Shown: positions 1 to 64,000 of the stretch, piece by piece
Layout: every line of letters starts with the position of its first letter
Position numbering within the stretch: position 1 is the first letter of the stretch
NCBI GenBank assembly: GCA_948144175.1
Contig: CANXME010002459.1
Span: 62,001-126,000 of the forward strand
Direction: 5' to 3'
DNA length: 64,000 nucleotides
Source: Closterium sp. NIES-65
Lineage: Eukaryota; Streptophyta; Zygnematophyceae; Desmidiales; Closteriaceae
The notes under the pieces: generated by a model
What the model was told of the DNA's origin: nothing
The model's database searches: none
Seen by the model: the letters and a program-made list of their open reading frames with translations, nothing else
Program-made: the position numbers and the translations under genes

Positions 1-188
1 AATGTAAGGAATGTAAAAAAAATCCTCAGAACAGGTAAAGGTTTCAGAAAGATAATATATTTAGTAGAATCTGGCAATGTAATGCAATTGGGGTAAAAGT
101 AAAACCTGCATAGTAGGGTTAGGCTAAATGGCTGAAAGTAATCTCTACAGCCTACACGTTTTTTCTTTAATCTACACTGATCATAAGA
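1..188. other. Unassigned AT-rich flank
   Basis: No ORF or family resemblance that I can support. The sequence is AT-rich and ends where the first family C LTR begins with TGTCAAC. Confidence 0.4.
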
Positions 189-319
189 TGTCAACAACAT
201 GTATGTCTAGGTTGTAGGCTACAGTGAGGCACAGTTTCGAGGGTATAACCCAATTAGGGTTTTCCACATGTATCCAACCTTGTGCTAGTGCATCGATTCT
301 GTTGTTTACGATTCTGACA
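189..319 (+). repeat. 5' LTR of family C element M (divergent)
   Basis: This 131-bp block starts TGTCAAC and ends CTGACA, directly followed by a primer-binding-like TGGTAT. It keeps the family C internal landmarks (GTAGGCTACAGTG, then ACATGTATCCAACC, then TGCTAGT). It is clearly more diverged than the other family C LTRs and does not match the 3' LTR at 3101, so the two ends may come from different copies. Confidence 0.6.
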
Positions 320-337
320 TGGTATGAGTCGCTGGGT
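320..337 (+). other. Primer-binding site, tRNA-iMet-like (degenerate)
   Basis: TGGTATGAGTCGCTGGGT sits immediately after the LTR end. Plant iMet primer sites read TGGTATCAGAGCCAGG; this copy keeps TGGTAT and then diverges. Confidence 0.5.
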
Positions 338-1250
338 TAGGCCCGTACCTACCGTTGTTCCCCTTGCAGCCCATGCACGCTGCCTTGCCTATACACTACC
401 CAGCGCGCTGCGCCTACTCCCGTGCGCTGCCCGACCGTATGCTGCCCAGAGCGCCACACCTTTCCGCGCGCGCTACTTTGTCCGTGCCCTGCCTCCCGCC
501 GCTCCTGCCTGCATGCGCTGCCCTGCTTGCAGTTGCTGCCATGCCCGTACGCTGCCACGCATACCGCGCCTGCCCACACACGCTGCCCCACGCGCTTCGT
601 CTGCCCGCGCACGCTGTCTGCCCTTACGCTGCCCCACGCGCCGCGCCTTCCCGCATGTGCTGCTTTGCCCGTACCCTACCCCACGCAGCATGCCTGACTG
701 TGTGCACTACCCTGCTTGTACGCTGCCTCGCGCGCCGCACCAGCCTGCGCACGCAGTCCTACTGTGCATGCCACCTGTGGACTTGCTGCCCAGCGCGACG
801 AGCGCCCTGCTGCCTTGCTGCCCATCACGACGCACGCTCCGTCGCCTCGATGCCGCACGCGCGGCTGCTTTGCGTGACGCGCACCCTACTGCCCCGCTAA
901 CTAGCGAGACAGACGCCTCGCTGCCCAGAGTGACGCATGCTCCGCTACCCCGCTGCCCAGCTTGATGCACGCGCCGTCACCCCGCTGCCCCGAGCGGCGG
1001 CTGCCTTGCGTGACGCATGCCACGCTGCCCACCGAGAAGTGCGCCGCGTCGCCCTACTGCCCCGCGCGCGTGCCTTGCAGTTGCCGCTACAACTGCCACA
1101 GCAGCAGCATCTGCTGCTCCAGCCACTGTAGCAGCCCCTACAACTACTACAGCAGCCTCTACAATTACTGAAGCAGCCGCTACAGCTGCCGCACCTTGGT
1201 TTCCTTGCTGCCACTGTTCCTCATCTCTACTATGCTACGCCATGCTACTT
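338..1250 (+). repeat. GC-rich repetitive leader of element M
   Basis: Imperfect tandem units built on GCCC-(G/T)-ACGCTGCC-(C)-ACGCG fill the space between primer site and pol. Long frames exist on both strands only because the composition is skewed; their translations are low-complexity Ala/Pro/Arg/Cys. Gag, protease and integrase are missing, so the leader runs almost directly into RT at about 1270. Confidence 0.6.
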
Positions 1251-1273
1251 GACTACGCCGCCTTGACTACGCC

Positions 1274-2884
1274 ATGCTACTTGCCCCTGAGGGGGATCCA
1301 GACGCCCTTGACATCCCGATCCCTCGCACTCACGCCGAGGCGGTCTCGGGACCCTGGGCTTCGTACTGGATAGCAGCTGAGGAGGCAGAGATGGCATCTT
1401 ATAGGTCCACAGGCACTTGCGTCAATGCAGTCCCACCACCTGGGACGAACGTCGTCAGTTGCCAATGACTCTACAAGGTGAAGCGGCCGCCTGGATCACC
1501 ACCTGTGTTCAAGGCACGCTATGTGGCGAGAGGCTTCAGTCAGCGAGAGGGGGTGGACTTCTTCCAGACCTTCGCTCCCACCCCGAAGAAGAGTACTCTT
1601 CGGGTGTTGCTGCATATTGCAGCCCAGCGCGACTACGAGTTGCACTCCTTGGACTTTTCCACCGCTTTCTTTCAGGGGAGCCTGCACGAGCAGATCTGGC
1701 TGCGTCGCCCGCCTAGCTTCACTGGCTCTTTCCCACCTGGGACCCAGTGGCAGCTGCGTTGACCAGTCTACGGCCTGCGTCAGGCTCTACGTGAGTGGCA
1801 CGACACACTTCGTTCGACCCTTGCAGCTCTTGACTTCTTTCCGTCGTCTGCTGACCCGTCACTGTTCATTCACCGTGGCTCGACCCCGTTCTTTGTCCTG
1901 GTCTACGTCGACGACCTGGTGTTCGCCACTCCCGACCGACGCGCGCTGGCCTCCGTGAAGGAGGAACTGCAGAGGAGACACACTTGCACTGACCTTGGTG
2001 AGCTGCAGCACTACCTTGGTCTGCAGATCACCAGGGACAGGGCAGCTCGCACCATTACGCTGACTCAGTCGCATATGGTCGAGCAGATCCTCACGCCGTT
2101 TCGCTTCCCATTCTCCAAGGTACAGCTCACCCCTGTTGATGTGGATCATGGGCTCACGGCTCCACCTTCGAACGAGCCATTTGAGTCCAGCGGTTCATAT
2201 CCTGAGCTGGTGGGTTGTCTCATGTACCTGATGACCTGTACTCGCCCAGACCTAGCTTACCCTCATAGCGTCCTTGCGCGCTTTGTTGAACTTCGGAAAC
2301 ACCAACCTTCCCACTGGTACGCGGCTAAGAGGGTGGCGAAGTATGCAGCGAGCACATCATGCATGGGACTTGTGCTTGGAGGGAAGCAGCCAGTTACACT
2401 CACAGGTTACTCAGACTCGTCGTGGGCCGACGACGCGGAGACGCTTCGGTCTACAGTGGGGTACTCATTTAGCCTCGGGGCAGGTGCTATTTCGTGGCGG
2501 CCGACTCGGGCGTCGTCCGTCGCCGGTTCCAGCTGTGAGGCAGAGGTGTACGCTGCGGCCATGGCCGCTTAGGAGCTTTGCTGGCCGTCTTTCATTCTCA
2601 CCGACCTTGGGGAGCAACCTCGCTCTCCCCCACTCTTGTTCGCCGACAACAGGCCTGCTGTCCTGTTGTGTGAGGAGCCTCAACTGGTTGGGAAGGTGAA
2701 GCACATCTAGCTTCGTCACTTCCTTCTGCGTGAGTTGCAGCAGCGTGGCCAGGCCTGCGTGGTACATGTGGTCTCTGAGGCCAACATTGCAAATATCTTC
2801 ACCAAGGCGTTGCCCCCTTGTGACCACCAGCGTTTCTGCACCCAGCTTGGCCTTGTGCCTGCCCGTCCTCACTTGCTTACGTAG
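1274..2884 (+). pseudogene. Ty1/copia RT-RNase H of element M, broken by stop codons
   Basis: A single reading frame encodes the copia reverse transcriptase and RNase H. It includes EGDPDALD and RTHAEAV at the linker/RT entry, KARYVARGFSQ, LDFSTAF, the catalytic YVDD (VLVYVDDLVFAT, about 1900-1930), CTRPDLAY, the RNase H DSSWADD and SCEAEVY motifs, and the C-terminal IFTKALPPCDHQRF. The frame is never shifted but carries four internal stops: TGA near 1466 and at 1760-1762, TAG at 2570-2572 (a Gln position in the other copies) and TAG at 2708-2710. It ends at TAG 2882-2884. Gag, protease and integrase are absent upstream. The purely substitutional damage suggests an element decaying in place. 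Confidence 0.85.
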
Positions 2885-3090
2885 AGGTGCCTTGTCCTGC
2901 ATGTCTTGTACTCTTGCATCTCTATATATTTGTTATACACTTGCATGTGGACTGGCCTTGTGGCCCCTTGCTTGCTCTTAGAGTGTGTGGTGACTTTGAG
3001 CTCCACCCTGAGATTTCTCTTTTTCTTGTGGACTGGTCTTGTGACCGTTGCTTGCTCTTGTTGTTTCTACAAGACTACCGTCACCTAGAC

Positions 3091-3235
3091 TATGGGGGTG
3101 TGTCAAACTATAATTTTATAGTTTGTATAGTTCTAGTCTAGGTGTTCTCCCTTGTGTTATTTTGTACTTGCACTAGGGTTAGGTTTTGCATATCTAGGTT
3201 TTGTACATGCGGGTCCAAAGTGTGGCACCCCCAGC
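3091..3235 (+). repeat. Polypurine tract and 3' LTR of element M, cut by A1
   Basis: The tract TATGGGGGTG (3091-3100) immediately precedes TGTCAAACTATAATTTTATAG at 3101, the family C LTR start. A nearly identical LTR start occurs at 13393. The block is interrupted at 3235/3236 by element A1, whose target duplication CCAGC occupies 3231-3235. The end of the LTR is not clear. Confidence 0.7.
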
Positions 3236-4328
3236 TGTTGGTGTAAGGGCCTAATAAACTCAAGCTATTAAGACTTTATCACACTTAAAACCTCTCCTCG
3301 GGGTCACCTCCAAGGGTCCTTGGGTGCCTGGTACAAGACCAGCCCCTATCCTTGGGTCCGAGTTTGTAGAGAGAGGGATCAAGAGGGACTTAGTCAAAAC
3401 AGCAAGAGTACCTTGAACGTTGCGCAGCGTATCGTGCAGACCGTCGATCGGATTAAGCTGAGAATTTCCTATATCGAAGCTCACTCTAAGAGCTTTAAAA
3501 TAAGCCAAGTTGCCTCGCGAAAAGTTCTGCCATTACGAAGTTATGGCTCGGACAGCGTTAGTCTAGCGTTGGAGTGCTAGCGTACTAGCGTTGACTCGGG
3601 TAGCATTCCGCCGTCGCACCGCGTAGAAAAGAAATTCCAGCAAGGAAGGAATTCGCTTGAATCAATTTCACTATATTCAGGTACAAACAGAGAAGGAATA
3701 AATAGTTCTAGCTAGCAAGGACCTTGGGAATCAACCTGGGAACAACCAGGGATGATCCCAAATAATTCCAAGCAACAGAACCAACCTGGCTGGACAAAAT
3801 AGCAGGTGATAGGTTGGTGAACAACCTCTGGTTCTGTTTTTCCAACCTGGGAAAACAACAACCAGGTTCAGGTCCTAAAAACAGAACCTGTTTTGTCTTT
3901 GCCCAACCAGCCAAATGCTGGTTCCGCTGGTTTCCCCTGGCCCTGTAGCATGCAGATACAGACAAACAACATCCAACCTTTACCTAAATTGTACCCCTAT
4001 AGTGCCTGCCCTGCTACACTATAGTCAACCAAACAAAACAGTACAATTTCGAGTTGGATAGAACTGAATCTGCGCAATCAAGTAAGTTGAACCGCAAACC
4101 TTCCATCTTGGGTTCCTTTGCGAGCTCGTCCTTTCTGCTTGTACTGTTCATAGCGCGTACAATGTTATGCCGAAGCGCACATTTTGCGAGTACCTGCAAA
4201 TGCTTCAAGCGAAAATTGCGAAAGCAAACAAACACACAAGCATACCATTCACACGCAAATGCATTCGCACACGCATACTCGTACAAACAGACGGCAGGAT
4301 GTCGTGCAATGTGAATTTGCACCCAACA
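3236..4328 (-). repeat. 3' LTR of A1
   Basis: 1,093 bp, TGTTGG to CCAACA in plus orientation. The interval 3718-3940 is packed with short AACCTGG / CCAGGTT words in both orientations. An ACAC-rich stretch lies near 4230-4300, in the U3 part of the minus-strand element. Confidence 0.96.
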
Positions 4329-4341
4329 CACTCCCCCTCAG
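4329..4341 (-). other. Polypurine tract of A1
   Basis: On the minus strand CTGAGGGGGAGTG lies directly upstream of the 3' LTR start, the expected place for plus-strand priming. The same tract adjoins the A2 LTRs at 18710 and 24472. Confidence 0.8.
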
Positions 4342-4370
4342 CCTGCCGGCTGCATCCCCATCATTCCATA

Positions 4371-7300
4371 CTAGTTCATGCTCATTCCACTCATGCGCAC
4401 ACAACGCCAATGAGACTCATCCGCAAGCCTCTTGGTGAGGAAGTCTGCTGGCTGCTGGTGAGTCTTGATGTAGATCGGATTCACCGTCCCCCTCTTCACC
4501 TCCTTACGCAGCCAGTGCCACTTGATACGCATGTGCTTATTCAGCCCATGAAGCACAGCGTTCCTGGCCATCCCAAGAGCTCCCTTGCTATCACAAAACA
4601 GCGGCGTAGCAACCTTTTGCTCCTGGCCAATCTCCTCCAACAGCCTCCTCAGCCAAATCACCTCCTTCACCCCATGGAACATCGCCATGTACTCTGATTC
4701 CACGGAAGAGAGTGCTGTCTCCGTCTGCTTCTTTGACCTCCAACTAACCGGTCCTCCCCCAACTACGCAGATGTATCCTCCCACAGATGAGGAATCCTCC
4801 TTCTCAGAGGCCCACGTAGCATCAGTAAAGCAAGTGAGAAAAAGCTTGCCTTCTCCAAGCCTCTCCCCCTTCTCTTTCAGCACCTCAACCCCTTTCTGCT
4901 TCACCTGTGCAGATGCGGAGTATTGAACTCCAATGCTTGGGTGAGAGTTCAGATACTTCACCACACGCTCAGCTGCATCCACCTGCTCCTCTGATGGATT
5001 CTGCACTACCCTAGCCAGCTGCCCAACCGAGAAAGAGATGTCGGGTCTCGTGTGAACTGCTGCATACAAGAGGCTGCCCACCAAGGACTGAAATTGCTGC
5101 TGCTCCTCGGCTTCAACCCCTTCATCCTCTGCAGCTTTCACAAGCTTGAATTCTGCTGGCAGGGGAGTTGCAACCTTGCGCTCATTCTCAATTCCGTACT
5201 TCTCCCCAAGCTCCTTGATGAACTTCTCCTGGTGCAGCTTCAACCACCTGTGATCCAGATCCCTCTCCACGTGCATCCCGAGGTAGTACTTTACCTCCCC
5301 AAGGTTCTTGCACTTGAAGTTCTCCATCAGCTGCTGCTGCACCTTCTGGATCTCCTTCATGCTGCTGCTAAAGAGAAGAATGTCGTCCACATAGACCAGA
5401 AACAGCACCAGCTTCTCCCCCTCCCCCTTGAGAAAGAGGCTCTCATCACAGCTGCTGGTCCTGAATCCCATCTCCTCTAAAACAGCTGCCAACTTCTGGT
5501 ACCAGCAGCGTGGCGCCTGCTTCAAGCCGTAGATGGACTTTTTCAGCTTGCACACCCTGCCCGTACCATCCTCATACCCAGGTGGCTGCGTCATGAACAC
5601 CTCCTCCTCTAAAATCCCGTTGAGAAATGCCGTTGATATGTCCATCTGGATAATGAACTTCCCACTAACGGCTGCATCTGCCAACAAGACACGAAGGGTA
5701 GGGGGTTTGGCAGTGGGAGCAAAGATCTCATTGAAGTCCCGCTTCTCCTTCTGCATAAACCCCTTAGCCACCAACCTACTCTTGTAGATGGTGACCTGCC
5801 CCTTGTCGTCAGTCTTGATCCTTAGCACCCACTTGCATTGTACCGCTTTCTTTCCCTCAGGCAGCACCACTAGTTCCCAAGTCCCATTCTCCAGCAGGCT
5901 CTGGTACTCAGCATCCCTGGAAGCTAGCCATTTGTCCCTATCTGGTCCAGCTAATGCCTCCTCCATGCTAGCTGGTTCCTCTGGTGCAGGGGCAAGAAAA
6001 CAGTACGCAGGTTGATCCTCCTCATCCGGGTCATAGCCATGCGGTAGAATCAGCAATGCCTCCTCGGTCCCAAGCTGCTGCTCCGCTACATCAGCTCCTG
6101 CAGTCAGCTTCTTAGTAGCCATACGGGTACGTCCTGGCCTGGAGACGGGTGTCTCCCATCCCTTCATAATAACACCCTTCGGCTTCTTAGTTTTCCCCTG
6201 CTGCTGCTCTCCTCCCTCGGATCCAGCAGCTCCACTAGTGCTACCGCTAATCTCCACACCATCACCTCCACCAGCAGGTGCCTCCTGCACCTTCTCTTTA
6301 TCACCACCCTCTGCAGCTGCCTCCTCTCCCTCCTCCCACACACTAGGAGTCAGGTCCAGCTGCATGGTAATCTGCTCCATCTGCTGGGACACCCTGGCCT
6401 CCGGCTGTTTCTCCCAGCTCCCATACATCATGCCCTCAACAAACTTCACATCCCTGCTGTCAAACAACACACCCTTGGAAGGCTCCCACAGCAGCCATCC
6501 CTTGCTCTCAGCAGCCAGCCCCAAATGCACACACCAGATTGCACTCGCCCCCAACTTACTGCGATAGGTCTTGGGAACGTGGGCGACTGCCATGCAACCG
6601 AACACCCTCAGCATGTCCACCGGCGGCTTCCTCCCAAGCCACCTCTCCAACGGCACCCACGAGTCATCCCCAACCTTTGTGAGTACCCTGTTCCTAGCGA
6701 CAGTAGCGTGCCGAACAGCATGGGGCCACATCAAGTTGCCCAGCCCAGATTCTATGAGCAGCGCCCTAGCTGTCTCCAGAATTGTCCGGTTCGCCCGTTC
6801 TGCTACACCGTTGGACTGTGGGGTGTAAGCCGTGGTCAGCTCCCTCTGGATGCCCTGCTTCTTGAGCCAGGCCGTCATCTCAGCTCCAAGGAACTCACCA
6901 CCCCGATCTGTCCTAATCCGCTTCACCACACACTCCGCTTGCTTCTCCACGAACGGCAGCCAATCGTCCCGAATCGTGGAGGCGGCGTGATCTTTCTGCT
7001 TCAGCGGATACGCCCACATTAGCCTGCTCCAGTCATCCACTATGGTTAGGAAGTACCGCTCCCCCTTGTGCCCTTGCACCGGCAGCGGCCCCACCAAGTC
7101 CATGTGGACCAGCTCCAACGGCTTTTTGCTCCTGCCAGCCACACTATGGAAGGGGAAACGGGTGAACTTTGAAAGGAGGCAAATTTCACAGTTATCATCG
7201 GGTGGTTGTCCGTTCAGCTTTAAGCCCTTAACGGCTCCATCCTTCTCCAGCTGCTTCAGCAAAGGCATTGCCACATGCCCCAAACGTCGGTGTGCAGTTG

Positions 7301-8951
7301 CCCAATCTGTCTCCCCAGATCTGGCCGACACTTTCACACCAACCCCTCCAACGGCGTTGCACTCCCCCTGGGATGCAGACCCCTCTCCAGCCTGCCCCCC
7401 ACCGTGCCACGCCAGCGCCGGCAGCTGCCACATAGATCTGTACACGTCCTTGCTCTCGTGCAGATCCCAAAGCACCCGATTGCCCAGCTTCCCCTTATAA
7501 GTGCGAGCCCCATCCGTGTTGGTGTTCACCCCAGCCTTGCCAAGCTTACGGAGGGAGATGAGGTTGGCCTTCAGGTCGGGGACGAGGAGAACGTCGTGCA
7601 GCACCACCGGCTTGCCATCCGCTCCCTTAAATGCAGCTCGTCCCGCACCAGCCACCTTCAACATGTGTCCAGAGGCAGAGCACACCTCATTAATCGGTGC
7701 AGCGCGTACGTCGTCCAGCAGGTCCTTGCGCGGCGTCATTGTCCAAGCAGCGCCTGTGTCCAACACCCAATAGTCCAGGGGGTGCAGCTCTGCTCTAGCC
7801 TTAGCAGATGCGTCTCCTTGCTCCCCCTTGTCTCCCATATGGAAGAATTGGCCCGCGGTGCGCTCCTTCTTCTTCTCCGCACCGCCGTTGCCCTTCGGGT
7901 TGTTGTCGGACGAATCAGCGACCATGTTGGCGCCGTTTTTCTGGTTCCTCCGCGCGCCGCCATCCTGGTGACGATTCTGGGGGGTCCATCCATCGGGTTT
8001 CTTATAGCACAAAAACCAGGGGTGCCCTTCCTTCTCACAATACCAGCAACTCCCTTTCATTTTGCCACCAGCACCCGACTTGCCCCCACGTCCAGATTTC
8101 GCACCGCGACCCCAACCGGTACCTCCTTGTTGGTCGTTGGAGTCGTCGTCCTTCTTTGCACCGCGTCCAGCACCACCGAAGCCACGTCCTTTGCCACGTC
8201 GGCTCCCTTGCATCCCGTAGCCGCTGCTGCCGTCGTCTCCACCCCTCAGTTGACGGCGACGGAAGTCCTCCTCTAGAATCTTTGTCCGCACCCACTCGAG
8301 TGTCCACGAGCTCTGGTTAAGCGGCAGGCTCAATCCGCTCGTGAATTGAAGCCACGATTCCGGCAGCAGCGAGAGCATCTTCAAGCACTTTGTTTGCTCC
8401 GGGTAGGTGATTCCCGCGATCGCCAACTTCGCGTAGAGGTCGCGCAATTTGTCCAGGACAGGTTGTACCGGCTCTCCCTCGCTCAGGCGCAACGCGGACA
8501 GCTCCCTCTCCAGCATCAATGTTGCAACAACGGAGGTCGGGGCGTGCAGCTCCTTCAACACCGTCCACGCCTTCGGACCGCACTCAACCTCCGGCAGCAG
8601 GTGCATGACGTGGTGACGCTGGTTCAGCTCCAAACTCTGCGACATCAAGTAGTAGCCAGCCGAGGCGCGCTCGTCCCAATCTTCCTGAAGGGCGGGGTCA
8701 CTCGGTCTAGGCTCCTCCCCAATCATTAGTTTCAGCAATCCGATTTGACGGAAATAAAGTTGCATTTTCCAGGCCCAATCATCATAGCCCTCACCATTGA
8801 ATTTCTCGACGGTGAAGTTTTTCAGCACCTCCTTGATCAGCGAGCCCTGGCTTGTTCGCGCTCCCCTTGGCGCAGAAACACCAGAATCATGGCTGCCGCT
8901 ACGATCTTGGGCTGAAGATTCACCAGCTACCGCCGAGGTGTTGCCCGCCAT
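4371..8951 (-). CDS. Gag-pol polyprotein of A1 (Ty1/copia, 1526 aa)
   Basis: One uninterrupted ORF encodes all copia functions in order. Gag occupies residues 1 to about 300 and ends in a CCHC zinc knuckle (residues 302-315, CWYCEKEGHPWFLC). The aspartic protease has its active-site Asp at 398 (VLDTGAAW). The HHCC domain before integrase spans about 554-591. The integrase D,D(35)E triad is Asp618 (HMDLVGP), Asp682 (RTDRGGEF) and Glu718 (NGVAERAN). RT spans about 1035-1260 with YVDD at 1187-1190, and RNase H about 1380-1515. The ATG lies about 46 nt downstream of the LTR, so the leader is very short. Gag and pol are fused with no frameshift, as in many plant copia elements. No inactivating lesion is visible. 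The near-identical A2 polyprotein supports a recently active family. Confidence 0.97.
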   Translation of the reverse strand: MAGNTSAVAGESSAQDRSGSHDSGVSAPRGARTSQGSLIKEVLKNFTVEKFNGEGYDDWAWKMQLYFRQIGLLKLMIGEEPRPSDPALQEDWDERASAGYYLMSQSLELNQRHHVMHLLPEVECGPKAWTVLKELHAPTSVVATLMLERELSALRLSEGEPVQPVLDKLRDLYAKLAIAGITYPEQTKCLKMLSLLPESWLQFTSGLSLPLNQSSWTLEWVRTKILEEDFRRRQLRGGDDGSSGYGMQGSRRGKGRGFGGAGRGAKKDDDSNDQQGGTGWGRGAKSGRGGKSGAGGKMKGSCWYCEKEGHPWFLCYKKPDGWTPQNRHQDGGARRNQKNGANMVADSSDNNPKGNGGAEKKKERTAGQFFHMGDKGEQGDASAKARAELHPLDYWVLDTGAAWTMTPRKDLLDDVRAAPINEVCSASGHMLKVAGAGRAAFKGADGKPVVLHDVLLVPDLKANLISLRKLGKAGVNTNTDGARTYKGKLGNRVLWDLHESKDVYRSMWQLPALAWHGGGQAGEGSASQGECNAVGGVGVKVSARSGETDWATAHRRLGHVAMPLLKQLEKDGAVKGLKLNGQPPDDNCEICLLSKFTRFPFHSVAGRSKKPLELVHMDLVGPLPVQGHKGERYFLTIVDDWSRLMWAYPLKQKDHAASTIRDDWLPFVEKQAECVVKRIRTDRGGEFLGAEMTAWLKKQGIQRELTTAYTPQSNGVAERANRTILETARALLIESGLGNLMWPHAVRHATVARNRVLTKVGDDSWVPLERWLGRKPPVDMLRVFGCMAVAHVPKTYRSKLGASAIWCVHLGLAAESKGWLLWEPSKGVLFDSRDVKFVEGMMYGSWEKQPEARVSQQMEQITMQLDLTPSVWEEGEEAAAEGGDKEKVQEAPAGGGDGVEISGSTSGAAGSEGGEQQQGKTKKPKGVIMKGWETPVSRPGRTRMATKKLTAGADVAEQQLGTEEALLILPHGYDPDEEDQPAYCFLAPAPEEPASMEEALAGPDRDKWLASRDAEYQSLLENGTWELVVLPEGKKAVQCKWVLRIKTDDKGQVTIYKSRLVAKGFMQKEKRDFNEIFAPTAKPPTLRVLLADAAVSGKFIIQMDISTAFLNGILEEEVFMTQPPGYEDGTGRVCKLKKSIYGLKQAPRCWYQKLAAVLEEMGFRTSSCDESLFLKGEGEKLVLFLVYVDDILLFSSSMKEIQKVQQQLMENFKCKNLGEVKYYLGMHVERDLDHRWLKLHQEKFIKELGEKYGIENERKVATPLPAEFKLVKAAEDEGVEAEEQQQFQSLVGSLLYAAVHTRPDISFSVGQLARVVQNPSEEQVDAAERVVKYLNSHPSIGVQYSASAQVKQKGVEVLKEKGERLGEGKLFLTCFTDATWASEKEDSSSVGGYICVVGGGPVSWRSKKQTETALSSVESEYMAMFHGVKEVIWLRRLLEEIGQEQKVATPLFCDSKGALGMARNAVLHGLNKHMRIKWHWLRKEVKRGTVNPIYIKTHQQPADFLTKRLADESHWRCVRMSGMSMN

Positions 8952-8982
8952 AGCTACCTATATCGAGGATCACTATAACGCA

Positions 8983-8994
8983 GCTCTGATACCA
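8983..8994 (-). other. Primer-binding site of A1, tRNA-iMet
   Basis: Minus strand TGGTATCAGAGC matches the complement of the plant initiator-Met tRNA 3' end over 12 nt. Three nucleotides (AGC, 8995-8997) separate it from the LTR. Confidence 0.9.
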
Positions 8995-8997
8995 GCT

Positions 8998-10090
8998 TGT
9001 TGGTGTAAGGGCCTAATAAACTCAAGCTATTAAGACTTTATCACACTTAAAACCTCTCCTCGGGGTCACCTCCAAGGGTCCTTGGGTGCCTGGTACAAGA
9101 CCAGCCCCTATCCTTGGGTCCGAGTTTGTAGAGAGAGGGATCAAGAGGGACTTAGTCAAAACAGCAAGAGTACCTTGAACGTTGCGCAGCGTATCGTGCA
9201 GACCGTCGATCGGATTAAGCTGAGAATTTCCTATATCGAAGCTCACTCTAAGAGCTTTAAAATAAGCCAAGTTGCCTCGCGAAAAGTTCTGCCATTACGA
9301 AGTTATGGCTCGGACAGCGTTAGTCTAGCGTTGGAGTGCTAGCGTACTAGCGTTGACTCGGGTAGCATTCCGCCGTCGCACCGCGTAGAAAAGAAATTCC
9401 AGCAAGGAAGGAATTCGCTTGAATCAATTTCACTATATTCAGGTACAAACAGAGAAGGAATAAATAGTTCTAGCTAGCAAGGACCTTGGGAATCAACCTG
9501 GGAACAACCAGGGATGATCCCAAATAATTCCAAGCAACAGAACCAACCTGGCTGGACAAAATAGCAGGTGATAGGTTGGTGAACAACCTCTGGTTCTGTT
9601 TTTCCAACCTGGGAAAACAACAACCAGGTTCAGGTCCTAAAAACAGAACCTGTTTTGTCTTTGCCCAACCAGCCAAATGCTGGTTCCGCTGGTTTCCCCT
9701 GGCCCTGTAGCATGCAGATACAGACAAACAACATCCAACCTTTACCTAAATTGTACCCCTATAGTGCCTGCCCTGCTACACTATAGTCAACCAAACAAAA
9801 CAGTACAATTTCGAGTTGGATAGAACTGAATCTGCGCAATCAAGTAAGTTGAACCGCAAAGCTTCCATCTTGGGTTCCTTTGCGAGCTCGTCCTTTCTGC
9901 TTGTACTGTTCATAGCGCGTACAATGTTATGCCGAAGCGCACATTTTGCGAGTACCTGCAAATGCTTCAAGCAAAAATTGCGAAAGCAAACAAACACACA
10001 AGCATACCATTCACACGCAAATGCATTCGCACACGCATACTCGTACAAACAGACGGCAGGATGTCGTGCAATGTGAATTTGCACCCAACA
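8998..10090 (-). repeat. 5' LTR of A1
   Basis: 1,093 bp, same ends as the left LTR. Differences I noticed: AAAGCTTCC against AAACCTTCC, and AAGCAAAAATT against AAGCGAAAATT. Confidence 0.96.
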
Positions 10091-10584
10091 CCAGCAGTGG
10101 CTCAGCTAGCAGTGGCCGAGACGTCGGCCCCTGCGCCAACCGCGCCCTTACAGGCCCTGGTGCTAGCACTACCTGCTAGAGTCCTGACCACTCTGCGTCC
10201 AGCTGCTACCGTTGATTCGACGACCTTCACTGTGAGCGTTTTGGTCCTCACGCGATTACACCGCACTGGCCCTCGCGTCTTCGCCAGCGCACTGCTGCAC
10301 CAGTTGAGTCTCACCTGCCTGGTCTAGGACCTTTTCCGACTGCACAAATAGAGACCTGTATTTCCAGTCCTGGTGCGTGTGTTGTTTCCAGTCCAGGTGC
10401 CTCTGAGGGCTTCTGTGTAGGAGCTGCAGCTACCACTAGTCTAGCACCAGCCTTTGTCGCTGGCTCGGTTGCGACCTCACAGACTGCACAACTTTCTTTC
10501 ACCTTAGACTCTGGTCTGTACTCGCTACACACTGGGTCCCACCGCACTAGATCGGGTCAGGTCGCGTCAGGTCAGTTAGTTGCT

Positions 10585-11478
10585 GTGTCGTGCGACTGTC
10601 GCTCCCTCACCCACCGATCTGTCCTCTGGCACCACCGTCTACGTCACCCGTCGTTCCCACGTCTCAGTAGGATGGCACGTTACCGATTGGTCTCAGGTCT
10701 CCCAGAGTCGGTTTCCTTGCTTCCTTGCTCGCCTGCGCTGCTGTGCACTCCTTGTGTTGAGGGTCGGCAGCGCGCTGCCCCTCACTCCTCGTCGTTCCCC
10801 CCCACCACGGCTCCCTTCTAGACCCTGCACTTGGACGTCTGGGGCCCCTCCCCGGTCCTTGGCCCACGTCAGGAGCGCTACTTCCTGATTGTGGTGGACG
10901 ACTATTCCTGCTACACCACGATTTTCCCCTTGCGACGGAAGGCCGACGTGCCTACCGTCCTCAAGCCGTGGCTAATAGCGTGGGGTGGCGCCCAGGACCT
11001 GTGTGGGCTTCGCCTACACTCGGACCATGGTGGTGAGTTTTCTTCCACTCGCCTGAAGATGTTCTGTCAGGGTCTGGGGATCCTCCAGTCTTTCACGTTA
11101 CCGGCCTCTCCGCAACACAATGCGGTAGCGGAGCGACGCATCAGCCTGGTCATGGAGGTTGTCCGGACCTCCATGTGTCGTGCCGGTGCCCCCCAGTTCT
11201 TGTGGCCTCAGGCAGTCCGCTACGCACATCCACGGGTGACGCCGGTCTCCTTTTGGACAGGTTCTCCGGGCGTAGCAGCTAACTTCCGTGTCTGGGGTTT
11301 GCTGGCTCACGTTTGCGCCCCTGGCGTGAACAAGTTGTCTCCGCGCACTCGTGCCTGCATCTTCCTTGGCTTCCCTTTGGACGCCTCCGCCTGGGTGTTC
11401 TACGACCTGCTCACCAACCAGTTCTTCGCTTCTCAGGACGTCAGATTCGACGAGTCTGTCTGTTACTACAGGAGTTGA
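10585..11478 (+). pseudogene. Copia integrase of element N
   Basis: One frame covers the zinc-binding HHCC region (LWHHRLRHPSF, then CTPCVEGRQ) and the catalytic core with Asp in LDVWGPSP, Asp in LHSDHGGEF and Glu in QHNAVAERR. The copia integrase C-terminal part follows (LSPRTRACIFLGFP). A stop at 10819-10821 separates zinc domain and core, and a TGA at 11476-11478 ends the frame before the linker. No functional protease or RT accompanies it, so it cannot work alone. Confidence 0.85.
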
Positions 11479-12047
11479 CCCCACCGAGGTACTGAGGCCT
11501 TTTCCCCCCCCCTGTTCCTCACTCTTGAGCCCCCACCAGTCGCTCCGATAGCCCCCCCCCCCCCCTTCGCGTCCTGCCCCGTCAGGTGTGTCGCACGTCA
11601 CTCCGCACTCTTCCCCCCCGCAGCGTCCAGTCCCTGTCGTGTCATGGGGTGCGGAGGGTGCAGTTGCGGAGGGTGAGGGTACTGGGGCTGAAGGAGCTGG
11701 TGGTGTCAGCTCTGGGGGTGCAGGGGTTGTGGGCGTGGTGGTCACTCCTGTGGAGGACACAGTAGCCTCCAGTCAGCGGCCTCGCCCTGCCTCACCCCCT
11801 GGCTTCCCGTCCGTCCCGCAGTTTCCTTCTCGTTCTTCTCTACGGGGAGTTACTGTGGAGCGTGTTGGTGTTCCTATGGGAGGTACTGGAGGCCCCGGGG
11901 GTGTCGGTGGTGGAGGTGCTGGTTCTGGGGGTGCTGGAGCTGGAGGCACTGGCACTGTGGCGCCTACACCGTGCACTATACGTTTCCTGACCCGTGAGCA
12001 GCGTCTCCTCCGGTTGGAGAGGGAGAAGCGTGAGCGGTTTGAGAGGG

Positions 12048-12098
<51 letters not shown>

Positions 12099-12660
12099 GA
12101 GTAGAGGAGGAGTCACAGTAGCAGCAGCAGCAGGAGAGCGTAGAGGAGGAGTCACAGCAGCAGCAGCAGCAGCAGCAACAAGAGAGAGTAGAGGAGGAGT
12201 CACAGCAGTAGCACGAGAGGGTAGCGCACGAGTCCCGGTCGCAGTAGCGGGTGCAGCTGCAGCCGCAGCAAGAGAGGGTAGAGGAGGAGTCACGGCCGCA
12301 CCAGGAGAGGGTAGAGCAGGAGTCCCGCCCCCAGCGGGAGGTGCAGTTACAGACACAACAGGAGAGAGTAGAGGAGCAGTCACGGCAGCACCAGGAGAGA
12401 GTAGAGCAGGAGTCCCACCCGCAGCAGCAGGTGCAGTTACAGACCCAGCAGGAAAGAGTAGAGGAGTCACGGCCGTAGCAGGAGAGGGTAGTGCAGGAGT
12501 CCCGGTCGCAGCAGCGGGTGCAGCTGCAGTCGCAGCAGGAGAGAGCAGAGACGGAGCCACAGGAGCAGCAGCAGGGGCTGGTACCATTGCAGCAGACGCC
12601 AGAGAAGGCGGAGCAGCAGCGACTGCGACTACGCGACCTCCCCGACCCAGCACCTGCACG
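11479..12660 (+). repeat. Tandem-repeat linker between integrase and RT in N, with CAG microsatellite
   Basis: First comes a Gly/Val/Ala-rich segment (about 11640-11970). A block of about 13-15-residue repeats of the type QQERVEEESRPHQERVEQES follows (about 12000-12600), seeded by an uninterrupted CAG run near 12052-12094. Several CAG codons have become TAG (for example 12119-12121). The same position in other family C copies holds different repeat types, so this interdomain linker is a hotspot for repeat expansion. Confidence 0.8.
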
Positions 12661-13138
12661 CTTTGTTCGTGGTTCCCTACCGTCCCCTCCTGTTTCCCCT
12701 ATTGAGTCCCATTCCTCATCCCAGTGGACTCGTCGTTCCTCCCTCAGTTGTGCTGTGTCCCCAGAGCGTCGTCGGTCCCGTCACCGTGCAGACGGTCCAT
12801 TCCACCTTGTTCTTCGCTCTTGTGTTCCATCTCCTCTTGTCCTTCCACAGCTCCCTGGGTCATCCCTCACAGTGCTTCACGACCTGTTGTCCTAGTACGT
12901 GTGTGCCTCCCGTCCTGTCGTCTCCCGTGTTTTGTCCACGTTGGTCACTCACCCGAGCGCACCTCTGTCGCCTGTCTCAACTCTTGTTACCACTGTCGCT
13001 GGCTTTGCCTCTTCCCACCGCCTTCACAACGCCGTTCTCTGGGGGTGCTCCTGTCTTTCCCTTGGAGGTCCTCAAGGATAGGCATTTCGAGCTTGGTTTC
13101 CTTGCTGCCACTGTTCCTTATCTCTACTATACTACGCC

Positions 13139-13340
13139 ATGCTACTTGACTACGCCGCCTTGACTACGCCATGCTACTTGCCCCTGGATCCAGACGCCCT
13201 TGACATCCTGATCCCTCGCACTCACGCCGAGGCGGTCTCGGGACCTTGGACTTTGTACTGGATAGCAGCGGAGGAGGCGGAGATGGCATCTTATAGGTCC
13301 ACAGGCACTTGCGTCAACACAGACCCACCACCTAACCCGT
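13139..13340 (+). pseudogene. RT entry stub of element N, internally deleted
   Basis: The translation DPDALDILIPRTHAEAV through STGTCVNTDPPP matches the start of RT in M (1274-1440). At about 13338 it switches to sequence equivalent to 3045 onward, near the 3' end of M. About 1.6 kb of RT/RNase H is therefore missing. Confidence 0.75.
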
Positions 13341-13392
13341 TGCTTGCTCTTGTTGTTTCTACAGGACTACCGTCACCTAGACTATGGGAATG

Positions 13393-13488
13393 TGTCAAAC
13401 TATAATTTTATAGTCTGTGTAGTTCTAGTCTAGGTGTTCTCCCTTGTGTTATTTTGTACTTGCACTAGGGTTAGGTTTTGCATATATC
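13393..13488 (+). repeat. 3' LTR of N, truncated
   Basis: It starts TGTCAAACTATAATTTTATAG and matches 3101-3190 closely (CTAGTCTAGGTGTTCTCCC, ACTTGCACTAGGG). It is cut where the LTR of B2a starts. Confidence 0.7.
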
Positions 13489-13613
13489 GGTCAAAATTCT
13501 ATGCTATAGTCTGTGTAGGCTGTAGTGGGGTAGACTATATGGGGTACAACATTTCTAGGTTATCCTACTTGTACCCACCTCTTTCCTAGTTCATCCATTC
13601 CTCATTCTTCATA
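13489..13613 (+). repeat. 5' LTR of B2a (family C)
   Basis: 125 bp, first bases mutated (GGTCAAAATT instead of TGTCAAAC), ending TTCATA just before TGGTATAGAGCAGG. It contains the family block GTAGTGGGGTAGAC then ATGGGGTACAAC. Confidence 0.8.
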
Positions 13614-13642
13614 TGGTATAGAGCAGGTTCCCTCGTGGGAAC
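13614..13642 (+). other. Primer-binding site plus adjoining hairpin (B2a)
   Basis: TGGTATAGAGCAGGTTCC resembles the plant iMet site with two single-base gaps. It runs into the perfect inverted repeat GTTCCCTCGTGGGAAC (13626-13641). The same unit occurs in B2, C1, H and E. Confidence 0.8.
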
Positions 13643-13679
13643 GCTTCTCAAGGACCACCACTGAACTCGATTTTTCCCA

Positions 13680-14570
13680 CCTGAGGCGCGCCCCGTAGGC
13701 CGCCCTTACGACGCGCTCCCTTAGCGGCCCCTCTCACGGCCCCTCGCGCCACCCTTAGCGGCCCCGTCGCCGTCCTTTGCGGCCCCGTCGCCACCCCTCT
13801 AGGCCCCTTACGGCCCCTTTGCGGCCCGGTCGCCGCCCCTCTAGGCCCCGTCGCCGCCCCTCTAGGCCCCTCACGGCCTCTACGCGGCCCCGTCGCCGCC
13901 GCTCTAGGCCCCGTCGCCACCCCTCTAGGCCCCTCGCCGCCCCTTCGCGGCCCCGTCGCCGCCCCTAGTGGCCCCGTCGCCGCCTCTCTAGACCCCTTAC
14001 GGCCCCTTCGCGGCCTCGTCGCCGCCCCTCTAGGCCCCTTGCAGCCCCTCTACGGCCCCGTTGCCGCCCCTAGCGGCCCCGTCGCCGCCCCTGGAGGCCC
14101 CGTCGCCGCCCTTCGCGGCCACCTCGCCGCCCTTCGCGGCCCCGTCGCCCCCCCTAGCGGCCCCGTCGCCACTCTTCACGGCCTCGTCGACGCCCCTAGC
14201 GGCCCCGTCGCCGCCCTTTCACGACCCCGTTGCCGCCTCTGCCGGCCCCGTCGCCGCCCTTCACGGCCCCTTCACCGCCGACCCGCCCAGCAGCCGAGCC
14301 GCCAAGCCGTCCAGCACCCGAGCAGGCGAGCCACCAAGCCGCCCAGCAGCCAAGCCGCCGAGCCGCCCAACACCTGAGCCACCGAGCCGCAGAGCCGCCC
14401 AGCAGCCAAGCCGCCGAGCCGCCCAGCAGCCGAGCCGCCGAGCAGCTGCCATCGAGCCACCACTGCCACTACCGAGCCGCTGCCACCGCTATTGTAGCCC
14501 TGCTCCTTCCGGCGCGCCCCGGCCCTACCCACCCAGACTGGTGAGAACCCTCCCTGCTAGACCACTGCTA
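13680..14570 (+). repeat. Leader minisatellites of B2a
   Basis: Two successive arrays are present. The first (about 13690-14275) has units of about 20 bp built on CCCCGTCGCCGCCCCTAG. The second (about 14280-14460) is built on GCCGAGCCGCCCAGCAGC. Both precede the gag ATG. Long plus-strand frames through the arrays are compositional and I do not call them genes. Confidence 0.75.
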
Positions 14571-14572
14571 TC

Positions 14573-15052
14573 ATGGCGACCCCCAGTGTCCTTACCATTG
14601 ATGCTGAGGGTCGTGCTGTTGACTTCGAGGTCTGGATCGATGACCTGCAGCTTTTCCTACAGTGCGATAGGGCAGACGGACTCTCCCTGTTCGATCTCAC
14701 CTCTGGTGCCTCTCCTGCCCCGCCTACTGATGCTGATAGCAATGTTTGCTCACAGTGGGCCACGCAAGATGCTACTGCCCGTCTTGTTGTGCGTCGCCAC
14801 TTACCGACCGCTGAGCGTGCGCATTTTAGTCAGTACAAGAATGCTAAGATGTTGTACGACGTTGTAGTTGCACGCTACTCTTCCCCTGCCACTGCTGCTC
14901 TTAGCCGCCTCATACTGCCGTACCTGTTTCCCGACCTCGCCGCCTTTCCGACCATTGCTGACCTCGTTACGCACCTTCGCACTAGTGACACCCACTACTG
15001 AGCTGCGCCTTCTGCTGATTTCTGCGCCAAGAACCCCCCCCCCCATGTACAT
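14573..15052 (+). pseudogene. Truncated Gag N-terminal domain (B2a)
   Basis: ATG at 14573 begins MATPSVLTIDAEG, followed by FEVWIDDLQLFLQC and ARYSSPATAALSRL, the family C Gag N-terminal domain seen again at 16132 and, on the minus strand, at 49200. A TGA at 14999-15001 interrupts it. The frame then reaches a run of 11 C (15034-15044) followed by ATGTACAT, where the LTR of B2 begins. No zinc knuckle or pol remains. Confidence 0.8.
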
Positions 15053-15174
15053 TGTCAAACTCATATTATCTAGCTTGTGTAGGCTATAGTGGGGTAGACT
15101 CTATGGGGTACAGTTTCCTAGGGTTTCCTGCTTGTACCCAACCTTGTGCTAGTTCATTCACTCCTTTCTTCACA
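15053..15174 (+). repeat. 5' LTR of B2
   Basis: 122 bp, TGTCAAACTC to TTCACA, with primer site TGGTATAGAGCAGG directly after it. It interrupts the gag of B2a 8 nt past a poly-C run. Confidence 0.88.
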
Positions 15175-15202
15175 TGGTATAGAGCAGGTTCCCTCGTGGG
15201 AA
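15175..15202 (+). other. Primer-binding site plus hairpin (B2)
   Basis: TGGTATAGAGCAGGTTCC overlaps the perfect inverted repeat GTTCCCTCGTGGGAAC. A GGGCCCACC box follows at about 15212-15220. Confidence 0.82.
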
Positions 15203-15284
15203 CGCTTCCTTGGGCCCACCACTAAAATATTTTTTCTGACCGGAGCATCAGTCGCTCCTGCCCGAGGCGCGCCTTGTTGGCCGC

Positions 15285-16125
15285 CCTCCCAGGCCCCTAG
15301 TGGTCCCTAGCGGCCTCGTCGCCGCCCCTACGCGGCCCCGTAGCCGCCCCTAGCGGCACCGTCGCCGCCCCTAGCGGCCCCGTTGCCGCCTCTCTCCCAA
15401 CGCAGCCCCGCCGCCGCCCCTACGCGGCCCCGTCACCGTCACTACGTAGCCCCGTCGCCACCCCTACGCGGCCTCGTCGCCGCCCCTAGCGGCCCTGTCG
15501 CCGCTCCCCTACCTACGCGGCCCCGTCACTGTCCCTAGCGGCCTCGTCGCCACCCCTACGCGGCCCGGTCGCCGCCCCTACGCGGCCCAGTCGCCGCCCC
15601 TAACGGCCCCGTCGCCGCCCCTAGCGGCCCCGTCGCCGCTCCCCTTCCTATACGACCCTGTAGCCGCCACTACACGGCCCTGTCGCCGCCCCTACGCGAC
15701 CCCGTAGCCGCCTCTGGCGGCCCCGTGGCAGCTCCCCTCCCTACGCGGCCCCGTCGCCGCCCCAAGCTGCCCCAACGCTGCCTTTGCCGGCCCCGTCGCC
15801 GCCTCTACCGAGCAGCCCAGCAGCTGAGCCGCCCAACAGCGAAGCCGCCGAGGCATCAAGCAGCCAAGCCGCCCAGCAACCGAGCCGCCAAGCCGCCCGA
15901 CAGCCAAGCCGCCCAACAGCCGAGCAGCCGAGCCGCCCAGCAGCCGTACTGCCGAGCCGCCCGACAGCCGAGCCACCCGACTGCCGAGCCGCCAAAGAGC
16001 CGAGTTGCCCAGCAGCCGAGCCGCTGAGCCGCCGAGCCGCCCTGCCGTCGAGCCGCTGCTGTTCCTACTGGTGCGCCCCGGCCCTACTTACTCGGACTGG
16101 TGAGCTCACTTCTTGCTAGGCCACT
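15285..16125 (+). repeat. Leader minisatellites of B2
   Basis: An array based on CCTACGCGGCCCCGTCGCCG (about 15290-15790) is followed by one based on GCCGAGCCGCCCAGCAGCC (about 15800-16060). The layout is the same as in B2a, but unit number and variants differ. Confidence 0.75.
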
Positions 16126-16131
16126 ACACTC

Positions 16132-17616
16132 ATGGCTACCCCCAGTGTTCATACATTTGATACTGAGGGTCGTGGTGTTGACTTTGAGATCTCGATCGAT
16201 GACCTCCAACTGTTCATCCAGTGCGATAGGGCAGACGACCTCTCCCTGTTCAATCTCACGTCTGGTGCCTCCCCTGCCCCGCCTGCTACTGGTGACAGTA
16301 CCGTTCGCTCACAGTGGGCCACACGCGATGCTGCTGCCCATCTTGCTATGCGTCGCCACTTACCGACCACTCAGCGTGCGCACTTTAGCCAGTAGAAGAG
16401 TGCTCAAACCTTGTACGACGTTGTAGTTGCTCGCTACTCTTCCCCTGTCACTCCTGCGCTGAGCCGCCTCATGCTACCATACCTCTTCCCTGACCTTGCT
16501 GCCTTTCCCATAGATGCTGACCTCATTACGCACCTCCGCACTAAAGACACTCGCTACCGCGCTGCGCATCCTGCTGAGTTGTGTGCTAAGAACCCCCCCC
16601 CCCCCCATGTACATCAACCTCTACTACATAGTCACCCAGCTCCCTAACTCCCTTTGCTCAGTCAAGGACCACTTCCTCTCAGTTTGCCCCACCACTCTCA
16701 CCGTTGACCTCCTCGAGGAGCGCCTCCTAGCAGCAGAGAAGATCATAGTCGCTGTAGGAGCCTCTCGTGGTGACCCTCGCACCCCCGTCTTTGAGGGGTG
16801 TTCCCCTTCCCCCCTCTTGCCCTCTGTTGCTTCTGCTGCTACGGCCGACCTCGTTGGTTTCGAGTCGGTCGGCGCTGCGTGTGCCCCTAGCGAGAGACGC
16901 CGCACCGGCAAGGGCAAGGGGGGCAAGGGCGCAGGAGGGGCTGGCGGGGGCGGTGGAGGTGGTGGTGGAGGCAGTGGAGGGGGTGGGAGTGGTGGTGGGA
17001 GTGGTGGCGGGGGTGGAGGTGCTGGTGGCAGCAGTGGAGGCGGAGGTGGTGGCGGCGGTGGCCGAGGGAGCGAAAGCGGCGGATGTGGCGAAGGCGGCGG
17101 GGGTGGCGGAGGCGGCGGGGGTGGCGGGTGCGGCGGAGATAGCGGCGACAGCGGTGGAGCTGGTCGCGGCTCTGCGCAGAGGAGTGGGTCCAGTGGTGGT
17201 CCGCGCCAGCAGCAGCAACGTATTCGTGAGACCCTGTCCCCTCAGCAGCTCCGTGAGTGGTACTCTGCGCGTCAGCGCAGTGGGGGTACTGGTCCCTGCA
17301 CCTACGTCCTCCGTACCGGCGACCACGCTAGTGAGTAGTGCGGGGGCCCGCACTCCACCCAGCGCTGCTTCGGCCGACTGACGGACGCGTGGCGCCACCA
17401 GTACCCTGAGGCCTCTGAGATCCCTTGCTGGGGAGAGTTGTAAAAGGCGGGGGCTGCAATCTTTGATCTTGATTATGATGCTATTCTTGTTGCAACGTAT
17501 GCTGTGTCTGATAGTCTTGAGGGTGACTGTTACCTGTGTGTTCTGCCCGACCCGGGCATTGAGGCTGCTGGTCTAGGTGCTGGTGAGGCTGTTGCTCTAG
17601 GTGCTAGTGTGTCTGC
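16132..17616 (+). pseudogene. Gag of B2, frame change at a poly-C run, with glycine-rich tract
   Basis: ATG 16132 starts MATPSVHTFDTEG and continues through DDLQLFIQC; a TAG near 16393 replaces Tyr. At 16593-16606 a run of 14 C precedes ATGTAC, and the rest of Gag (MYINLYYIV, VCPTTLTVDLLEERLLAAEK) continues in a different frame. A Gly/Ser-rich tract of about 80 residues follows (16930-17160), then the conserved PQQLREWYS. A stop at 17336-17338 precedes the Cys/His segment CGGPHSTQRCF, and the acidic EGDCYLCVLPDPG region follows. Homologous Gag sequence occurs in C1, which also needs a frame change at its poly-C run. Confidence 0.8.
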
Positions 17617-18709
17617 TGTTGGTGTAAGGGCCTAATAAACTCAAGCTATTAAGACTTTATCACACTTAAAACCTCTCCTCGGGGTCACCTCCAAGGGTCC
17701 TTGGGTGCCTGGTACAAGACCAGCCCCTATCCTCGGGTCCGAGTTTGTAGAGAGAGGGATCAAGAGGGACTTAGTCAAAACAGCAAGAGTACCTTGAACG
17801 TCGCGCAGCGTATCGTGCAGACCGTCGATCGGATTAAGCTGAGAATTTCCTATATCGAAGCTCACTCTAAGAGCTTTAAAATAAGCCAAGTTGCCTCGCG
17901 AAAAGTTCTGCCATTACGAAGTTATGGCTCGGACAGCGTTAGCCTAGCGTTGGAGTGCTAGCGTACTAGCGTTGACTCGGGTAGCATTCCGCCGTCGCAC
18001 CGCGTAGAAAAGAAATTCCAGCAAGGAAGGAATTCGCTTGAATCAATTTCACTATATTCAGGTACAAACAGAGAAGGAATAAATAGCTCTAGCTAGCAAG
18101 GACCTTGGGAATCAACCTGGGAACAACCAGGGATGATCCCAAATAATTCCAAGCAACAGAACCAACCTGGCTGGACAAAATAGCAGGTGATAGGTTGGTG
18201 AACAACCTCTGGTTCTGTTTTTCCAACCTGGGAAAACAACAACCAGGTTCAGGTCCTAAAAACAGAACCTGTTTTGTCTTTGCCCAACCAGCCAAATGCT
18301 GGTTCCGCTGGTTTCCCCTGGCCCTGTAGCATGCAGATACAGACAAACAACATCCAACCTTCACCTAAATTGTACCCCTATAGTGCCTGCCCTGCTACAC
18401 TATAGTCAACCAAACAAAACAGTACAATTTCGAGTTGGATAGAACTGAATCTGCGCAATCAAGTAAGTTGAACCGCAAAGCTTCCATCTTGGGTTCCTTT
18501 GCGAGCTCGTCCTTTCTGCTTGTACTGTTCATAGCGCGTACAATGTTATGCCGAAGCGCACATTGTGCGAGTACCTGCAAATGCTTCAAGCGAAAATTGC
18601 GAAAGCAAACAAACACACAAACATACCATTCACACGCAAATGCATTCGCACACGCATACTCGTACAAACAGACGGCAGGATGTCGTGCAATGTGAATTTG
18701 CACCCAACA
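17617..18709 (-). repeat. Left (3') LTR of A2
   Basis: 1,093 bp, TGTTGG to CCAACA. It carries A2-specific bases against A1 (for example CACATTGTGCG instead of CACATTTTGCG), shared with the right LTR. Confidence 0.95.
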
Positions 18710-18751
18710 CACTCCCCCTCAGCCTGCCGGCTGCATCCCCATCATTCCATA

Positions 18752-21700
18752 CTAGTTCATGCTCATTCCACTCATGCGCACACAACGCCAATGAGACTCA
18801 TCCGCAAGCCTCTTGGTGAGGAAGTCTGCTGGCTGCTGGTGAGTCTTGATGTAGATCGGATTCACCGTCCCCCTCTTCACCTCCTTACGCAGCCAGTGCC
18901 ACTTGATACGCATGTGCTTGTTCAGCCCATGAAGCACAGCGTTCCTGGCCATCCCAAGAGCTCCCTTGCTATCACAAAACAGCGGCGTAGCAACCTTTTG
19001 CTCCTGGCCAATCTCCTCCAACAGCCTCCTCAGCCAAATCACCTCCTTCACCCCATGGAACATCGCCATGTACTCTGATTCCACGGAAGAGAGTGCTGTC
19101 TCCGTCTGCTTCTTTGACCTCCAACTAACCGGTCCTCCCCCAACTACGCAGATGTATCCTCCCACAGATGAGGAATCCTCCTTCTCAGAGGCCCACGTAG
19201 CATCAGTAAAGCAAGTGAGAAAAAGCTTGCCTTCTCCAAGCCTCTCCCCCTTCTCTTTCAGCACCTCAACCCCTTTCTGCTTCACCTGTGCAGATGCGGA
19301 GTATTGAACTCCAATGCTTGGGTGAGAGTTCAGATACTTCACCACACGCTCAGCTGCATCCACCTGATCCTCTGATGGATTCTGCACTACCCTAGCCAGC
19401 TGCCCAACCGAGAAAGAGATGTCGGGCCTCGTGTGAACTGCTGCATACAAGAGGCTGCCCACCAAGGACTGAAATTGCTGCTGCTCCTCGGCTTCAACCC
19501 CTTCATCCTCTGCAGCTTTCACAAGCTTGAATTCTGCTGGCAGGGGAGTTGCAACCTTGCGCTCATTCTCAATTCCGTACTTCTCCCCAAGCTCCTTGAT
19601 GAACTTCTCCTGGTGCAGCTTCAACCACCTGTGATCCAGATCCCTCTCCACGTGCATCCCGAGGTAGTACTTTACCTCCCCAAGGTTCTTGCACTTGAAG
19701 TTCTCCATCAGCTGCTGCTGCACCTTCTGGATCTCCTTCATGCTGCTGCTAAAGAGAAGAATGTCGTCCACATAGACCAGAAACAGCACCAGCTTCTCCC
19801 CCTCCCTCTTGAGAAAGAGGCTCTCATCACAGCTGCTGGTCCTGAATCCCATCTCCTCTAAAACAGCTGCCAACTTCTGGTACCAGCAGCGTGGCGCCTG
19901 CTTCAAGCCGTAGATTGACTTTTTCAGCTTGCACACCCTGCCCGTACCATCCTCATACCCAGGTGGCTGCGTCATGAACACCTCCTCCTCTAAAATCCCG
20001 TTGAGAAATGCCGTTGATATGTCCATCTGGATAATGAACTTCCCACCAACGGCTGCATCTGCCAACAAGACACGAAGGGTAGGGGGTTTGGCAGTGGGAG
20101 CAAAGATCTCATTGAAGTCCCGCTTCTCCTTCTGCATAAACCCCTTAGCCACCAACCTACTCTTGTAGATGGTGACCTGCCCCTTGTCGTCAGTCTTGAT
20201 CCTTAGCACCCACTTGCATTGTACCGCTTTCTTTCCCTCAGGCAGCACCACTAGTTCCCAAGTCCCATTCTCCAGCAGGCTCTGGTACTCAGCATCCCTG
20301 GAAGCTAGCCATTTGTCCCTATCTGGTCCAGCTAATGCCTCCTCCATGCTAGCTGGTTCCTCTGGTGCAGGGGCAAGAAAACAGTACGCAGGTTGATCCT
20401 CCTCATCCGGGTCATAGCCATGCTGTAGAATCAGCAATGCCTCCTCGGTCCCAAGCTGCTGCTCCGCTACATCAGCTCCTGCAGTCAGCTTCTTAGTAGC
20501 CATACGGGTACGTCCTGGCCTGGAGACGGGTGTCTCCCATCCCTTCATAATAACACCCTTCGGCTTCTTAGTTTTCCCCTGCTGCTGCTCTCCTCCCTCG
20601 GATCCAGCAGCTCCACTAGTGCTACCGCTAATCTCCACACCATCACCTCCACCAGCAGGTGCCTCCTGCACCTTCTCTTTATCACCACCCTCTGCAGCTG
20701 CCTCCTCTCCCTCCTCCCACACACTAGGAGTCAGGTCCAGCTGCATGGTGATCTGCTCCATCTGCTGGGACACCCTGGCCTCCGGCTGTTTCTCCCAGCT
20801 CCCATACATCATGCCCTCAACAAACTTCACATCCCTGCTGTCAAATAACACACCCTTGGAGGGTTCCCACAGCAGCCATCCCTTGCTCTCAGCAGCCAGC
20901 CCCAAATGCACACACCAGATTGCACTCGCCCCCAACTTACTGCGGTAGGTCTTGGGGACGTGGGCGACTGCCATGCAACCGAACACCCTCAGCATGTCCA
21001 CCGGCGGCTTCCTCCCAAGCCACCTCTCCAACGGCACCCACGAGTCATCCCCAACCTTTGTGAGTACCCTGTTCCTAGCGACGGTAGCGTGCCGAACAGC
21101 ATGGGGCCACATGGAGTTGCCCAGCCCAGATTCTATGAGCAGCGCCCTAGCTGTCTCCAGAATTGTCCGGTTCGCCCGTTCTGCTACACCGTTAGACTGT
21201 GGGGTGTAAGCCGTGGTCAGCTCCCTCTGGATGCCCTGCTTCTTGAGCCAGGCCGTCATCTCAGCTCCTAGGAACTCACCACCCCGATCTGTCCTAATCC
21301 GCTTCACCACACACTCCGCTTGCTTCTCCACGAATGGCAGCCAATCTTCCCGTATCGTAGAGGCGGCATGGTCCTTCTGCTTCAGCGGATATGCCCACAT
21401 AAGCCTGCTCCAATCATCCACAATGGTCAGGAAGTACCGCTCCCCCTTGTGTCCCTGAACCGGCAGCGGCCCCACCAAGTCCATGTGGACCAGCTCCAAC
21501 GGCTTCTTGCTCCTGCCAGCCACACTATGGAAGGGAAAACGGGTAAACTTTGAGAGCAAACAGATTTCACAGTTATCATCGGGTGGTTGTCCGTTCAGCT
21601 TCAAGCCCTTAACGGCTCCATCCTTCTCCAGCTGCTTCAGCAAAGGCATTGCCACATGCCCCAAGCGTCGGTGTGCCGTTGCCCAATCCGTCTCCCCAGA

Positions 21701-23332
21701 TCTGGCCGACACTTTCACACCAACCCCTCCAACGGCGTTGCACTCCCCCTGGGATGCAGACCCCTCTCTAGCCTGCCCCTCACCATGCCACGCCAGCGCC
21801 GGCAGCTGCCACATGGATCTGTACACGTCCTTGCTCTCGTGCAGATCCCAAAGCACCCGATTGCCCAGCTTCCCCTTATAAGTGCGAGCCCCATCCGTGT
21901 TGGTGTTCACCCCAGCCTTGCCAAGCTTACGGAGGGAGATGAGGTTGGCCTTCAGGTCGGGGACGAGGAGAACGTCGTGCAGCACCACCGGCTTGCCATC
22001 CGCTCCCTTAAATGCAGCTCGTCCCGCACCAGCCACCTTCAACATGTGTCCAGAGGCAGAGCACACCTCATTAATCGGTGCAGCGCGTACGTCGTCCAGC
22101 AGGTCCTTGCGCGGCGTCATTGTCCAAGCAGCGCCTGTGTCCAACACCCAATAGTCCAGGGGGTGCAGCTCTGCTCCAGCCTTAGCAGATGCGTCTCCTT
22201 GCTCCCCCTTGTCTCCCATATGGAAGAATTGGCCCGCGGTGCGCTCCTTCTTCTTCTCCGCACCGCCGTTGCCCTTCGGGTTGTTGTCGGACGAATCAGC
22301 GATCATGTTGGCGCCGTTTTTCTGGTTCCTCCGCGCGCCGCCATCCTGGTGACGATTCTGGGGGGTCCATCCATCGGGTTTCTTATAGCACAAAAACCAG
22401 GGGTGCCCTTCCTTCTCACAATACCAGCAACTCCCTTTCATTTTGCCACCAGCACCCGACTTGCCCCCACGTCCAGATTTCGCACCGCGACCCCAACCGG
22501 TACCTCCTTGTTGGTCGTTGGAGTCGTCGTCTTTCTTTGCACCGCGTCCAGCACCACCGAAGCCACGTCCTTTGCCACGTCGGCTCCCTTGCATCCCGTA
22601 GCCGCTGCTGCCGTCGTCTCCACCCCTCAGTTGGCGGCGACGGAAGTCCTCCTCCAGAATCTTCGTCCGCACCCACTCGAGCGTCCACAAGCTCTGGTTC
22701 TGCGGCAGGCTCAATCCGCTCGTAAATTGAAGCCACGATTCCGGCAGCAGCGAGAGCATCTTCAAGCACTTTGTTTGCTCCGGGTAGGTGATTCCTGCGG
22801 TCGCCAACTTCGCGTAGAGGTCGCGCAATTTGTCCAGGACAGGTTGCACCGGCTCTCCCTCGCTCAGGCGCAACGCGGACAGCTCCCTCTCCAGCATCAA
22901 TGTTGCAACAACAGAGGTCGGGGCGTGCAGCTCCTTCAACACCGTCCACGCCTTCGGACCGCACTCAACCTCCGGCAGCAGGTGCATGACGTGGTGACGC
23001 TGGTTCAGCTCCAAACTCTGCGACATCAAGTAGTAGCCAGCCGAGGCGCGCTCGTCCCAATCTTCCTGAAGGGCGGGGTCACTCGGTCTAGGCTCCTCCC
23101 CAATCATAAGTTTCAGCAATCCGATTTGACGGAAATAAAGTTGCATTTTCCAGGCCCAATCATCATAGCCCTCACCATTGAACTTCTCGACGGTGAAGTT
23201 TTTCAGCACCTCCTTGATCAGCGAGCCCTGGCTTGTTCGCGCTCCCCTTGGCGCAGAAACACCAGAATCATGGCTGCCGCTACGATCTTGGGCTGAAGAT
23301 TCACCAGCTACCGCCGAGGTGTTGCCCGCCAT
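18752..23332 (-). CDS. Gag-pol polyprotein of A2 (Ty1/copia, 1526 aa)
   Basis: The uninterrupted ORF has the same length and domain order as A1: CCHC knuckle about 302-315, protease Asp398, integrase Asp618/Asp682/Glu718, YVDD at 1187-1190, then RNase H. Only a modest number of substitutions separate it from A1 (for example Val to Ile near residue 344, Leu to Ser near 740, Ser to Gly near 1096, Gly to Arg near 1176), none in a catalytic motif. All functional segments and the short leader are present. With apparently identical LTRs it is the best candidate for a currently competent element here, although the tandem tail shows that the locus has rearranged since insertion. Confidence 0.97.
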   Translation of the reverse strand: MAGNTSAVAGESSAQDRSGSHDSGVSAPRGARTSQGSLIKEVLKNFTVEKFNGEGYDDWAWKMQLYFRQIGLLKLMIGEEPRPSDPALQEDWDERASAGYYLMSQSLELNQRHHVMHLLPEVECGPKAWTVLKELHAPTSVVATLMLERELSALRLSEGEPVQPVLDKLRDLYAKLATAGITYPEQTKCLKMLSLLPESWLQFTSGLSLPQNQSLWTLEWVRTKILEEDFRRRQLRGGDDGSSGYGMQGSRRGKGRGFGGAGRGAKKDDDSNDQQGGTGWGRGAKSGRGGKSGAGGKMKGSCWYCEKEGHPWFLCYKKPDGWTPQNRHQDGGARRNQKNGANMIADSSDNNPKGNGGAEKKKERTAGQFFHMGDKGEQGDASAKAGAELHPLDYWVLDTGAAWTMTPRKDLLDDVRAAPINEVCSASGHMLKVAGAGRAAFKGADGKPVVLHDVLLVPDLKANLISLRKLGKAGVNTNTDGARTYKGKLGNRVLWDLHESKDVYRSMWQLPALAWHGEGQAREGSASQGECNAVGGVGVKVSARSGETDWATAHRRLGHVAMPLLKQLEKDGAVKGLKLNGQPPDDNCEICLLSKFTRFPFHSVAGRSKKPLELVHMDLVGPLPVQGHKGERYFLTIVDDWSRLMWAYPLKQKDHAASTIREDWLPFVEKQAECVVKRIRTDRGGEFLGAEMTAWLKKQGIQRELTTAYTPQSNGVAERANRTILETARALLIESGLGNSMWPHAVRHATVARNRVLTKVGDDSWVPLERWLGRKPPVDMLRVFGCMAVAHVPKTYRSKLGASAIWCVHLGLAAESKGWLLWEPSKGVLFDSRDVKFVEGMMYGSWEKQPEARVSQQMEQITMQLDLTPSVWEEGEEAAAEGGDKEKVQEAPAGGGDGVEISGSTSGAAGSEGGEQQQGKTKKPKGVIMKGWETPVSRPGRTRMATKKLTAGADVAEQQLGTEEALLILQHGYDPDEEDQPAYCFLAPAPEEPASMEEALAGPDRDKWLASRDAEYQSLLENGTWELVVLPEGKKAVQCKWVLRIKTDDKGQVTIYKSRLVAKGFMQKEKRDFNEIFAPTAKPPTLRVLLADAAVGGKFIIQMDISTAFLNGILEEEVFMTQPPGYEDGTGRVCKLKKSIYGLKQAPRCWYQKLAAVLEEMGFRTSSCDESLFLKREGEKLVLFLVYVDDILLFSSSMKEIQKVQQQLMENFKCKNLGEVKYYLGMHVERDLDHRWLKLHQEKFIKELGEKYGIENERKVATPLPAEFKLVKAAEDEGVEAEEQQQFQSLVGSLLYAAVHTRPDISFSVGQLARVVQNPSEDQVDAAERVVKYLNSHPSIGVQYSASAQVKQKGVEVLKEKGERLGEGKLFLTCFTDATWASEKEDSSSVGGYICVVGGGPVSWRSKKQTETALSSVESEYMAMFHGVKEVIWLRRLLEEIGQEQKVATPLFCDSKGALGMARNAVLHGLNKHMRIKWHWLRKEVKRGTVNPIYIKTHQQPADFLTKRLADESHWRCVRMSGMSMN

Positions 23333-23363
23333 AGCTACCTATATCGAGGATCACTATAACGCA

Positions 23364-23375
23364 GCTCTGATACCA
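23364..23375 (-). other. Primer-binding site of A2, tRNA-iMet
   Basis: Minus strand TGGTATCAGAGC, three nucleotides from the LTR, identical to A1. Confidence 0.88.
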
Positions 23376-23378
23376 GCT

Positions 23379-24471
23379 TGTTGGTGTAAGGGCCTAATAA
23401 ACTCAAGCTATTAAGACTTTATCACACTTAAAACCTCTCCTCGGGGTCACCTCCAAGGGTCCTTGGGTGCCTGGTACAAGACCAGCCCCTATCCTCGGGT
23501 CCGAGTTTGTAGAGAGAGGGATCAAGAGGGACTTAGTCAAAACAGCAAGAGTACCTTGAACGTCGCGCAGCGTATCGTGCAGACCGTCGATCGGATTAAG
23601 CTGAGAATTTCCTATATCGAAGCTCACTCTAAGAGCTTTAAAATAAGCCAAGTTGCCTCGCGAAAAGTTCTGCCATTACGAAGTTATGGCTCGGACAGCG
23701 TTAGCCTAGCGTTGGAGTGCTAGCGTACTAGCGTTGACTCGGGTAGCATTCCGCCGTCGCACCGCGTAGAAAAGAAATTCCAGCAAGGAAGGAATTCGCT
23801 TGAATCAATTTCACTATATTCAGGTACAAACAGAGAAGGAATAAATAGCTCTAGCTAGCAAGGACCTTGGGAATCAACCTGGGAACAACCAGGGATGATC
23901 CCAAATAATTCCAAGCAACAGAACCAACCTGGCTGGACAAAATAGCAGGTGATAGGTTGGTGAACAACCTCTGGTTCTGTTTTTCCAACCTGGGAAAACA
24001 ACAACCAGGTTCAGGTCCTAAAAACAGAACCTGTTTTGTCTTTGCCCAACCAGCCAAATGCTGGTTCCGCTGGTTTCCCCTGGCCCTGTAGCATGCAGAT
24101 ACAGACAAACAACATCCAACCTTCACCTAAATTGTACCCCTATAGTGCCTGCCCTGCTACACTATAGTCAACCAAACAAAACAGTACAATTTCGAGTTGG
24201 ATAGAACTGAATCTGCGCAATCAAGTAAGTTGAACCGCAAAGCTTCCATCTTGGGTTCCTTTGCGAGCTCGTCCTTTCTGCTTGTACTGTTCATAGCGCG
24301 TACAATGTTATGCCGAAGCGCACATTGTGCGAGTACCTGCAAATGCTTCAAGCGAAAATTGCGAAAGCAAACAAACACACAAACATACCATTCACACGCA
24401 AATGCATTCGCACACGCATACTCGTACAAACAGACGGCAGGATGTCGTGCAATGTGAATTTGCACCCAACA
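23379..24471 (-). repeat. Right (5') LTR of A2
   Basis: 1,093 bp. I see no difference from 17617-18709. It is followed not by host DNA but by polypurine tract and pol 3' end, so it also sits in the position of a 3' LTR for the duplicated fragment. Confidence 0.95.
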
Positions 24472-24669
24472 CACTCCCCCTCAGCCTGCCGGCTGCATCC
24501 CCATCATTCCATACTAGTTCATGCTCATTCCACTCATGCGCACACAACGCCAATGAGACTCATCCGCAAGCCTCTTGGTGAGGAAGTCTGCTGGCTGCTG
24601 GTGAGTCTTGATGTAGATCGGATTCACCGTCCCCCTCTTCACCTCCTTACGCAGCCAGTGCCACTTGAT
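24472..24669 (-). repeat. 198-bp duplicate of the A2 3' internal end
   Basis: It repeats 18710-18907, covering the polypurine tract and the last codons of RNase H, and breaks off at CCACTTGAT before host sequence GCTGCCCTAGG. The second LTR that would be expected is missing. Confidence 0.9.
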
Positions 24670-25362
24670 GCTGCCCTAGGTGCTGGTGAGTCTGCTCTCT
24701 CAGGTACTACGTTGGCTCAGGCCTTACACACCTTCACCCTTGACTCGGGTGCTTCCCGCTCCTTCTTTCGAGACCGCACCACGCTTACGCCACTTAGTCG
24801 GCCGGTTGCGGTCTCCCTGGCGGACCCCTCTGGGGGTCCTGTCCTTGCTAGCTTCTCCACTCTCTTTCCGTGCCCGGCAGCCTCCTCTGGCACCCTGTCA
24901 GGTCTCTACCTCCCCTCGTTCTCAACGAACTTGGTGAGTGGAGCTGATCTACAGGATAGGGGGGTTGACCAGTTCACTCCTGCGAGTCAGCGAGTGACCC
25001 ACTGCACGTGTGCTCGGACGGGCCGACACTTGGCCACGTTCACCCGTCGGCTGGGGTCGAGCCTGTACACACTTACCTCTGAGTCTCCTCCGGCTACTAA
25101 GTCTGGTCAGGTAGCTGCATCAAGTAAGGTGTTTGCTGCAGTGTCCAGGTCTGGTCCTGAGTCTGGTCCTTGCTCGAGTCGTCTCCTGTCCCACCAGACT
25201 CTCCTTTGGCACCACCGCCTTGGTCAACCCTCCCTACCTCGAGGCACTTTGCGGCCACGGCCACACTTTGTTCCGCTCTTTGAGCAGGTTCTTGGTCTCC
25301 CGCCTTCTACTGGTCCTGCTCCTCCCTTAGAGTGTCCACAGCCTGTCCAAACGCAGTCATAG
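24670..25362 (+). pseudogene. Protease and pre-integrase of B2
   Basis: This resumes the B2 frame after A2. The aspartic protease motif FTLDSGASRSFF is followed by TPASQRVTHCTCARTG and the HHCC start LLWHHRLGQPSLP. The integrase core that should follow is absent: the frame passes directly to RPHFVPLFEQVLGLPP, the N-terminal part of the integrase-RT linker in other copies. A CAG-to-TAG stop at 25360-25362 ends it. Being split from gag by A2 and lacking integrase, the copy is non-functional. Confidence 0.8.
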
Positions 25363-26893
25363 TTACAGCCCCCCTCCCCCCTACCTGCTCCTTCTCCCTA
25401 CACTGGTCCTACAAGAGGTATTGCTGAGCATCGTGAGCCTGCATCTCGTCCTGCGTTGCCTGTTCGTGCTGCTCGCACTAGTCGTCGTGCTCCGCATCCT
25501 CTTGCGCTCCCAGGCACACACCAGATGGCACTGCGTCCTTCCATTGCTCCTTTGCGTGTCCCGTTGCCGTCTCCTCCAGAGTCCTCTCTTCCTGCTCTTG
25601 CTGACTCGGAGTCTGACTCTCTTCTTGCTGCCAGTCCTACTGTCACGCGTCTCCTGGCTACTGTTGTCACTGACCCTTCCTTTGAGTCCACTCCTGCGCC
25701 TGCCTTAGTTGTTGAGCTTGTCAACTTTGCTGCTCGCTGTCGTCGAGACTACGCCGCTAGTCTCGTTGCTGCGTCAGAGTCTGTCCTCTGTCCGTCAGGG
25801 GTGAGTGTGCTCTTAGCACAGACGTCCTTGAGGACAGGCAGGAGGAGTTCCAACGTTTTGCTGCTACTTTGCCCCATCTCGTGTCCACGCTGATTGCCCC
25901 TGAGGGAGACCCGCATGCACCAGACATCCTGACTACTCGATCGTACGCTGAGGCGATCGAGGGTCCCTACTCCTCTCAGTGGCAGTCAGCCATGGACGCA
26001 GAGATGCCTTCCTAGAAGTCCACAAGCACCTACGTCGACGAGGTTCCCCCACCTGGGGCGAACATCGTCAGTGGCATGTGGATTTTCAGGGTGAAGCGAC
26101 TACAGGTCCTCCGCCTGTCTTCAAGGCGTGTTACGTTGCTCGAGGCTTTAGTCAGCGGCAGGGAGTTGACTACTTTCAGACCTTCTCTCCCACCCCAAAG
26201 ATGACCACTCTTTGGGTGCTGCTGCACATAGCCGCTCAGCGCGACTACGAGCTCCACTCTCTTGACTTCAGCACAGCTTTCCTACAGGGCAGCCTGCACG
26301 AGGAGATCTGGCTGCGCCGCCCACCTGGCTTCACTAGGTCGTCCGGCTTCCTCCTGGTACCTAGTGGAGCCTCCGGCGGTCAGTCTACGGTCTCCGCCAG
26401 GCGCCCCGTGAGTGGCATGACCCACTAAGGACTACACTTGCGGCTCTTGGGTTTGCTCATTCTACAGTCGACCTGTCGCAATTTCTGCGCACCGACACCT
26501 CTTTGCCGCCGTTCTACATCCTCATGTACGTCGACGACTTGGTCTTTGCCACAGCTGATACTGCTGGACTCGCCCACGTGAAGCCCGAGCTGTAGAAGAG
26601 ACATACGTGCACAGACCTCGGTGAACTGCGCAGCTACCTTGGCTTGCAGATCACCCGGAACAGAGCACAGCGCATCATTACCCTGACTCAGTCACACATG
26701 GTGCAGCAGGTCCTTCAGCACTTCGACTTCGCGTACTCCTCATCTCAGGCCACTCCTCTGTCTACTCGCCACTCGCTCTCAGCTCTGCCTTTGGATGAGT
26801 CCGTAGAGCCGAGTGGCCCGTACTCAGAGCTTGTTGGCTGCCTCATGTACCTGATGACCTGCACTCGACCTGACCTTGCATACCCTCTTACCA
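25363..26893 (+). pseudogene. Linker and partial RT of B2
   Basis: A Pro/Ser-rich linker (about 25363-25900) leads to RT signatures in shifting frames: VFKACYVARGFSQRQG, FSTAFLQGSLHEE, a polymerase motif reading MYVDDLVFAT (about 26524-26553), ITLTQSHMVQQVL and CTRPDLAYPL. A TAG replaces Gln at 26593-26595 and a Trp codon reads TAG near 26013. Homology stops at about 26893, before RNase H. Confidence 0.8.
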
Positions 26894-27193
26894 CTTCAAA
26901 TTTTCGGACGGAAAATCATCAGCTCCTCTAATGACTTAATGTCGGGGGTTGCACAATAAAACTGAATGTCAATGCATAAAATAAATATAAAAGAACAAGA
27001 TAATATCTTACCACCAGCGCTCATCTTGAGCTTTGAAAAGAAGATGACCTCCAAGGAAAATAGGCAACCTGCAAGGAAAGTCATCAGACCTAAAGGGAGA
27101 AACAGGCGACCTGCGAGAAGAAACAGACGGGGTGCAATAATGAAACAAGGAATACAAGCAGAAACTACATGAACTACCACGGAATGCAACGAC
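26894..27193. other. Unassigned AT-rich sequence with possible minus-strand splice donor
   Basis: No family match. On the minus strand GGTG/GTAAGAT near 27015 resembles a splice donor after a short open frame, but I cannot support a gene. The last five bases (27189-27193, ACGAC) are the target duplication of element F. Confidence 0.3.
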
Positions 27194-27437
27194 TGTCAAG
27201 AATAATATATATCTCTATATATTGTTTTGTAACTGCCTGTAGTGTAGACTACTGTAGTTATATAATGTTCTGTTTGGTGGTGCACCTTTCTTCTTGCCTA
27301 TTTGTACTGCTCGCTCTATAGTGAAACCCCTCTTTTTTGTTGAAACTTCTCGACTTTCCCAAACTCACTCGAGCTCAATCGCTTCTACCCAACTTACTAT
27401 GGCTCCTAAGCCTAACGCTCACTAGTACTTCTTCACA
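27194..27437 (+). repeat. 5' LTR of F
   Basis: 244 bp, starting TGTCAAGAAT and ending CTTCACA. An AT-rich palindromic stretch (ATATATATCTCTATATATT) lies near its start. Confidence 0.93.
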
Positions 27438-27500
27438 TGATATCACAGTGAGGTTCCTATCCTAGGACCTGATTTTTTTTTTTTTCCCATGGGCCCACCG
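27438..27500 (+). other. Primer-binding site, hairpin and GGGCCCACC box of F
   Basis: TGATATCACAGTGAGGTTCC (27438-27457) resembles the iMet site without the gaps seen in family C. It overlaps GGTTCCTATCCTAGGACC, which can fold with CCTA/TAGG and GGT/ACC pairing. A T-run and then GGGCCCACC (27490-27498) follow, in the same order as in family C. Confidence 0.75.
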
Positions 27501-28323
27501 CTTATCGTTCTTGCCATGGCGCTCGTCGCGGCCCCAACAGTGCCCGTTCGGCCGCTATTCGTGAAGCTTACGAAGTCCAGCGTGGCGGGCTTAGTGCTGT
27601 TCGTCGCGGCCCCAGTCGGCGGCCCAGTCGTCTCCCCTTCTCGCCCTCCTGCAACCTCGTCACGCCATGTCGCGGCCCCGAGCGTCTACATCGACGGTCG
27701 CTTTGGGGGGAGACGGCGGGTGTGGCGGCCGAGCTACTTATGTCGCCGAACGCGCCCCCTGCCCCGCCCTCCCGTCGAACATACCGCTGCTACCACTGCA
27801 GCTGCCACGCAAGCGACAGTGCAGCAAAGTGGGGGGGAGGTTTTGGGGAGGCGGGTGTGAGCAAGAAGCTGCCGCCCCTCCTCTCTCTCTCACTGCCGCA
27901 CGTGCCGCTGTGGGGGGGGGAGTGAGGGGGCGACGGAAGTCAGCCGGTCATCTGCTGCTGACGCCCGCTGCTGCCGTGGCACCTCCAACTGCCGCCCCTG
28001 CTACCACCTACCTTTTGTTGTCCTTGTTTCTGCTACCTACTGCTGGGGCCTGCAGGTGGTGCCGTCGAGCCGCTGCTGTCCTGCCGCATGTTGCAGCCAC
28101 AGAGCCTGCTCCTCAGGCGACCTGCCGCCCCAACACCTGCTACTGTTTTTTTTTTACCTTGGTAAAGGGGTTGGTACAGCTAGATCTGCCATCACTGCAC
28201 CGGTTGCCACTGCACTTGCCTGTTGCTATGTTTTCCGCTGCGGCCTATCTGGTGTACCCCATTATGGGGGCGTTGACTGCATATTCTTCCCTACAGGCAC
28301 TTATGGGGGCGTGTCAAGAATAA
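27489..28323 (+). other. Internal region of F: overlapping open frames of unknown meaning
   Basis: Frames 27489-27860 (123 codons, ATG) and 27667-28323 (218 codons, running into the 3' LTR) are open but Ala/Pro/Arg-rich. No Gag, knuckle, protease or transmembrane signature convinces me. They may be compositional or may encode a small element-specific protein. Confidence 0.3.
28300..28311 (+). other. Polypurine tract of F, with a second copy 40 bp upstream
   Basis: CTTATGGGGGCG abuts the 3' LTR and matches the family C tract TATGGGGGTG. A second ATTATGGGGGCG lies at about 28261-28272. Confidence 0.75.
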
Positions 28324-28555
28324 TATATATCTCTATATATTGTTTTGTAACTGCCTGTAGTGTAGACTACTGTAGTTATATAATGTTCTGTTTGGTGGTG
28401 CACCTTTCTTCTTGCCTATTTGTACTGCTCGCTCTATAGTGAAACCCCTCTTTTTTGTTGAAACTTCTCGACTTTCCCAAACTCACTCGAGCTCAATCGC
28501 TTCTACCCAACTTACTATGGCTCCTAAGCCTAACGCTCACTAGTACTTCTTCACA
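28312..28555 (+). repeat. 3' LTR of F
   Basis: 244 bp, read base by base as identical to 27194-27437. Confidence 0.93.
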
Positions 28556-28698
28556 ACGACTACGCTGGCTGATGCTTCGCGTCGGCGCGTAAGGGCTGAA
28601 ACAACAGAAAAACAGGTAAACAAGATGAGCCGAAGGAGAAAAAAGGCCAACTATGCTCGTAAGTCCGAAGACAATAGGGGAGTTCCATCTCACGTACT

Positions 28699-28822
28699 TG
28701 TGAAAGTTTAGAAGTAAGAAGAGGGTTGCACTAGCAAGAATGAGGATACAAATAGCAAACCCTAGAAGGGTTGTACTCGCTATAGAGGACCCCACTACAG
28801 GCTAGAGCATAATATTCTGACA
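28699..28822 (-). repeat. Solo LTR of family C
   Basis: 124 bp. On the minus strand it runs TGTCAGAATATTATG to CTTTCACA with the family C middle (TGTAGTGGGGTC, GAGTACAACCCTTCTAGGG). It is flanked by the perfect duplication GTACT (28694-28698 and 28823-28827). No primer site or polypurine tract adjoins, so it is a product of LTR-LTR recombination. Confidence 0.88.
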
Positions 28823-29950
28823 GTACTTGCTCCGCAGCGGCAAACACGCAAGGTGAGTCGATCTGCAGTGCGTGGTGCTTGGTTGCGAGGCTCGGCGATT
28901 ATGGAATGGGGTGCGAGGAGAGAGGCAGAGGAACGAAGTGAGAGACTAGCGCAGATACTGGGAGCTGAGCTTCGCAGAAGGCGCTAGACGCAACGATATG
29001 CATAGTGATGAAACTTACCTGGAAAACAAACGATTCGACACAACGACTGAAGGAGCTTGGACTTAGCGGCTGCGGAGACAAATGTGATGACTCACCAAGA
29101 AGAGAAGCGGCTGCGGGAACAAAGGGGTGACACGGACTAAGAACAGAAGCGGTTGCGGGGACTTTGGGAAAATAACTACTAGTGATTTTCCTAGTAACAG
29201 CTTTTTGATCAGACTAACGGGCGCTAGCTCTAAGAAGCAACATCTCAGACAAGCAGGTACAGAGCACCATACCCACCTCGCCATTACAAGCCTGACGACA
29301 AAATCGCCAACTGGCGTTCCAGCGAGGCAAGCGCCAGCGTGGTGTCGAAGTTGCTAATTCAACGTGGCTCAACATCGGCAAAAGGTCCTTGCTCACCTCG
29401 CTTGGTCAGTGCTGTCACAACAACGATTGGTTTCAGCAGCGCTGTCAGAGTAGCGATTGGCCCGTGAAATCAGCGACACGACCTAGTACACACCCATCGA
29501 CAGGACACCAGAGACAGGGCACAGCGCTAGTCACGGCCCGAGAGCACCGTCCTTCCTTTGGCCGCTGAACGTTCGACGAGTACCCAAGTCACGCGATTCT
29601 AGTGCTTTAATATCTGCGTCCATGGATATTATCTCCGCCGATGTCTGGGAATTCGCTGACGTCTTCCTGCTCCGGAAAAGCAGTGGCGGCTTCGTCTTCA
29701 AGTATGGTGTAGCTGTGCTCATTGTTCTCGTAGACTTGATTCGCATTTGCCTGCTCATCTGCGCAGTAATGAGCAAGATTCAGTCAACCTTAGAAGATGG
29801 CATCGTGCGCGTTCGGCTGTTGTCGCTGTCGCTGAACTCCTGGGTTCAGGTTGCGCGATGGGGGTTGATAGCCGTGGGCTTGACGCGTGTCTCGACTTGA
29901 CGCGTGTGCCAGCCCAAGTGCTCGGATTGGACTGGGAAGGGGCAAAGCGG

Positions 29951-29963
29951 AATATAAATAGCT
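29951..29963 (+). promoter_or_regulatory. Possible TATA box
   Basis: ATATAAATAG sits in GC-richer surroundings about 220 bp upstream of the ATG of the open frame at 30173-30550. It is the only TATA-like element in this interval that I would flag; support is positional only. Confidence 0.3.
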
Positions 29964-30172
29964 CGGCCAGACGCCTGAAATGTCTGAAAATTTTGCAGTA
30001 AAGGCGACGCGGTCGTCGTACTTCTTTGTTATCGGCGTAAAACCATGATTGGGTTGAGATTTTTGCTTCATCGTCGGGACGGGGAGTCTTGTGTGTAGAG
30101 CCATTTGTTTCGAGGGAGAAGGTGCGCGGGGTGGTATCACGGCATTCACAGCCGGTTGAGAGGGTTGGGAAT

Positions 30173-30550
30173 ATGTTCCCGCGACGCCATTCCGCAATGT
30201 CTAAAGCCCTTGCTCTGGAGTCGAAAGTCGCTGAAGCAGTTGTGCGACTGCAACGGTACCGATCGTTGCCGTCTCCTCGCTTGTCACAGCTGTCGAAAAG
30301 AAAGGCTCCGCCCTCGCTTGGACCCAAGCGATCTCATCGTCGACGCATAGTCACACGACGAAGTGATCGTCGAGTAGGCTTCTGTTGGTCAACGGAGGTG
30401 ATAGTCGAGCATGTTCTGCTTTACGGTATTCGGTCGATACCCTCTGCGGAAGTCCGTCAAGAGGTTCTGCACAATGAGTCCGTTGAGAGGCTCTGCACAA
30501 GTCCATCAAGATGTTATGCGCGACGAGTCGGCCGACGAGCTCTGCCTTGA
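30173..30550 (+). CDS. Hypothetical basic protein, weakly supported
   Basis: From the ATG at 30173 an open frame of about 125 codons encodes an Arg/Ser/Lys-rich protein (MFPRRHSAMSKALALESK at its start, then a KRSHRRRIVTRR stretch in the middle). The frame extends upstream of this ATG to about 30089. I recognise no domain, signal peptide or membrane segment. An opposite-strand frame overlaps much of it (29755-30327), so the openness may reflect composition. The TATA-like element at 29951 is the only other support. It could be a real small gene, an exon, or chance. Confidence 0.2.
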   Translation: MFPRRHSAMSKALALESKVAEAVVRLQRYRSLPSPRLSQLSKRKAPPSLGPKRSHRRRIVTRRSDRRVGFCWSTEVIVEHVLLYGIRSIPSAEVRQEVLHNESVERLCTSPSRCYARRVGRRALP

Positions 30551-31553
30551 GGAGATTAACTAAACAACGGTGGGAACTAGACTATGGGCTTGGCACAAGC
30601 TGTCAGAGTGATCATAGCTCTGTCTGTGTTCTCTAGGACTTGTGTTTTCATAGGGCAAAGCAACAAGAGTTTCACTATGGAATGTTGAGAATACAGAGTT
30701 CAGAATGAACAAGCAATAGCAAAGATTGACTACATCACATGCATGATTTGCTAGTGCTCAGGCAGGTCGATTGCCAGCACGACAAAGTCGTCGATCTGCC
30801 AATGTAGCATCTCCACGGCCCGCCAACGCAGCTTGTGTGCGACTTGCCAACGCTGCATAATGCCCGAACCTGCCGACCGAAGCTGCACGACTGTGAAGGT
30901 CGTAGAAGCGCGCCGACTTTACCTCAGGAGGTTTTTGTGAATTCAATCTGCATAACGGCATCACGTGCTCGACGGTGCACCGCAAGCAAAACTGTCGACA
31001 CGTTAGCACCTACGCAATATGCTTGGTGACGTAGCCGTCTATCTGTACCTACTTGGTAGGTGCGCACATGTGTAGAAGTTCATCTGCCTTTGCGGCGCTG
31101 GCAGACCACTGCGGTGCTACGCTGGCAGAACCACTCTGTTGCAGCGTTGGCATGCCGCTCTTCTGCTGCGCCGGCATAGTTTGCCCTGTACAGGGCTTGC
31201 TGGGTGTTGCAATGCCAATATAGCTATATCGACTCGCATGCCTCATTGTAATCAATTGTTCATTTCACTATCTAGTGAAATTCTTGCCAAATTCCTTTGT
31301 GAACACAAGTAGTGAAAACGCTAATGCAACGCTACGATCACTCGAACATCCCCATGCCTTCTTCCATAGTCCTCTCCCATTGTGTAGTGACTCTTTGCAG
31401 CAGCCGGGTTGGTCTGTGCTTCAGCGGACACATTTCTCTGACCTCCAGATTCTTCGGCCATTTTTACGCGTAAGTTAATGCCAGGCGCCACCTTAGTTCG
31501 CCGAAGTTTTCAGAGGTGACGATGCGAATGATTCCGAAGCCGCTCTTATACCA

Positions 31554-32498
31554 TGTAACGATCAAAAGGTTGATCATGTCTAAGATCACCTCATGAATGT
31601 TCGCAAAGAGTGTGTGGTAGTGGTCGGCCCTTATGACCTCAGGTCGGAGTGAATTTAAATGACTGAGATAATAAAAACATCATATATTCGTTTATATTAG
31701 AGTACTAGGGAATATGAAACGACATAGACTTGACATGTAATCTAAGGGGTACATGTTGTTCAGGATCCGTCACTTAAAGAGCTTACGACGAACTCATTAC
31801 TGAACTAAACGCAAATCCGCTCGGTAGAATTGTGCGCCTAAGGCTTAGCTAAGATGGTCTATGGAGAGAGAACCAAGTAAAAATGTCCAGCAGCCGCATG
31901 ACTAGAATGGTGGAGGAAGTACAAACATTAGGGCATAGGAAGTTGGAGTTGGGGACTCCAAGAGAACCATGAGAGGGAAGGGGTTCTCCAAGAGCTAGGG
32001 AAGGATGGTAGGAACCTTCCCAGCAGCAAGGATGCAACCCTCATCATGAGGTCCTTGAGGTGTCACATGCAAATCCAATCTAGTTGGATTTTGCCTAGGT
32101 GTTGCAACACTTGCAACCCATGCTAGAAACTTCTAGCCACCCCAATCCAAAAGTCAAAGTTGCCTTCCTAACCACCCAACCAAAGATCTCTTTATAGTCA
32201 TGTCCCAAGTAATCACCCAAATTAGATATAACCCCAAAAGGTAATAAGAAATCCAAATCTTGGAAATCTTGTATCTTGGGCGATCTTGGTCGGAATAAGG
32301 CGATCTTGGTGTCGTTGAAAAGCTCTGGATTTCTCCTGCATGATCAAGCATTTAGACTTGGAGAAAAACACAGAAATGATAATATCCAACAGTCATGCAC
32401 AATGACATACGCTCATGCAAATCATGCACGCACAAATAGCACGAGCACTCGGCAGGACGTTAGGATGACATGCACTCAGAATGACGTGCATCCAACAG
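31554..32498 (-). repeat. A-like copia LTR with internal sequence on both sides
   Basis: In plus orientation it runs TGTAACGATC to GCATCCAACA (945 bp) and has the same CA-rich U3 region with a GGCAGGA word as family A. To its left lies a minus-strand primer-like site, TGGTATAAGAGCGGCTTC (31536-31553 reversed). To its right GGGGAATGTAC (reversed) resembles a polypurine tract. It therefore has internal-type sequence on both flanks, as the right LTR of A2 does. It is a distinct and older family. Confidence 0.6.
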
Positions 32499-32954
32499 TA
32501 CATTCCCCAATTGCAGCAAATCCTAACCGCTCCGAAAAGTTACGAACCTGTTCGCACCACACACCTGGCCAGTGCAATTGCCTGATGGTTCTGTTTCGAC
32601 GGTTGAGATGCTACGTAACCGTGCGCGACTTTTCGCGTCATTCCGTCTTTTCGCCTTCATACTCCTTACTGCGTGCTTCACTTGCTACTAATAGCAATGC
32701 ACTGTCCTTCCACAATTTATTATTCGTAACAAATCTTGCCTAGGATCACCTCAGGAAGGTTTGTGCAGAGTAAATTGCGGCGGAATTATTGGTCTGATGT
32801 GTGAGTGAATATAAAATGATAGAGATAATTATAACAAGTACATACATAGGCTTATACAATGGGAATGTACAGCTCTATTTAATATTCCTAACAACCACTG
32901 TGTGACTGGACCACAATACATTGAGTTTAATCTGGCAAATCATAGATTGACAAA
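32499..32954 (-). repeat. Internal/LTR fragments of an A-like element
   Basis: The stretch 32738-32890 resembles the beginning of the LTR at 31554 (TAGGATCACCTCAGGAAGG against TAAGATCACCTCATGAATG, then GAGTGAATNTAAA and GAGATAAT). The segment between the two shows no readable protein similarity. Confidence 0.45.
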
Positions 32955-33076
32955 TGAGAAAACTGAAACGAGAATGGTTGAACTAAGGAATGAAAGTGGT
33001 ACAAATATGCAACCCTAGAAATGTGTATCCCATATAGGCTACCCCACTACAGCCTACACAACATTATAATTTGACA
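32955..33076 (-). repeat. 3' LTR of G
   Basis: 122 bp in minus orientation, TGTCAAATTATAATG to CTCA, with the family C block GTAGTGGGGTAGCC. The polypurine tract CCTATGGGGGTG lies directly beside it. Confidence 0.8.
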
Positions 33077-33284
33077 CACCCCCATAGGCAAAGTGGGGGA
33101 GAACAAGGGGTCACAAGACCAGTCAAGCAAAGCAAAACAAAGCTCAGGGTGGATCACAAAGTCACCACACATTCCGAGCACAAGTTCAAGGCTACAATGC
33201 CAGTTCACATGTAGGAGCACATATATATAAAGGTTTAAACAAGCAAGAGCAGGAGTATATATATATGTGACAGTACAAGCAAGG

Positions 33285-36266
33285 TCAAGAGGTGAGCAAG
33301 TGCAGCAAGACAGGCACAAGACCAAGCTGAGTACAGAAGCGCTGATGATCACAAGGCGCAAGTGCCTTAGTGAAGATATCATCAGTGTTGGCCTCAAAGG
33401 CCACATACGCAAGTCGCAACTGACCACGCTGCTGCAGCTCACGAGCAAGAAAGTAGCGGAGAGCAATGTGCTTCGTTCTGTGCTCCAGGCGCTGCTCCCG
33501 ACACAAGGCCAGCATGGCCTTGTTGTCTACGTACAGCACTGGAGGAGAAAGAGGTGGCTCTCCGAGGTCAGTCAGCAGGTAGGTGAGCCAGCGAAGCTCC
33601 TGAGCAGCCATGGCTCCGGCGTAGATCTCAGCCTCACAACTGGAGCCGAGAACGCAAGACGAGCGAGTAGACCGCCACGAAAGGCTGAAGGTGTAACCCT
33701 GTGATGACCGCTGTGTAGCCTGGTCGTCAGCCCAAGAAGCGTCTGCGTGCCCTGTGAGGACCGCTGGACTCTGCCCTCCAAGCACTAGCCCCATGCCCGA
33801 CGTACTGCACAAGTAGCGCAACACCCTCTTCGCTGCAGCCATGTGCTCCGGTCTGTGTCTCCCAGGAGCAACATAGCGTGCAAGAATGCTAAGAGGGTAT
33901 GCAAGGTCAGGTCGTATGCAGGTCATCAGGTACATGAGGCAGCCAAAAAGCTCTAGGTACGGGCCACTCGACTCTACGGACTCATCCAAAGGCAGAGCTG
34001 AGAGCGAGTGGCGAGTAGGCAGAGAAGTGGCCTGAGGCGAGGAGTACGTGAAGCTGAAGCGCTGAAGGACCTGCTGCACCATGTGTGATTGAGTCAGGGC
34101 AATGGTGCGCTGTGCTCTGTCCCGGGTGATCTGCAAGCCAAGGTAGCTGCGCAGTTCACCCAGGTCTGTGCACGTGTGTCTCTTCCGCAGCTTGGACTTC
34201 AGGTGGGCGAGTTCAGCAGTGTCAGCAGTGGCAAAGACCAAATCGTCGACGTACACGAGGATGTAGAACGGCGGCAAAGAGGTGTCGGTGCGCAGAAACA
34301 GCGACGGGTCGGCAGTAGAGGGAGCAAACCCAAGAGCCGCAAGCGTAGTCCTCAGCGTGTCGTGCCACTCACGCGGTGCTTGGCGGAGACCGTAGACTGG
34401 CCGTCGGAGGCTCCACTGGGTGCCAGAAGGAAAAGTCCCAGTGAAGCCACGTGGGCGGCGCAGCCAGATCTCCTCGTGTAAGCTACCCTTCAAGAAAGCA
34501 GTGCTGAAGTCAAGAGAGTGAAGCTCGTAGTCGTGCTGAGCGGCTATGTGCAGCAGCACCCGAAGAGTGGTCATCTTCGGGGTGGGAGAGAAGGTCTGAA
34601 AGTAGTCAACTCCCTGCCGCTGACTGAAGCCACGAGCCACGTACCGCGCCTTGAAGACAGGTGGAGAACCTGGCGGCCGCTTCACCCTGAAGATCCACAT
34701 GCCACTGACGATGTTCGCCCCAGGCGGGGGAACCGCGTCAACGTAGGTGCCTGTGGACTTCAAGGAAGCCATCTCTGCGTCCAAAGCTGCCTGCCACTGA
34801 GAGGAGTAGGGACCCTCTACGGCCTCCGCGTAAGAGCGCGGAGTCAGGATGTCAAGTGCATCCGGGTCTCCCTCAGGGGTAAGCAGTGCGGACACGAGAT
34901 GAGGTGAAGCAGCAGCCAGACACTCGAACTCCTCCTGCCTGTCCTCAAGGACGTCCGTGCCAAGAGCACACTCACCCCCGATGGACGGAGGACAGACAGA
35001 CGCAGACTCAGCAACAAGACAAGCAGCGTAGTCTAGACGACAGCGAGCAGCAAAGTCGACAAGCTCAGCTACTAGGGCAGACGCAGCAGTGGACTCAAAA
35101 GAAGGGTCAGTGACGACAGTAGCAAGGAGACGCGTGACAGTAGGACTGGCAGCACGAAGAGAGTCCGACTCCGGGTCGGCAAGAGCAGGAAGAGAGGACT
35201 CAGGAGGAGAAGGCAAAGGGACACGCGGAGGAGCAGTGGACGGACGTAGAGACATCTGGTGCGTGCCAGGGATAGGAGGAGGACGCTGACGCGAACCGAG
35301 ACCACTAGTGCGAGCAGCACGAACAGGCGACGCAAGACAAGACGCAGGCTCACGACGCTCAGCAAGACCTCCAGTGGGACCAGTGTAGGGAGAAGGAGCA
35401 GGCAGTGGGGAGGCCGGGGGAAACTGTGACTGTGACTGGATAGGCGGTGGACACTCTAAGGGAGGAGGAGGACCAAGAACCTGCTGAAGGAGCGGAACGA
35501 AGTACGGCCGAGGCCGCGCGGCGACTCCAGACGCAGCAGGGACAGCACCAGCACCCTGAGCAGCAGGACCAGCGCCAACAGCACCTCCAGCTGCAGGACC
35601 AGAAGCACCCGCAGCAGGACCGCCGCCAGGACTGACAGCAGTAGCCTCTGCGCCAACACCCTCAGCAGCTCCAGCTCCAGTCGTACCCGCAGGCCCAGCA
35701 GCTCCAGCACTCCCAGTACGAGCACCTCCGGGACCGGCGGCACCACCACCCTCAGCAGCCGAAGAAGCTCCAACTCCAGCAGTACGCCTCCAGCGTCGGG
35801 CAAACCACTCACGCAGCTCTTGTCGAGAGAGTGGCTCCCGCCGAGACGAAGCACCCGGAGAACCTCCAGGCCCAGCACCACCAGACGCCACACGAGCAAT
35901 TCCAGCGGCCGCCGGCTCCCCACCCCCAGGCTCATCAGCTCCAGACGTGGCACCCCCAGGCTCAGCACCTCCAAACGTAGCACCCCCAGGCTCAGCACCC
36001 CCAGGCGTAGTACCCCCAGGCTCTGCACCCCCAGGCGCGGCACCCCAAGGCTCAGCACCCCTAGTAGTACCACCCGAAAGCCCAGCTTCCCCAGGCGTAG
36101 CACCCACACGTGCAGCACCCCCAGAATCAGCACCCCCAGGCTCAGCACCCGCAGCAGCACCAGAGTCACCAGTAAACTCGACCGGCTCGACTGCGTCTAC
36201 CTGGGACATACCTGAAGGGGCAGGACCCTGAGGGGGGAGGGGGTCTACCGGGGGGGGACCTTGCAC
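33285..36266 (-). CDS. Linker-RT-RNase H of G, open for 993 codons
   Basis: This is the longest undamaged family C pol segment in the window. The N-terminal third is the interdomain linker with Gly/Ala/Glu/Pro pentapeptide repeats (AEPGGATPGG type, 35940-36130). RT follows (EGDPDALDIL, FKARYVARGFSQRQG, LDFSTAFLKGSLHEE, catalytic ILVYVDDLVFA, SYLGLQITRD) and then RNase H (DASWADD, SCEAEIY, VDNKAMLALC, IFTKALAPCDHQRF). The frame is open through its left boundary at a GTG, so it is not an independent gene with its own ATG. It would have been produced from a longer polyprotein. Missing gag and protease upstream make the copy non-autonomous, but it could in principle still supply RT. Confidence 0.85.
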   Translation of the reverse strand: MQGPPPVDPLPPQGPAPSGMSQVDAVEPVEFTGDSGAAAGAEPGGADSGGAARVGATPGEAGLSGGTTRGAEPWGAAPGGAEPGGTTPGGAEPGGATFGGAEPGGATSGADEPGGGEPAAAGIARVASGGAGPGGSPGASSRREPLSRQELREWFARRWRRTAGVGASSAAEGGGAAGPGGARTGSAGAAGPAGTTGAGAAEGVGAEATAVSPGGGPAAGASGPAAGGAVGAGPAAQGAGAVPAASGVAARPRPYFVPLLQQVLGPPPPLECPPPIQSQSQFPPASPLPAPSPYTGPTGGLAERREPASCLASPVRAARTSGLGSRQRPPPIPGTHQMSLRPSTAPPRVPLPSPPESSLPALADPESDSLRAASPTVTRLLATVVTDPSFESTAASALVAELVDFAARCRLDYAACLVAESASVCPPSIGGECALGTDVLEDRQEEFECLAAASPHLVSALLTPEGDPDALDILTPRSYAEAVEGPYSSQWQAALDAEMASLKSTGTYVDAVPPPGANIVSGMWIFRVKRPPGSPPVFKARYVARGFSQRQGVDYFQTFSPTPKMTTLRVLLHIAAQHDYELHSLDFSTAFLKGSLHEEIWLRRPRGFTGTFPSGTQWSLRRPVYGLRQAPREWHDTLRTTLAALGFAPSTADPSLFLRTDTSLPPFYILVYVDDLVFATADTAELAHLKSKLRKRHTCTDLGELRSYLGLQITRDRAQRTIALTQSHMVQQVLQRFSFTYSSPQATSLPTRHSLSALPLDESVESSGPYLELFGCLMYLMTCIRPDLAYPLSILARYVAPGRHRPEHMAAAKRVLRYLCSTSGMGLVLGGQSPAVLTGHADASWADDQATQRSSQGYTFSLSWRSTRSSCVLGSSCEAEIYAGAMAAQELRWLTYLLTDLGEPPLSPPVLYVDNKAMLALCREQRLEHRTKHIALRYFLARELQQRGQLRLAYVAFEANTDDIFTKALAPCDHQRFCTQLGLVPVLLHLLTS

Positions 36267-36350
36267 AAGGAAAAGCGGTGGCGGGGGGAGGGAAGGAGTG
36301 CGGTAGGGGAAGAGGCGGTAGTAGGGGACCGACTCGTCAAACGTGACGTC

Positions 36351-37290
36351 CTAGGAGGACAGAACACGACGAAAGGTGGGGTGGTAGATTTGCCACCCTG
36401 GCGCGTCAGGGGGGAAGCCAAAGAAGACACAGGGAGCAGCACGAGGGGACAGCTTGTCCGCAGACAAGTCGCTGACAAACCCCCGAGATCCCCAGACATG
36501 GAACGCAGACGCATCGCCTACCTTCCCCGTCCACAACAAAGCTGGGGAGGTCTCCGGCATGGAGACCCTAAGGTGAAGGTTGATCTGATGCGCCGCGTGC
36601 CGAACCGCAAATGGCCACAGAAAATGGGGGGCAGCCGCATGCATCATGGACGTACGGGCGACGTCCATGACCATGCCAATGCGGCGCTCAGCAATCCCAT
36701 TTTGTTGTGGAGAGTTCCGAAGCATAAAGGTCTGGCAGATGCCTCGCGCACGGCAGTAGGCTCGCAGAAGGCCAGAGGAGAACTCTTCGCCTCGGTCAGA
36801 GTGCAGACGCAGAACAGGAAAGTTCGAGCCGAAGCTCCTCCCGAGCTGGAGACGAGCTGCGCGGATCTAGTCGATCAACACCTCAGTGACATCACCCTTG
36901 CTGCGCAAGGGGAAGACTGTGGTGTAACGCGAGTAGTCATCAACCACCAGCAGAAAGTAGCGCTTGTGACCCTGTCCACGGACGCTGGCCGGGCCCCACA
37001 CGTCCATGTGAAGCGTCTGCAGAGGGGCCTCTATCGGGGGAAACTGAGAGGAGTGAGGGGCAGCCCGTAGCCGCCCCTCGACACAGGGGACGCACGAAGG
37101 GCCAGGCCCGGAGGAAAGGGAGGGAGGGACCGGGGAAGACCAGAGACAATAACACGGGAAGCCATGCCTCGGAGACGAGGCAGGGAGGGGTGACCAAGAT
37201 GGTGGTGCCATAGGAGAGTCTCGTGAGACAGGAGGCGACACGAGCAGGGGGCAGACTCAGGACCAGACCTGGACGCTGCAGCAAACACCT
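36351..37290 (-). pseudogene. Integrase of G, frameshifted
   Basis: Pieces in minus-strand order: LLWHHHLGHPSLPRL (zinc HH) in one frame; CVPCVEGR (zinc CC), HMDVWGP (first Asp) and the LVVDDYSRYTTVF core in another; then QQNGIAERR (Glu) and SPRAAPCVFFGFPP. There is a frameshift near 37130-37160 and a stop after EVLID near 36867. The second catalytic Asp region lies between the readable pieces. Confidence 0.8.
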
Positions 37291-37399
37291 GACCCGACGC
37301 AGCTACCTGATCAGACGCAGAGACAAGAGGAGACTCAGTGGTCAGGGTGTAGAGGCTCGACCCTGGCCGACGCGTAAACGTGGCCAGGTGCTGGCCTGT

Positions 37400-38090
37400 G
37401 CAAGCATGCGTAGGGCGGCAGGGCCGCTGGTAGGTTGGCGGGGCCGCAGGTAGGGTGGCGGGGCCGCTAGTAGAGCGGCGGGGCCACAGTTATGGCGGCG
37501 GGGCGGGGCCTTAGGTAGGGCGACGGGGCCGGGTCGAAGGAGGGCGACGGGGCCGGTGCGCAGGTAGGGCGACGGGGCTGGGGCCGGTATGCAGGGAGGG
37601 CGACGGGGCCGGGGCCGGGGCGCAGGGAGGGCGACGGGGCCGGGTCGAAGGTAGGGCGACGGGGCCGGTTCGCAGGTAGGGCGACGGGGCCGGGGCTGGG
37701 GCGCAGGTAGGGCGACGGGGCCGGGTCGAAGGTAGGGCGACGGGGCCGGTACGCAGGTAGGGCGATAGGGCCGGGGCCGAGTTGCAGGTAGGGCGACGGG
37801 GCCTGAGTCGGAGGTGGGGCGACGGGGCCGGAGTCGCAAGTAGCGACGGGGCTATGGCCGGGGCCGCAAGTAGGGCGACGAGGCCAGGGTCGCAGTTGGA
37901 GCGAGGGGGCCGGGGCGCCAGTAGGGCGCAGGGCTAGGGCCGAGGCGCAGGTAGGGCGACGGGGCCGGGGCCGGGGCGCAGGTGGGGCGACGGGGCTAGG
38001 GCCGGAGCCGCAGGTATGGCGGCGGGGCCAGGGTCGTAGGTAGGGCGACGGGGCTGAGGCCGTAGGTAGGGCGACGGGGTCGCTAGGGCC
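37400..38090 (-). repeat. Leader minisatellite of G
   Basis: About 690 bp of units built on GGGGCCGG-GGCGCAGGTAGGGCGAC, with period varying from about 20 to 33 bp, including several near-identical neighbours (for example 37600-37780). It is equivalent in position and composition to the leader arrays of B2, C1 and H. Confidence 0.75.
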
Positions 38091-38171
38091 TCTCCCAGCG
38101 CGCACGATAACGAGAGCGCGAGGCGCACCCCGTGGCTGGTGGGTTGTGCGCACCTCAAGGCCTCCCGATTA

Positions 38172-38447
38172 TGTTGCGCACACCTGGAAGCCAGCGGCCT
38201 TGACGGTGTCGACCCACTGCGTCGCGTTGAGCGCCGCCGGGTCAAACAGCCGCGGGTCCTCGCGCCCCGTGCCCCACTCGCGGTCCGTGAATGTGTTCAT
38301 GCCCACGTAGAAGAACGCCGCCAGCTCAGCACGCTGACGTGTCAGCTTGCGCGCCGTGGGGATGGGAAGCAGCGGCGGGGGCGGAGGAAGGGGAGAGCAG
38401 AAGCATACAGAGAGAGGGCAGAGGGCGAGGGATAGGGAGGAAAGGAG
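38172..38447 (-). pseudogene. GH29 alpha-L-fucosidase, N-terminal exon fragment
   Basis: Reading leftward from 38366, the frame gives PIPTARKLTRQRAELAAFF, then GMNTFTDREWGTGREDPRLF and ALNATQWVDTVKAAGFQ. This is the conserved start of the plant/bacterial GH29 alpha-L-fucosidase catalytic domain (hydrolysis of terminal alpha-L-fucose from cell-wall glycans or glycoproteins, normally secreted). The matching region stops at CAG/GTGTGCG (38184/38183), a plausible exon-intron boundary; 8 nt on comes a TAA and soon the G leader array. Upstream in the same frame, after a TAA at about 38448, lies MDAFPPHPCHRP followed by a leucine-rich segment that could be a signal peptide. I recognise only about 60 catalytic-domain residues and no catalytic residues, so this is a gene fragment. 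Confidence 0.75.
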
Positions 38448-38450
38448 TTA

Positions 38451-39150
38451 GGCGAGTGGGGGCGGAGGGCTAAGGCACGCGAGTGCGAGGAGGAGGAGGA
38501 GCAATGGAGGGGCAAGAAGAAGAGAGAGCGCATGAGGGCGGTGGCAAGGATGGGGGGGAAAAGCGTCCATGACGGCGCGTGTGGCGTGCGCAACAGGGAA
38601 CGACAACTGTAACACTGCAGCAGCCGAATGCTGCCAACTGCAACACAAGTGGGCAGAAGTCAATTGTAACAGTGCAACAAGACAATTCCAAGAACAGTGC
38701 AGGTGGGCGGAAGTCAAGCGCCACCTCACCTACAGTCCGGATTGGTCAAGCGACTCAACCTCCAATTGGGCGACGAAGTTCCGACACGCAGCCCAAATCA
38801 ATCCCACGCACGAAAATTATGAAACGCAGAACACCAAAGTTCCGACCGCTCGCCGACTTCGCCAACAATACCGACAAAATTACAGCCCCTTAACCAAGCT
38901 CCCCGTCCAATCCCGTACCGCAATAATTCTCTGAATTTCATGGCAGGTTCATTTCAAAGGGTTAGGTTACCATTAAGAAATTCAGAGAGGGTCGCGACTT
39001 TTGAGTGCAACTCGATGTTAGAATGTGCTCTATAAAATTGTACTCTCAAATTTGTGAAGTCACAATGCAAATTCCAGAGAACTTCAGAGTGCTTCCCATA
39101 CCGTTTTCCAAGCCGACTAAGGCTGCTACTTCCCTGCCAGCAACGTTTCA
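38451..39150. other. Probable 5' flank of the fucosidase fragment, then possible gypsy LTR
   Basis: 38451-38590 is open on the minus strand with a signal-peptide-like Leu-rich run. 38590-38940 has no recognisable content. 38940-39150 may be the 5' LTR of the gypsy fragment because a primer-like site starts at about 39152, but I cannot define its left end. Confidence 0.3.
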
Positions 39151-39283
39151 CCGGTAATCAGAGCCTGGCTAGTCATTTTGCACGCTCCCGCCATATTCTA
39201 GACCCTATGGCTAGGCCGTCTGATATGACGCCGGAACTCTAGAACGAGTTTGTCACCAATATGCGCCGAGAAATTGAACGCGA

Positions 39284-40054
39284 GTGCGTGACAGGATTCT
39301 TGGCGAATTCCAGAAACGTGGACTCCTGCGCACACAGGTGCCGGCGCCAGCACCTGCTGTGGTCTCTGCACATCTGAAAGCACCGGAACCTGAGCCATTT
39401 GTCCCTGGAAAACGAGACCTACTACCATTGCGAAAGTGGCTCTTCCAAATGGAGGAGTACCTTTCCCTATGCCACGTGAACCAAGCCGAATGGGCGCGTC
39501 ACGCTGGCATGATGCTGCGAGGAGCTGCTACTACTTGGTGGCAGAGCTGCCACTCTACAATTTCAACATATGAAGAATTTTCAGCATCACTCACCATGAA
39601 CTTTGAACCCGTCAACGCGATTGAACGTGCCCAGGACAACCTCGCTGCACTACGCCAACACCGCTCCGTAGCCGAATACATCAACCGTTTCCGAGAGTTG
39701 GTGTTTGAGATTCCCGTTATCCCTGCCTACGAGCTGATGGATAAGTTTAAGCGCGGGCAGAAACAAAAGATACGCACCAAAGTGGAGCTGCGCGGATGCA
39801 CGTCAATGGATGACATGATCCGTATGGCAGAGCGCTTCGACACGATCAACTTTGCTGCGTTCCAACGCTTCAATGGCATGGAGATGGGCCACACGAATCA
39901 CGCTCCAGCTGCTCGTGCAAATGGTCCTACACCTATGGAGCTGGGAATGATGGAGAGGTAGCCGCGGAATTCCTCAAATGTCATGTGCTACCAATGCGGG
40001 AAGATTGGGCACATCAAGCGTAATTGCCCCAATCATCGAAGCCTAAACAAATGA
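39284..40054 (+). pseudogene. Ty3/gypsy Gag with CCHC zinc knuckle
   Basis: The capsid-type domain contains WLFQMEEYLSLCHV, MLRGAATTWWQS, RAQDNLAALRQHRSVAEYI and MAERFDTINF, the retrotransposon gag layout of plant gypsy elements. The first ATG-type starts are ambiguous; a frame opens by 39284. An amber TAG at 39959-39961 (after MELGMMER) interrupts the frame just before the knuckle CYQCGKIGHIKRNC, which is in the same frame and closes at TGA about 40054. The knuckle fits C-X2-C-X4-H-X4-C exactly. The amber codon is either damage or a readthrough site. Confidence 0.82.
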
Positions 40055-40620
40055 CGGGGAAACGGACAGCGCCAGTAGTAGTGGGGCAGACCTCTTGCGC
40101 GTCGCATGCCCCGCTTCTCCCAACCCCATCATTCATCGGCACCTCTGAACTGTACACAACGTCAAACGCTCCATACCCCGCCATCATCATATGGGCAAAA
40201 ATCAAGGACCGCTGCGTAGATTTTCTACTCGATACCGGAGCTTCAGCAAATTTTCTCTCTCCCTCAATTGTTGCTGAACTATCTCTTCCCGAAGATCCCA
40301 ACAGCACCCCACAGGACGTGATCATGGCAGATGGTACTCGGCGGCGCTGCGGACCTACCCTCCTCCCCGTGCCCTGCATGTTTGGAAGCCTCGAGGTGAC
40401 GGTTACGTCCGAGCAGATGCACCTCGGCGGCTACAAAGGCGTTCTTGGTCGACCGTGGCTATATCAGCTTGGACCGCGAATCTATTGGCGTAACGCAACT
40501 GTCACCGTCGGCAACTACGACCTCCCATCCCGCTCCTACCGTCGACCATGGTCATCCCCAACAACTTCAGCATCATCAACTCATCCACCCCAACCTGCCC
40601 CACCTCCATCCTCCCATGTC
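40024..40620 (+). pseudogene. Ty3/gypsy aspartic protease
   Basis: Retropepsin motif FLLDTGASANFLS near residue 70 with downstream GVLGRPWLYQLGP (the flap-distal ILG-like motif), followed by a Ser/Pro-rich tail. It overlaps the end of gag in the minus-one frame, so the original element probably used a minus-one frameshift near the knuckle. Sequence homologous to RT is absent because an LTR element interrupts at 40620/40621. Confidence 0.82.
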
Positions 40621-41495
40621 TGTTAAAGACTTAGGACGGAGTCTAGGAAGTTATGGGGCCGGAATATCACAAAATCGTTGGTCTGAATTTCTGGACGGAA
40701 TCGTCGACTTCACAAGAAACGTCAAGAACAAAACTTTCACAGATAGAATTGTCTCAAACTCAAGTATGATGTAGCTCTTGACCGTGGCTATCTTTTCCAA
40801 ATTGAATCATGTCAAAAGACGGAGTAGAACTCGAGCTATGAATTTCGGCACACTAGGGGGTGAGCTGGCATGAAGTATTAACTCAATCACAATTGTTTTA
40901 CAAGTTCTCGCAAGTGCCACACCAAGAAGGTTGGAGTGGCTAGAAAGTAGGTAGGAGGGAAGAGGAGGACGAGAGGGAAGGTCCCAATGAGTCCCCAACC
41001 TAGGAAACCCCATAAGCACATCAAATCCCCTTCCTATGGCAACCCCACTTTTACTTCTGTCACTTTCCAACCCATGCCATCCACCTCACCCAACTTGGCC
41101 ACACTTGCAAACCTGGTTTGGCTTCTCCCAACCACATAGCAGCATCTACACTGATGGGCACAAATTTCCCAACCCCCAAAAAGTCTATACCCCATATTGA
41201 GTCAACCCGCAAAGTTCCCATAGTCGTCGCAACCAAATGTGATAAGTATACGAACTTCGAACGTTCGTAACTTTCTTGCTCGTGCTCCGACTGAAACGAT
41301 TCTTGGTTCGACGGAAAGCTTGAGCAAAAGAGTCACTTCATATATCTGCTCAAGCCAGATCACATTCACACACACTCAGAAAATCCAAACCGCACAAAAC
41401 ACATATTCTTGCACACACCCACACCACGCATGCAACGCACGAACATATGATGGGAGGCAGACAGACGTGAATGCGAATGATAGCATCACATAACA
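40621..41495 (-). repeat. LTR of an A-like copia element inserted in the gypsy fragment
   Basis: 875 bp bounded by TGTTA and TAACA inverted ends, with a CA-rich U3 stretch (41350-41440). Directly to its right CTCCCCCTATGG is the reversed polypurine tract of a minus-strand element. It is therefore a 3' LTR; the matching 5' LTR is not in the window. Confidence 0.75.
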
Positions 41496-41700
41496 GACTC
41501 CCCCTATGGCTGCCAACCATCATCTCTCATGCCTTAGCTCATGCATGCACACTCAATGCACACTCATTCCAGCAAGCTTCATGCCCTTCCAGTGCTCAGG
41601 TTCTGCCAGGCACTGGGTGAGAACGCCAGCCGCCTGCTGCTGGGTCTTCACAATCTCCAGCCGCACCTCCTTATCCCGGTGACTCCTGATTTCGGGAGTC
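41496..41700 (-). pseudogene. RNase H C-terminal tail of the A-like element
   Basis: Minus-strand translation gives HRDKEVRLEIVKTQQQAAG, VLTQCLAEPEHW and KLAGMSVH, aligned with the A1 end (RKEVKRGTVNPIYIKTHQQP, LADESHWRC, MSGMSMN). The rest of pol is missing to the right. Confidence 0.7.
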
Positions 41701-42254
41701 CTGTCAGTCTGCTTTCAATAGGGGGGGTAATTGTGGGAAAACAGAACCACCCTGCAGTCAACCTGCGCAATGCCGAAACCGACCTGCGAGGCGACTGCAT
41801 TGTGTAAGTTGCGCATCCTATGTCAGTTGGGGCGAGCAAATCGAGTTTGTTACCTTCGTGGTCGATAAGATGGCCCTCGCACATGCGAGACCCAAAAAAT
41901 TGGGTATAATTACAGCCGTAACAATTTTGAGATTGTTGGTTACCACGTGATCGCAAAATGTATATATCAAAAGCAGCAGCGTAATTGTTATTGGATATTT
42001 GTGCCTCAATGGAAAAGTGACAAAGCAAGAATCTTTAATTGTGATAACTAGATTGTTTACGAGCTGAACAATATCAACCGCGAGACTATGAGAAGCTACA
42101 TTAATAAAAATAAAGTATGACTTCGAATTACACACAGAAAAATGTAATTTGCACTATTGATCAAGGAACTCAAGTTTATAAAATGGTTAGAAATTAGGAA
42201 ACAGAGTGACATATACTAAACTAAATCTACATCCGCTACGGCTAAAGCAGGCTC
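41701..42254. other. AT-rich 3' flank of the minus-strand gene at 42255
   Basis: No protein-coding signal that I trust. The sequence is AT-rich with A-rich stretches and would contain the 3' UTR of the neighbouring spliced gene. Confidence 0.35.
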
Positions 42255-43060
42255 CTAGATATCCTCTACAATTTGCCAATTCTTCACAATAACATCTTCG
42301 AAGTAGTAAAACCCACTAACGGATGGGATGCTTGCACGACGGACCCAGCTCTCAACCTGGGCCCTCCTCTTGTCCATCTCGCGGGTGTTGTTCTCTGAAT
42401 AAGAAAAAATGCTGCTTTGTTCACGAGACAGCATCTCAAACTCCACCTGCCAAGCAAAACAAGTGCAATTAAATTAAATGGTAAATAATTAAGACACATA
42501 ATAAAGAAGCAAAGAAACTTACCGCTACCATTGTGTAGCAAAGCTGATCAATGCTGAGGGAGAATACACCACCCTCTTTCTTCTGCCACTTGCTTGCAGC
42601 AACTAAAAATGCCTCGCTACAGAACTGAATTTTCCACCTCAGCATGCCACGGCAGGCCAAACTCCTCTACACAAAGAGAAACAGAAGTGTAAGACACCAG
42701 TAATAACCAGAGCAGTGGCAAACAGTGAACACGTACCAGAGACGCACGATCGTGCATAAGAGCACCGATCGTCAACGGAGTCTTTCATTGCCTTGCCGTC
42801 AGGGTACTTCAACAGCTTGAAACTTGCCTTCCGAGACATCTTACCAAGTTTCCCCCACCAGCCGTCGCAAATTTCCTTCGCCCACTCGCCTTTCTTCCAC
42901 AAGTGATTTAATTTCCTGAAGTCTTTGGGTTTTAGGGCGAGGTGCACCACAACGGCCGACTTGAATTGGTCTTTATCAGAGGAAATGACACGCGCGGAGA
43001 CGTCAGGGCCCTTGAGCAGATCATCGCAGGCCTTCTTGCAAGCATCGTACAAGACGGAAC

Positions 43061-43185
43061 TGTAAAGAATGAGGAATGAATGAACTAGCAAGCAGGTGGG
43101 TACAAGTAGGAAAACCTAGAAGTGTTGTACCCCATATTGTCTACCCCACTACATCCTACACATACTATAGGATATAAGTTTGACA
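43061..43185 (-). repeat. 3' LTR of C1
   Basis: 125 bp; minus strand TGTCAAACTTATATCC to CTTTACA. Polypurine tract CCTATGGGGATG at 43186-43197. Confidence 0.9.
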
Positions 43186-43369
43186 CATCCCCATAGGCAA
43201 AGTATGGGAGAACAAGAGGTCAGAAGACAAGTCAAGCAAAGCAAAGCAAGCTCAGGGTAGATCACAACGTCACCACAAGAGCAAGGCCACAAGGCCAGTT
43301 CACATGCAAGATCATATATAAAGTTAAACAAGCAAGTGCAGGTATAGAAAGATCACAGTACAAGCATGG

Positions 43370-45006
43370 TCAAGAAGTGAGCAAGTGAGGCCAAGTAGGC
43401 ACAAGACCTAGCATCGTACGAAAGCACTGATGATCACAAGGTGGAAGTGCCTTGGTAAAGATATCAGCAGTGTTGGCCTCAGAGGCCACGTAAGCAAGGC
43501 GCGGCTGACCAAGATGCTGCGGCTCACGAGCAAGGAAGTAGCGGAGAGCAATGTGCTTCGTTCTGTGCTCCAGTCTCTCCTCCCGACACAAGGCCAGCAT
43601 GGCCTTGTTGTCTACGTACAGAACTGGAGGAGTACGAGGCGGCTCTCCTAGGTCAGTCAGCAGGTAGGTGAGCCAGCGTAGCTCCTGTGCAGCCATGGCC
43701 CCCGCGTAGATCTCAGCCTCACTGCTGGAGCCGAGAACAGAAGACAAGCGGGTAGACCACCACGAAACAGAGCCGGAGCCAAGGCTGAAGGTGTAACCCT
43801 GTGACGACCACTGCGTAGCCTGGTCGTCAGCCCAAGAAGCATCTGCATGACCTGTGAGGACCACTCGACGTCCCCCTCCAAGCACTAGCCCCATGCCCGA
43901 CGTACTGCAGAAGTAGCGCAACACCCTCTTCGCTGCAGCCATGTGTTCTGGTCGGTGTCTCCCAGGAGCAACATAGCGTGCCAAGATGCTAAGAGGGTAT
44001 GCAAGGTCAGGTCGTGTGCAGGTCATCAGGTACATGAGGCAGCCAACAAGCTCTGGGTACGGGCCACTCGGCTCTACGGACTCATCCGAAGGCAGAGCTG
44101 AGAGCGACTGGAGAGTAGACAGAGGAGTGGCCTGAGGCGAGGAGTACGTGAAGCCGAAGCGCTGAAGGACCTGCTGCACCATGTGTGACTGAGTCAGGGT
44201 AATGGTGTGCTTTGCTCTGTCCCTGGTGATCTGCAAGCCAAGGTAGCTGCCCAGTTCATCCAGGTCTGTGCACGTGTGTCTCTTCTGCAGCTCGGACTTC
44301 ACGTAGGCGAGTCCAGCAGTGTCAGCTGTGGCAAAGACCAAGTCGTCGACGTACACAAGGATGTATAACAGCGGCAAAGAGGTGTCGGTGCGCAGAAACA
44401 GCGACGGGTCGGTACTAGAAGGAGCAAACCCAAGAGCCGCAAGTGCAGTCCTCAGTGTGTCGTGCCACTCACGGGCCGCCTGGCGGAGACCGTAGACTGG
44501 CCGCCGGAGGCTCCATTTGGTACAAGGGGGAAACGACCCAGTGAAGCCAGGTGGGTGGCGCAGCCAAATCTCCTCGTGCAGGCTGCCCTGCAGAAAAGCA
44601 AACTGAAGTCAAGAGAGTGAAGCTTGTAGTCGCGCTGAGCGGCTATGTGCAGCAGCACCCGGAGAGTGGTCATCTTTGGGGTGGGAGAGAAGGTCTGATA
44701 GTAGTCAACTCCCTGCCGCTGACTGAAGCCTCGAGCCACGTAACGCGCCTTGAAGATAGGCGGAGAACCCGGCGGCCGCTTCACCCTGAAAATCCACATG
44801 CCACTGACGATGTTCGCCCTAGGTAGGGGAACCTTGTTGACGTAGGTGCCTGTGGACTTCCAGAAAGCCATCTCTGCGTCCATGGCTGACTGCCACTGAG
44901 AGGAGAAGGGACCCTTGATCGCCTGAGCGTACGATCGAGGAGTCGGGATGTCTGGTGCATTCGGGTCTCCCTCAAGGGCAATCAGCGTGGACAAGAGATG
45001 AGGCAA
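43370..45006 (-). pseudogene. RT-RNase H of C1, frameshifted
   Basis: The first part (45006-44452) has EGDPNAPDIPTPRSYAQA, FKARYVARGFSQRQG and LRVLLHIAAQRDYK, then a frameshift near 44595 in the LDFSTAF motif. The second part (44377-43370) continues in another frame with ILVYVDDLVFATAD, YLGLQITRD, LTQSHMVQQVL, CTRPDLAYPL, DASWADD, EAEIYAGAMAAQ, VDNKAMLALC and IFTKALPPCDHQCF, ending LLTS. The catalytic YVDD is intact. Protein order and spacing match G and H. The frame break alone prevents a complete polymerase. Confidence 0.88.
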
Positions 45007-46138
45007 AGCAGCAGCAAATCACTGGAACTCCTCCTGCCTCTCCTCAAGGTCGTCTGTGCTAAGAGCACACTCACCCCCGACGGACAGAGGACAGATAGAC
45101 TCCGACTCAACAACAAGACTAGTGGCGTAGTCTAGATGACAGCAAGCAGCGAAGTCGACATGCTCAGCAAGAACAGGAAGAGAGGACTCTGGAGGAGACG
45201 GCAACGGGACACGCAGAGGAGCAGTGGAAGGACGCAGTGCCATCTGGTGTGTGCGTGGGACCGCAGGAGGATGCGGAGGCGGAGCACGACGACTAGTGCA
45301 AGCAGCACGAAGAGGCGACGCGGGACAAGACGCAGGCTCACGACGCTCAGCAAGACCTCCAGTGGGACTAGTGGAGGGAGAAGGAGCAGGAAGAGGGGAG
45401 GCGGGCTGTAGCTGTGACTGCGACTGGACAGGTTGTGGACTCTCTAAAAAACACAGGACCAGTAGAGGGCGGGAGACCAAGAACCTGCTCAAGGAGCGGA
45501 ACGAAGTACGGCCGCGGCCACGCAGCGTCTCCAGAACCACCATGGACAGCACCAGTACCCCCAGCGGCAGCACCAGCAGTACCTCCAGCTCCAATAGCGC
45601 CAACTCCAGCACCCGCTGAAGCACCAGCGCTAGCAGAACCACCAGCGCCAACACCTCCAGCAGCTCCAGCTCCAGCAGGACCGACAGCTACAGTATCGCC
45701 AGCAGCTCCAGCAGTACCTCCAGCAGGACCAACTCGAGCAGCCCCAGCAGCACCCCCTGTCCTAGCAACTCCAGCACCGCCAGCACGAGTACCTCCGGGA
45801 CCAGCAGCAACAGTAGTACCTCCAGCTCCAGCAGCACCGCTGCAGCGCCGGGCAAACCACTCGCGCTGCTCCTGTGGAGAGAGTGGCTCCTGCCTCGACG
45901 AAGCCACGCGAGCGGCCGTAGAAGCAGACCTAGCACCCCCAGGCTCCGCACCCCGAGGCTCAGCACCCCCACACTCAGCACCCCCAGGCTCAGCACCCCC
46001 AGGCTCAGCACCCCCAAGCTCAGCACCCCCAAGCTCAGCACCCCCACGCTCCGCACCCCCAGGCCCAGCACCTCCAAACCCGGCACCCGCAGGCTCAGCA
46101 ACTCTAACAGCACCATAGTGAACAGCTACCTCGACAAG
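45007..46138 (-). repeat. Integrase-RT linker of C1 with 15-bp tandem repeats
   Basis: Minus-strand units of GGTGCTGAGCCTGGG (about 45940-46080) encode Gly-Gly-Ala-Glu-Pro/Leu pentapeptides, followed by Ala/Gly- and Pro/Ser-rich segments. H (55060-55140) and G (35940-36120) carry the same unit type; N has a Gln/Glu type instead. Confidence 0.75.
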
Positions 46139-47378
46139 CTAGACTGCGTCTACGTGGGACACACCTGACAGGGCAGGGCCCTGAGGGGGGAGGGGGTCTA
46201 CCGGGGGAGGACCTGGCGCAAGGAAGAGCGGCGGCGGGGGGAGGGGCGCAGTGCGGTAGGGGAAGAGACGGTAGTAAGGTACCGACTCGTCAAAGGTGAC
46301 GTCCTCGGAGGACAGAACACGGCCCGAGGTGGGGTGGTAAAACTGCCACCCAGGCACGTCAAGGGGGAAGCCAAGGAAGACGCAGGGAACAGCACGGGGG
46401 GACAGCTTGTCCGCAGACAAGTTGCGGACAAACGCCCGAGATCCCCAGACCTGAAACGCAGACGCATCGCCAACCTTCCCTGTCCACCGCAATGTGGGGG
46501 AGGTATTTGGCAAGGAGACCCGGGGCTGAAGGTTGAGTTGATGCGCTGCGTACTGAACCGCAAATAGCCACAGAAAATGGGGTGCAGCCGCATGGATCAT
46601 GCACGTACGAGCGACGTCCATGACCATGCCAATGCGGCGCTCAGCAATCCCATTTTGCTGTGAAGAGGCCGGAAGCATGAAGGTCTGGCGGATGCCCTGT
46701 GCATGACAGAAGGCTCCCAGACAGGTAGAGGAAAACTCCCCGCCTCGGTCAAAGTGCAGACGCAGAACAGGAAAGTCCGAGCTGAAACTCTCTCTGAGAT
46801 GGAGATGAGCTACGCGGATCTAGTCGATCAACACCGTAGTGACGTCACCCTTGCTGCGCAAGGGGAAGACTGTGGTGTAACGCGAGTAGACGTCAACCAC
46901 CAACTGGAAGTAATGCTTGTGCCCCTGTCCACAAACGCGGGCGGGGCCCCACACGTCCATGAGGAGAGTCTGCAGCGGAGCCTCTGTCGGAGGAAACTCG
47001 GAGGAGTGAGGGGCGGTGCGCTGTCGCCCCTCGATGCAAGGGAACGCAAGTAGGGGCAGGTCCCGGGGGTAGGGGAGGAAGAGACCGGGGGAGACCAGAG
47101 ACAAGGACACGGGAGGCCGTGCCTCGGAGAGGAGGCAGGGAGGGGTGACCAAGACGGTGGTGCCAAAGGAGAGTCTGGTGGGACAGGAGACGACACGAGA
47201 AGGGAGCAGACTCGGGACCAGACTTGGAGGCTGCAGTAAACACTTGACTCGACGCAGTTACTTGGCCAGACTCAGCAGCCAGAGGAGACTCAATAGTAAG
47301 TGTGTACAGGCTCGACCCTGGTCGACGGGTGAACGTTGCCAAGTGTCGGCCTGTCCGAGCACACGTGCAGTGGGTCAC
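46139..47378 (-). pseudogene. Integrase of C1
   Basis: Zinc region LLWHHRLGHPSLPPL (about 47210), core start LLMDVWGPARV (about 46970), core VVDVYSRYTTVFPL with VDD changed to VDV, then a stop after VLID at 46820. The C-terminal half in a further frame holds QQNGIAERR (catalytic Glu, about 46650) and LSPRAVPCVFLGFP. The equivalent of the second Asp lies between readable frames. At least two frame changes and one stop are visible, so it is inactive. Confidence 0.82.
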
Positions 47379-47417
47379 TCGCTGACTCGCAGGAGTGAAC
47401 TGGTCAACCCCCCTATC

Positions 47418-47846
47418 CTATAGGTCAGCTCCACTCACCAAGTTCGTAGAGAACGAGGGGAGGAAGAGACCTGACAGGGCGCCAGAGGGGGCTGCCGGGC
47501 ACGGTAAAACAGTGGAGATGCTAGCAAGGACAGGACCCCCAGAGTGGACCGCGAGGGAGCCTGCAACCGGCCGACTAAGCGGCGTAAGCATGGTGCAGTC
47601 TCGAAAGAAGGAGCGGGAAGCACCCGAGTCAAGGGTGAAGGTGTGTAAGGCCTGAGCCGACGTAGTACCAGAAAGGGCAGACTCACCAGCACCTGGGGCA
47701 GCAGACGCACTAGCACGTGGGGCAGCAGATGCACTAGCACCTAGAGCAGCAGCCTCACCAGCACCTAGAGCAGCAGCCTCAATGCCCGGGTTAGGCGGAA
47801 CACACAGGTAACAGTCACCCTCAACACTAGCAGACACAGCATACAT
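47418..47846 (-). pseudogene. Protease region of C1
   Basis: It begins in the acidic EGDCYLCVPPNPGIE segment and passes through Ala/Gly/Ser repeats of the ALGAGEAAALGAS type. It has the aspartic protease active site FTLDSGASRSFF and ends at a TAG (47418-47420) where B2 has a CAG (Gln). The repeats between Gag and protease are shared with B2 and E. Confidence 0.8.
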
Positions 47847-48128
47847 GGCAGCAAGAATAGCATTATAGTCAAGATCAAAGTTGGCAACCCCCGCCCTAGA
47901 CAGATCTCCCCAGCGAGGGATCTCTGACGCCTCAGGGAACTGGTGATGCCACGCGTCCGTCAGGCGGCCAAAGCAGCGCTGGGTGGAGTGCGGGCCCGCG
48001 CACTGCTCACCAGCGCGGTCGCTGGTACGGAGGACGTAAGTGCAGGGGCCAGTACCCCCAGCGCGCTGAAGCGCAGCGTACCACTTACGAAGCTGCTGAG
48101 GGGTCAGGGTCTCACGATTGCGCTGCTG

Positions 48129-49200
48129 CTACTGACGCGGACCACCACCGGACCCACTCCTCTGCGCAGAGTCGCGACCAGCTCCACCGCTGCCGCCGCC
48201 GCCACCTCTGCTGCCTCCACCACCTCCGCCGCCTCCGCCACCTCCGCAGCCTTCGCTCCCTCCGCCACCACCGCCGCCTCCTTCGCCGCCACTGCTGCCA
48301 CCGCCGCCGCCACCCCCGCCACCACTCCCTCCACCACCCCCATCCCCTCCACTGCCTCCACCAACACCTCCACCATCCCCGCTAGCCCCTTCAGCTCCCT
48401 TGCCCCCTTTGCCTTTGCGGGTGCAGGGTCTCTTGCTAAGGGGAGACGCAGCGCCGACCCCGTAGAAACCAACGAGGTCGGCCGCAGCAGCAGAAGCAAG
48501 AGAGGGCAAGAGGGGGGAGGGGGAACACCCCTCAAAGACGGGGGTGCGAGGGTCACCAGAAGAGGCTCCTACAGAGACTATGCTCTTCTCTGCTGCTAGA
48601 AGGCGCTCCTTGAGGAGGTCAACGGTGAGCGTGGTTGGGCAAACTGAGAGGAAGTGGCCTTTGACTAAGCGAAGGGAGTCAGGGAGCCGACTAACTACGT
48701 AGTAGAGGGTGATGTACATGGGGGGGGGGGGGGGGGGGGTTCTTGGCGCAGAACTCACTAGGAAGGGAAGCGCTGTAGCGAGTGTCACTAGTGCGGAGGT
48801 GCGTAATGAGGTCAGCGACTGTGGGAAAGGCAGCAAGGTCAGGGAAGAGGTACGGTAGCATGAGGCGGCTCAGTGCAGCAGTGGCAGGAGAAGAGTAGCG
48901 TGCAACTACAGTGTTGTTCAAGGTCTGAGCTCTCTTGTACTGGCTAAAGTGCGCACGCTCAATGCTCGGTAAGTGGCGACGCACAGCAAGAAGGGCAGCA
49001 GCATTGCGTGTCGCCCACTGTGAGCGAACAGTGCTGTCAGCAGTAGCAGGCGGGGCAGGGGAGGCACTAGAGGTGAGGTCGAACAGGGAGAGGCCGTCTG
49101 CCCTATCGCACTGGAGGAACAGCTGGAGGTCATCGACCCGAACCTCAAAGTCAACAGCACGACCCTCAAGATCAAAGGTAAGAACACTGGTGGTAGCCAT
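48129..49200 (-). pseudogene. Gag of C1, frame change at a 20-C run
   Basis: ATG at 49200 opens MATTSVLTFDLEGRAVDFEV, then DDLQLFLQCDRADG and ARYSSPATAALSRLMLPYL. At 48720-48739 the minus strand has 20 consecutive C immediately before ATGTACATC. The upstream frame terminates shortly after, while the rest of Gag (MYITLYYVVSRLPDSL, SVCPTTLTVDLLKERLL, KGKGGKGAEGAS, then a long Gly/Ser tract 48170-48420) lies in another frame. B2 has the same arrangement with 14 C. The Gly-rich tract precedes the PQQLR segment and a Cys/His box in the remaining gag sequence. Confidence 0.82.
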
Positions 49201-49269
49201 GACTGCAGTGGCCTAGCAAGGAGTGATCTCACCAGTCCGAGTAAGTAGGGCCGAGGCGTGCCGGTAGGT

Positions 49270-50110
49270 CTAGGAGCGGCTCGACGGCAGGGCGGCTCGG
49301 CGGCTCAGCGGCTCAGCTGCTAGGCGGCTCGGCAGTCGGGCGGCTCGGCTGTCGGGCGGCTCGGCGGATCAACTGCTGGGCGTCCCGGCAGCTGGGCGGC
49401 TCAGCGGCTCGGTTTCTGGGCGGCTTGGGGTTTCTGCTGTTGGGCGGCTCAGCTGCTGGGCTGCTCGGTAGAGGCGGCGTTGGGGCCGCTATGGGCGGCG
49501 ACGGGGCCGCTTAGGGAGGGGAGCGACGACGGGCCGTGTAGTGGGCGGCGACGGGGCCGCGTAGGAAGGGGGGGGGGCGGCGACGGGGCCGCTAGGGGCG
49601 GCGACAGGGCGGAGTAGAGGCGGCGACAGGGCCGCGTAGGGGCGGCAACGGGGCCGCTTAGGGGCGGCGACGGGGCCGTGTAGGGGCGGCAGCGGGGCCG
49701 CTTAGGGGCGGCGACGGGGCTGCGTAGGGTGAGAGGCGGCGACGGGGCCGCTAGGGGTGGCGACGAGGCCGCTAGGGGCGGCGACGGGGCCGCGTATGGG
49801 CGGTGACGGGGCCGCGTAGGGTGAGAGGCGGGGACGGGGCCGATAGGGGTGGCGACGTGGCCGCTAGGGGCGGCGATGGGGCTGCATAGGAGCGGCGACG
49901 GGGCCGCGTAGGGTGAGAGGCGGCGACGGGGCTGCTAGGGGCGGCGTCGGGGCCGCGTAAGGGCGGCGACGGGGCCGCGTAGGGGCGGCGACGTTGCCGC
50001 GTAGGGTGAAAGGCGGCGACGGGGCCGCTAGGGGCGGCAACGGGGCCGCGTGAGGGGCGGCGACGAGGCTGCTAGGGGCCACTAGGGGGCCTGGAAAGGG
50101 CGGCGAATAA
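49270..50110 (-). repeat. Leader minisatellites of C1
   Basis: Array 1 (about 49480-50090) has units around GGGGCCGCTAGGGGCGGCGAC. Array 2 (about 49290-49460) has units around CGGCTCGGCTGCTGGGCGG. Both lie between primer site and gag ATG, in the same order as in B2 and B2a. Confidence 0.75.
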
Positions 50111-50181
50111 GGCGCGGCTCGGGCAGGAGCGTCTGGCGCTCCGGTCAGAAAGGAAACTTTCAGTGGTGGGCCCAAGGAAGT

Positions 50182-50210
50182 GTTCCCACTAGGGAACCTG
50201 CTCTATGCCA
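50182..50210 (-). other. Primer-binding site plus hairpin of C1
   Basis: Minus strand TGGCATAGAGCAGGTTCC overlaps GTTCCCTAGTGGGAAC; the loop differs from B2 (TAGT against TCGT) while the stem is unchanged. GGGCCCACC lies nearby at about 50167-50175. Confidence 0.82.
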
Positions 50211-50335
50211 TGTGAAGAATGAGGAATGGATGAACTAGCAAGCAGGTGGGTACACGTAGGTAAACCTAGAAATGTTGTACCCCATATTGTCTATCCCACT
50301 ACAACCTACACTGACTATAGCATATAAGTTTGACA
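50211..50335 (-). repeat. 5' LTR of C1
   Basis: 125 bp; minus strand TGTCAAACTTATATGC to TTCTTCACA, with the primer site immediately after. Confidence 0.9.
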
Positions 50336-50939
50336 AGAACAACACGGTTAGTAGAAAGTATTAAAACTAGCAGGAAATAACAACGAAACAAAAGAAAAAC
50401 ATGAAACATTCCTCCATTGTTTTCTCGTTGCACCAACTCGGTTGATGAACAATCTCGAGAAGATTCTTGACAGTAGAAGCCAGAGTCTGGTGGATCTCAT
50501 CCGATACATGAAGCCGGTTTTCAATTCGCAGCATCGGAGCGCGAAATTCTTTCACCTCGCCGCGTATGGCATGGTCGATGTGGTTGTAGGAATTGGCCTT
50601 AGGGTGATGAACATCACGATCAGACGAGCACACGCCTGAAAATAAAAGGGAGATTTAATTAGAGCATAATGTTATGAAACTTAACTATTCATAACAAGGC
50701 CGGTTGAAACAACAACGAAAAAAACACTGACACAAACAGACGAGTACTCAGTAAAACGTACCGCCATTTCCAGCAGATGCAATGACATGTGCCGCCTCAC
50801 CACGTTGCGCTACTGGTAAGGTGGCATTCGAAGCGTGGTGGGGAGAGGCAACTCCATTGTCCGTGGTGTGCTCGGCATCAAGTGCCTCAAGGTCTTGTAG
50901 AGGCGAGGGTTCCGCAGGCCGAGCGCTCGGGGTACCCAC

Positions 50940-52059
50940 CTGCTGGTTAGGAGTTGAAGTTCTCCAAGCTCTAATGGTTGGGCTACCAAGCTCAAAGCCT
51001 TCGAGACGCCTATTCGAGGTTCAGGATCTCTTGCGCTGCAATTCCATAATTTCTGCAGGCACGCCTAACGCCATGTTTCCTAAAGTGCCCACTAACAGGC
51101 ATAGGGCATGTAGTTGAAAAAGATGCAAAAAATAGTGGGACTAGATGGAAGTTTTGGAATGAGAAGGAGCTCGGCTGGTTGGAAACGAGGACCACCTGCT
51201 CTGGTAGGAGACGAGATGAGCAGCACTGGCAGTAGGAACAGGACTATGAAGCATGTTTATATGGGTAGTGTTGACAGCGTGAAGGTTTACCCCGAGCTAT
51301 TTCCCAAGCCAAATATTACACCCATCCCACACTTTGCGAAAGCGGTCAAGCAATCCCTTCACCACGGACTTCAATCGAGGACCCACGAGGAATAGACCAG
51401 AACGTTAAACGCTAGAGCACGAGAAAATAACATCGCTTAACTTTGTTGCGAGTCATTTAGATAAGTACCGAACAGCACTACACAGAACATGCGAAGTCAA
51501 GAAATCACAGGGTGCTTTGTTTCTGCTTTCGAAACAAATGTTTCTGTAAAATACGCCAAAACATTGCACACGTCGGTGTTGTGTACATGGCTAAGTATGG
51601 TCCCAAAAAACATACCAGCCATAGCAACGCGACAACTGCGCAGCTGGATAAAGAGCTGTTCAGCAAACAAGGACAGAGCAACAGGTTTAATGACGTGGAC
51701 CTTTCCACGCGTGGAAGCGAGGCATATAAGTTGAACGAATAAGAGGCTTGTTGCCTGCAAAGCTGGCAACATTGTCGAAGTCACTAGAAGGCTGGCAGCT
51801 GCCGGTGACGTCATGGGAAGCTGGCACGAACAATCCATTTCAAGCGTGCATCGAGCCAGACAAAACTTAACAATGGCACGGTGGACACAGCACAGCTAAG
51901 AGCCAACCGTGCACTAGTCAGCAAGGCAGGAAAGGCTACCCAGTTGCGCGGCAGAAGGCCAGCATGCAACTGCGTAATGATTACTAGGCGTGACGAACTA
52001 TCGCCAACAACGCACGGGTGAAGTGTGAGAGGTCCAATTAAGACAAGGGTTAAGAGGGG
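50940..52059. other. Upstream flank of the unknown spliced gene
   Basis: Open frames occur on both strands (plus 51114-51395, minus 51497-51838), but none has a recognisable domain. A possible minus-strand start MALGVPAEIMELQRKRS near 51073 hits a stop after 17 codons. Bases 52055-52059 (AGGGG) are the target duplication of H. Confidence 0.3.
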
Positions 52060-52188
52060 TGAGAAAACTAGAACGAGGAATGAAAAGACTAAGTGAAAGT
52101 AGGGTACAAATATAAACCCCTAGAGATCTCTACCCCATATATGCTACCCCAGTATAGCCTACAGTAGCTATGTCATATAAATCTGACA
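52060..52188 (-). repeat. 3' LTR of H
   Basis: 129 bp; minus strand TGTCAGATTTATATGAC to TTTTCTCA. Confidence 0.9.
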
Positions 52189-52402
52189 CACCCCCATAGG
52201 CAAAGTGGGGGAGAACAAGGGGTCACAAGACCAGTCAAGCAAAGCAAAGCAAAGCAAGCTCAGGGTGGATCACAACGTCACCACACATTCCGAGCACAAG
52301 TTCAAGGCCACAAGGCCAGTTCACATGCAGGAGTACACATATATAAAAAAGGCTAGACAAGCAAGAGTAGGCGTATACATATATGTAACAGTACAAGCAA
52401 GG

Positions 52403-55140
52403 TCAAGAGGTGAGCAAGTGAGGCAAGGCACGCACAAGACCCAGCTGAGTACACAAGCGCTGATGATCACAAGGCGCAAGTGCCTTGGTGAAGATATTAG
52501 CAGTGTTGGCCTCTGAGGCCACGTACGCAAGACGCAGCTGACCAAGCTGCTGTAGCTCACGAGCAAGGAAGTAGCAAAGAGCAATGTGCTTCGTTCTGTG
52601 CTCCAGTCTCTGCTCTCGACACAAGGCCAGCATGGCCTTGTTGTCTACGTACAGCACTGGAGGACAACGAGGCAGATCTCCAAGGTCAGTCAGCAGGTAG
52701 GTGAGCCAGCGAAGCTCCTGTGCAGCCATGGCCCCGGCGTAGATCTCAGCTTCACAAATGGAGCCAAGAACAGAAGACGAGCGGGTAGCCCGCCACGAAA
52801 TAGAGCCAGAACCGAGGCTGAAGGTGTAACCTTGTGATGACCGCTACGTAGCCTGGTCGTCTGCCCAAGAAGCATCTGCGTGCCCAGGGAGGACCACTGG
52901 ACTCTGCCCTCCAAGCACAAGCCCCGTGCCCGACGTACTGCACAAGTAGTGCAACACCCTCTTCGCTGCAGCCATGTGCTCTGGTCGCTGTCTCCCGGGA
53001 GCAACATAGCGTGCCAAGATGCTAAGAGGGTATGCAAGGTCAGGCCGTGTGCAGGTCATCAGGTACATGAGGTAACCAACAAGCTCTAGGTACGAGCCAC
53101 TCGACTCTACGGACTCATCCGAAGGCAGAGCTGAGAGCGAGTGGCGCGTAGGCAGAGGAGTGGCCTGAGGCGAGGAGTACGTGAAGCCGAAGCGCTGAAG
53201 GACCTGCTGCACCATATGTGACTGAGTCAAGGTAATGGTGCGCTGTGCTCTGTCCCAGGTGATCTGCAAGCCAAGATTGCTGCGCAGTTCACCCAGGTCT
53301 GTGCACGTATGTCTCTTTTGCAGCTCGAAATTCACGTGGGCGAGTCCAGCAGTGTCAGCTGTGGCAAAGACCAAGTCGTCGACGTACACAAGGATGTAGA
53401 ACGGCGGCAAAGAAGTGTCGGTGCGCAGAAACAGCGACGGGTCGGTAGTAGAGGGAGCAAACCCAAGAGCCGCTAGCTTAGTCCTCAGTGTGTCGTGCCA
53501 CTCACGCGGTGCCTGGCGGAGACCGTAGAGTGGCCATTGGAGGCTCCACTGGGTGCCAGGAGGAAAAGTCCAAGTGAAGCCAGGTGGGCGGCGCAGCCAG
53601 ATCTCCTCGTAGAGGCTACCCTGCAAGAAAGCAGGGCTGAAGTCAAGAGAGTGAAGCTTGTAGTCGCGGTGAGCGGCTATGCGTAGTAGCACCCGAAGAG
53701 TGGTCATCTTCGGGGTGGGAGAGAAGGTCTGAAAGTAGTCAACTCCCTGCCGCTGACTGAAGCCACGAGCGACGTACCGCGCCTTGAAGACAGGCGAAGA
53801 GCCTGGCGGCCGCTTCACCCTGAAAATCCACATGCCACTGACGATGTTCGCCCAAGGTGGGGGAACCTCGTCAACGTAGGTGCCTGTGGACTTCCAGGAA
53901 ACCATCTCTGCGTCCATAGCTGCCTGCCACTTAGAGGAGTAGGGACCCTCTATCACCTCCGCGTAAGAGCGCGAAGTCGGGATGTCAAGCGCATCCGGGT
54001 CTCCCTCGGGGGTAAGCATTACGGACACGAGATAAGGTGAAGCAGCAGCCAGTCACTCGAACTCCTCCTACCTGTCCTCAAGGACGTCCGTGTGAAGGGC
54101 ACACTCACCCCCGACGGACGGAGGATAGACAGACGCAGACTCAGCAACAAGACTAGCAGCGTAGTCGAGACGACAGCGAGCAGCAAAGTCGACTAGCTCA
54201 CCAACGAGGGCAGACGCAGCAGTGGACTCAAAGGAAGGGTCAGTGACGACAGTAGCAAGGAGACGCGTGACAGTAGGACTGGCAGCACAAAGAGAGTCTG
54301 ACTCCGGGTCGGCAAGAGCAGGAAGAGAGGACTGAGGAGGAGAAGGCAAGGGAACACGCAGAGGAGCAGTGGACGGACGCAGAGATATCCGATGCGTGCT
54401 AGGGACAGGAGGAGGATGGTGACGCGAACCGCGACCACTAGTGCGAGCAGCACGGACAGGCGACGCAGGGCAAGACGCAGGCTCACGACGCTCAGCAAGA
54501 CCTCTAGTAGGACCACTGTAGGGAGAAGGAGCAGGCAGTGGGGAGGCCGGCTGTAACTGTAACTGGGACGGGACAGGCTGCGGACACTCTAAGGGAGGAG
54601 GAGGACCAGTAGAAGGCGGGAGACCAAGAACCTGCTCAAGGAGTGGAACAAAGTACAGCCGAGGCCGCGCGGTGACTCTAGACACAGCAGGGACAGCACC
54701 AGTACCCCCAGCAGCAGCACCAGCGCCAACAGCAGCACCAGCGCCAACAGCACCTCCAGCTCCAGTACGTCCAGCAGCACCAGTAGCAACCCCAGTAGGA
54801 CCGCCTCCAGGACCGACAGTAGGAGCCTCAGCGCCAACACCCTCAGCAGCTCCAGCACTCCCAGTACGAGCACCTCTGGCACCCGCGGCACCAGCACCCT
54901 CAGCAGCCGAAGAAACTCCAGCTCCAGCAGCACGCCTCCAGCGCCGGGTAAACCACTCGCGCACCTCGTGTGGAGAGAGTGGCCCCCGCCAAGACAAAGC
55001 ACCCGGAGAACCTCCAGGCCCAGCCCCCGCAGGCTCCTCACCCCCAGGCTCAGCACCTGCAGACGTGGCACCCCCACGCTCAGCACCTCCAGACATAGCA
55101 CCCCCAGGCTCAGCACCCCCAGGCTCAGCACCCCCAGGCT
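52403..55140 (-). pseudogene. Linker-RT-RNase H of H, one frame with stops
   Basis: A single frame runs from the linker (55096 leftwards; Ala/Gly-rich with RPRLYFVPLLEQVLGLPP) through RT (KARYVARGFSQRQG, LDFSPAFLQGSLYEE with Thr changed to Pro, catalytic ILVYVDDLVFAT, CTRPDLAYPL) into RNase H (DASWADD, SICEAEIYAG, DNKAMLALC, IFTKALAPCDHQRL). Stops interrupt it: TAG 54068-54070 and TAG 52844-52846, both at Gln positions, plus a nearby TGA at a Cys position. There is no frameshift. The upstream domains are absent. Confidence 0.87.
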
Positions 55141-55149
55141 CGGGGCCGT

Positions 55150-55680
55150 AGGGGTAGGCGACGGGGCCAGCAGAGGCGGGGCCGGGTTGGGAAGGGCGGC
55201 GTCGAGGCCGGAAAAGGGGCGGCGCCGGGCCGCGGTGGAGGCGACGGGGCCGCAGGGCGGCGGATCGGGGTCGGGAAGGGCGGTGCCGGGGCCGCGGGGT
55301 AGGCGACGGGGCCGCAGGGCGGCGGATCGGGGCCGGGAAGGGCAGCGCCGGGGCCGCAGGGCTAGGCGACGGGGCCAGCAGAGGCGGGGCGGGGTCAGGA
55401 AGGGCGGCGTCGGGGCCGGAAAAGGGCGGCGCCGGGGCTGTAGGGTAGGCGACGGGGCCGCAGGGCGGCGGATCAGGGCCAGGAAGGGTGGCGCGAGGGC
55501 CGCGGGGTTGGCGACGGGGCCGCAGGGCGGCGGATCGGGGCCGGGAAGGGCGGCGTCGGGGCCGCAGGGCTACGCGACGGGGCCGCTAGGGCGGCGGATC
55601 GGGGCCGCGAGGGCGGCGCAACGCAGCCGCTAGGGCGGCGCGACGAGATCAGAGAGGGGAGCCCGACTCGGGTAGGAGCT
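55150..55680 (-). repeat. Leader minisatellite of H
   Basis: Units built on GGGGCCGCAGGGCGGCGGATCGGGGCCGGGAAGGGCGGCG recur several times (55250-55560); longer periods alternate with short GGCGACGGGGCC units. The array meets the linker repeats at about 55140 with no intervening gag-protease-integrase sequence. Confidence 0.75.
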
Positions 55681-55729
55681 GAGCGCGCTCCGGGCAGGAA
55701 AAAAAAAATTGAATCGGTGGGCCCTAGGA

Positions 55730-55761
55730 ACAATTCCCACGAGGGAACCTGCTCGATACCA
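55730..55761 (-). other. Primer-binding site plus hairpin of H
   Basis: Minus strand TGGTATCGAGCAGGTTCC followed by GTTCCCTCGTGGGAAT, one stem-end base changed. GGGCCCACC lies about 10 nt further on. Confidence 0.8.
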
Positions 55762-55892
55762 TGAGAAAACTAGAACGAGGAATGAAATGACTAAGTGAAA
55801 GTTGGGTACAAATATAAACCCCTAGAAAGCTGTACCCCATATGTGCTACCCCCCACTATAGCCTACAGTAGCTATGTCATATAAATCTGACA
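55762..55892 (-). repeat. 5' LTR of H
   Basis: 131 bp, very similar to 52060-52188 apart from small indels. Confidence 0.9.
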
Positions 55893-55976
55893 AGGGGATA
55901 TATAGCTGTTTCGTTTCAACAGGTGATGCTTACAAAAATCGGAGTACAAAGCTGATTGTCTTATGTCAATTGTTTA

Positions 55977-58900
55977 TTAATAAAATTTGAACTTGTTCAT
56001 CACAAAGCGACCCTCACTAAGCTTAACCATATGAGCTACGCGCAGAATGTTATCAAGTGCAAGCAGTTGGTACTCGTTCTCACCTGCCTCCCAAGTATAC
56101 ACCGCACACTTTGATGCGTGCACCGCACCAGTGGCTCTGAAATAGCGTAAAAAGGCATACGCGCGCTTGGTAAATGCCTTTGTCACTGGCGTGTAGACGT
56201 CGATGGTGAAAAGCAGCAGCAGCCTCACATGCCAAATCACCTTGCGCTTTGTAATCTGACCCCCCGCAGCCGCAACCTCTTCACCAAGCACTGCCACGTC
56301 ACTGAACCATGGTTTGTTGCCGAAAGACGCGCAGGCTCGCACATAATGTGTCTGACTGGAGTACTTGGTAAATTCCTCGTCCCCGGAAATAGCCATGCTG
56401 TTCTTCACACATATCGTATTGTTCAGTACCTCGTCTTCTTCCGCTTTACCTTCCAACAGGCCTTTGAGCTTGGTCATGTCACCTGGCGCGGCCAACGCAT
56501 GCGCTTTCCACTTGTCACACCCATCCGCAACGCTTTCCTTCCAGCTTACACTGAAACTTATGGCTGCAAGCGTGTTGTGACCACTCTCCATTGCCTGACA
56601 CGTGCATGGTCAAGTGCAAATGCGGTAGAAAAGGGTGTTCGATGATAATAATGCATGGTACCTGAGAAAACAACTGTATGAACAAATACACACACACACA
56701 CAAACTCATACACACCCTCTTCACACATATACACAATCACTCATGCGCACACACACACATACATACACACACATGCACGCATACATGTGCACGTGCATGC
56801 TCGCACACACAAAGACACAGACACACGCACATACAGACACACACATACTCACACACACGCACACAGACCCACACACGTACCTCCTGTAGTGCAACCATCC
56901 GTTTTGGTCCGTCTTTGCTCGGTGCTTCGGATGCTTGAAGCACGCGTAGCATGTGCATTCGTGCATGGTGCAAAACAATTTGAGGGATTGGATCCCTCTT
57001 GTTGCTTGCACGGTACGCGCGCTTCACTAGCGGTTGATGAAGGTACTCCTACATGTTGGCGCTATAATGCATCGGCACCCCCGATCGAATGATGTCCTCC
57101 ACCACGTGTGCCAACGAATGCACCTTGGTGATGTCAAACTCCGACTTTTTAAGGCCCGCGAACACTTCCTTCAATAGCGGAATCAACCTGTAAGAGTGTG
57201 AGCCATGCATTACAAATATTCCACACACATAATACAATGACACGCATTAGGATTTTCAGCACAAGACACAACAGAATGGCACACATGAAGAGCACGGTAC
57301 AAGCATGCAAGACAAAGGTTAGGATGTGGGAAAAACGAAAGGAGAAAACACAAAGACGTTTAAGCTTTGAGCCACAAAAGTACAAGGAACGGTAGGGTTA
57401 AGGAACTTATCTTTTGATGGCTGCATCAACTTCTTGCAGCGTTTTTGTGGTGTGATACCAACGCCGGGAAGCAAGCATGTAACAATCCACGAATGCCGTA
57501 ACCGCACCCACGATCAAGTTCGGCACGCCGGAATTGGCGAGCACGACTGTGATCACTTGCATCACCGCATGATGCTCAAATGCCTGAAACCGCGCACCAC
57601 CCGCAAAATAACCGCTCTTCTCAAACGATGGAATTCGGAAACCCGAGATTCGAGTGTCGGTGGCAATCTGTTGCAACTCGATGTCGAGCGAATGTAGGAA
57701 CTTGCGATCCCGTGCGTAATACGATCGAATGTACGAGACAAAGTGAAAATGCGTGCATCACCTCGACCAGTAAAGCACGATATGGATTGCCGTCGAGTGA
57801 GTGGTCGCCTCTGAATCCCCACAAGGCTACCTGCGCTGGGGCGTGTGTGTGAAACTAAGGATTCGATTACAAAATATATCCCTTAGCACGGGGAATGTGA
57901 AACACACACGAAAATTCAAAATGGAACTGTGTTTGAAACATGGAGGATTGTACATATGCGACACACACTTACACACACACATACACACGCACACACACAC
58001 ATACAGAAACCCACACGCAACCACATGAAGACGCACTCGCAAACCATTCGTACCTTGATGGGATGAGTGCTGATTGCTTTTGATGCCTTGTTGCGCACGG
58101 GCCCACTTGGCAACGCCAACAACGCTTCAAATTTTTTGCTTTGGTCAGCTTCTGTGCGATATTACATCACCGCCCGCATGTTGCTAATGTCTTCGCATTT
58201 TACAAGATACCTGTGGCACGGAAAATTTGCTTTGTGACTAGCGAATGTCCCCGCCAGCTTGCACGCTTTGGGGTGATCGACCACATATGCGTAGACTGCG
58301 GGAAACACCGTTTGTGGTCGCCCAAAAGGGTCTTCCGTTACAATGCCACTGCTCACGTAAAAAAAAGCGATGAACATGGGAGAGATGCGATTATAAGGGG
58401 AGGGGGTGTGGATGTGCAAATGAGGTGAGCATGCAACATCTCATCGTATAAAACACGTTTGCAACCCATACACCCACACCCGTTAGAATGACCAGGACTC
58501 ATCCACACACTCAAAAAATACTCACGCATAAGATGCCTCCTTGAGTTCTTTGAGCACCACATCCAACGCCAGTTGGAAAACCTCCTGAAGAAGTGCCTTC
58601 CCCTCATCCGTCCGCAAATCCACGTTCGGAAGTGGCAGAAGCATAGTAATTATCCGATGCCCGTGTGGTTGCCAACGATTCTTGAGCGTGACATTTCCGA
58701 GGGTGAAATAGACCGGATGTCCCATAACACGCCCATCGTTGAGCAAGTTTGTCTCGTCGATGTACAGGATGCACGCTGCAATTACACCACCTCTCGAGCA
58801 TTCTTCTTGCATCTTAATCCATCCATCTCCCGTCTCGGGCCCCGCGTACATCCGCTGCTTCTTGTCGGACGTGTAGACTGCTGCCGGTTTCACCACAAAG

Positions 58901-59410
58901 CCGTCTCTGTTCGCGCTGTCCGAATACATCGCCTCGCCACCAAAGCCTCGACTATGGAGGTTACATGCACCATAACTTTCATGCTATTGCCCAACACCAC
59001 CTCCACTGCTCTCCATTCCACCGTGCCAGTAGCCTCCGCCAGTAAGGACTTCTCGTACCTCGCCAAGCCTGCGCTGTTCTTGTATGATGGCTTCAAGTAA
59101 CCGACCTCATGCAACACGCTTAGTAACGTCTTCATGTCTGTTGCCGACATCCTCATGCCTCCATTAAAACCCCGAATCGCCTTCGCCAAAGCCAGATCTG
59201 TGTCGAATGGGAGTTTCTGTGGAGTAGACTCTGCAGTAGCATCCATTGATGAAAACTCGATGTTATCGTCGTCGCCATCGCTATCGGGCGACGTTGGAAA
59301 CTCCAACGGTGGGGAGTTGACGCCGGTTTGCGCAGAAGGTGCTCCACTAGTGGTGGCCAAAGGCGGACCTGCTGCTCCACGTGGCGCAATCTGTGCACGC
59401 AGAAGTGTTG
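55977..59410 (-). pseudogene. Plavaka-type (EnSpm/CACTA-related) transposase gene with introns, decayed
   Basis: Minus-strand exons together spell the Plavaka transposase domain in order. They give GDGWIKMQEEC, IDETNLLNDGR and HPVYFTLGNVTLKNRW (58850-58660), then VFPAVYAYVVDHPKACKLAG and FPCHRYLVKCEDI (58330-58170), LDIELQQIATDTRISGF (about 57700), FDITKVHSLAHVVEDIIRSG (about 57110), EYLHQPLVKRAYRASNKRD (about 57000), YVRACASFGNKPWFSDVAV (about 56310) and LALDNILRVAHMVKLSEGRF ending at TAA 55977. Consensus introns include C/GTGAGT at 58526, AAG/GTACGA at about 58053 to CAG/G near 57826, and GAG/GTACGTG near 56882. Lesions: frameshifts near 58935 and 57750, a TAA near 58165, a TAG near 57036 just before EYLH, and a donor reading ATAAGT near 57405-57410. 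Such proteins cut and paste DNA in the nucleus. The 5' exon is uncertain; terminal inverted repeats were not found. Confidence 0.8.
56680..56885. repeat. CA-rich microsatellite in a Plavaka intron
   Basis: A long imperfect (CA)n with TAC and GAC interruptions fills the intron between exon borders at about 56882 and about 56600-56655. A similar CA run lies at 57958-58030 in another intron of the same gene. Confidence 0.8.
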
Positions 59411-59420
59411 GAGTAGGCTA

Positions 59421-61800
59421 GAGCTCGCTCTGATCTTTATTTTGGTGTTCTCATAATATTTCTCCATGCTTAGAGAGAGTTACGCATTCAGGTTCATTTT
59501 AGGTTCATTTCGTAGTTTTTAGTACAAACCGAACACACCCTAGGTTCAATTAGGGTTTCCAACCTTCTCTCTATTGTACCTCGACATTTCTCTTCCTAAT
59601 TCAACTTTTTCGACCCTACCTAACTCTCTCACCATCCATGGCTCCTCTCACCGTTTAGATTCATCCGCATTTCTTTGATAAGCTCCGGCCCTTAGGCCGT
59701 TTTCCGCGCTACTTAGCTAGACGACTTTTTTTTTTCCTTCCCTCTCGTTTCTTTCCCGTCATTCTTAGCATCCACGCGGTTCTCTTCGTTATACTCGCTC
59801 GGGTGCCCAAATCTAGTCCGAAGCGCGCCTCCCTACTGTTCAGATTATCCGCCCGCACCTTCCCTCTTCATCCCGCTTCCTCCTCCTCACGTTTCGGACG
59901 GTAGCACGCCAATTTCCGCCCGTAGCGTGCTCAGCCGTCCCCTCCCCCTTCCCTGTCTCATCGCGCGCGCATTGCGCTCCTGCTGCCGCGCGTGCTAAGC
60001 ACCATCCAGCAGCGCGCGTGCCTGCCCTTCCTTGCGGCGCGCTCTGCCCTTCCTCAATCCGCCCCTTCCCTCACCCTCCTCCTCCTTCCCTCTCTCCTTT
60101 GTGCTTCCCCCAATACCTCACCTCTTACTCCTCCTATTTTCTCTCCCCATTTGCTGCGGCTCGCAGCTCCTTGTGGCGCGCCCTGCCCTTCCCACAATCC
60201 GCCCCTTCACCCTCCTCCTCCTCCCCTCTCTCCCGCTAGTTCCCTCTCCACTATCTCACCCCTCAGTCCTACTCCGAGGCTGTGTCGGGTTTTCATGCCA
60301 CTGAGTGGATGACTGCCATCGTTGCTGAGTATGCGGCATTCACCAGAACTAATTCATACATTGACTCTATCCCCCCCCCCCTGGCGCCACCATTGTCAAA
60401 GGCAAATGGGTCTTCCGTGTCAAGCAGCTGCCCGGCGAACTTCCTGTCTTCAAGGCCCGCTACTGTGCTAAGGGGTTCACTCATCGTGAAGGCATTGATT
60501 ACTTTGCCACTTACTCCCCCACAGCCTGTCTCCCCACCCTTCGCCTCCTTCTTGACTTAGGTGCTCGCTGGAATTGGGAGATCCATTCCATGGACGTTTC
60601 CAATGCTTTTCTCCAGGGCGAGTTGTATGAGCGCATATTCCTTGAGCGCCCTGCTGGCTTTCCTCGCCCTTTCCCTCCAGGCACAGTTTGGGAATTGAAT
60701 CGATCTGTGTATGGCCTTAAACAGGCCCCATGCGAGTGGCACGCCAAGCTCACCTCCACCCTTCACTCTCTTGGCTTCTCTACCGCCACCTCTGACCCCA
60801 GTCTCTTTATTCGCATATCCCCCCACAGGCTTTACATCCTTGCCTGTATGGACGATTTGGTGCTGCTTGCTGAGGACTACGCCGATCTTGCAGCTGTCAA
60901 GAAATCCCTGCAGGCGCGTCTCATGTGCAAGGACCTTGGCAAGCTTTGTCACTACCTCCGCATGGAGATCCGTCGTGATCGTGCTCCCCGCACCATCTCT
61001 CTCTCCCAGTCTTTCTATATCCAGTCCATCCTCCAGTGGTTTGAGATGTCGCAGGCCAAGCCGGTCTCCACCCCTCTTCCCGCTAACCGTCAACTCACTG
61101 CCCCAGCCGTCCCTGCTCCTTCCTCTAAGCTGCAGCCTTATCCTGAGCTCGTTGGATCTCTCATGTATGCTATGATGTGCACTCGCCCCGACCTTGCTTA
61201 CCCCCTCAGTGTTCTCTCTCGCTTTGTTGGTCTAGGCCGCCACACTGACGTGCACTAGGCAGCTGCTAAGCGCGTCCTGCGCTATCTGCGCGCTACCTCT
61301 GACCTTGCTCTCACTCTTGGTGGCTCTTTTCCTCCCATTCTCTCTGGCTACAGTGACTCTTTGTATGCTGACTCCCGCCCTGATCGCCGCTCATCTCAGG
61401 GCTATGGTTTCACTCTTAGCAGTGTTCTCATAAGCTGGCGCTCTACTCGCTCATCCTTTGTATGCCTTTCCACCTGCGAGGCTGAGTTGTACCTAGGCAC
61501 CTTGGCAGCTCAGGAGGCTCGTTGGCTCTCCTTTCTCCTTGCTGAGCTTGGTCACTCTCAGTCCTCTGTGACGCTCTCCTGTGACAGTGCGAGCATGATT
61601 CATCTCACTCAAAATCCTGTCTATCACGCCCGCAGCAAACATATTGAGGTCCGCTATTTCTTTGTGCGCGAGCTGGTGCAGTCTAGTTTCTTACGTCTGC
61701 GCAAGGTGGACGCTGCTGCCAACCTTGCTGACATTTTCACCAAGGCCCTTCTGCGTGCACCACACCGTTTTTACGTGCGCGAGCTTGGGCTCACGCGTCT
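59421..61800 (+). mobile_element. Copia relic D (leader, RT, RNase H only)
   Basis: About 860 bp of C/T-rich leader-like sequence (59421-60280) is followed by RT/RNase H of a copia lineage distinct from family C. Its 5' LTR cannot be delimited, and gag, protease and integrase are missing. The right end is cut by the LTR of element E at 61801. Confidence 0.7.
60282..61800 (+). pseudogene. RT-RNase H of D with altered YVDD
   Basis: RT motifs: VFKARYCAKGFTHREG, MDVSNAFLQGELYERIF, VYGLKQAPCEWH, then the polymerase box reading LACMDDLVLL (Tyr and Val of YVDD replaced by Cys and Met; both Asp kept), and CTRPDLAYPL. RNase H motifs: SCDSASMIHL, HIEVRYFFVREL and LADIFTKALL. An 11-C run near 60371 lies at a frame change early in RT, and a TAG occurs near 61256. 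The frame ends inside the LTR at 61801. The protein is more like ordinary plant copia than family C. Confidence 0.82.
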
Positions 61801-61919
61801 TGTCAAACTCATATGCTTTAGTCTGTGTAGGCTGTAGTGGGGTAGACAATATGGGGTACAACACTTTTCCTACTTGTACCCACCTGCTTGCTAGTTCATC
61901 CATTCCTCGTTCTCTCACA
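61801..61919 (+). repeat. 5' LTR of E
   Basis: 119 bp, TGTCAAACTC to TCTCACA, among the shortest of the family C LTRs seen here. Confidence 0.9.
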
Positions 61920-61947
61920 TGGTATAGAGTAGGTTCCCTAGTGGGAA
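61920..61947 (+). other. Primer-binding site plus hairpin of E
   Basis: TGGTATAGAGTAGGTTCC overlaps GTTCCCTAGTGGGAAC. GGGCCCACC follows at about 61956-61964 and then a T-run. Confidence 0.83.
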
Positions 61948-62039
61948 CGTTTCCTAGGGCCCACCGAATATCGATTTTTTTCTCCTGCCCGGAGCGTGTT
62001 TCGCCCCTGCCCGAGTCGCTCCCCGTGTGCCTACCCTCC

Positions 62040-63000
62040 CGTCGCGTCCCCTGCCCTTAATGGCCCGTCGCGCTCCCTCACGGCCCCGTAGCGGCCCCTC
62101 TCACGGCCTCTCACGGCCCCTCTCACGGCCCCTTCGTGGCCCATTCGTGGCCCCTTCGTGGCCCCTTCAGGCCCCTCGTGGCCCCTTCGCGCACTCCCTT
62201 CGCGGCCCCTTCGCGGCCCCTTCACGGCCCCTTCGCGGCACCTTCGCGGCCCCTTTGCGGCCCCTTCACGGCCCCTTCGTGGCCCCTTCACGGCCCCTTC
62301 GTGGCACCTTCACGGCCCCCTCGCGGCTCCCTTCGCGGCCCCATCGCGGCCCCGCCCCGCTGCGCGTAGCGGCCCCGCCCTGTCACCAATCGCGGCCCTG
62401 CCCCGTCGCCAGTTGCGGCCTTGCCCCGTCGCCAGTAGCGGACCCGCAGCGTCCCCCCCGCCTCGTCGCGACGCCACTGCGGGACCCGCGAGGCGCAGCT
62501 CCTGTGCGTCGCAACGACCCTGCGGGACCCGCGTGGCGTCAACCCTGCCCGCCGCGGCGCCCTGCCCTAACCCGCGCCCTGGTGTAGCCGCCACTGCATC
62601 AGCCGCCCCTGGAGCAGCCGCCACTGCAGCAGCCGCCCCTGGAGCACCCTCCCCTGCAGCAGCCGCCCCTGGAGCAGCCGCCCCTGAAGTAGCCGTCCCT
62701 AGAGCAGCCGCCCCTAGAGCAGCCGCCACTTCAGCAGCCGCCCCTGGAGCAGCCTCCCCTGCAGCAGCCGCCTCTAGAGCAGCCGCCTCTGAAGCAGCCG
62801 CCCCAGGAGCAGCCGCCACTGCAGCAGCCGCCCCTGGAGCAGCCACCCCTGCAGTAGCCGCCCCTAGAGCAGCCGCCCCTGCCGCAGCTGCCTCTGGAGC
62901 AGCCGCCACTGCAACAGCCGCCCCTGTAGCAGCCACCACTGCAGCAGCCGCCCCTGCAGCAAACGCCTCTGGAGCAGCCACCCCTGCAGCTGCCACGGAG
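62040..63000 (+). repeat. Leader minisatellites of E
   Basis: Array 1 (62050-62350) is built on CGGCCCCTTCGTGGCCCCTT. A later array (62580-62990) is built on a 30-bp unit GCAGCCGCCCCTGGAGCAGCC / GCCACTGCA. They are translatable as Ala/Pro repeats, but no Gag motif is present, so I treat them as non-coding leader. Confidence 0.75.
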
Positions 63001-63149
63001 CCCTCGCCCTATAGTGGTAGCGGCCTCGCCATTGCCGCCGTGGTACGCCTGCCCTTCTCGCCACTGGTGAGCACTGCCCTGCCCGTACTGCTGTTACTGC
63101 TGCTCTTGCTGCTATTGCTCTTTCTAATGCTACTGCTACTCCTGGCGTG

Positions 63150-64000
63150 GCCAGATGCAGCTCCAGCAACGTCCGCGTGAGTCCCTTGACCCCCAACAGC
63201 TTCGTGAGTGGTACGCTAGTTGGGGTTGTAGGGGTGGCCGTAGTGGGAGTCGTCCTGGACTGAGTAGTTCGGCAGCTGCTTGTAGTGGCCAGGTGCAGCT
63301 GCAGCGTCGTCCGTGCGCGGTCCTTTCGCCTCAGCAGCTTCGTGTATAGTACGCTCAGCGTGACGGGTCACGAGGTACTGATTGCTGTCCGTACGTCATT
63401 CGCACTGGTGCTCGGACTGGTCACCCTTGTGGGATGTTTGGTCACGCAGAGTCGCGCTGCTTTGCGCGCCTGAGCGACGCCTGGCGTACGGAGTTTGGCG
63501 ACGCGGCTGAACTCCCCGACTGGGTGGAGTTGCTAAGGCTGCGGGTAGATATCTATACTCTTGACTATGATGCTATCCTCACTGCCATATATGCATTGCC
63601 TACTAGTGATGAGGGTGACTGTTACCTGTGTGTTCCGCTTGACCCGGGCATTGAGACTGCTGCTCTAGGTGCTGGTGAGACTGCTGCTCTAGGTGCTAGT
63701 ACGTCTGCTGCTCCAGGTCCTAGTGAGTCTGCTGCCCCAGGTGCTGGTGAGTCTGCTCTCTCAGGTACCATGTCGGCTTAGGCCTTACACACCTTCACCC
63801 TTGACTCGGGTGCTTCCCGCTCCTTCTTTCAAGACCGCACCACACTCACGCCGCTTAGTCGGCTAGTTGCAGTCTCCCTGGCGGACCCCTCAAGGGAACC
63901 TGTCCTTGCCCACTTCTCCACTGTCTTACCGTGTCCGGCGGCCCCCTCTGGCACCCTGTCAGGTCTCTACCTCCCCTCGTTCTCTACGAACTTGGTGAGT
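63150..64000 (+). pseudogene. Gag C-terminus and protease of E (runs off the window)
   Basis: PRESLDPQQLREWYAS and, 120 bp later, a second diverged copy of the same segment (CAVLSPQQLRV) are followed by the Cys/His box CGMFGHAESRCFARL, the acidic EGDCYLCVPLDPGIE region and Ala/Gly/Ser repeats. A TAG at 63779-63781 replaces the Gln seen in B2 just before ALHTFTLDSGASRSFF, the protease active site. The frame is then open to the window end. The N-terminal Gag domain is absent. The Cys/His box lacks the first Cys of a classical CCHC knuckle at the usual spacing. Confidence 0.8.

Follow-up and report, generated by a model that had tools for sequence, protein, structure and literature searches.

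As described in the parts of the literature on which we draw, TRIMs consist of two LTRs, a primer site and a polypurine tract, are flanked by a 5-bp duplication, have no coding capacity and are thought to be mobilised in trans (PMC4717578; PMC10886601). They are known from green algae (PMC4717578); the part of Gao et al. available to us names Chlamydomonas, Volvox and Chondrus, and in that part no zygnematophyte is named. Mobilisation in trans without LTR homology has been proposed (PMC10886601). Helenus TRIMs, for example, carry tRNA-related sequence in a gene-less LTR element, and their mobilisation by elements with dissimilar LTRs has been suggested (PMC10886601). Another known passenger is the Gag-less BARE2 of barley, which is packaged in the particles of its autonomous relative BARE1 (PMC3735527).

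LTR elements also differ in how they engage their primer tRNA. In yeast Ty1, an extended contact with tRNAiMet is established, in which Box 0 and Box 1, two further leader segments, join the primer site in pairing with the tRNA (PMC5454406). Hemiviruses (Ty5, copia and Osser) use half-tRNA priming, in which the half that bears the anticodon stem-loop of a host tRNA is engaged; in Ty5 this host tRNA is the initiator tRNA (PMC1181622). Among the titles and abstract openings listed in searches of the open-licence literature on TRIM mobilisation, TRIMs in Zygnematophyceae, Closterium retrotransposons, extended and half-tRNA primer sites, and parasitic LTR elements, none described the leader arrangement reported here.

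In this study, we analyzed a 64,000-nucleotide stretch of DNA from Closterium sp. NIES-65 (the window), and in particular element F, a gene-less LTR element of 1362 bp with two LTRs (Table 1). The sequence-only reading that preceded this work had described F as a compact element with identical 244-bp LTRs that end in TGTCAA...TTCACA, a perfect ACGAC duplication, an iMet-like primer site that runs into a hairpin, and no pol. Each of these points was borne out. For pol, the three longest frames of F had no Pfam match reaching the cut-off.

Table 1. Positions in the window of the features of element F and of two family C elements used for comparison
Feature	Position	Strand	Basis or remark
Target-site duplication, left, ACGAC	27189..27193	+	Sequence reading, copy comparison
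5' LTR, 244 bp, TGTCAA...TTCACA	27194..27437	+	Identical to 3' LTR
F LTR segment alignable to the LTR bodies of certain family C-type elements (window 32951-33076 minus; L051; L053)	27238..27351	+	Shuffle tests
Primer-binding site (18 nt, antisense to initiator tRNA-Met 3' end)	27438..27455	+	3 mismatches in window copy, 0 in L012
Antisense-iMet continuation (T-arm and variable loop), 13/16 nt	27456..27471	+	Within predicted leader hairpin
Predicted leader hairpin	about 27447-27474	+	Folding
T-run, length variable	27473..27485	+	Copy comparison
Box ATGGGCCCACC, core GGGCCCACC at 27491-27499	27489..27499	+	Antisense to anticodon-stem 5' strand and part of loop, initiator tRNA (stem limits judged by eye from the tRNA sequence)
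GC-rich internal region, no conserved open frame, no Pfam match at cut-off	27500..28301	+	Copy comparison, Pfam
Polypurine tract TATGGGGGCG, directly before 3' LTR	28302..28311	+	Sequence reading
3' LTR, identical to 5' LTR	28312..28555	+	244 bp
Target-site duplication, right, ACGAC	28556..28560	+	Sequence reading, copy comparison
Family C comparison element, LTRs about 131 bp (93% alike), RVT_2	52059..55892	-	Box at 55716-55724
Family C comparison element, LTRs about 125 bp (92% alike), partial RVT_2	43062..50335	-	Box at 50165-50173

With its paired LTRs, 5-bp duplication, primer site, polypurine tract and lack of coding capacity, F has the make-up of a TRIM as described in the sources available to us. 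At 1362 bp, however, it exceeds the limit of <1000 bp (PMC10886601), while lying within the 1172-1449 bp of gene-carrying TRIMs (PMC4717578), and we therefore call it TRIM-like rather than a TRIM in the strict sense. It also differs from TRIMs in that its leader bears a long stretch antisense to iMet.

Two other possible contents of F were considered and rejected. A coding function was rejected, since the longest open frames shift in position and frame between copies and the three longest of the window copy have no Pfam match at cut-off. A tRNA-like fold was likewise discarded: Rfam gave no match at gathering score in the window, and none up to E 5 within 27400-27560. Near the 3' end, the 16-mer TATGGGGGNGTGTCAA from the polypurine-tract region had six window matches at up to three mismatches, with 1.63 expected and none of 100 shuffles reaching six. 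The 12-mer TTATGGGGGCGT around the polypurine tract is present twice, at 28262-28273 and 28301-28312 (39 bp apart), and F may possibly have a second polypurine tract upstream of the main one.

The genome (874 Mb, 2400 contigs) was searched with the whole of F, as the sequence-only reading had suggested. Among 2635 candidates, the 40 scored loci (window included) held 60 matching pieces, and 39 of these loci are F-like loci additional to the window copy. Full or nearly full-length F was present at 22 of the 40 loci, with 91-100% identity. At 18 of the 40, the match broke into two around F position 625, and wherever both halves were listed some 250 additional bp lay between them; six members of this subgroup, which carries its extra sequence at this one place, were fetched (L023-L028). 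Together with the 22 full or nearly full-length loci, this made 28 fetched loci, of which the mis-parsed L014 was dropped to leave 27 parsed copies.

LTR pairs in the 27 copies showed 0-6 mismatches, gap columns being left out of the count (12 in L013 and 25 in L015), and the 26 copies other than that in the window were 1325-1610 bp long. An exact 5-bp duplication, as parsed, flanked 13 of the 27, a number that is a floor because the parsed LTR end was off by one base in several others. Copy counts need correction, since the assembly has duplicate contigs carrying the same insertion (L003/L006/L009, L016/L017, L020-L022, L026/L027 and L002/L005, with 150-bp flanks 0.99-1.0 alike); the 13 duplication-bearing copies thus correspond to 11 separate insertions. 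Despite its identical LTRs, the window copy differs by 2.4% from the nearest of the 26 other aligned copies, among which (with 40 of 2635 candidates scored) there was no near-identical sister. Its parent either lies outside the scored loci or is missing.

The leader of F was compared with the initiator tRNA of the same genome. Genes for iMet were located by a 24-letter pattern, which had 28 genome matches, and all 12 fetched loci (L029-L040) were called tRNA-Met (CAT) by ARAGORN. The T-stem strand reads CGAGG in nine of these, CCAGG in two and CTAGG in one, and the reverse complement of the main form (CGAGG), with A and CCA added, served as the query. The CTAGG variant would match one more base of the F leader. 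The alignment starts at the first base after the LTR. In the best copy, L012, it covers 18/18 nt of the primer site and 13/16 nt of the T-arm and variable loop (31/34 nt), and ATGGGCCCACC follows in full after the T-run; the window copy matches at 28/34 nt. Beyond the first 18 nt, a match as good was obtained in 1 of 2000 shuffles for the window copy, and in none of 2000 for any of six further F copies. The corresponding numbers for the leaders of four family C elements in the window were 107, 707, 111 and 9 of 2000, no better than the 59 of 2000 for a family A control without a box. In family C the box is retained and the T-arm match is not. Because its hairpins no longer follow the tRNA, the box is the one part of the family C leader past the primer site that supports tRNA pairing, whereas in F both leader segments are complementary to the primer tRNA. 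In the leader of L002, the predicted pairing energies of the T-arm strand and of the box with the tRNA were equalled in 10 and 11 of 1000 shuffles, respectively.

By analogy with yeast Ty1, the antisense leader is most likely an extended contact with the primer tRNA. As in Ty1 (PMC5454406), the iMet-type primer site of F is accompanied by further leader segments complementary in sequence to the tRNA. According to the Ty1 account available to us, the two differ in that the Ty1 boxes are 6-7 nt long and pair with the T or D hairpins, whereas the far box here has 9 nt (11 in F) and corresponds to the 5' strand of the anticodon stem; the T-arm match of F is, moreover, continuous with the primer site. 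The arrangement also differs from that described for hemiviruses, in which the anticodon region is itself the target of the primer site. Here, a 3'-end-type site adjoins the LTR, and the complement of the anticodon stem lies about 40-50 nt further in. The tRNA-related sequence of Helenus is different again: as described, it is tRNA-like, lies in the LTR as a proposed promoter and has no primer-site complementarity, whereas that of F is antisense and adjoins the primer site.

The combination of primer site and box is by no means restricted to F. The primer site followed after 22-52 nt by GGGCCCACC (the cassette) had 26,948 matches in the genome (13,307 + 13,641), a count that includes duplicate contigs, and the reversed-pattern control had 2 (1 + 1). 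The primer site plus one hairpin type had 13,509 genome matches, and several hairpin types occurred among about 100 cassette places listed. In the genome stretch common to both listings, the exact box was present in 50 of 56 primer-site/hairpin sites, and the sequences after the box differed among the 12 loci read. Taken alone, the 9-mer box with one mismatch allowed would be expected 27.4 times in the window, where 12 matches were counted, 5 of them exact; it is the fixed place behind the primer site, not the box itself, that exceeds chance.

These counts show that the signals shared by F and family C are not private to the two: the layout of primer site and box recurs in many subfamilies. 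The sequence-only reading had itself allowed that the boxes might prove common to unrelated families, and this was so in part. In the family A elements of this window, no box follows the primer site, which is a plain TGGTATCAGAGC. The cassette is therefore not a general copia feature in this genome. The T-run that had been described as preceding the box in both groups is found in F, where the box is exact, and in some other subfamilies, but the box is not preceded by a T-run in the four aligned family C leaders of the window.

The sequence between primer site and box appears to be kept as a structure. Each of 25 distinct leaders, hand-picked from the approximately 100 listed places plus two F leaders, folded better than its own shuffle mean (24 with z below -1, mean -2.56), although with different stems. 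RNAalifold on a gapped alignment of these 25 leaders gave no consensus hairpin, and stem length in single leaders was significant in only 8 of 44; the hairpin claim is based on the energy test. A hairpin retained while its sequence changes between subfamilies, and one that in family C does not follow the tRNA, would also suit a packaging or dimerisation signal read by Gag, in which the palindrome GGGCCC of the box would join two RNAs by a kissing contact, its likeness to the anticodon stem being coincidental or secondary; Ty1 likewise has packaging and dimerisation signals in its leader, as far as the source at hand describes them (PMC5454406). We think this explanation unlikely. The primer site points to iMet, and the box is identical to one of the 67 antisense 9-mers of that same tRNA, a set to which only 17 of the 63,992 9-mers of the window belong, boxes and primer sites included. 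In order and strand, primer site and box are collinear with the tRNA, and F extends the match through the T-arm.

Sequence diversity was determined for 21 F copies (L006, L009, L017, L021, L022, L027 and the mis-parsed L014 were dropped), which represent 20 rather than 21 separate insertions because the retained L005 shares flanks with L002. The 16 nt after the primer site showed 0.0% diversity, where 22-nt windows average 5%. The box region of F, at 3.4% versus the 5% mean (rank 0.48), was not more conserved than average, and the primer site was variable (7.1%). Within the latter, 19 of the 21 copies have A or T at position 3 and T at position 12. In L012 and L020, insertions that belong to different F subgroups, both positions read as the iMet base, which is what priming by iMet would lead one to expect; position 18 of L020 is not the iMet base. 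To judge from these two cases, the primer site may have been partially renewed from the tRNA.

An antisense stretch of this kind could also have arisen without function, if reverse transcriptase once read past the modified base m1A58 and on through the primer tRNA and the resulting tRNA copy became fixed in an ancestor. Such an origin would account for a match in F that spans most of the tRNA antisense, in order, and for the mismatch at leader position 19, opposite a tRNA base that we take to be m1A58. Yet a fresh read-through copy, TGGTATCAGAGCGAGGTTTCGATCC, has no exact match in the 874 Mb, and the near-constancy of the box across the sites listed, together with a T-arm stretch that is invariant in the 21 F copies, is unlike decay. 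We regard a functionless relic as highly improbable and retain an extended tRNA contact as the preferred explanation.

With regard to the LTRs, the statement that the bodies of F and family C differ had to be qualified. Approximately positions 45-158 of the F LTR align with the family C LTR at 32951-33076 over about 115 bp, with a body score of 45 against 34 for the best of 500 shuffles (0/500), and two other F copies gave 0/500 with the same LTR. The second-best window match, and a less clear one (3/500), is a family C-like LTR remnant that lies some 160 bp past F, at 28716-28822 (minus). For the remaining eight window LTRs, 15 to 267 of 500 shuffles were as good. The likeness of the F and family C LTRs escaped plain blastn at E 0.01. 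Against 13 further loci of the supergroup, the copia assemblage that includes family C, the F LTR gave 0/300 with L051, 1/300 each with L044, L052 and L053, and 3 to 144 with the other nine; the body score of 41 with L053 equalled the best of 1000 shuffles. By these alignments, the LTR body of F is distantly homologous to those of some supergroup members, a family C LTR among them; most of the other LTRs tested gave no significant match.

F has the box cassette behind its primer site and an LTR starting with TGTCA, the two features that mark the supergroup. In these signals, what F and family C share is layout, not letters. Internal coding homology between F and the supergroup was not found, and besides itself a window blastn of F found one 20-mer at 16043-16062. 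A 22-mer of F comprising LTR end and primer site had no second window match at up to three mismatches. The polypurine tract, which had been listed among the shared signals, lies in F directly before the 3' LTR as TATGGGGGCG but varies among relatives, with TATGGGGATG and TATGGGAATG in the window and TATGGGGTTG in L053.

F also departs from its relatives in LTR length: 244 bp is about twice the 121-135 bp presumed for the 13 supergroup loci, whose LTR start was taken from the motif TGT[CT]A and is confirmed by a second LTR only in L053. The approximately 86 extra bp at the F LTR end had no blastn match in the window. This difference raises the alternative that F is mobilised by a longer autonomous partner of its own with F-type 244-bp LTRs, and not by short-LTR members of the supergroup; a TRIM of rice, according to the source available, is almost entirely alike in sequence to its partner (PMC4717578). 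No such partner was among the 40 scored loci of 2635 candidates, a scope too small to reveal one, and we consider this alternative rather unlikely, if less so than a dimerisation signal.

We consider it probable that F is a TRIM-like, non-autonomous LTR retrotransposon that travels as a passenger of a very large copia supergroup and has an extended iMet contact. Its structure, many young copies, the lack of coding content found, an LTR distantly homologous to those of some supergroup members and the iMet-antisense leader are the observations on which this reading is built. A gene-less element that retains its cis signals and has many young copies must depend for its copying on proteins encoded by other elements, and the copia supergroup, family C included, appears to be their best candidate source. 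The proposed host/parasite pair is upheld with respect to a young gene-less element that needs foreign proteins, but a cassette common to many subfamilies does not single out family C as helper. F would resemble BARE2 in being a passenger of helper particles. The two differ in that BARE2, in the account available, has no gag start but possibly a translatable remainder, and is closely related to its helper, whereas nothing coding was found in F and its likeness to the supergroup is distant.

In the proposed mechanism, F would be transcribed from its own LTR, and its RNA, as we infer, packaged in trans by supergroup Gag. The initiator tRNA would initially pair through its 3' end with the primer site; pairing would then extend past that site to the hairpin strand (the T-arm, in F) and to the GGGCCCACC box (the 5' strand of the anticodon stem), and this extended contact would select and position the primer. 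The reverse transcriptase and integrase of an autonomous supergroup member would then copy F and insert it with a 5-bp duplication. To serve as a template, F would need to retain the hairpin for the stage that precedes tRNA annealing, and the polypurine tract and LTR ends for the stages that follow it.

A broader proposal, which we put forward tentatively and rate somewhat short of an even chance, is that copia insertions of this alga, in their tens of thousands, contact the tRNA in two parts, as do their gene-less passengers: through the usual 3'-end primer site and through a conserved box that invades the iMet anticodon stem. The anticodon stem of the initiator tRNA has initiator-specific G:C pairs. 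If the proposal is true, the box reads these pairs, and full-tRNA and half-tRNA primer recognition are joined in one leader; F would then be a natural minimal template whose parts list defines the cis needs of a copia helper. The 26,948 sites form a large natural data set on primer-tRNA recognition, duplicate contigs included, and the cassette offers a simple test for a second tRNA contact in the anticodon stem.

Some further observations concern the supergroup, its proteins and other elements of the window. In L053, an element with an F-like leader, the two LTRs are 99.2% alike and the flanking duplication is CACCA, which indicates that the supergroup also moved recently; its long frame stops inside the reverse transcriptase domain. 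For the family C reverse transcriptase frame (residues 500-1021), the best 120 of 8000 scored relatives were proteins of Closterium sp. NIES-53 and NIES-54, and predicted Closterium proteins with integrase, SH3 and RVT_2 on one chain exist (e.g., P0046, P0059 and P0078). A 505-aa frame of a family C element, which has no Pfam domain, gave 36 pattern matches and 0 confirmed matches in viral contigs. Another copia family has two copies in the window (3234-9562 and 17615-23943), with repeated ends 99-100% alike and a 1528-aa open frame each, without the box cassette. Finally, GC-rich short-period repeat arrays are located in or near family C elements at 37452-38082, 49445-50108, 55141-55601 and 62064-63088.
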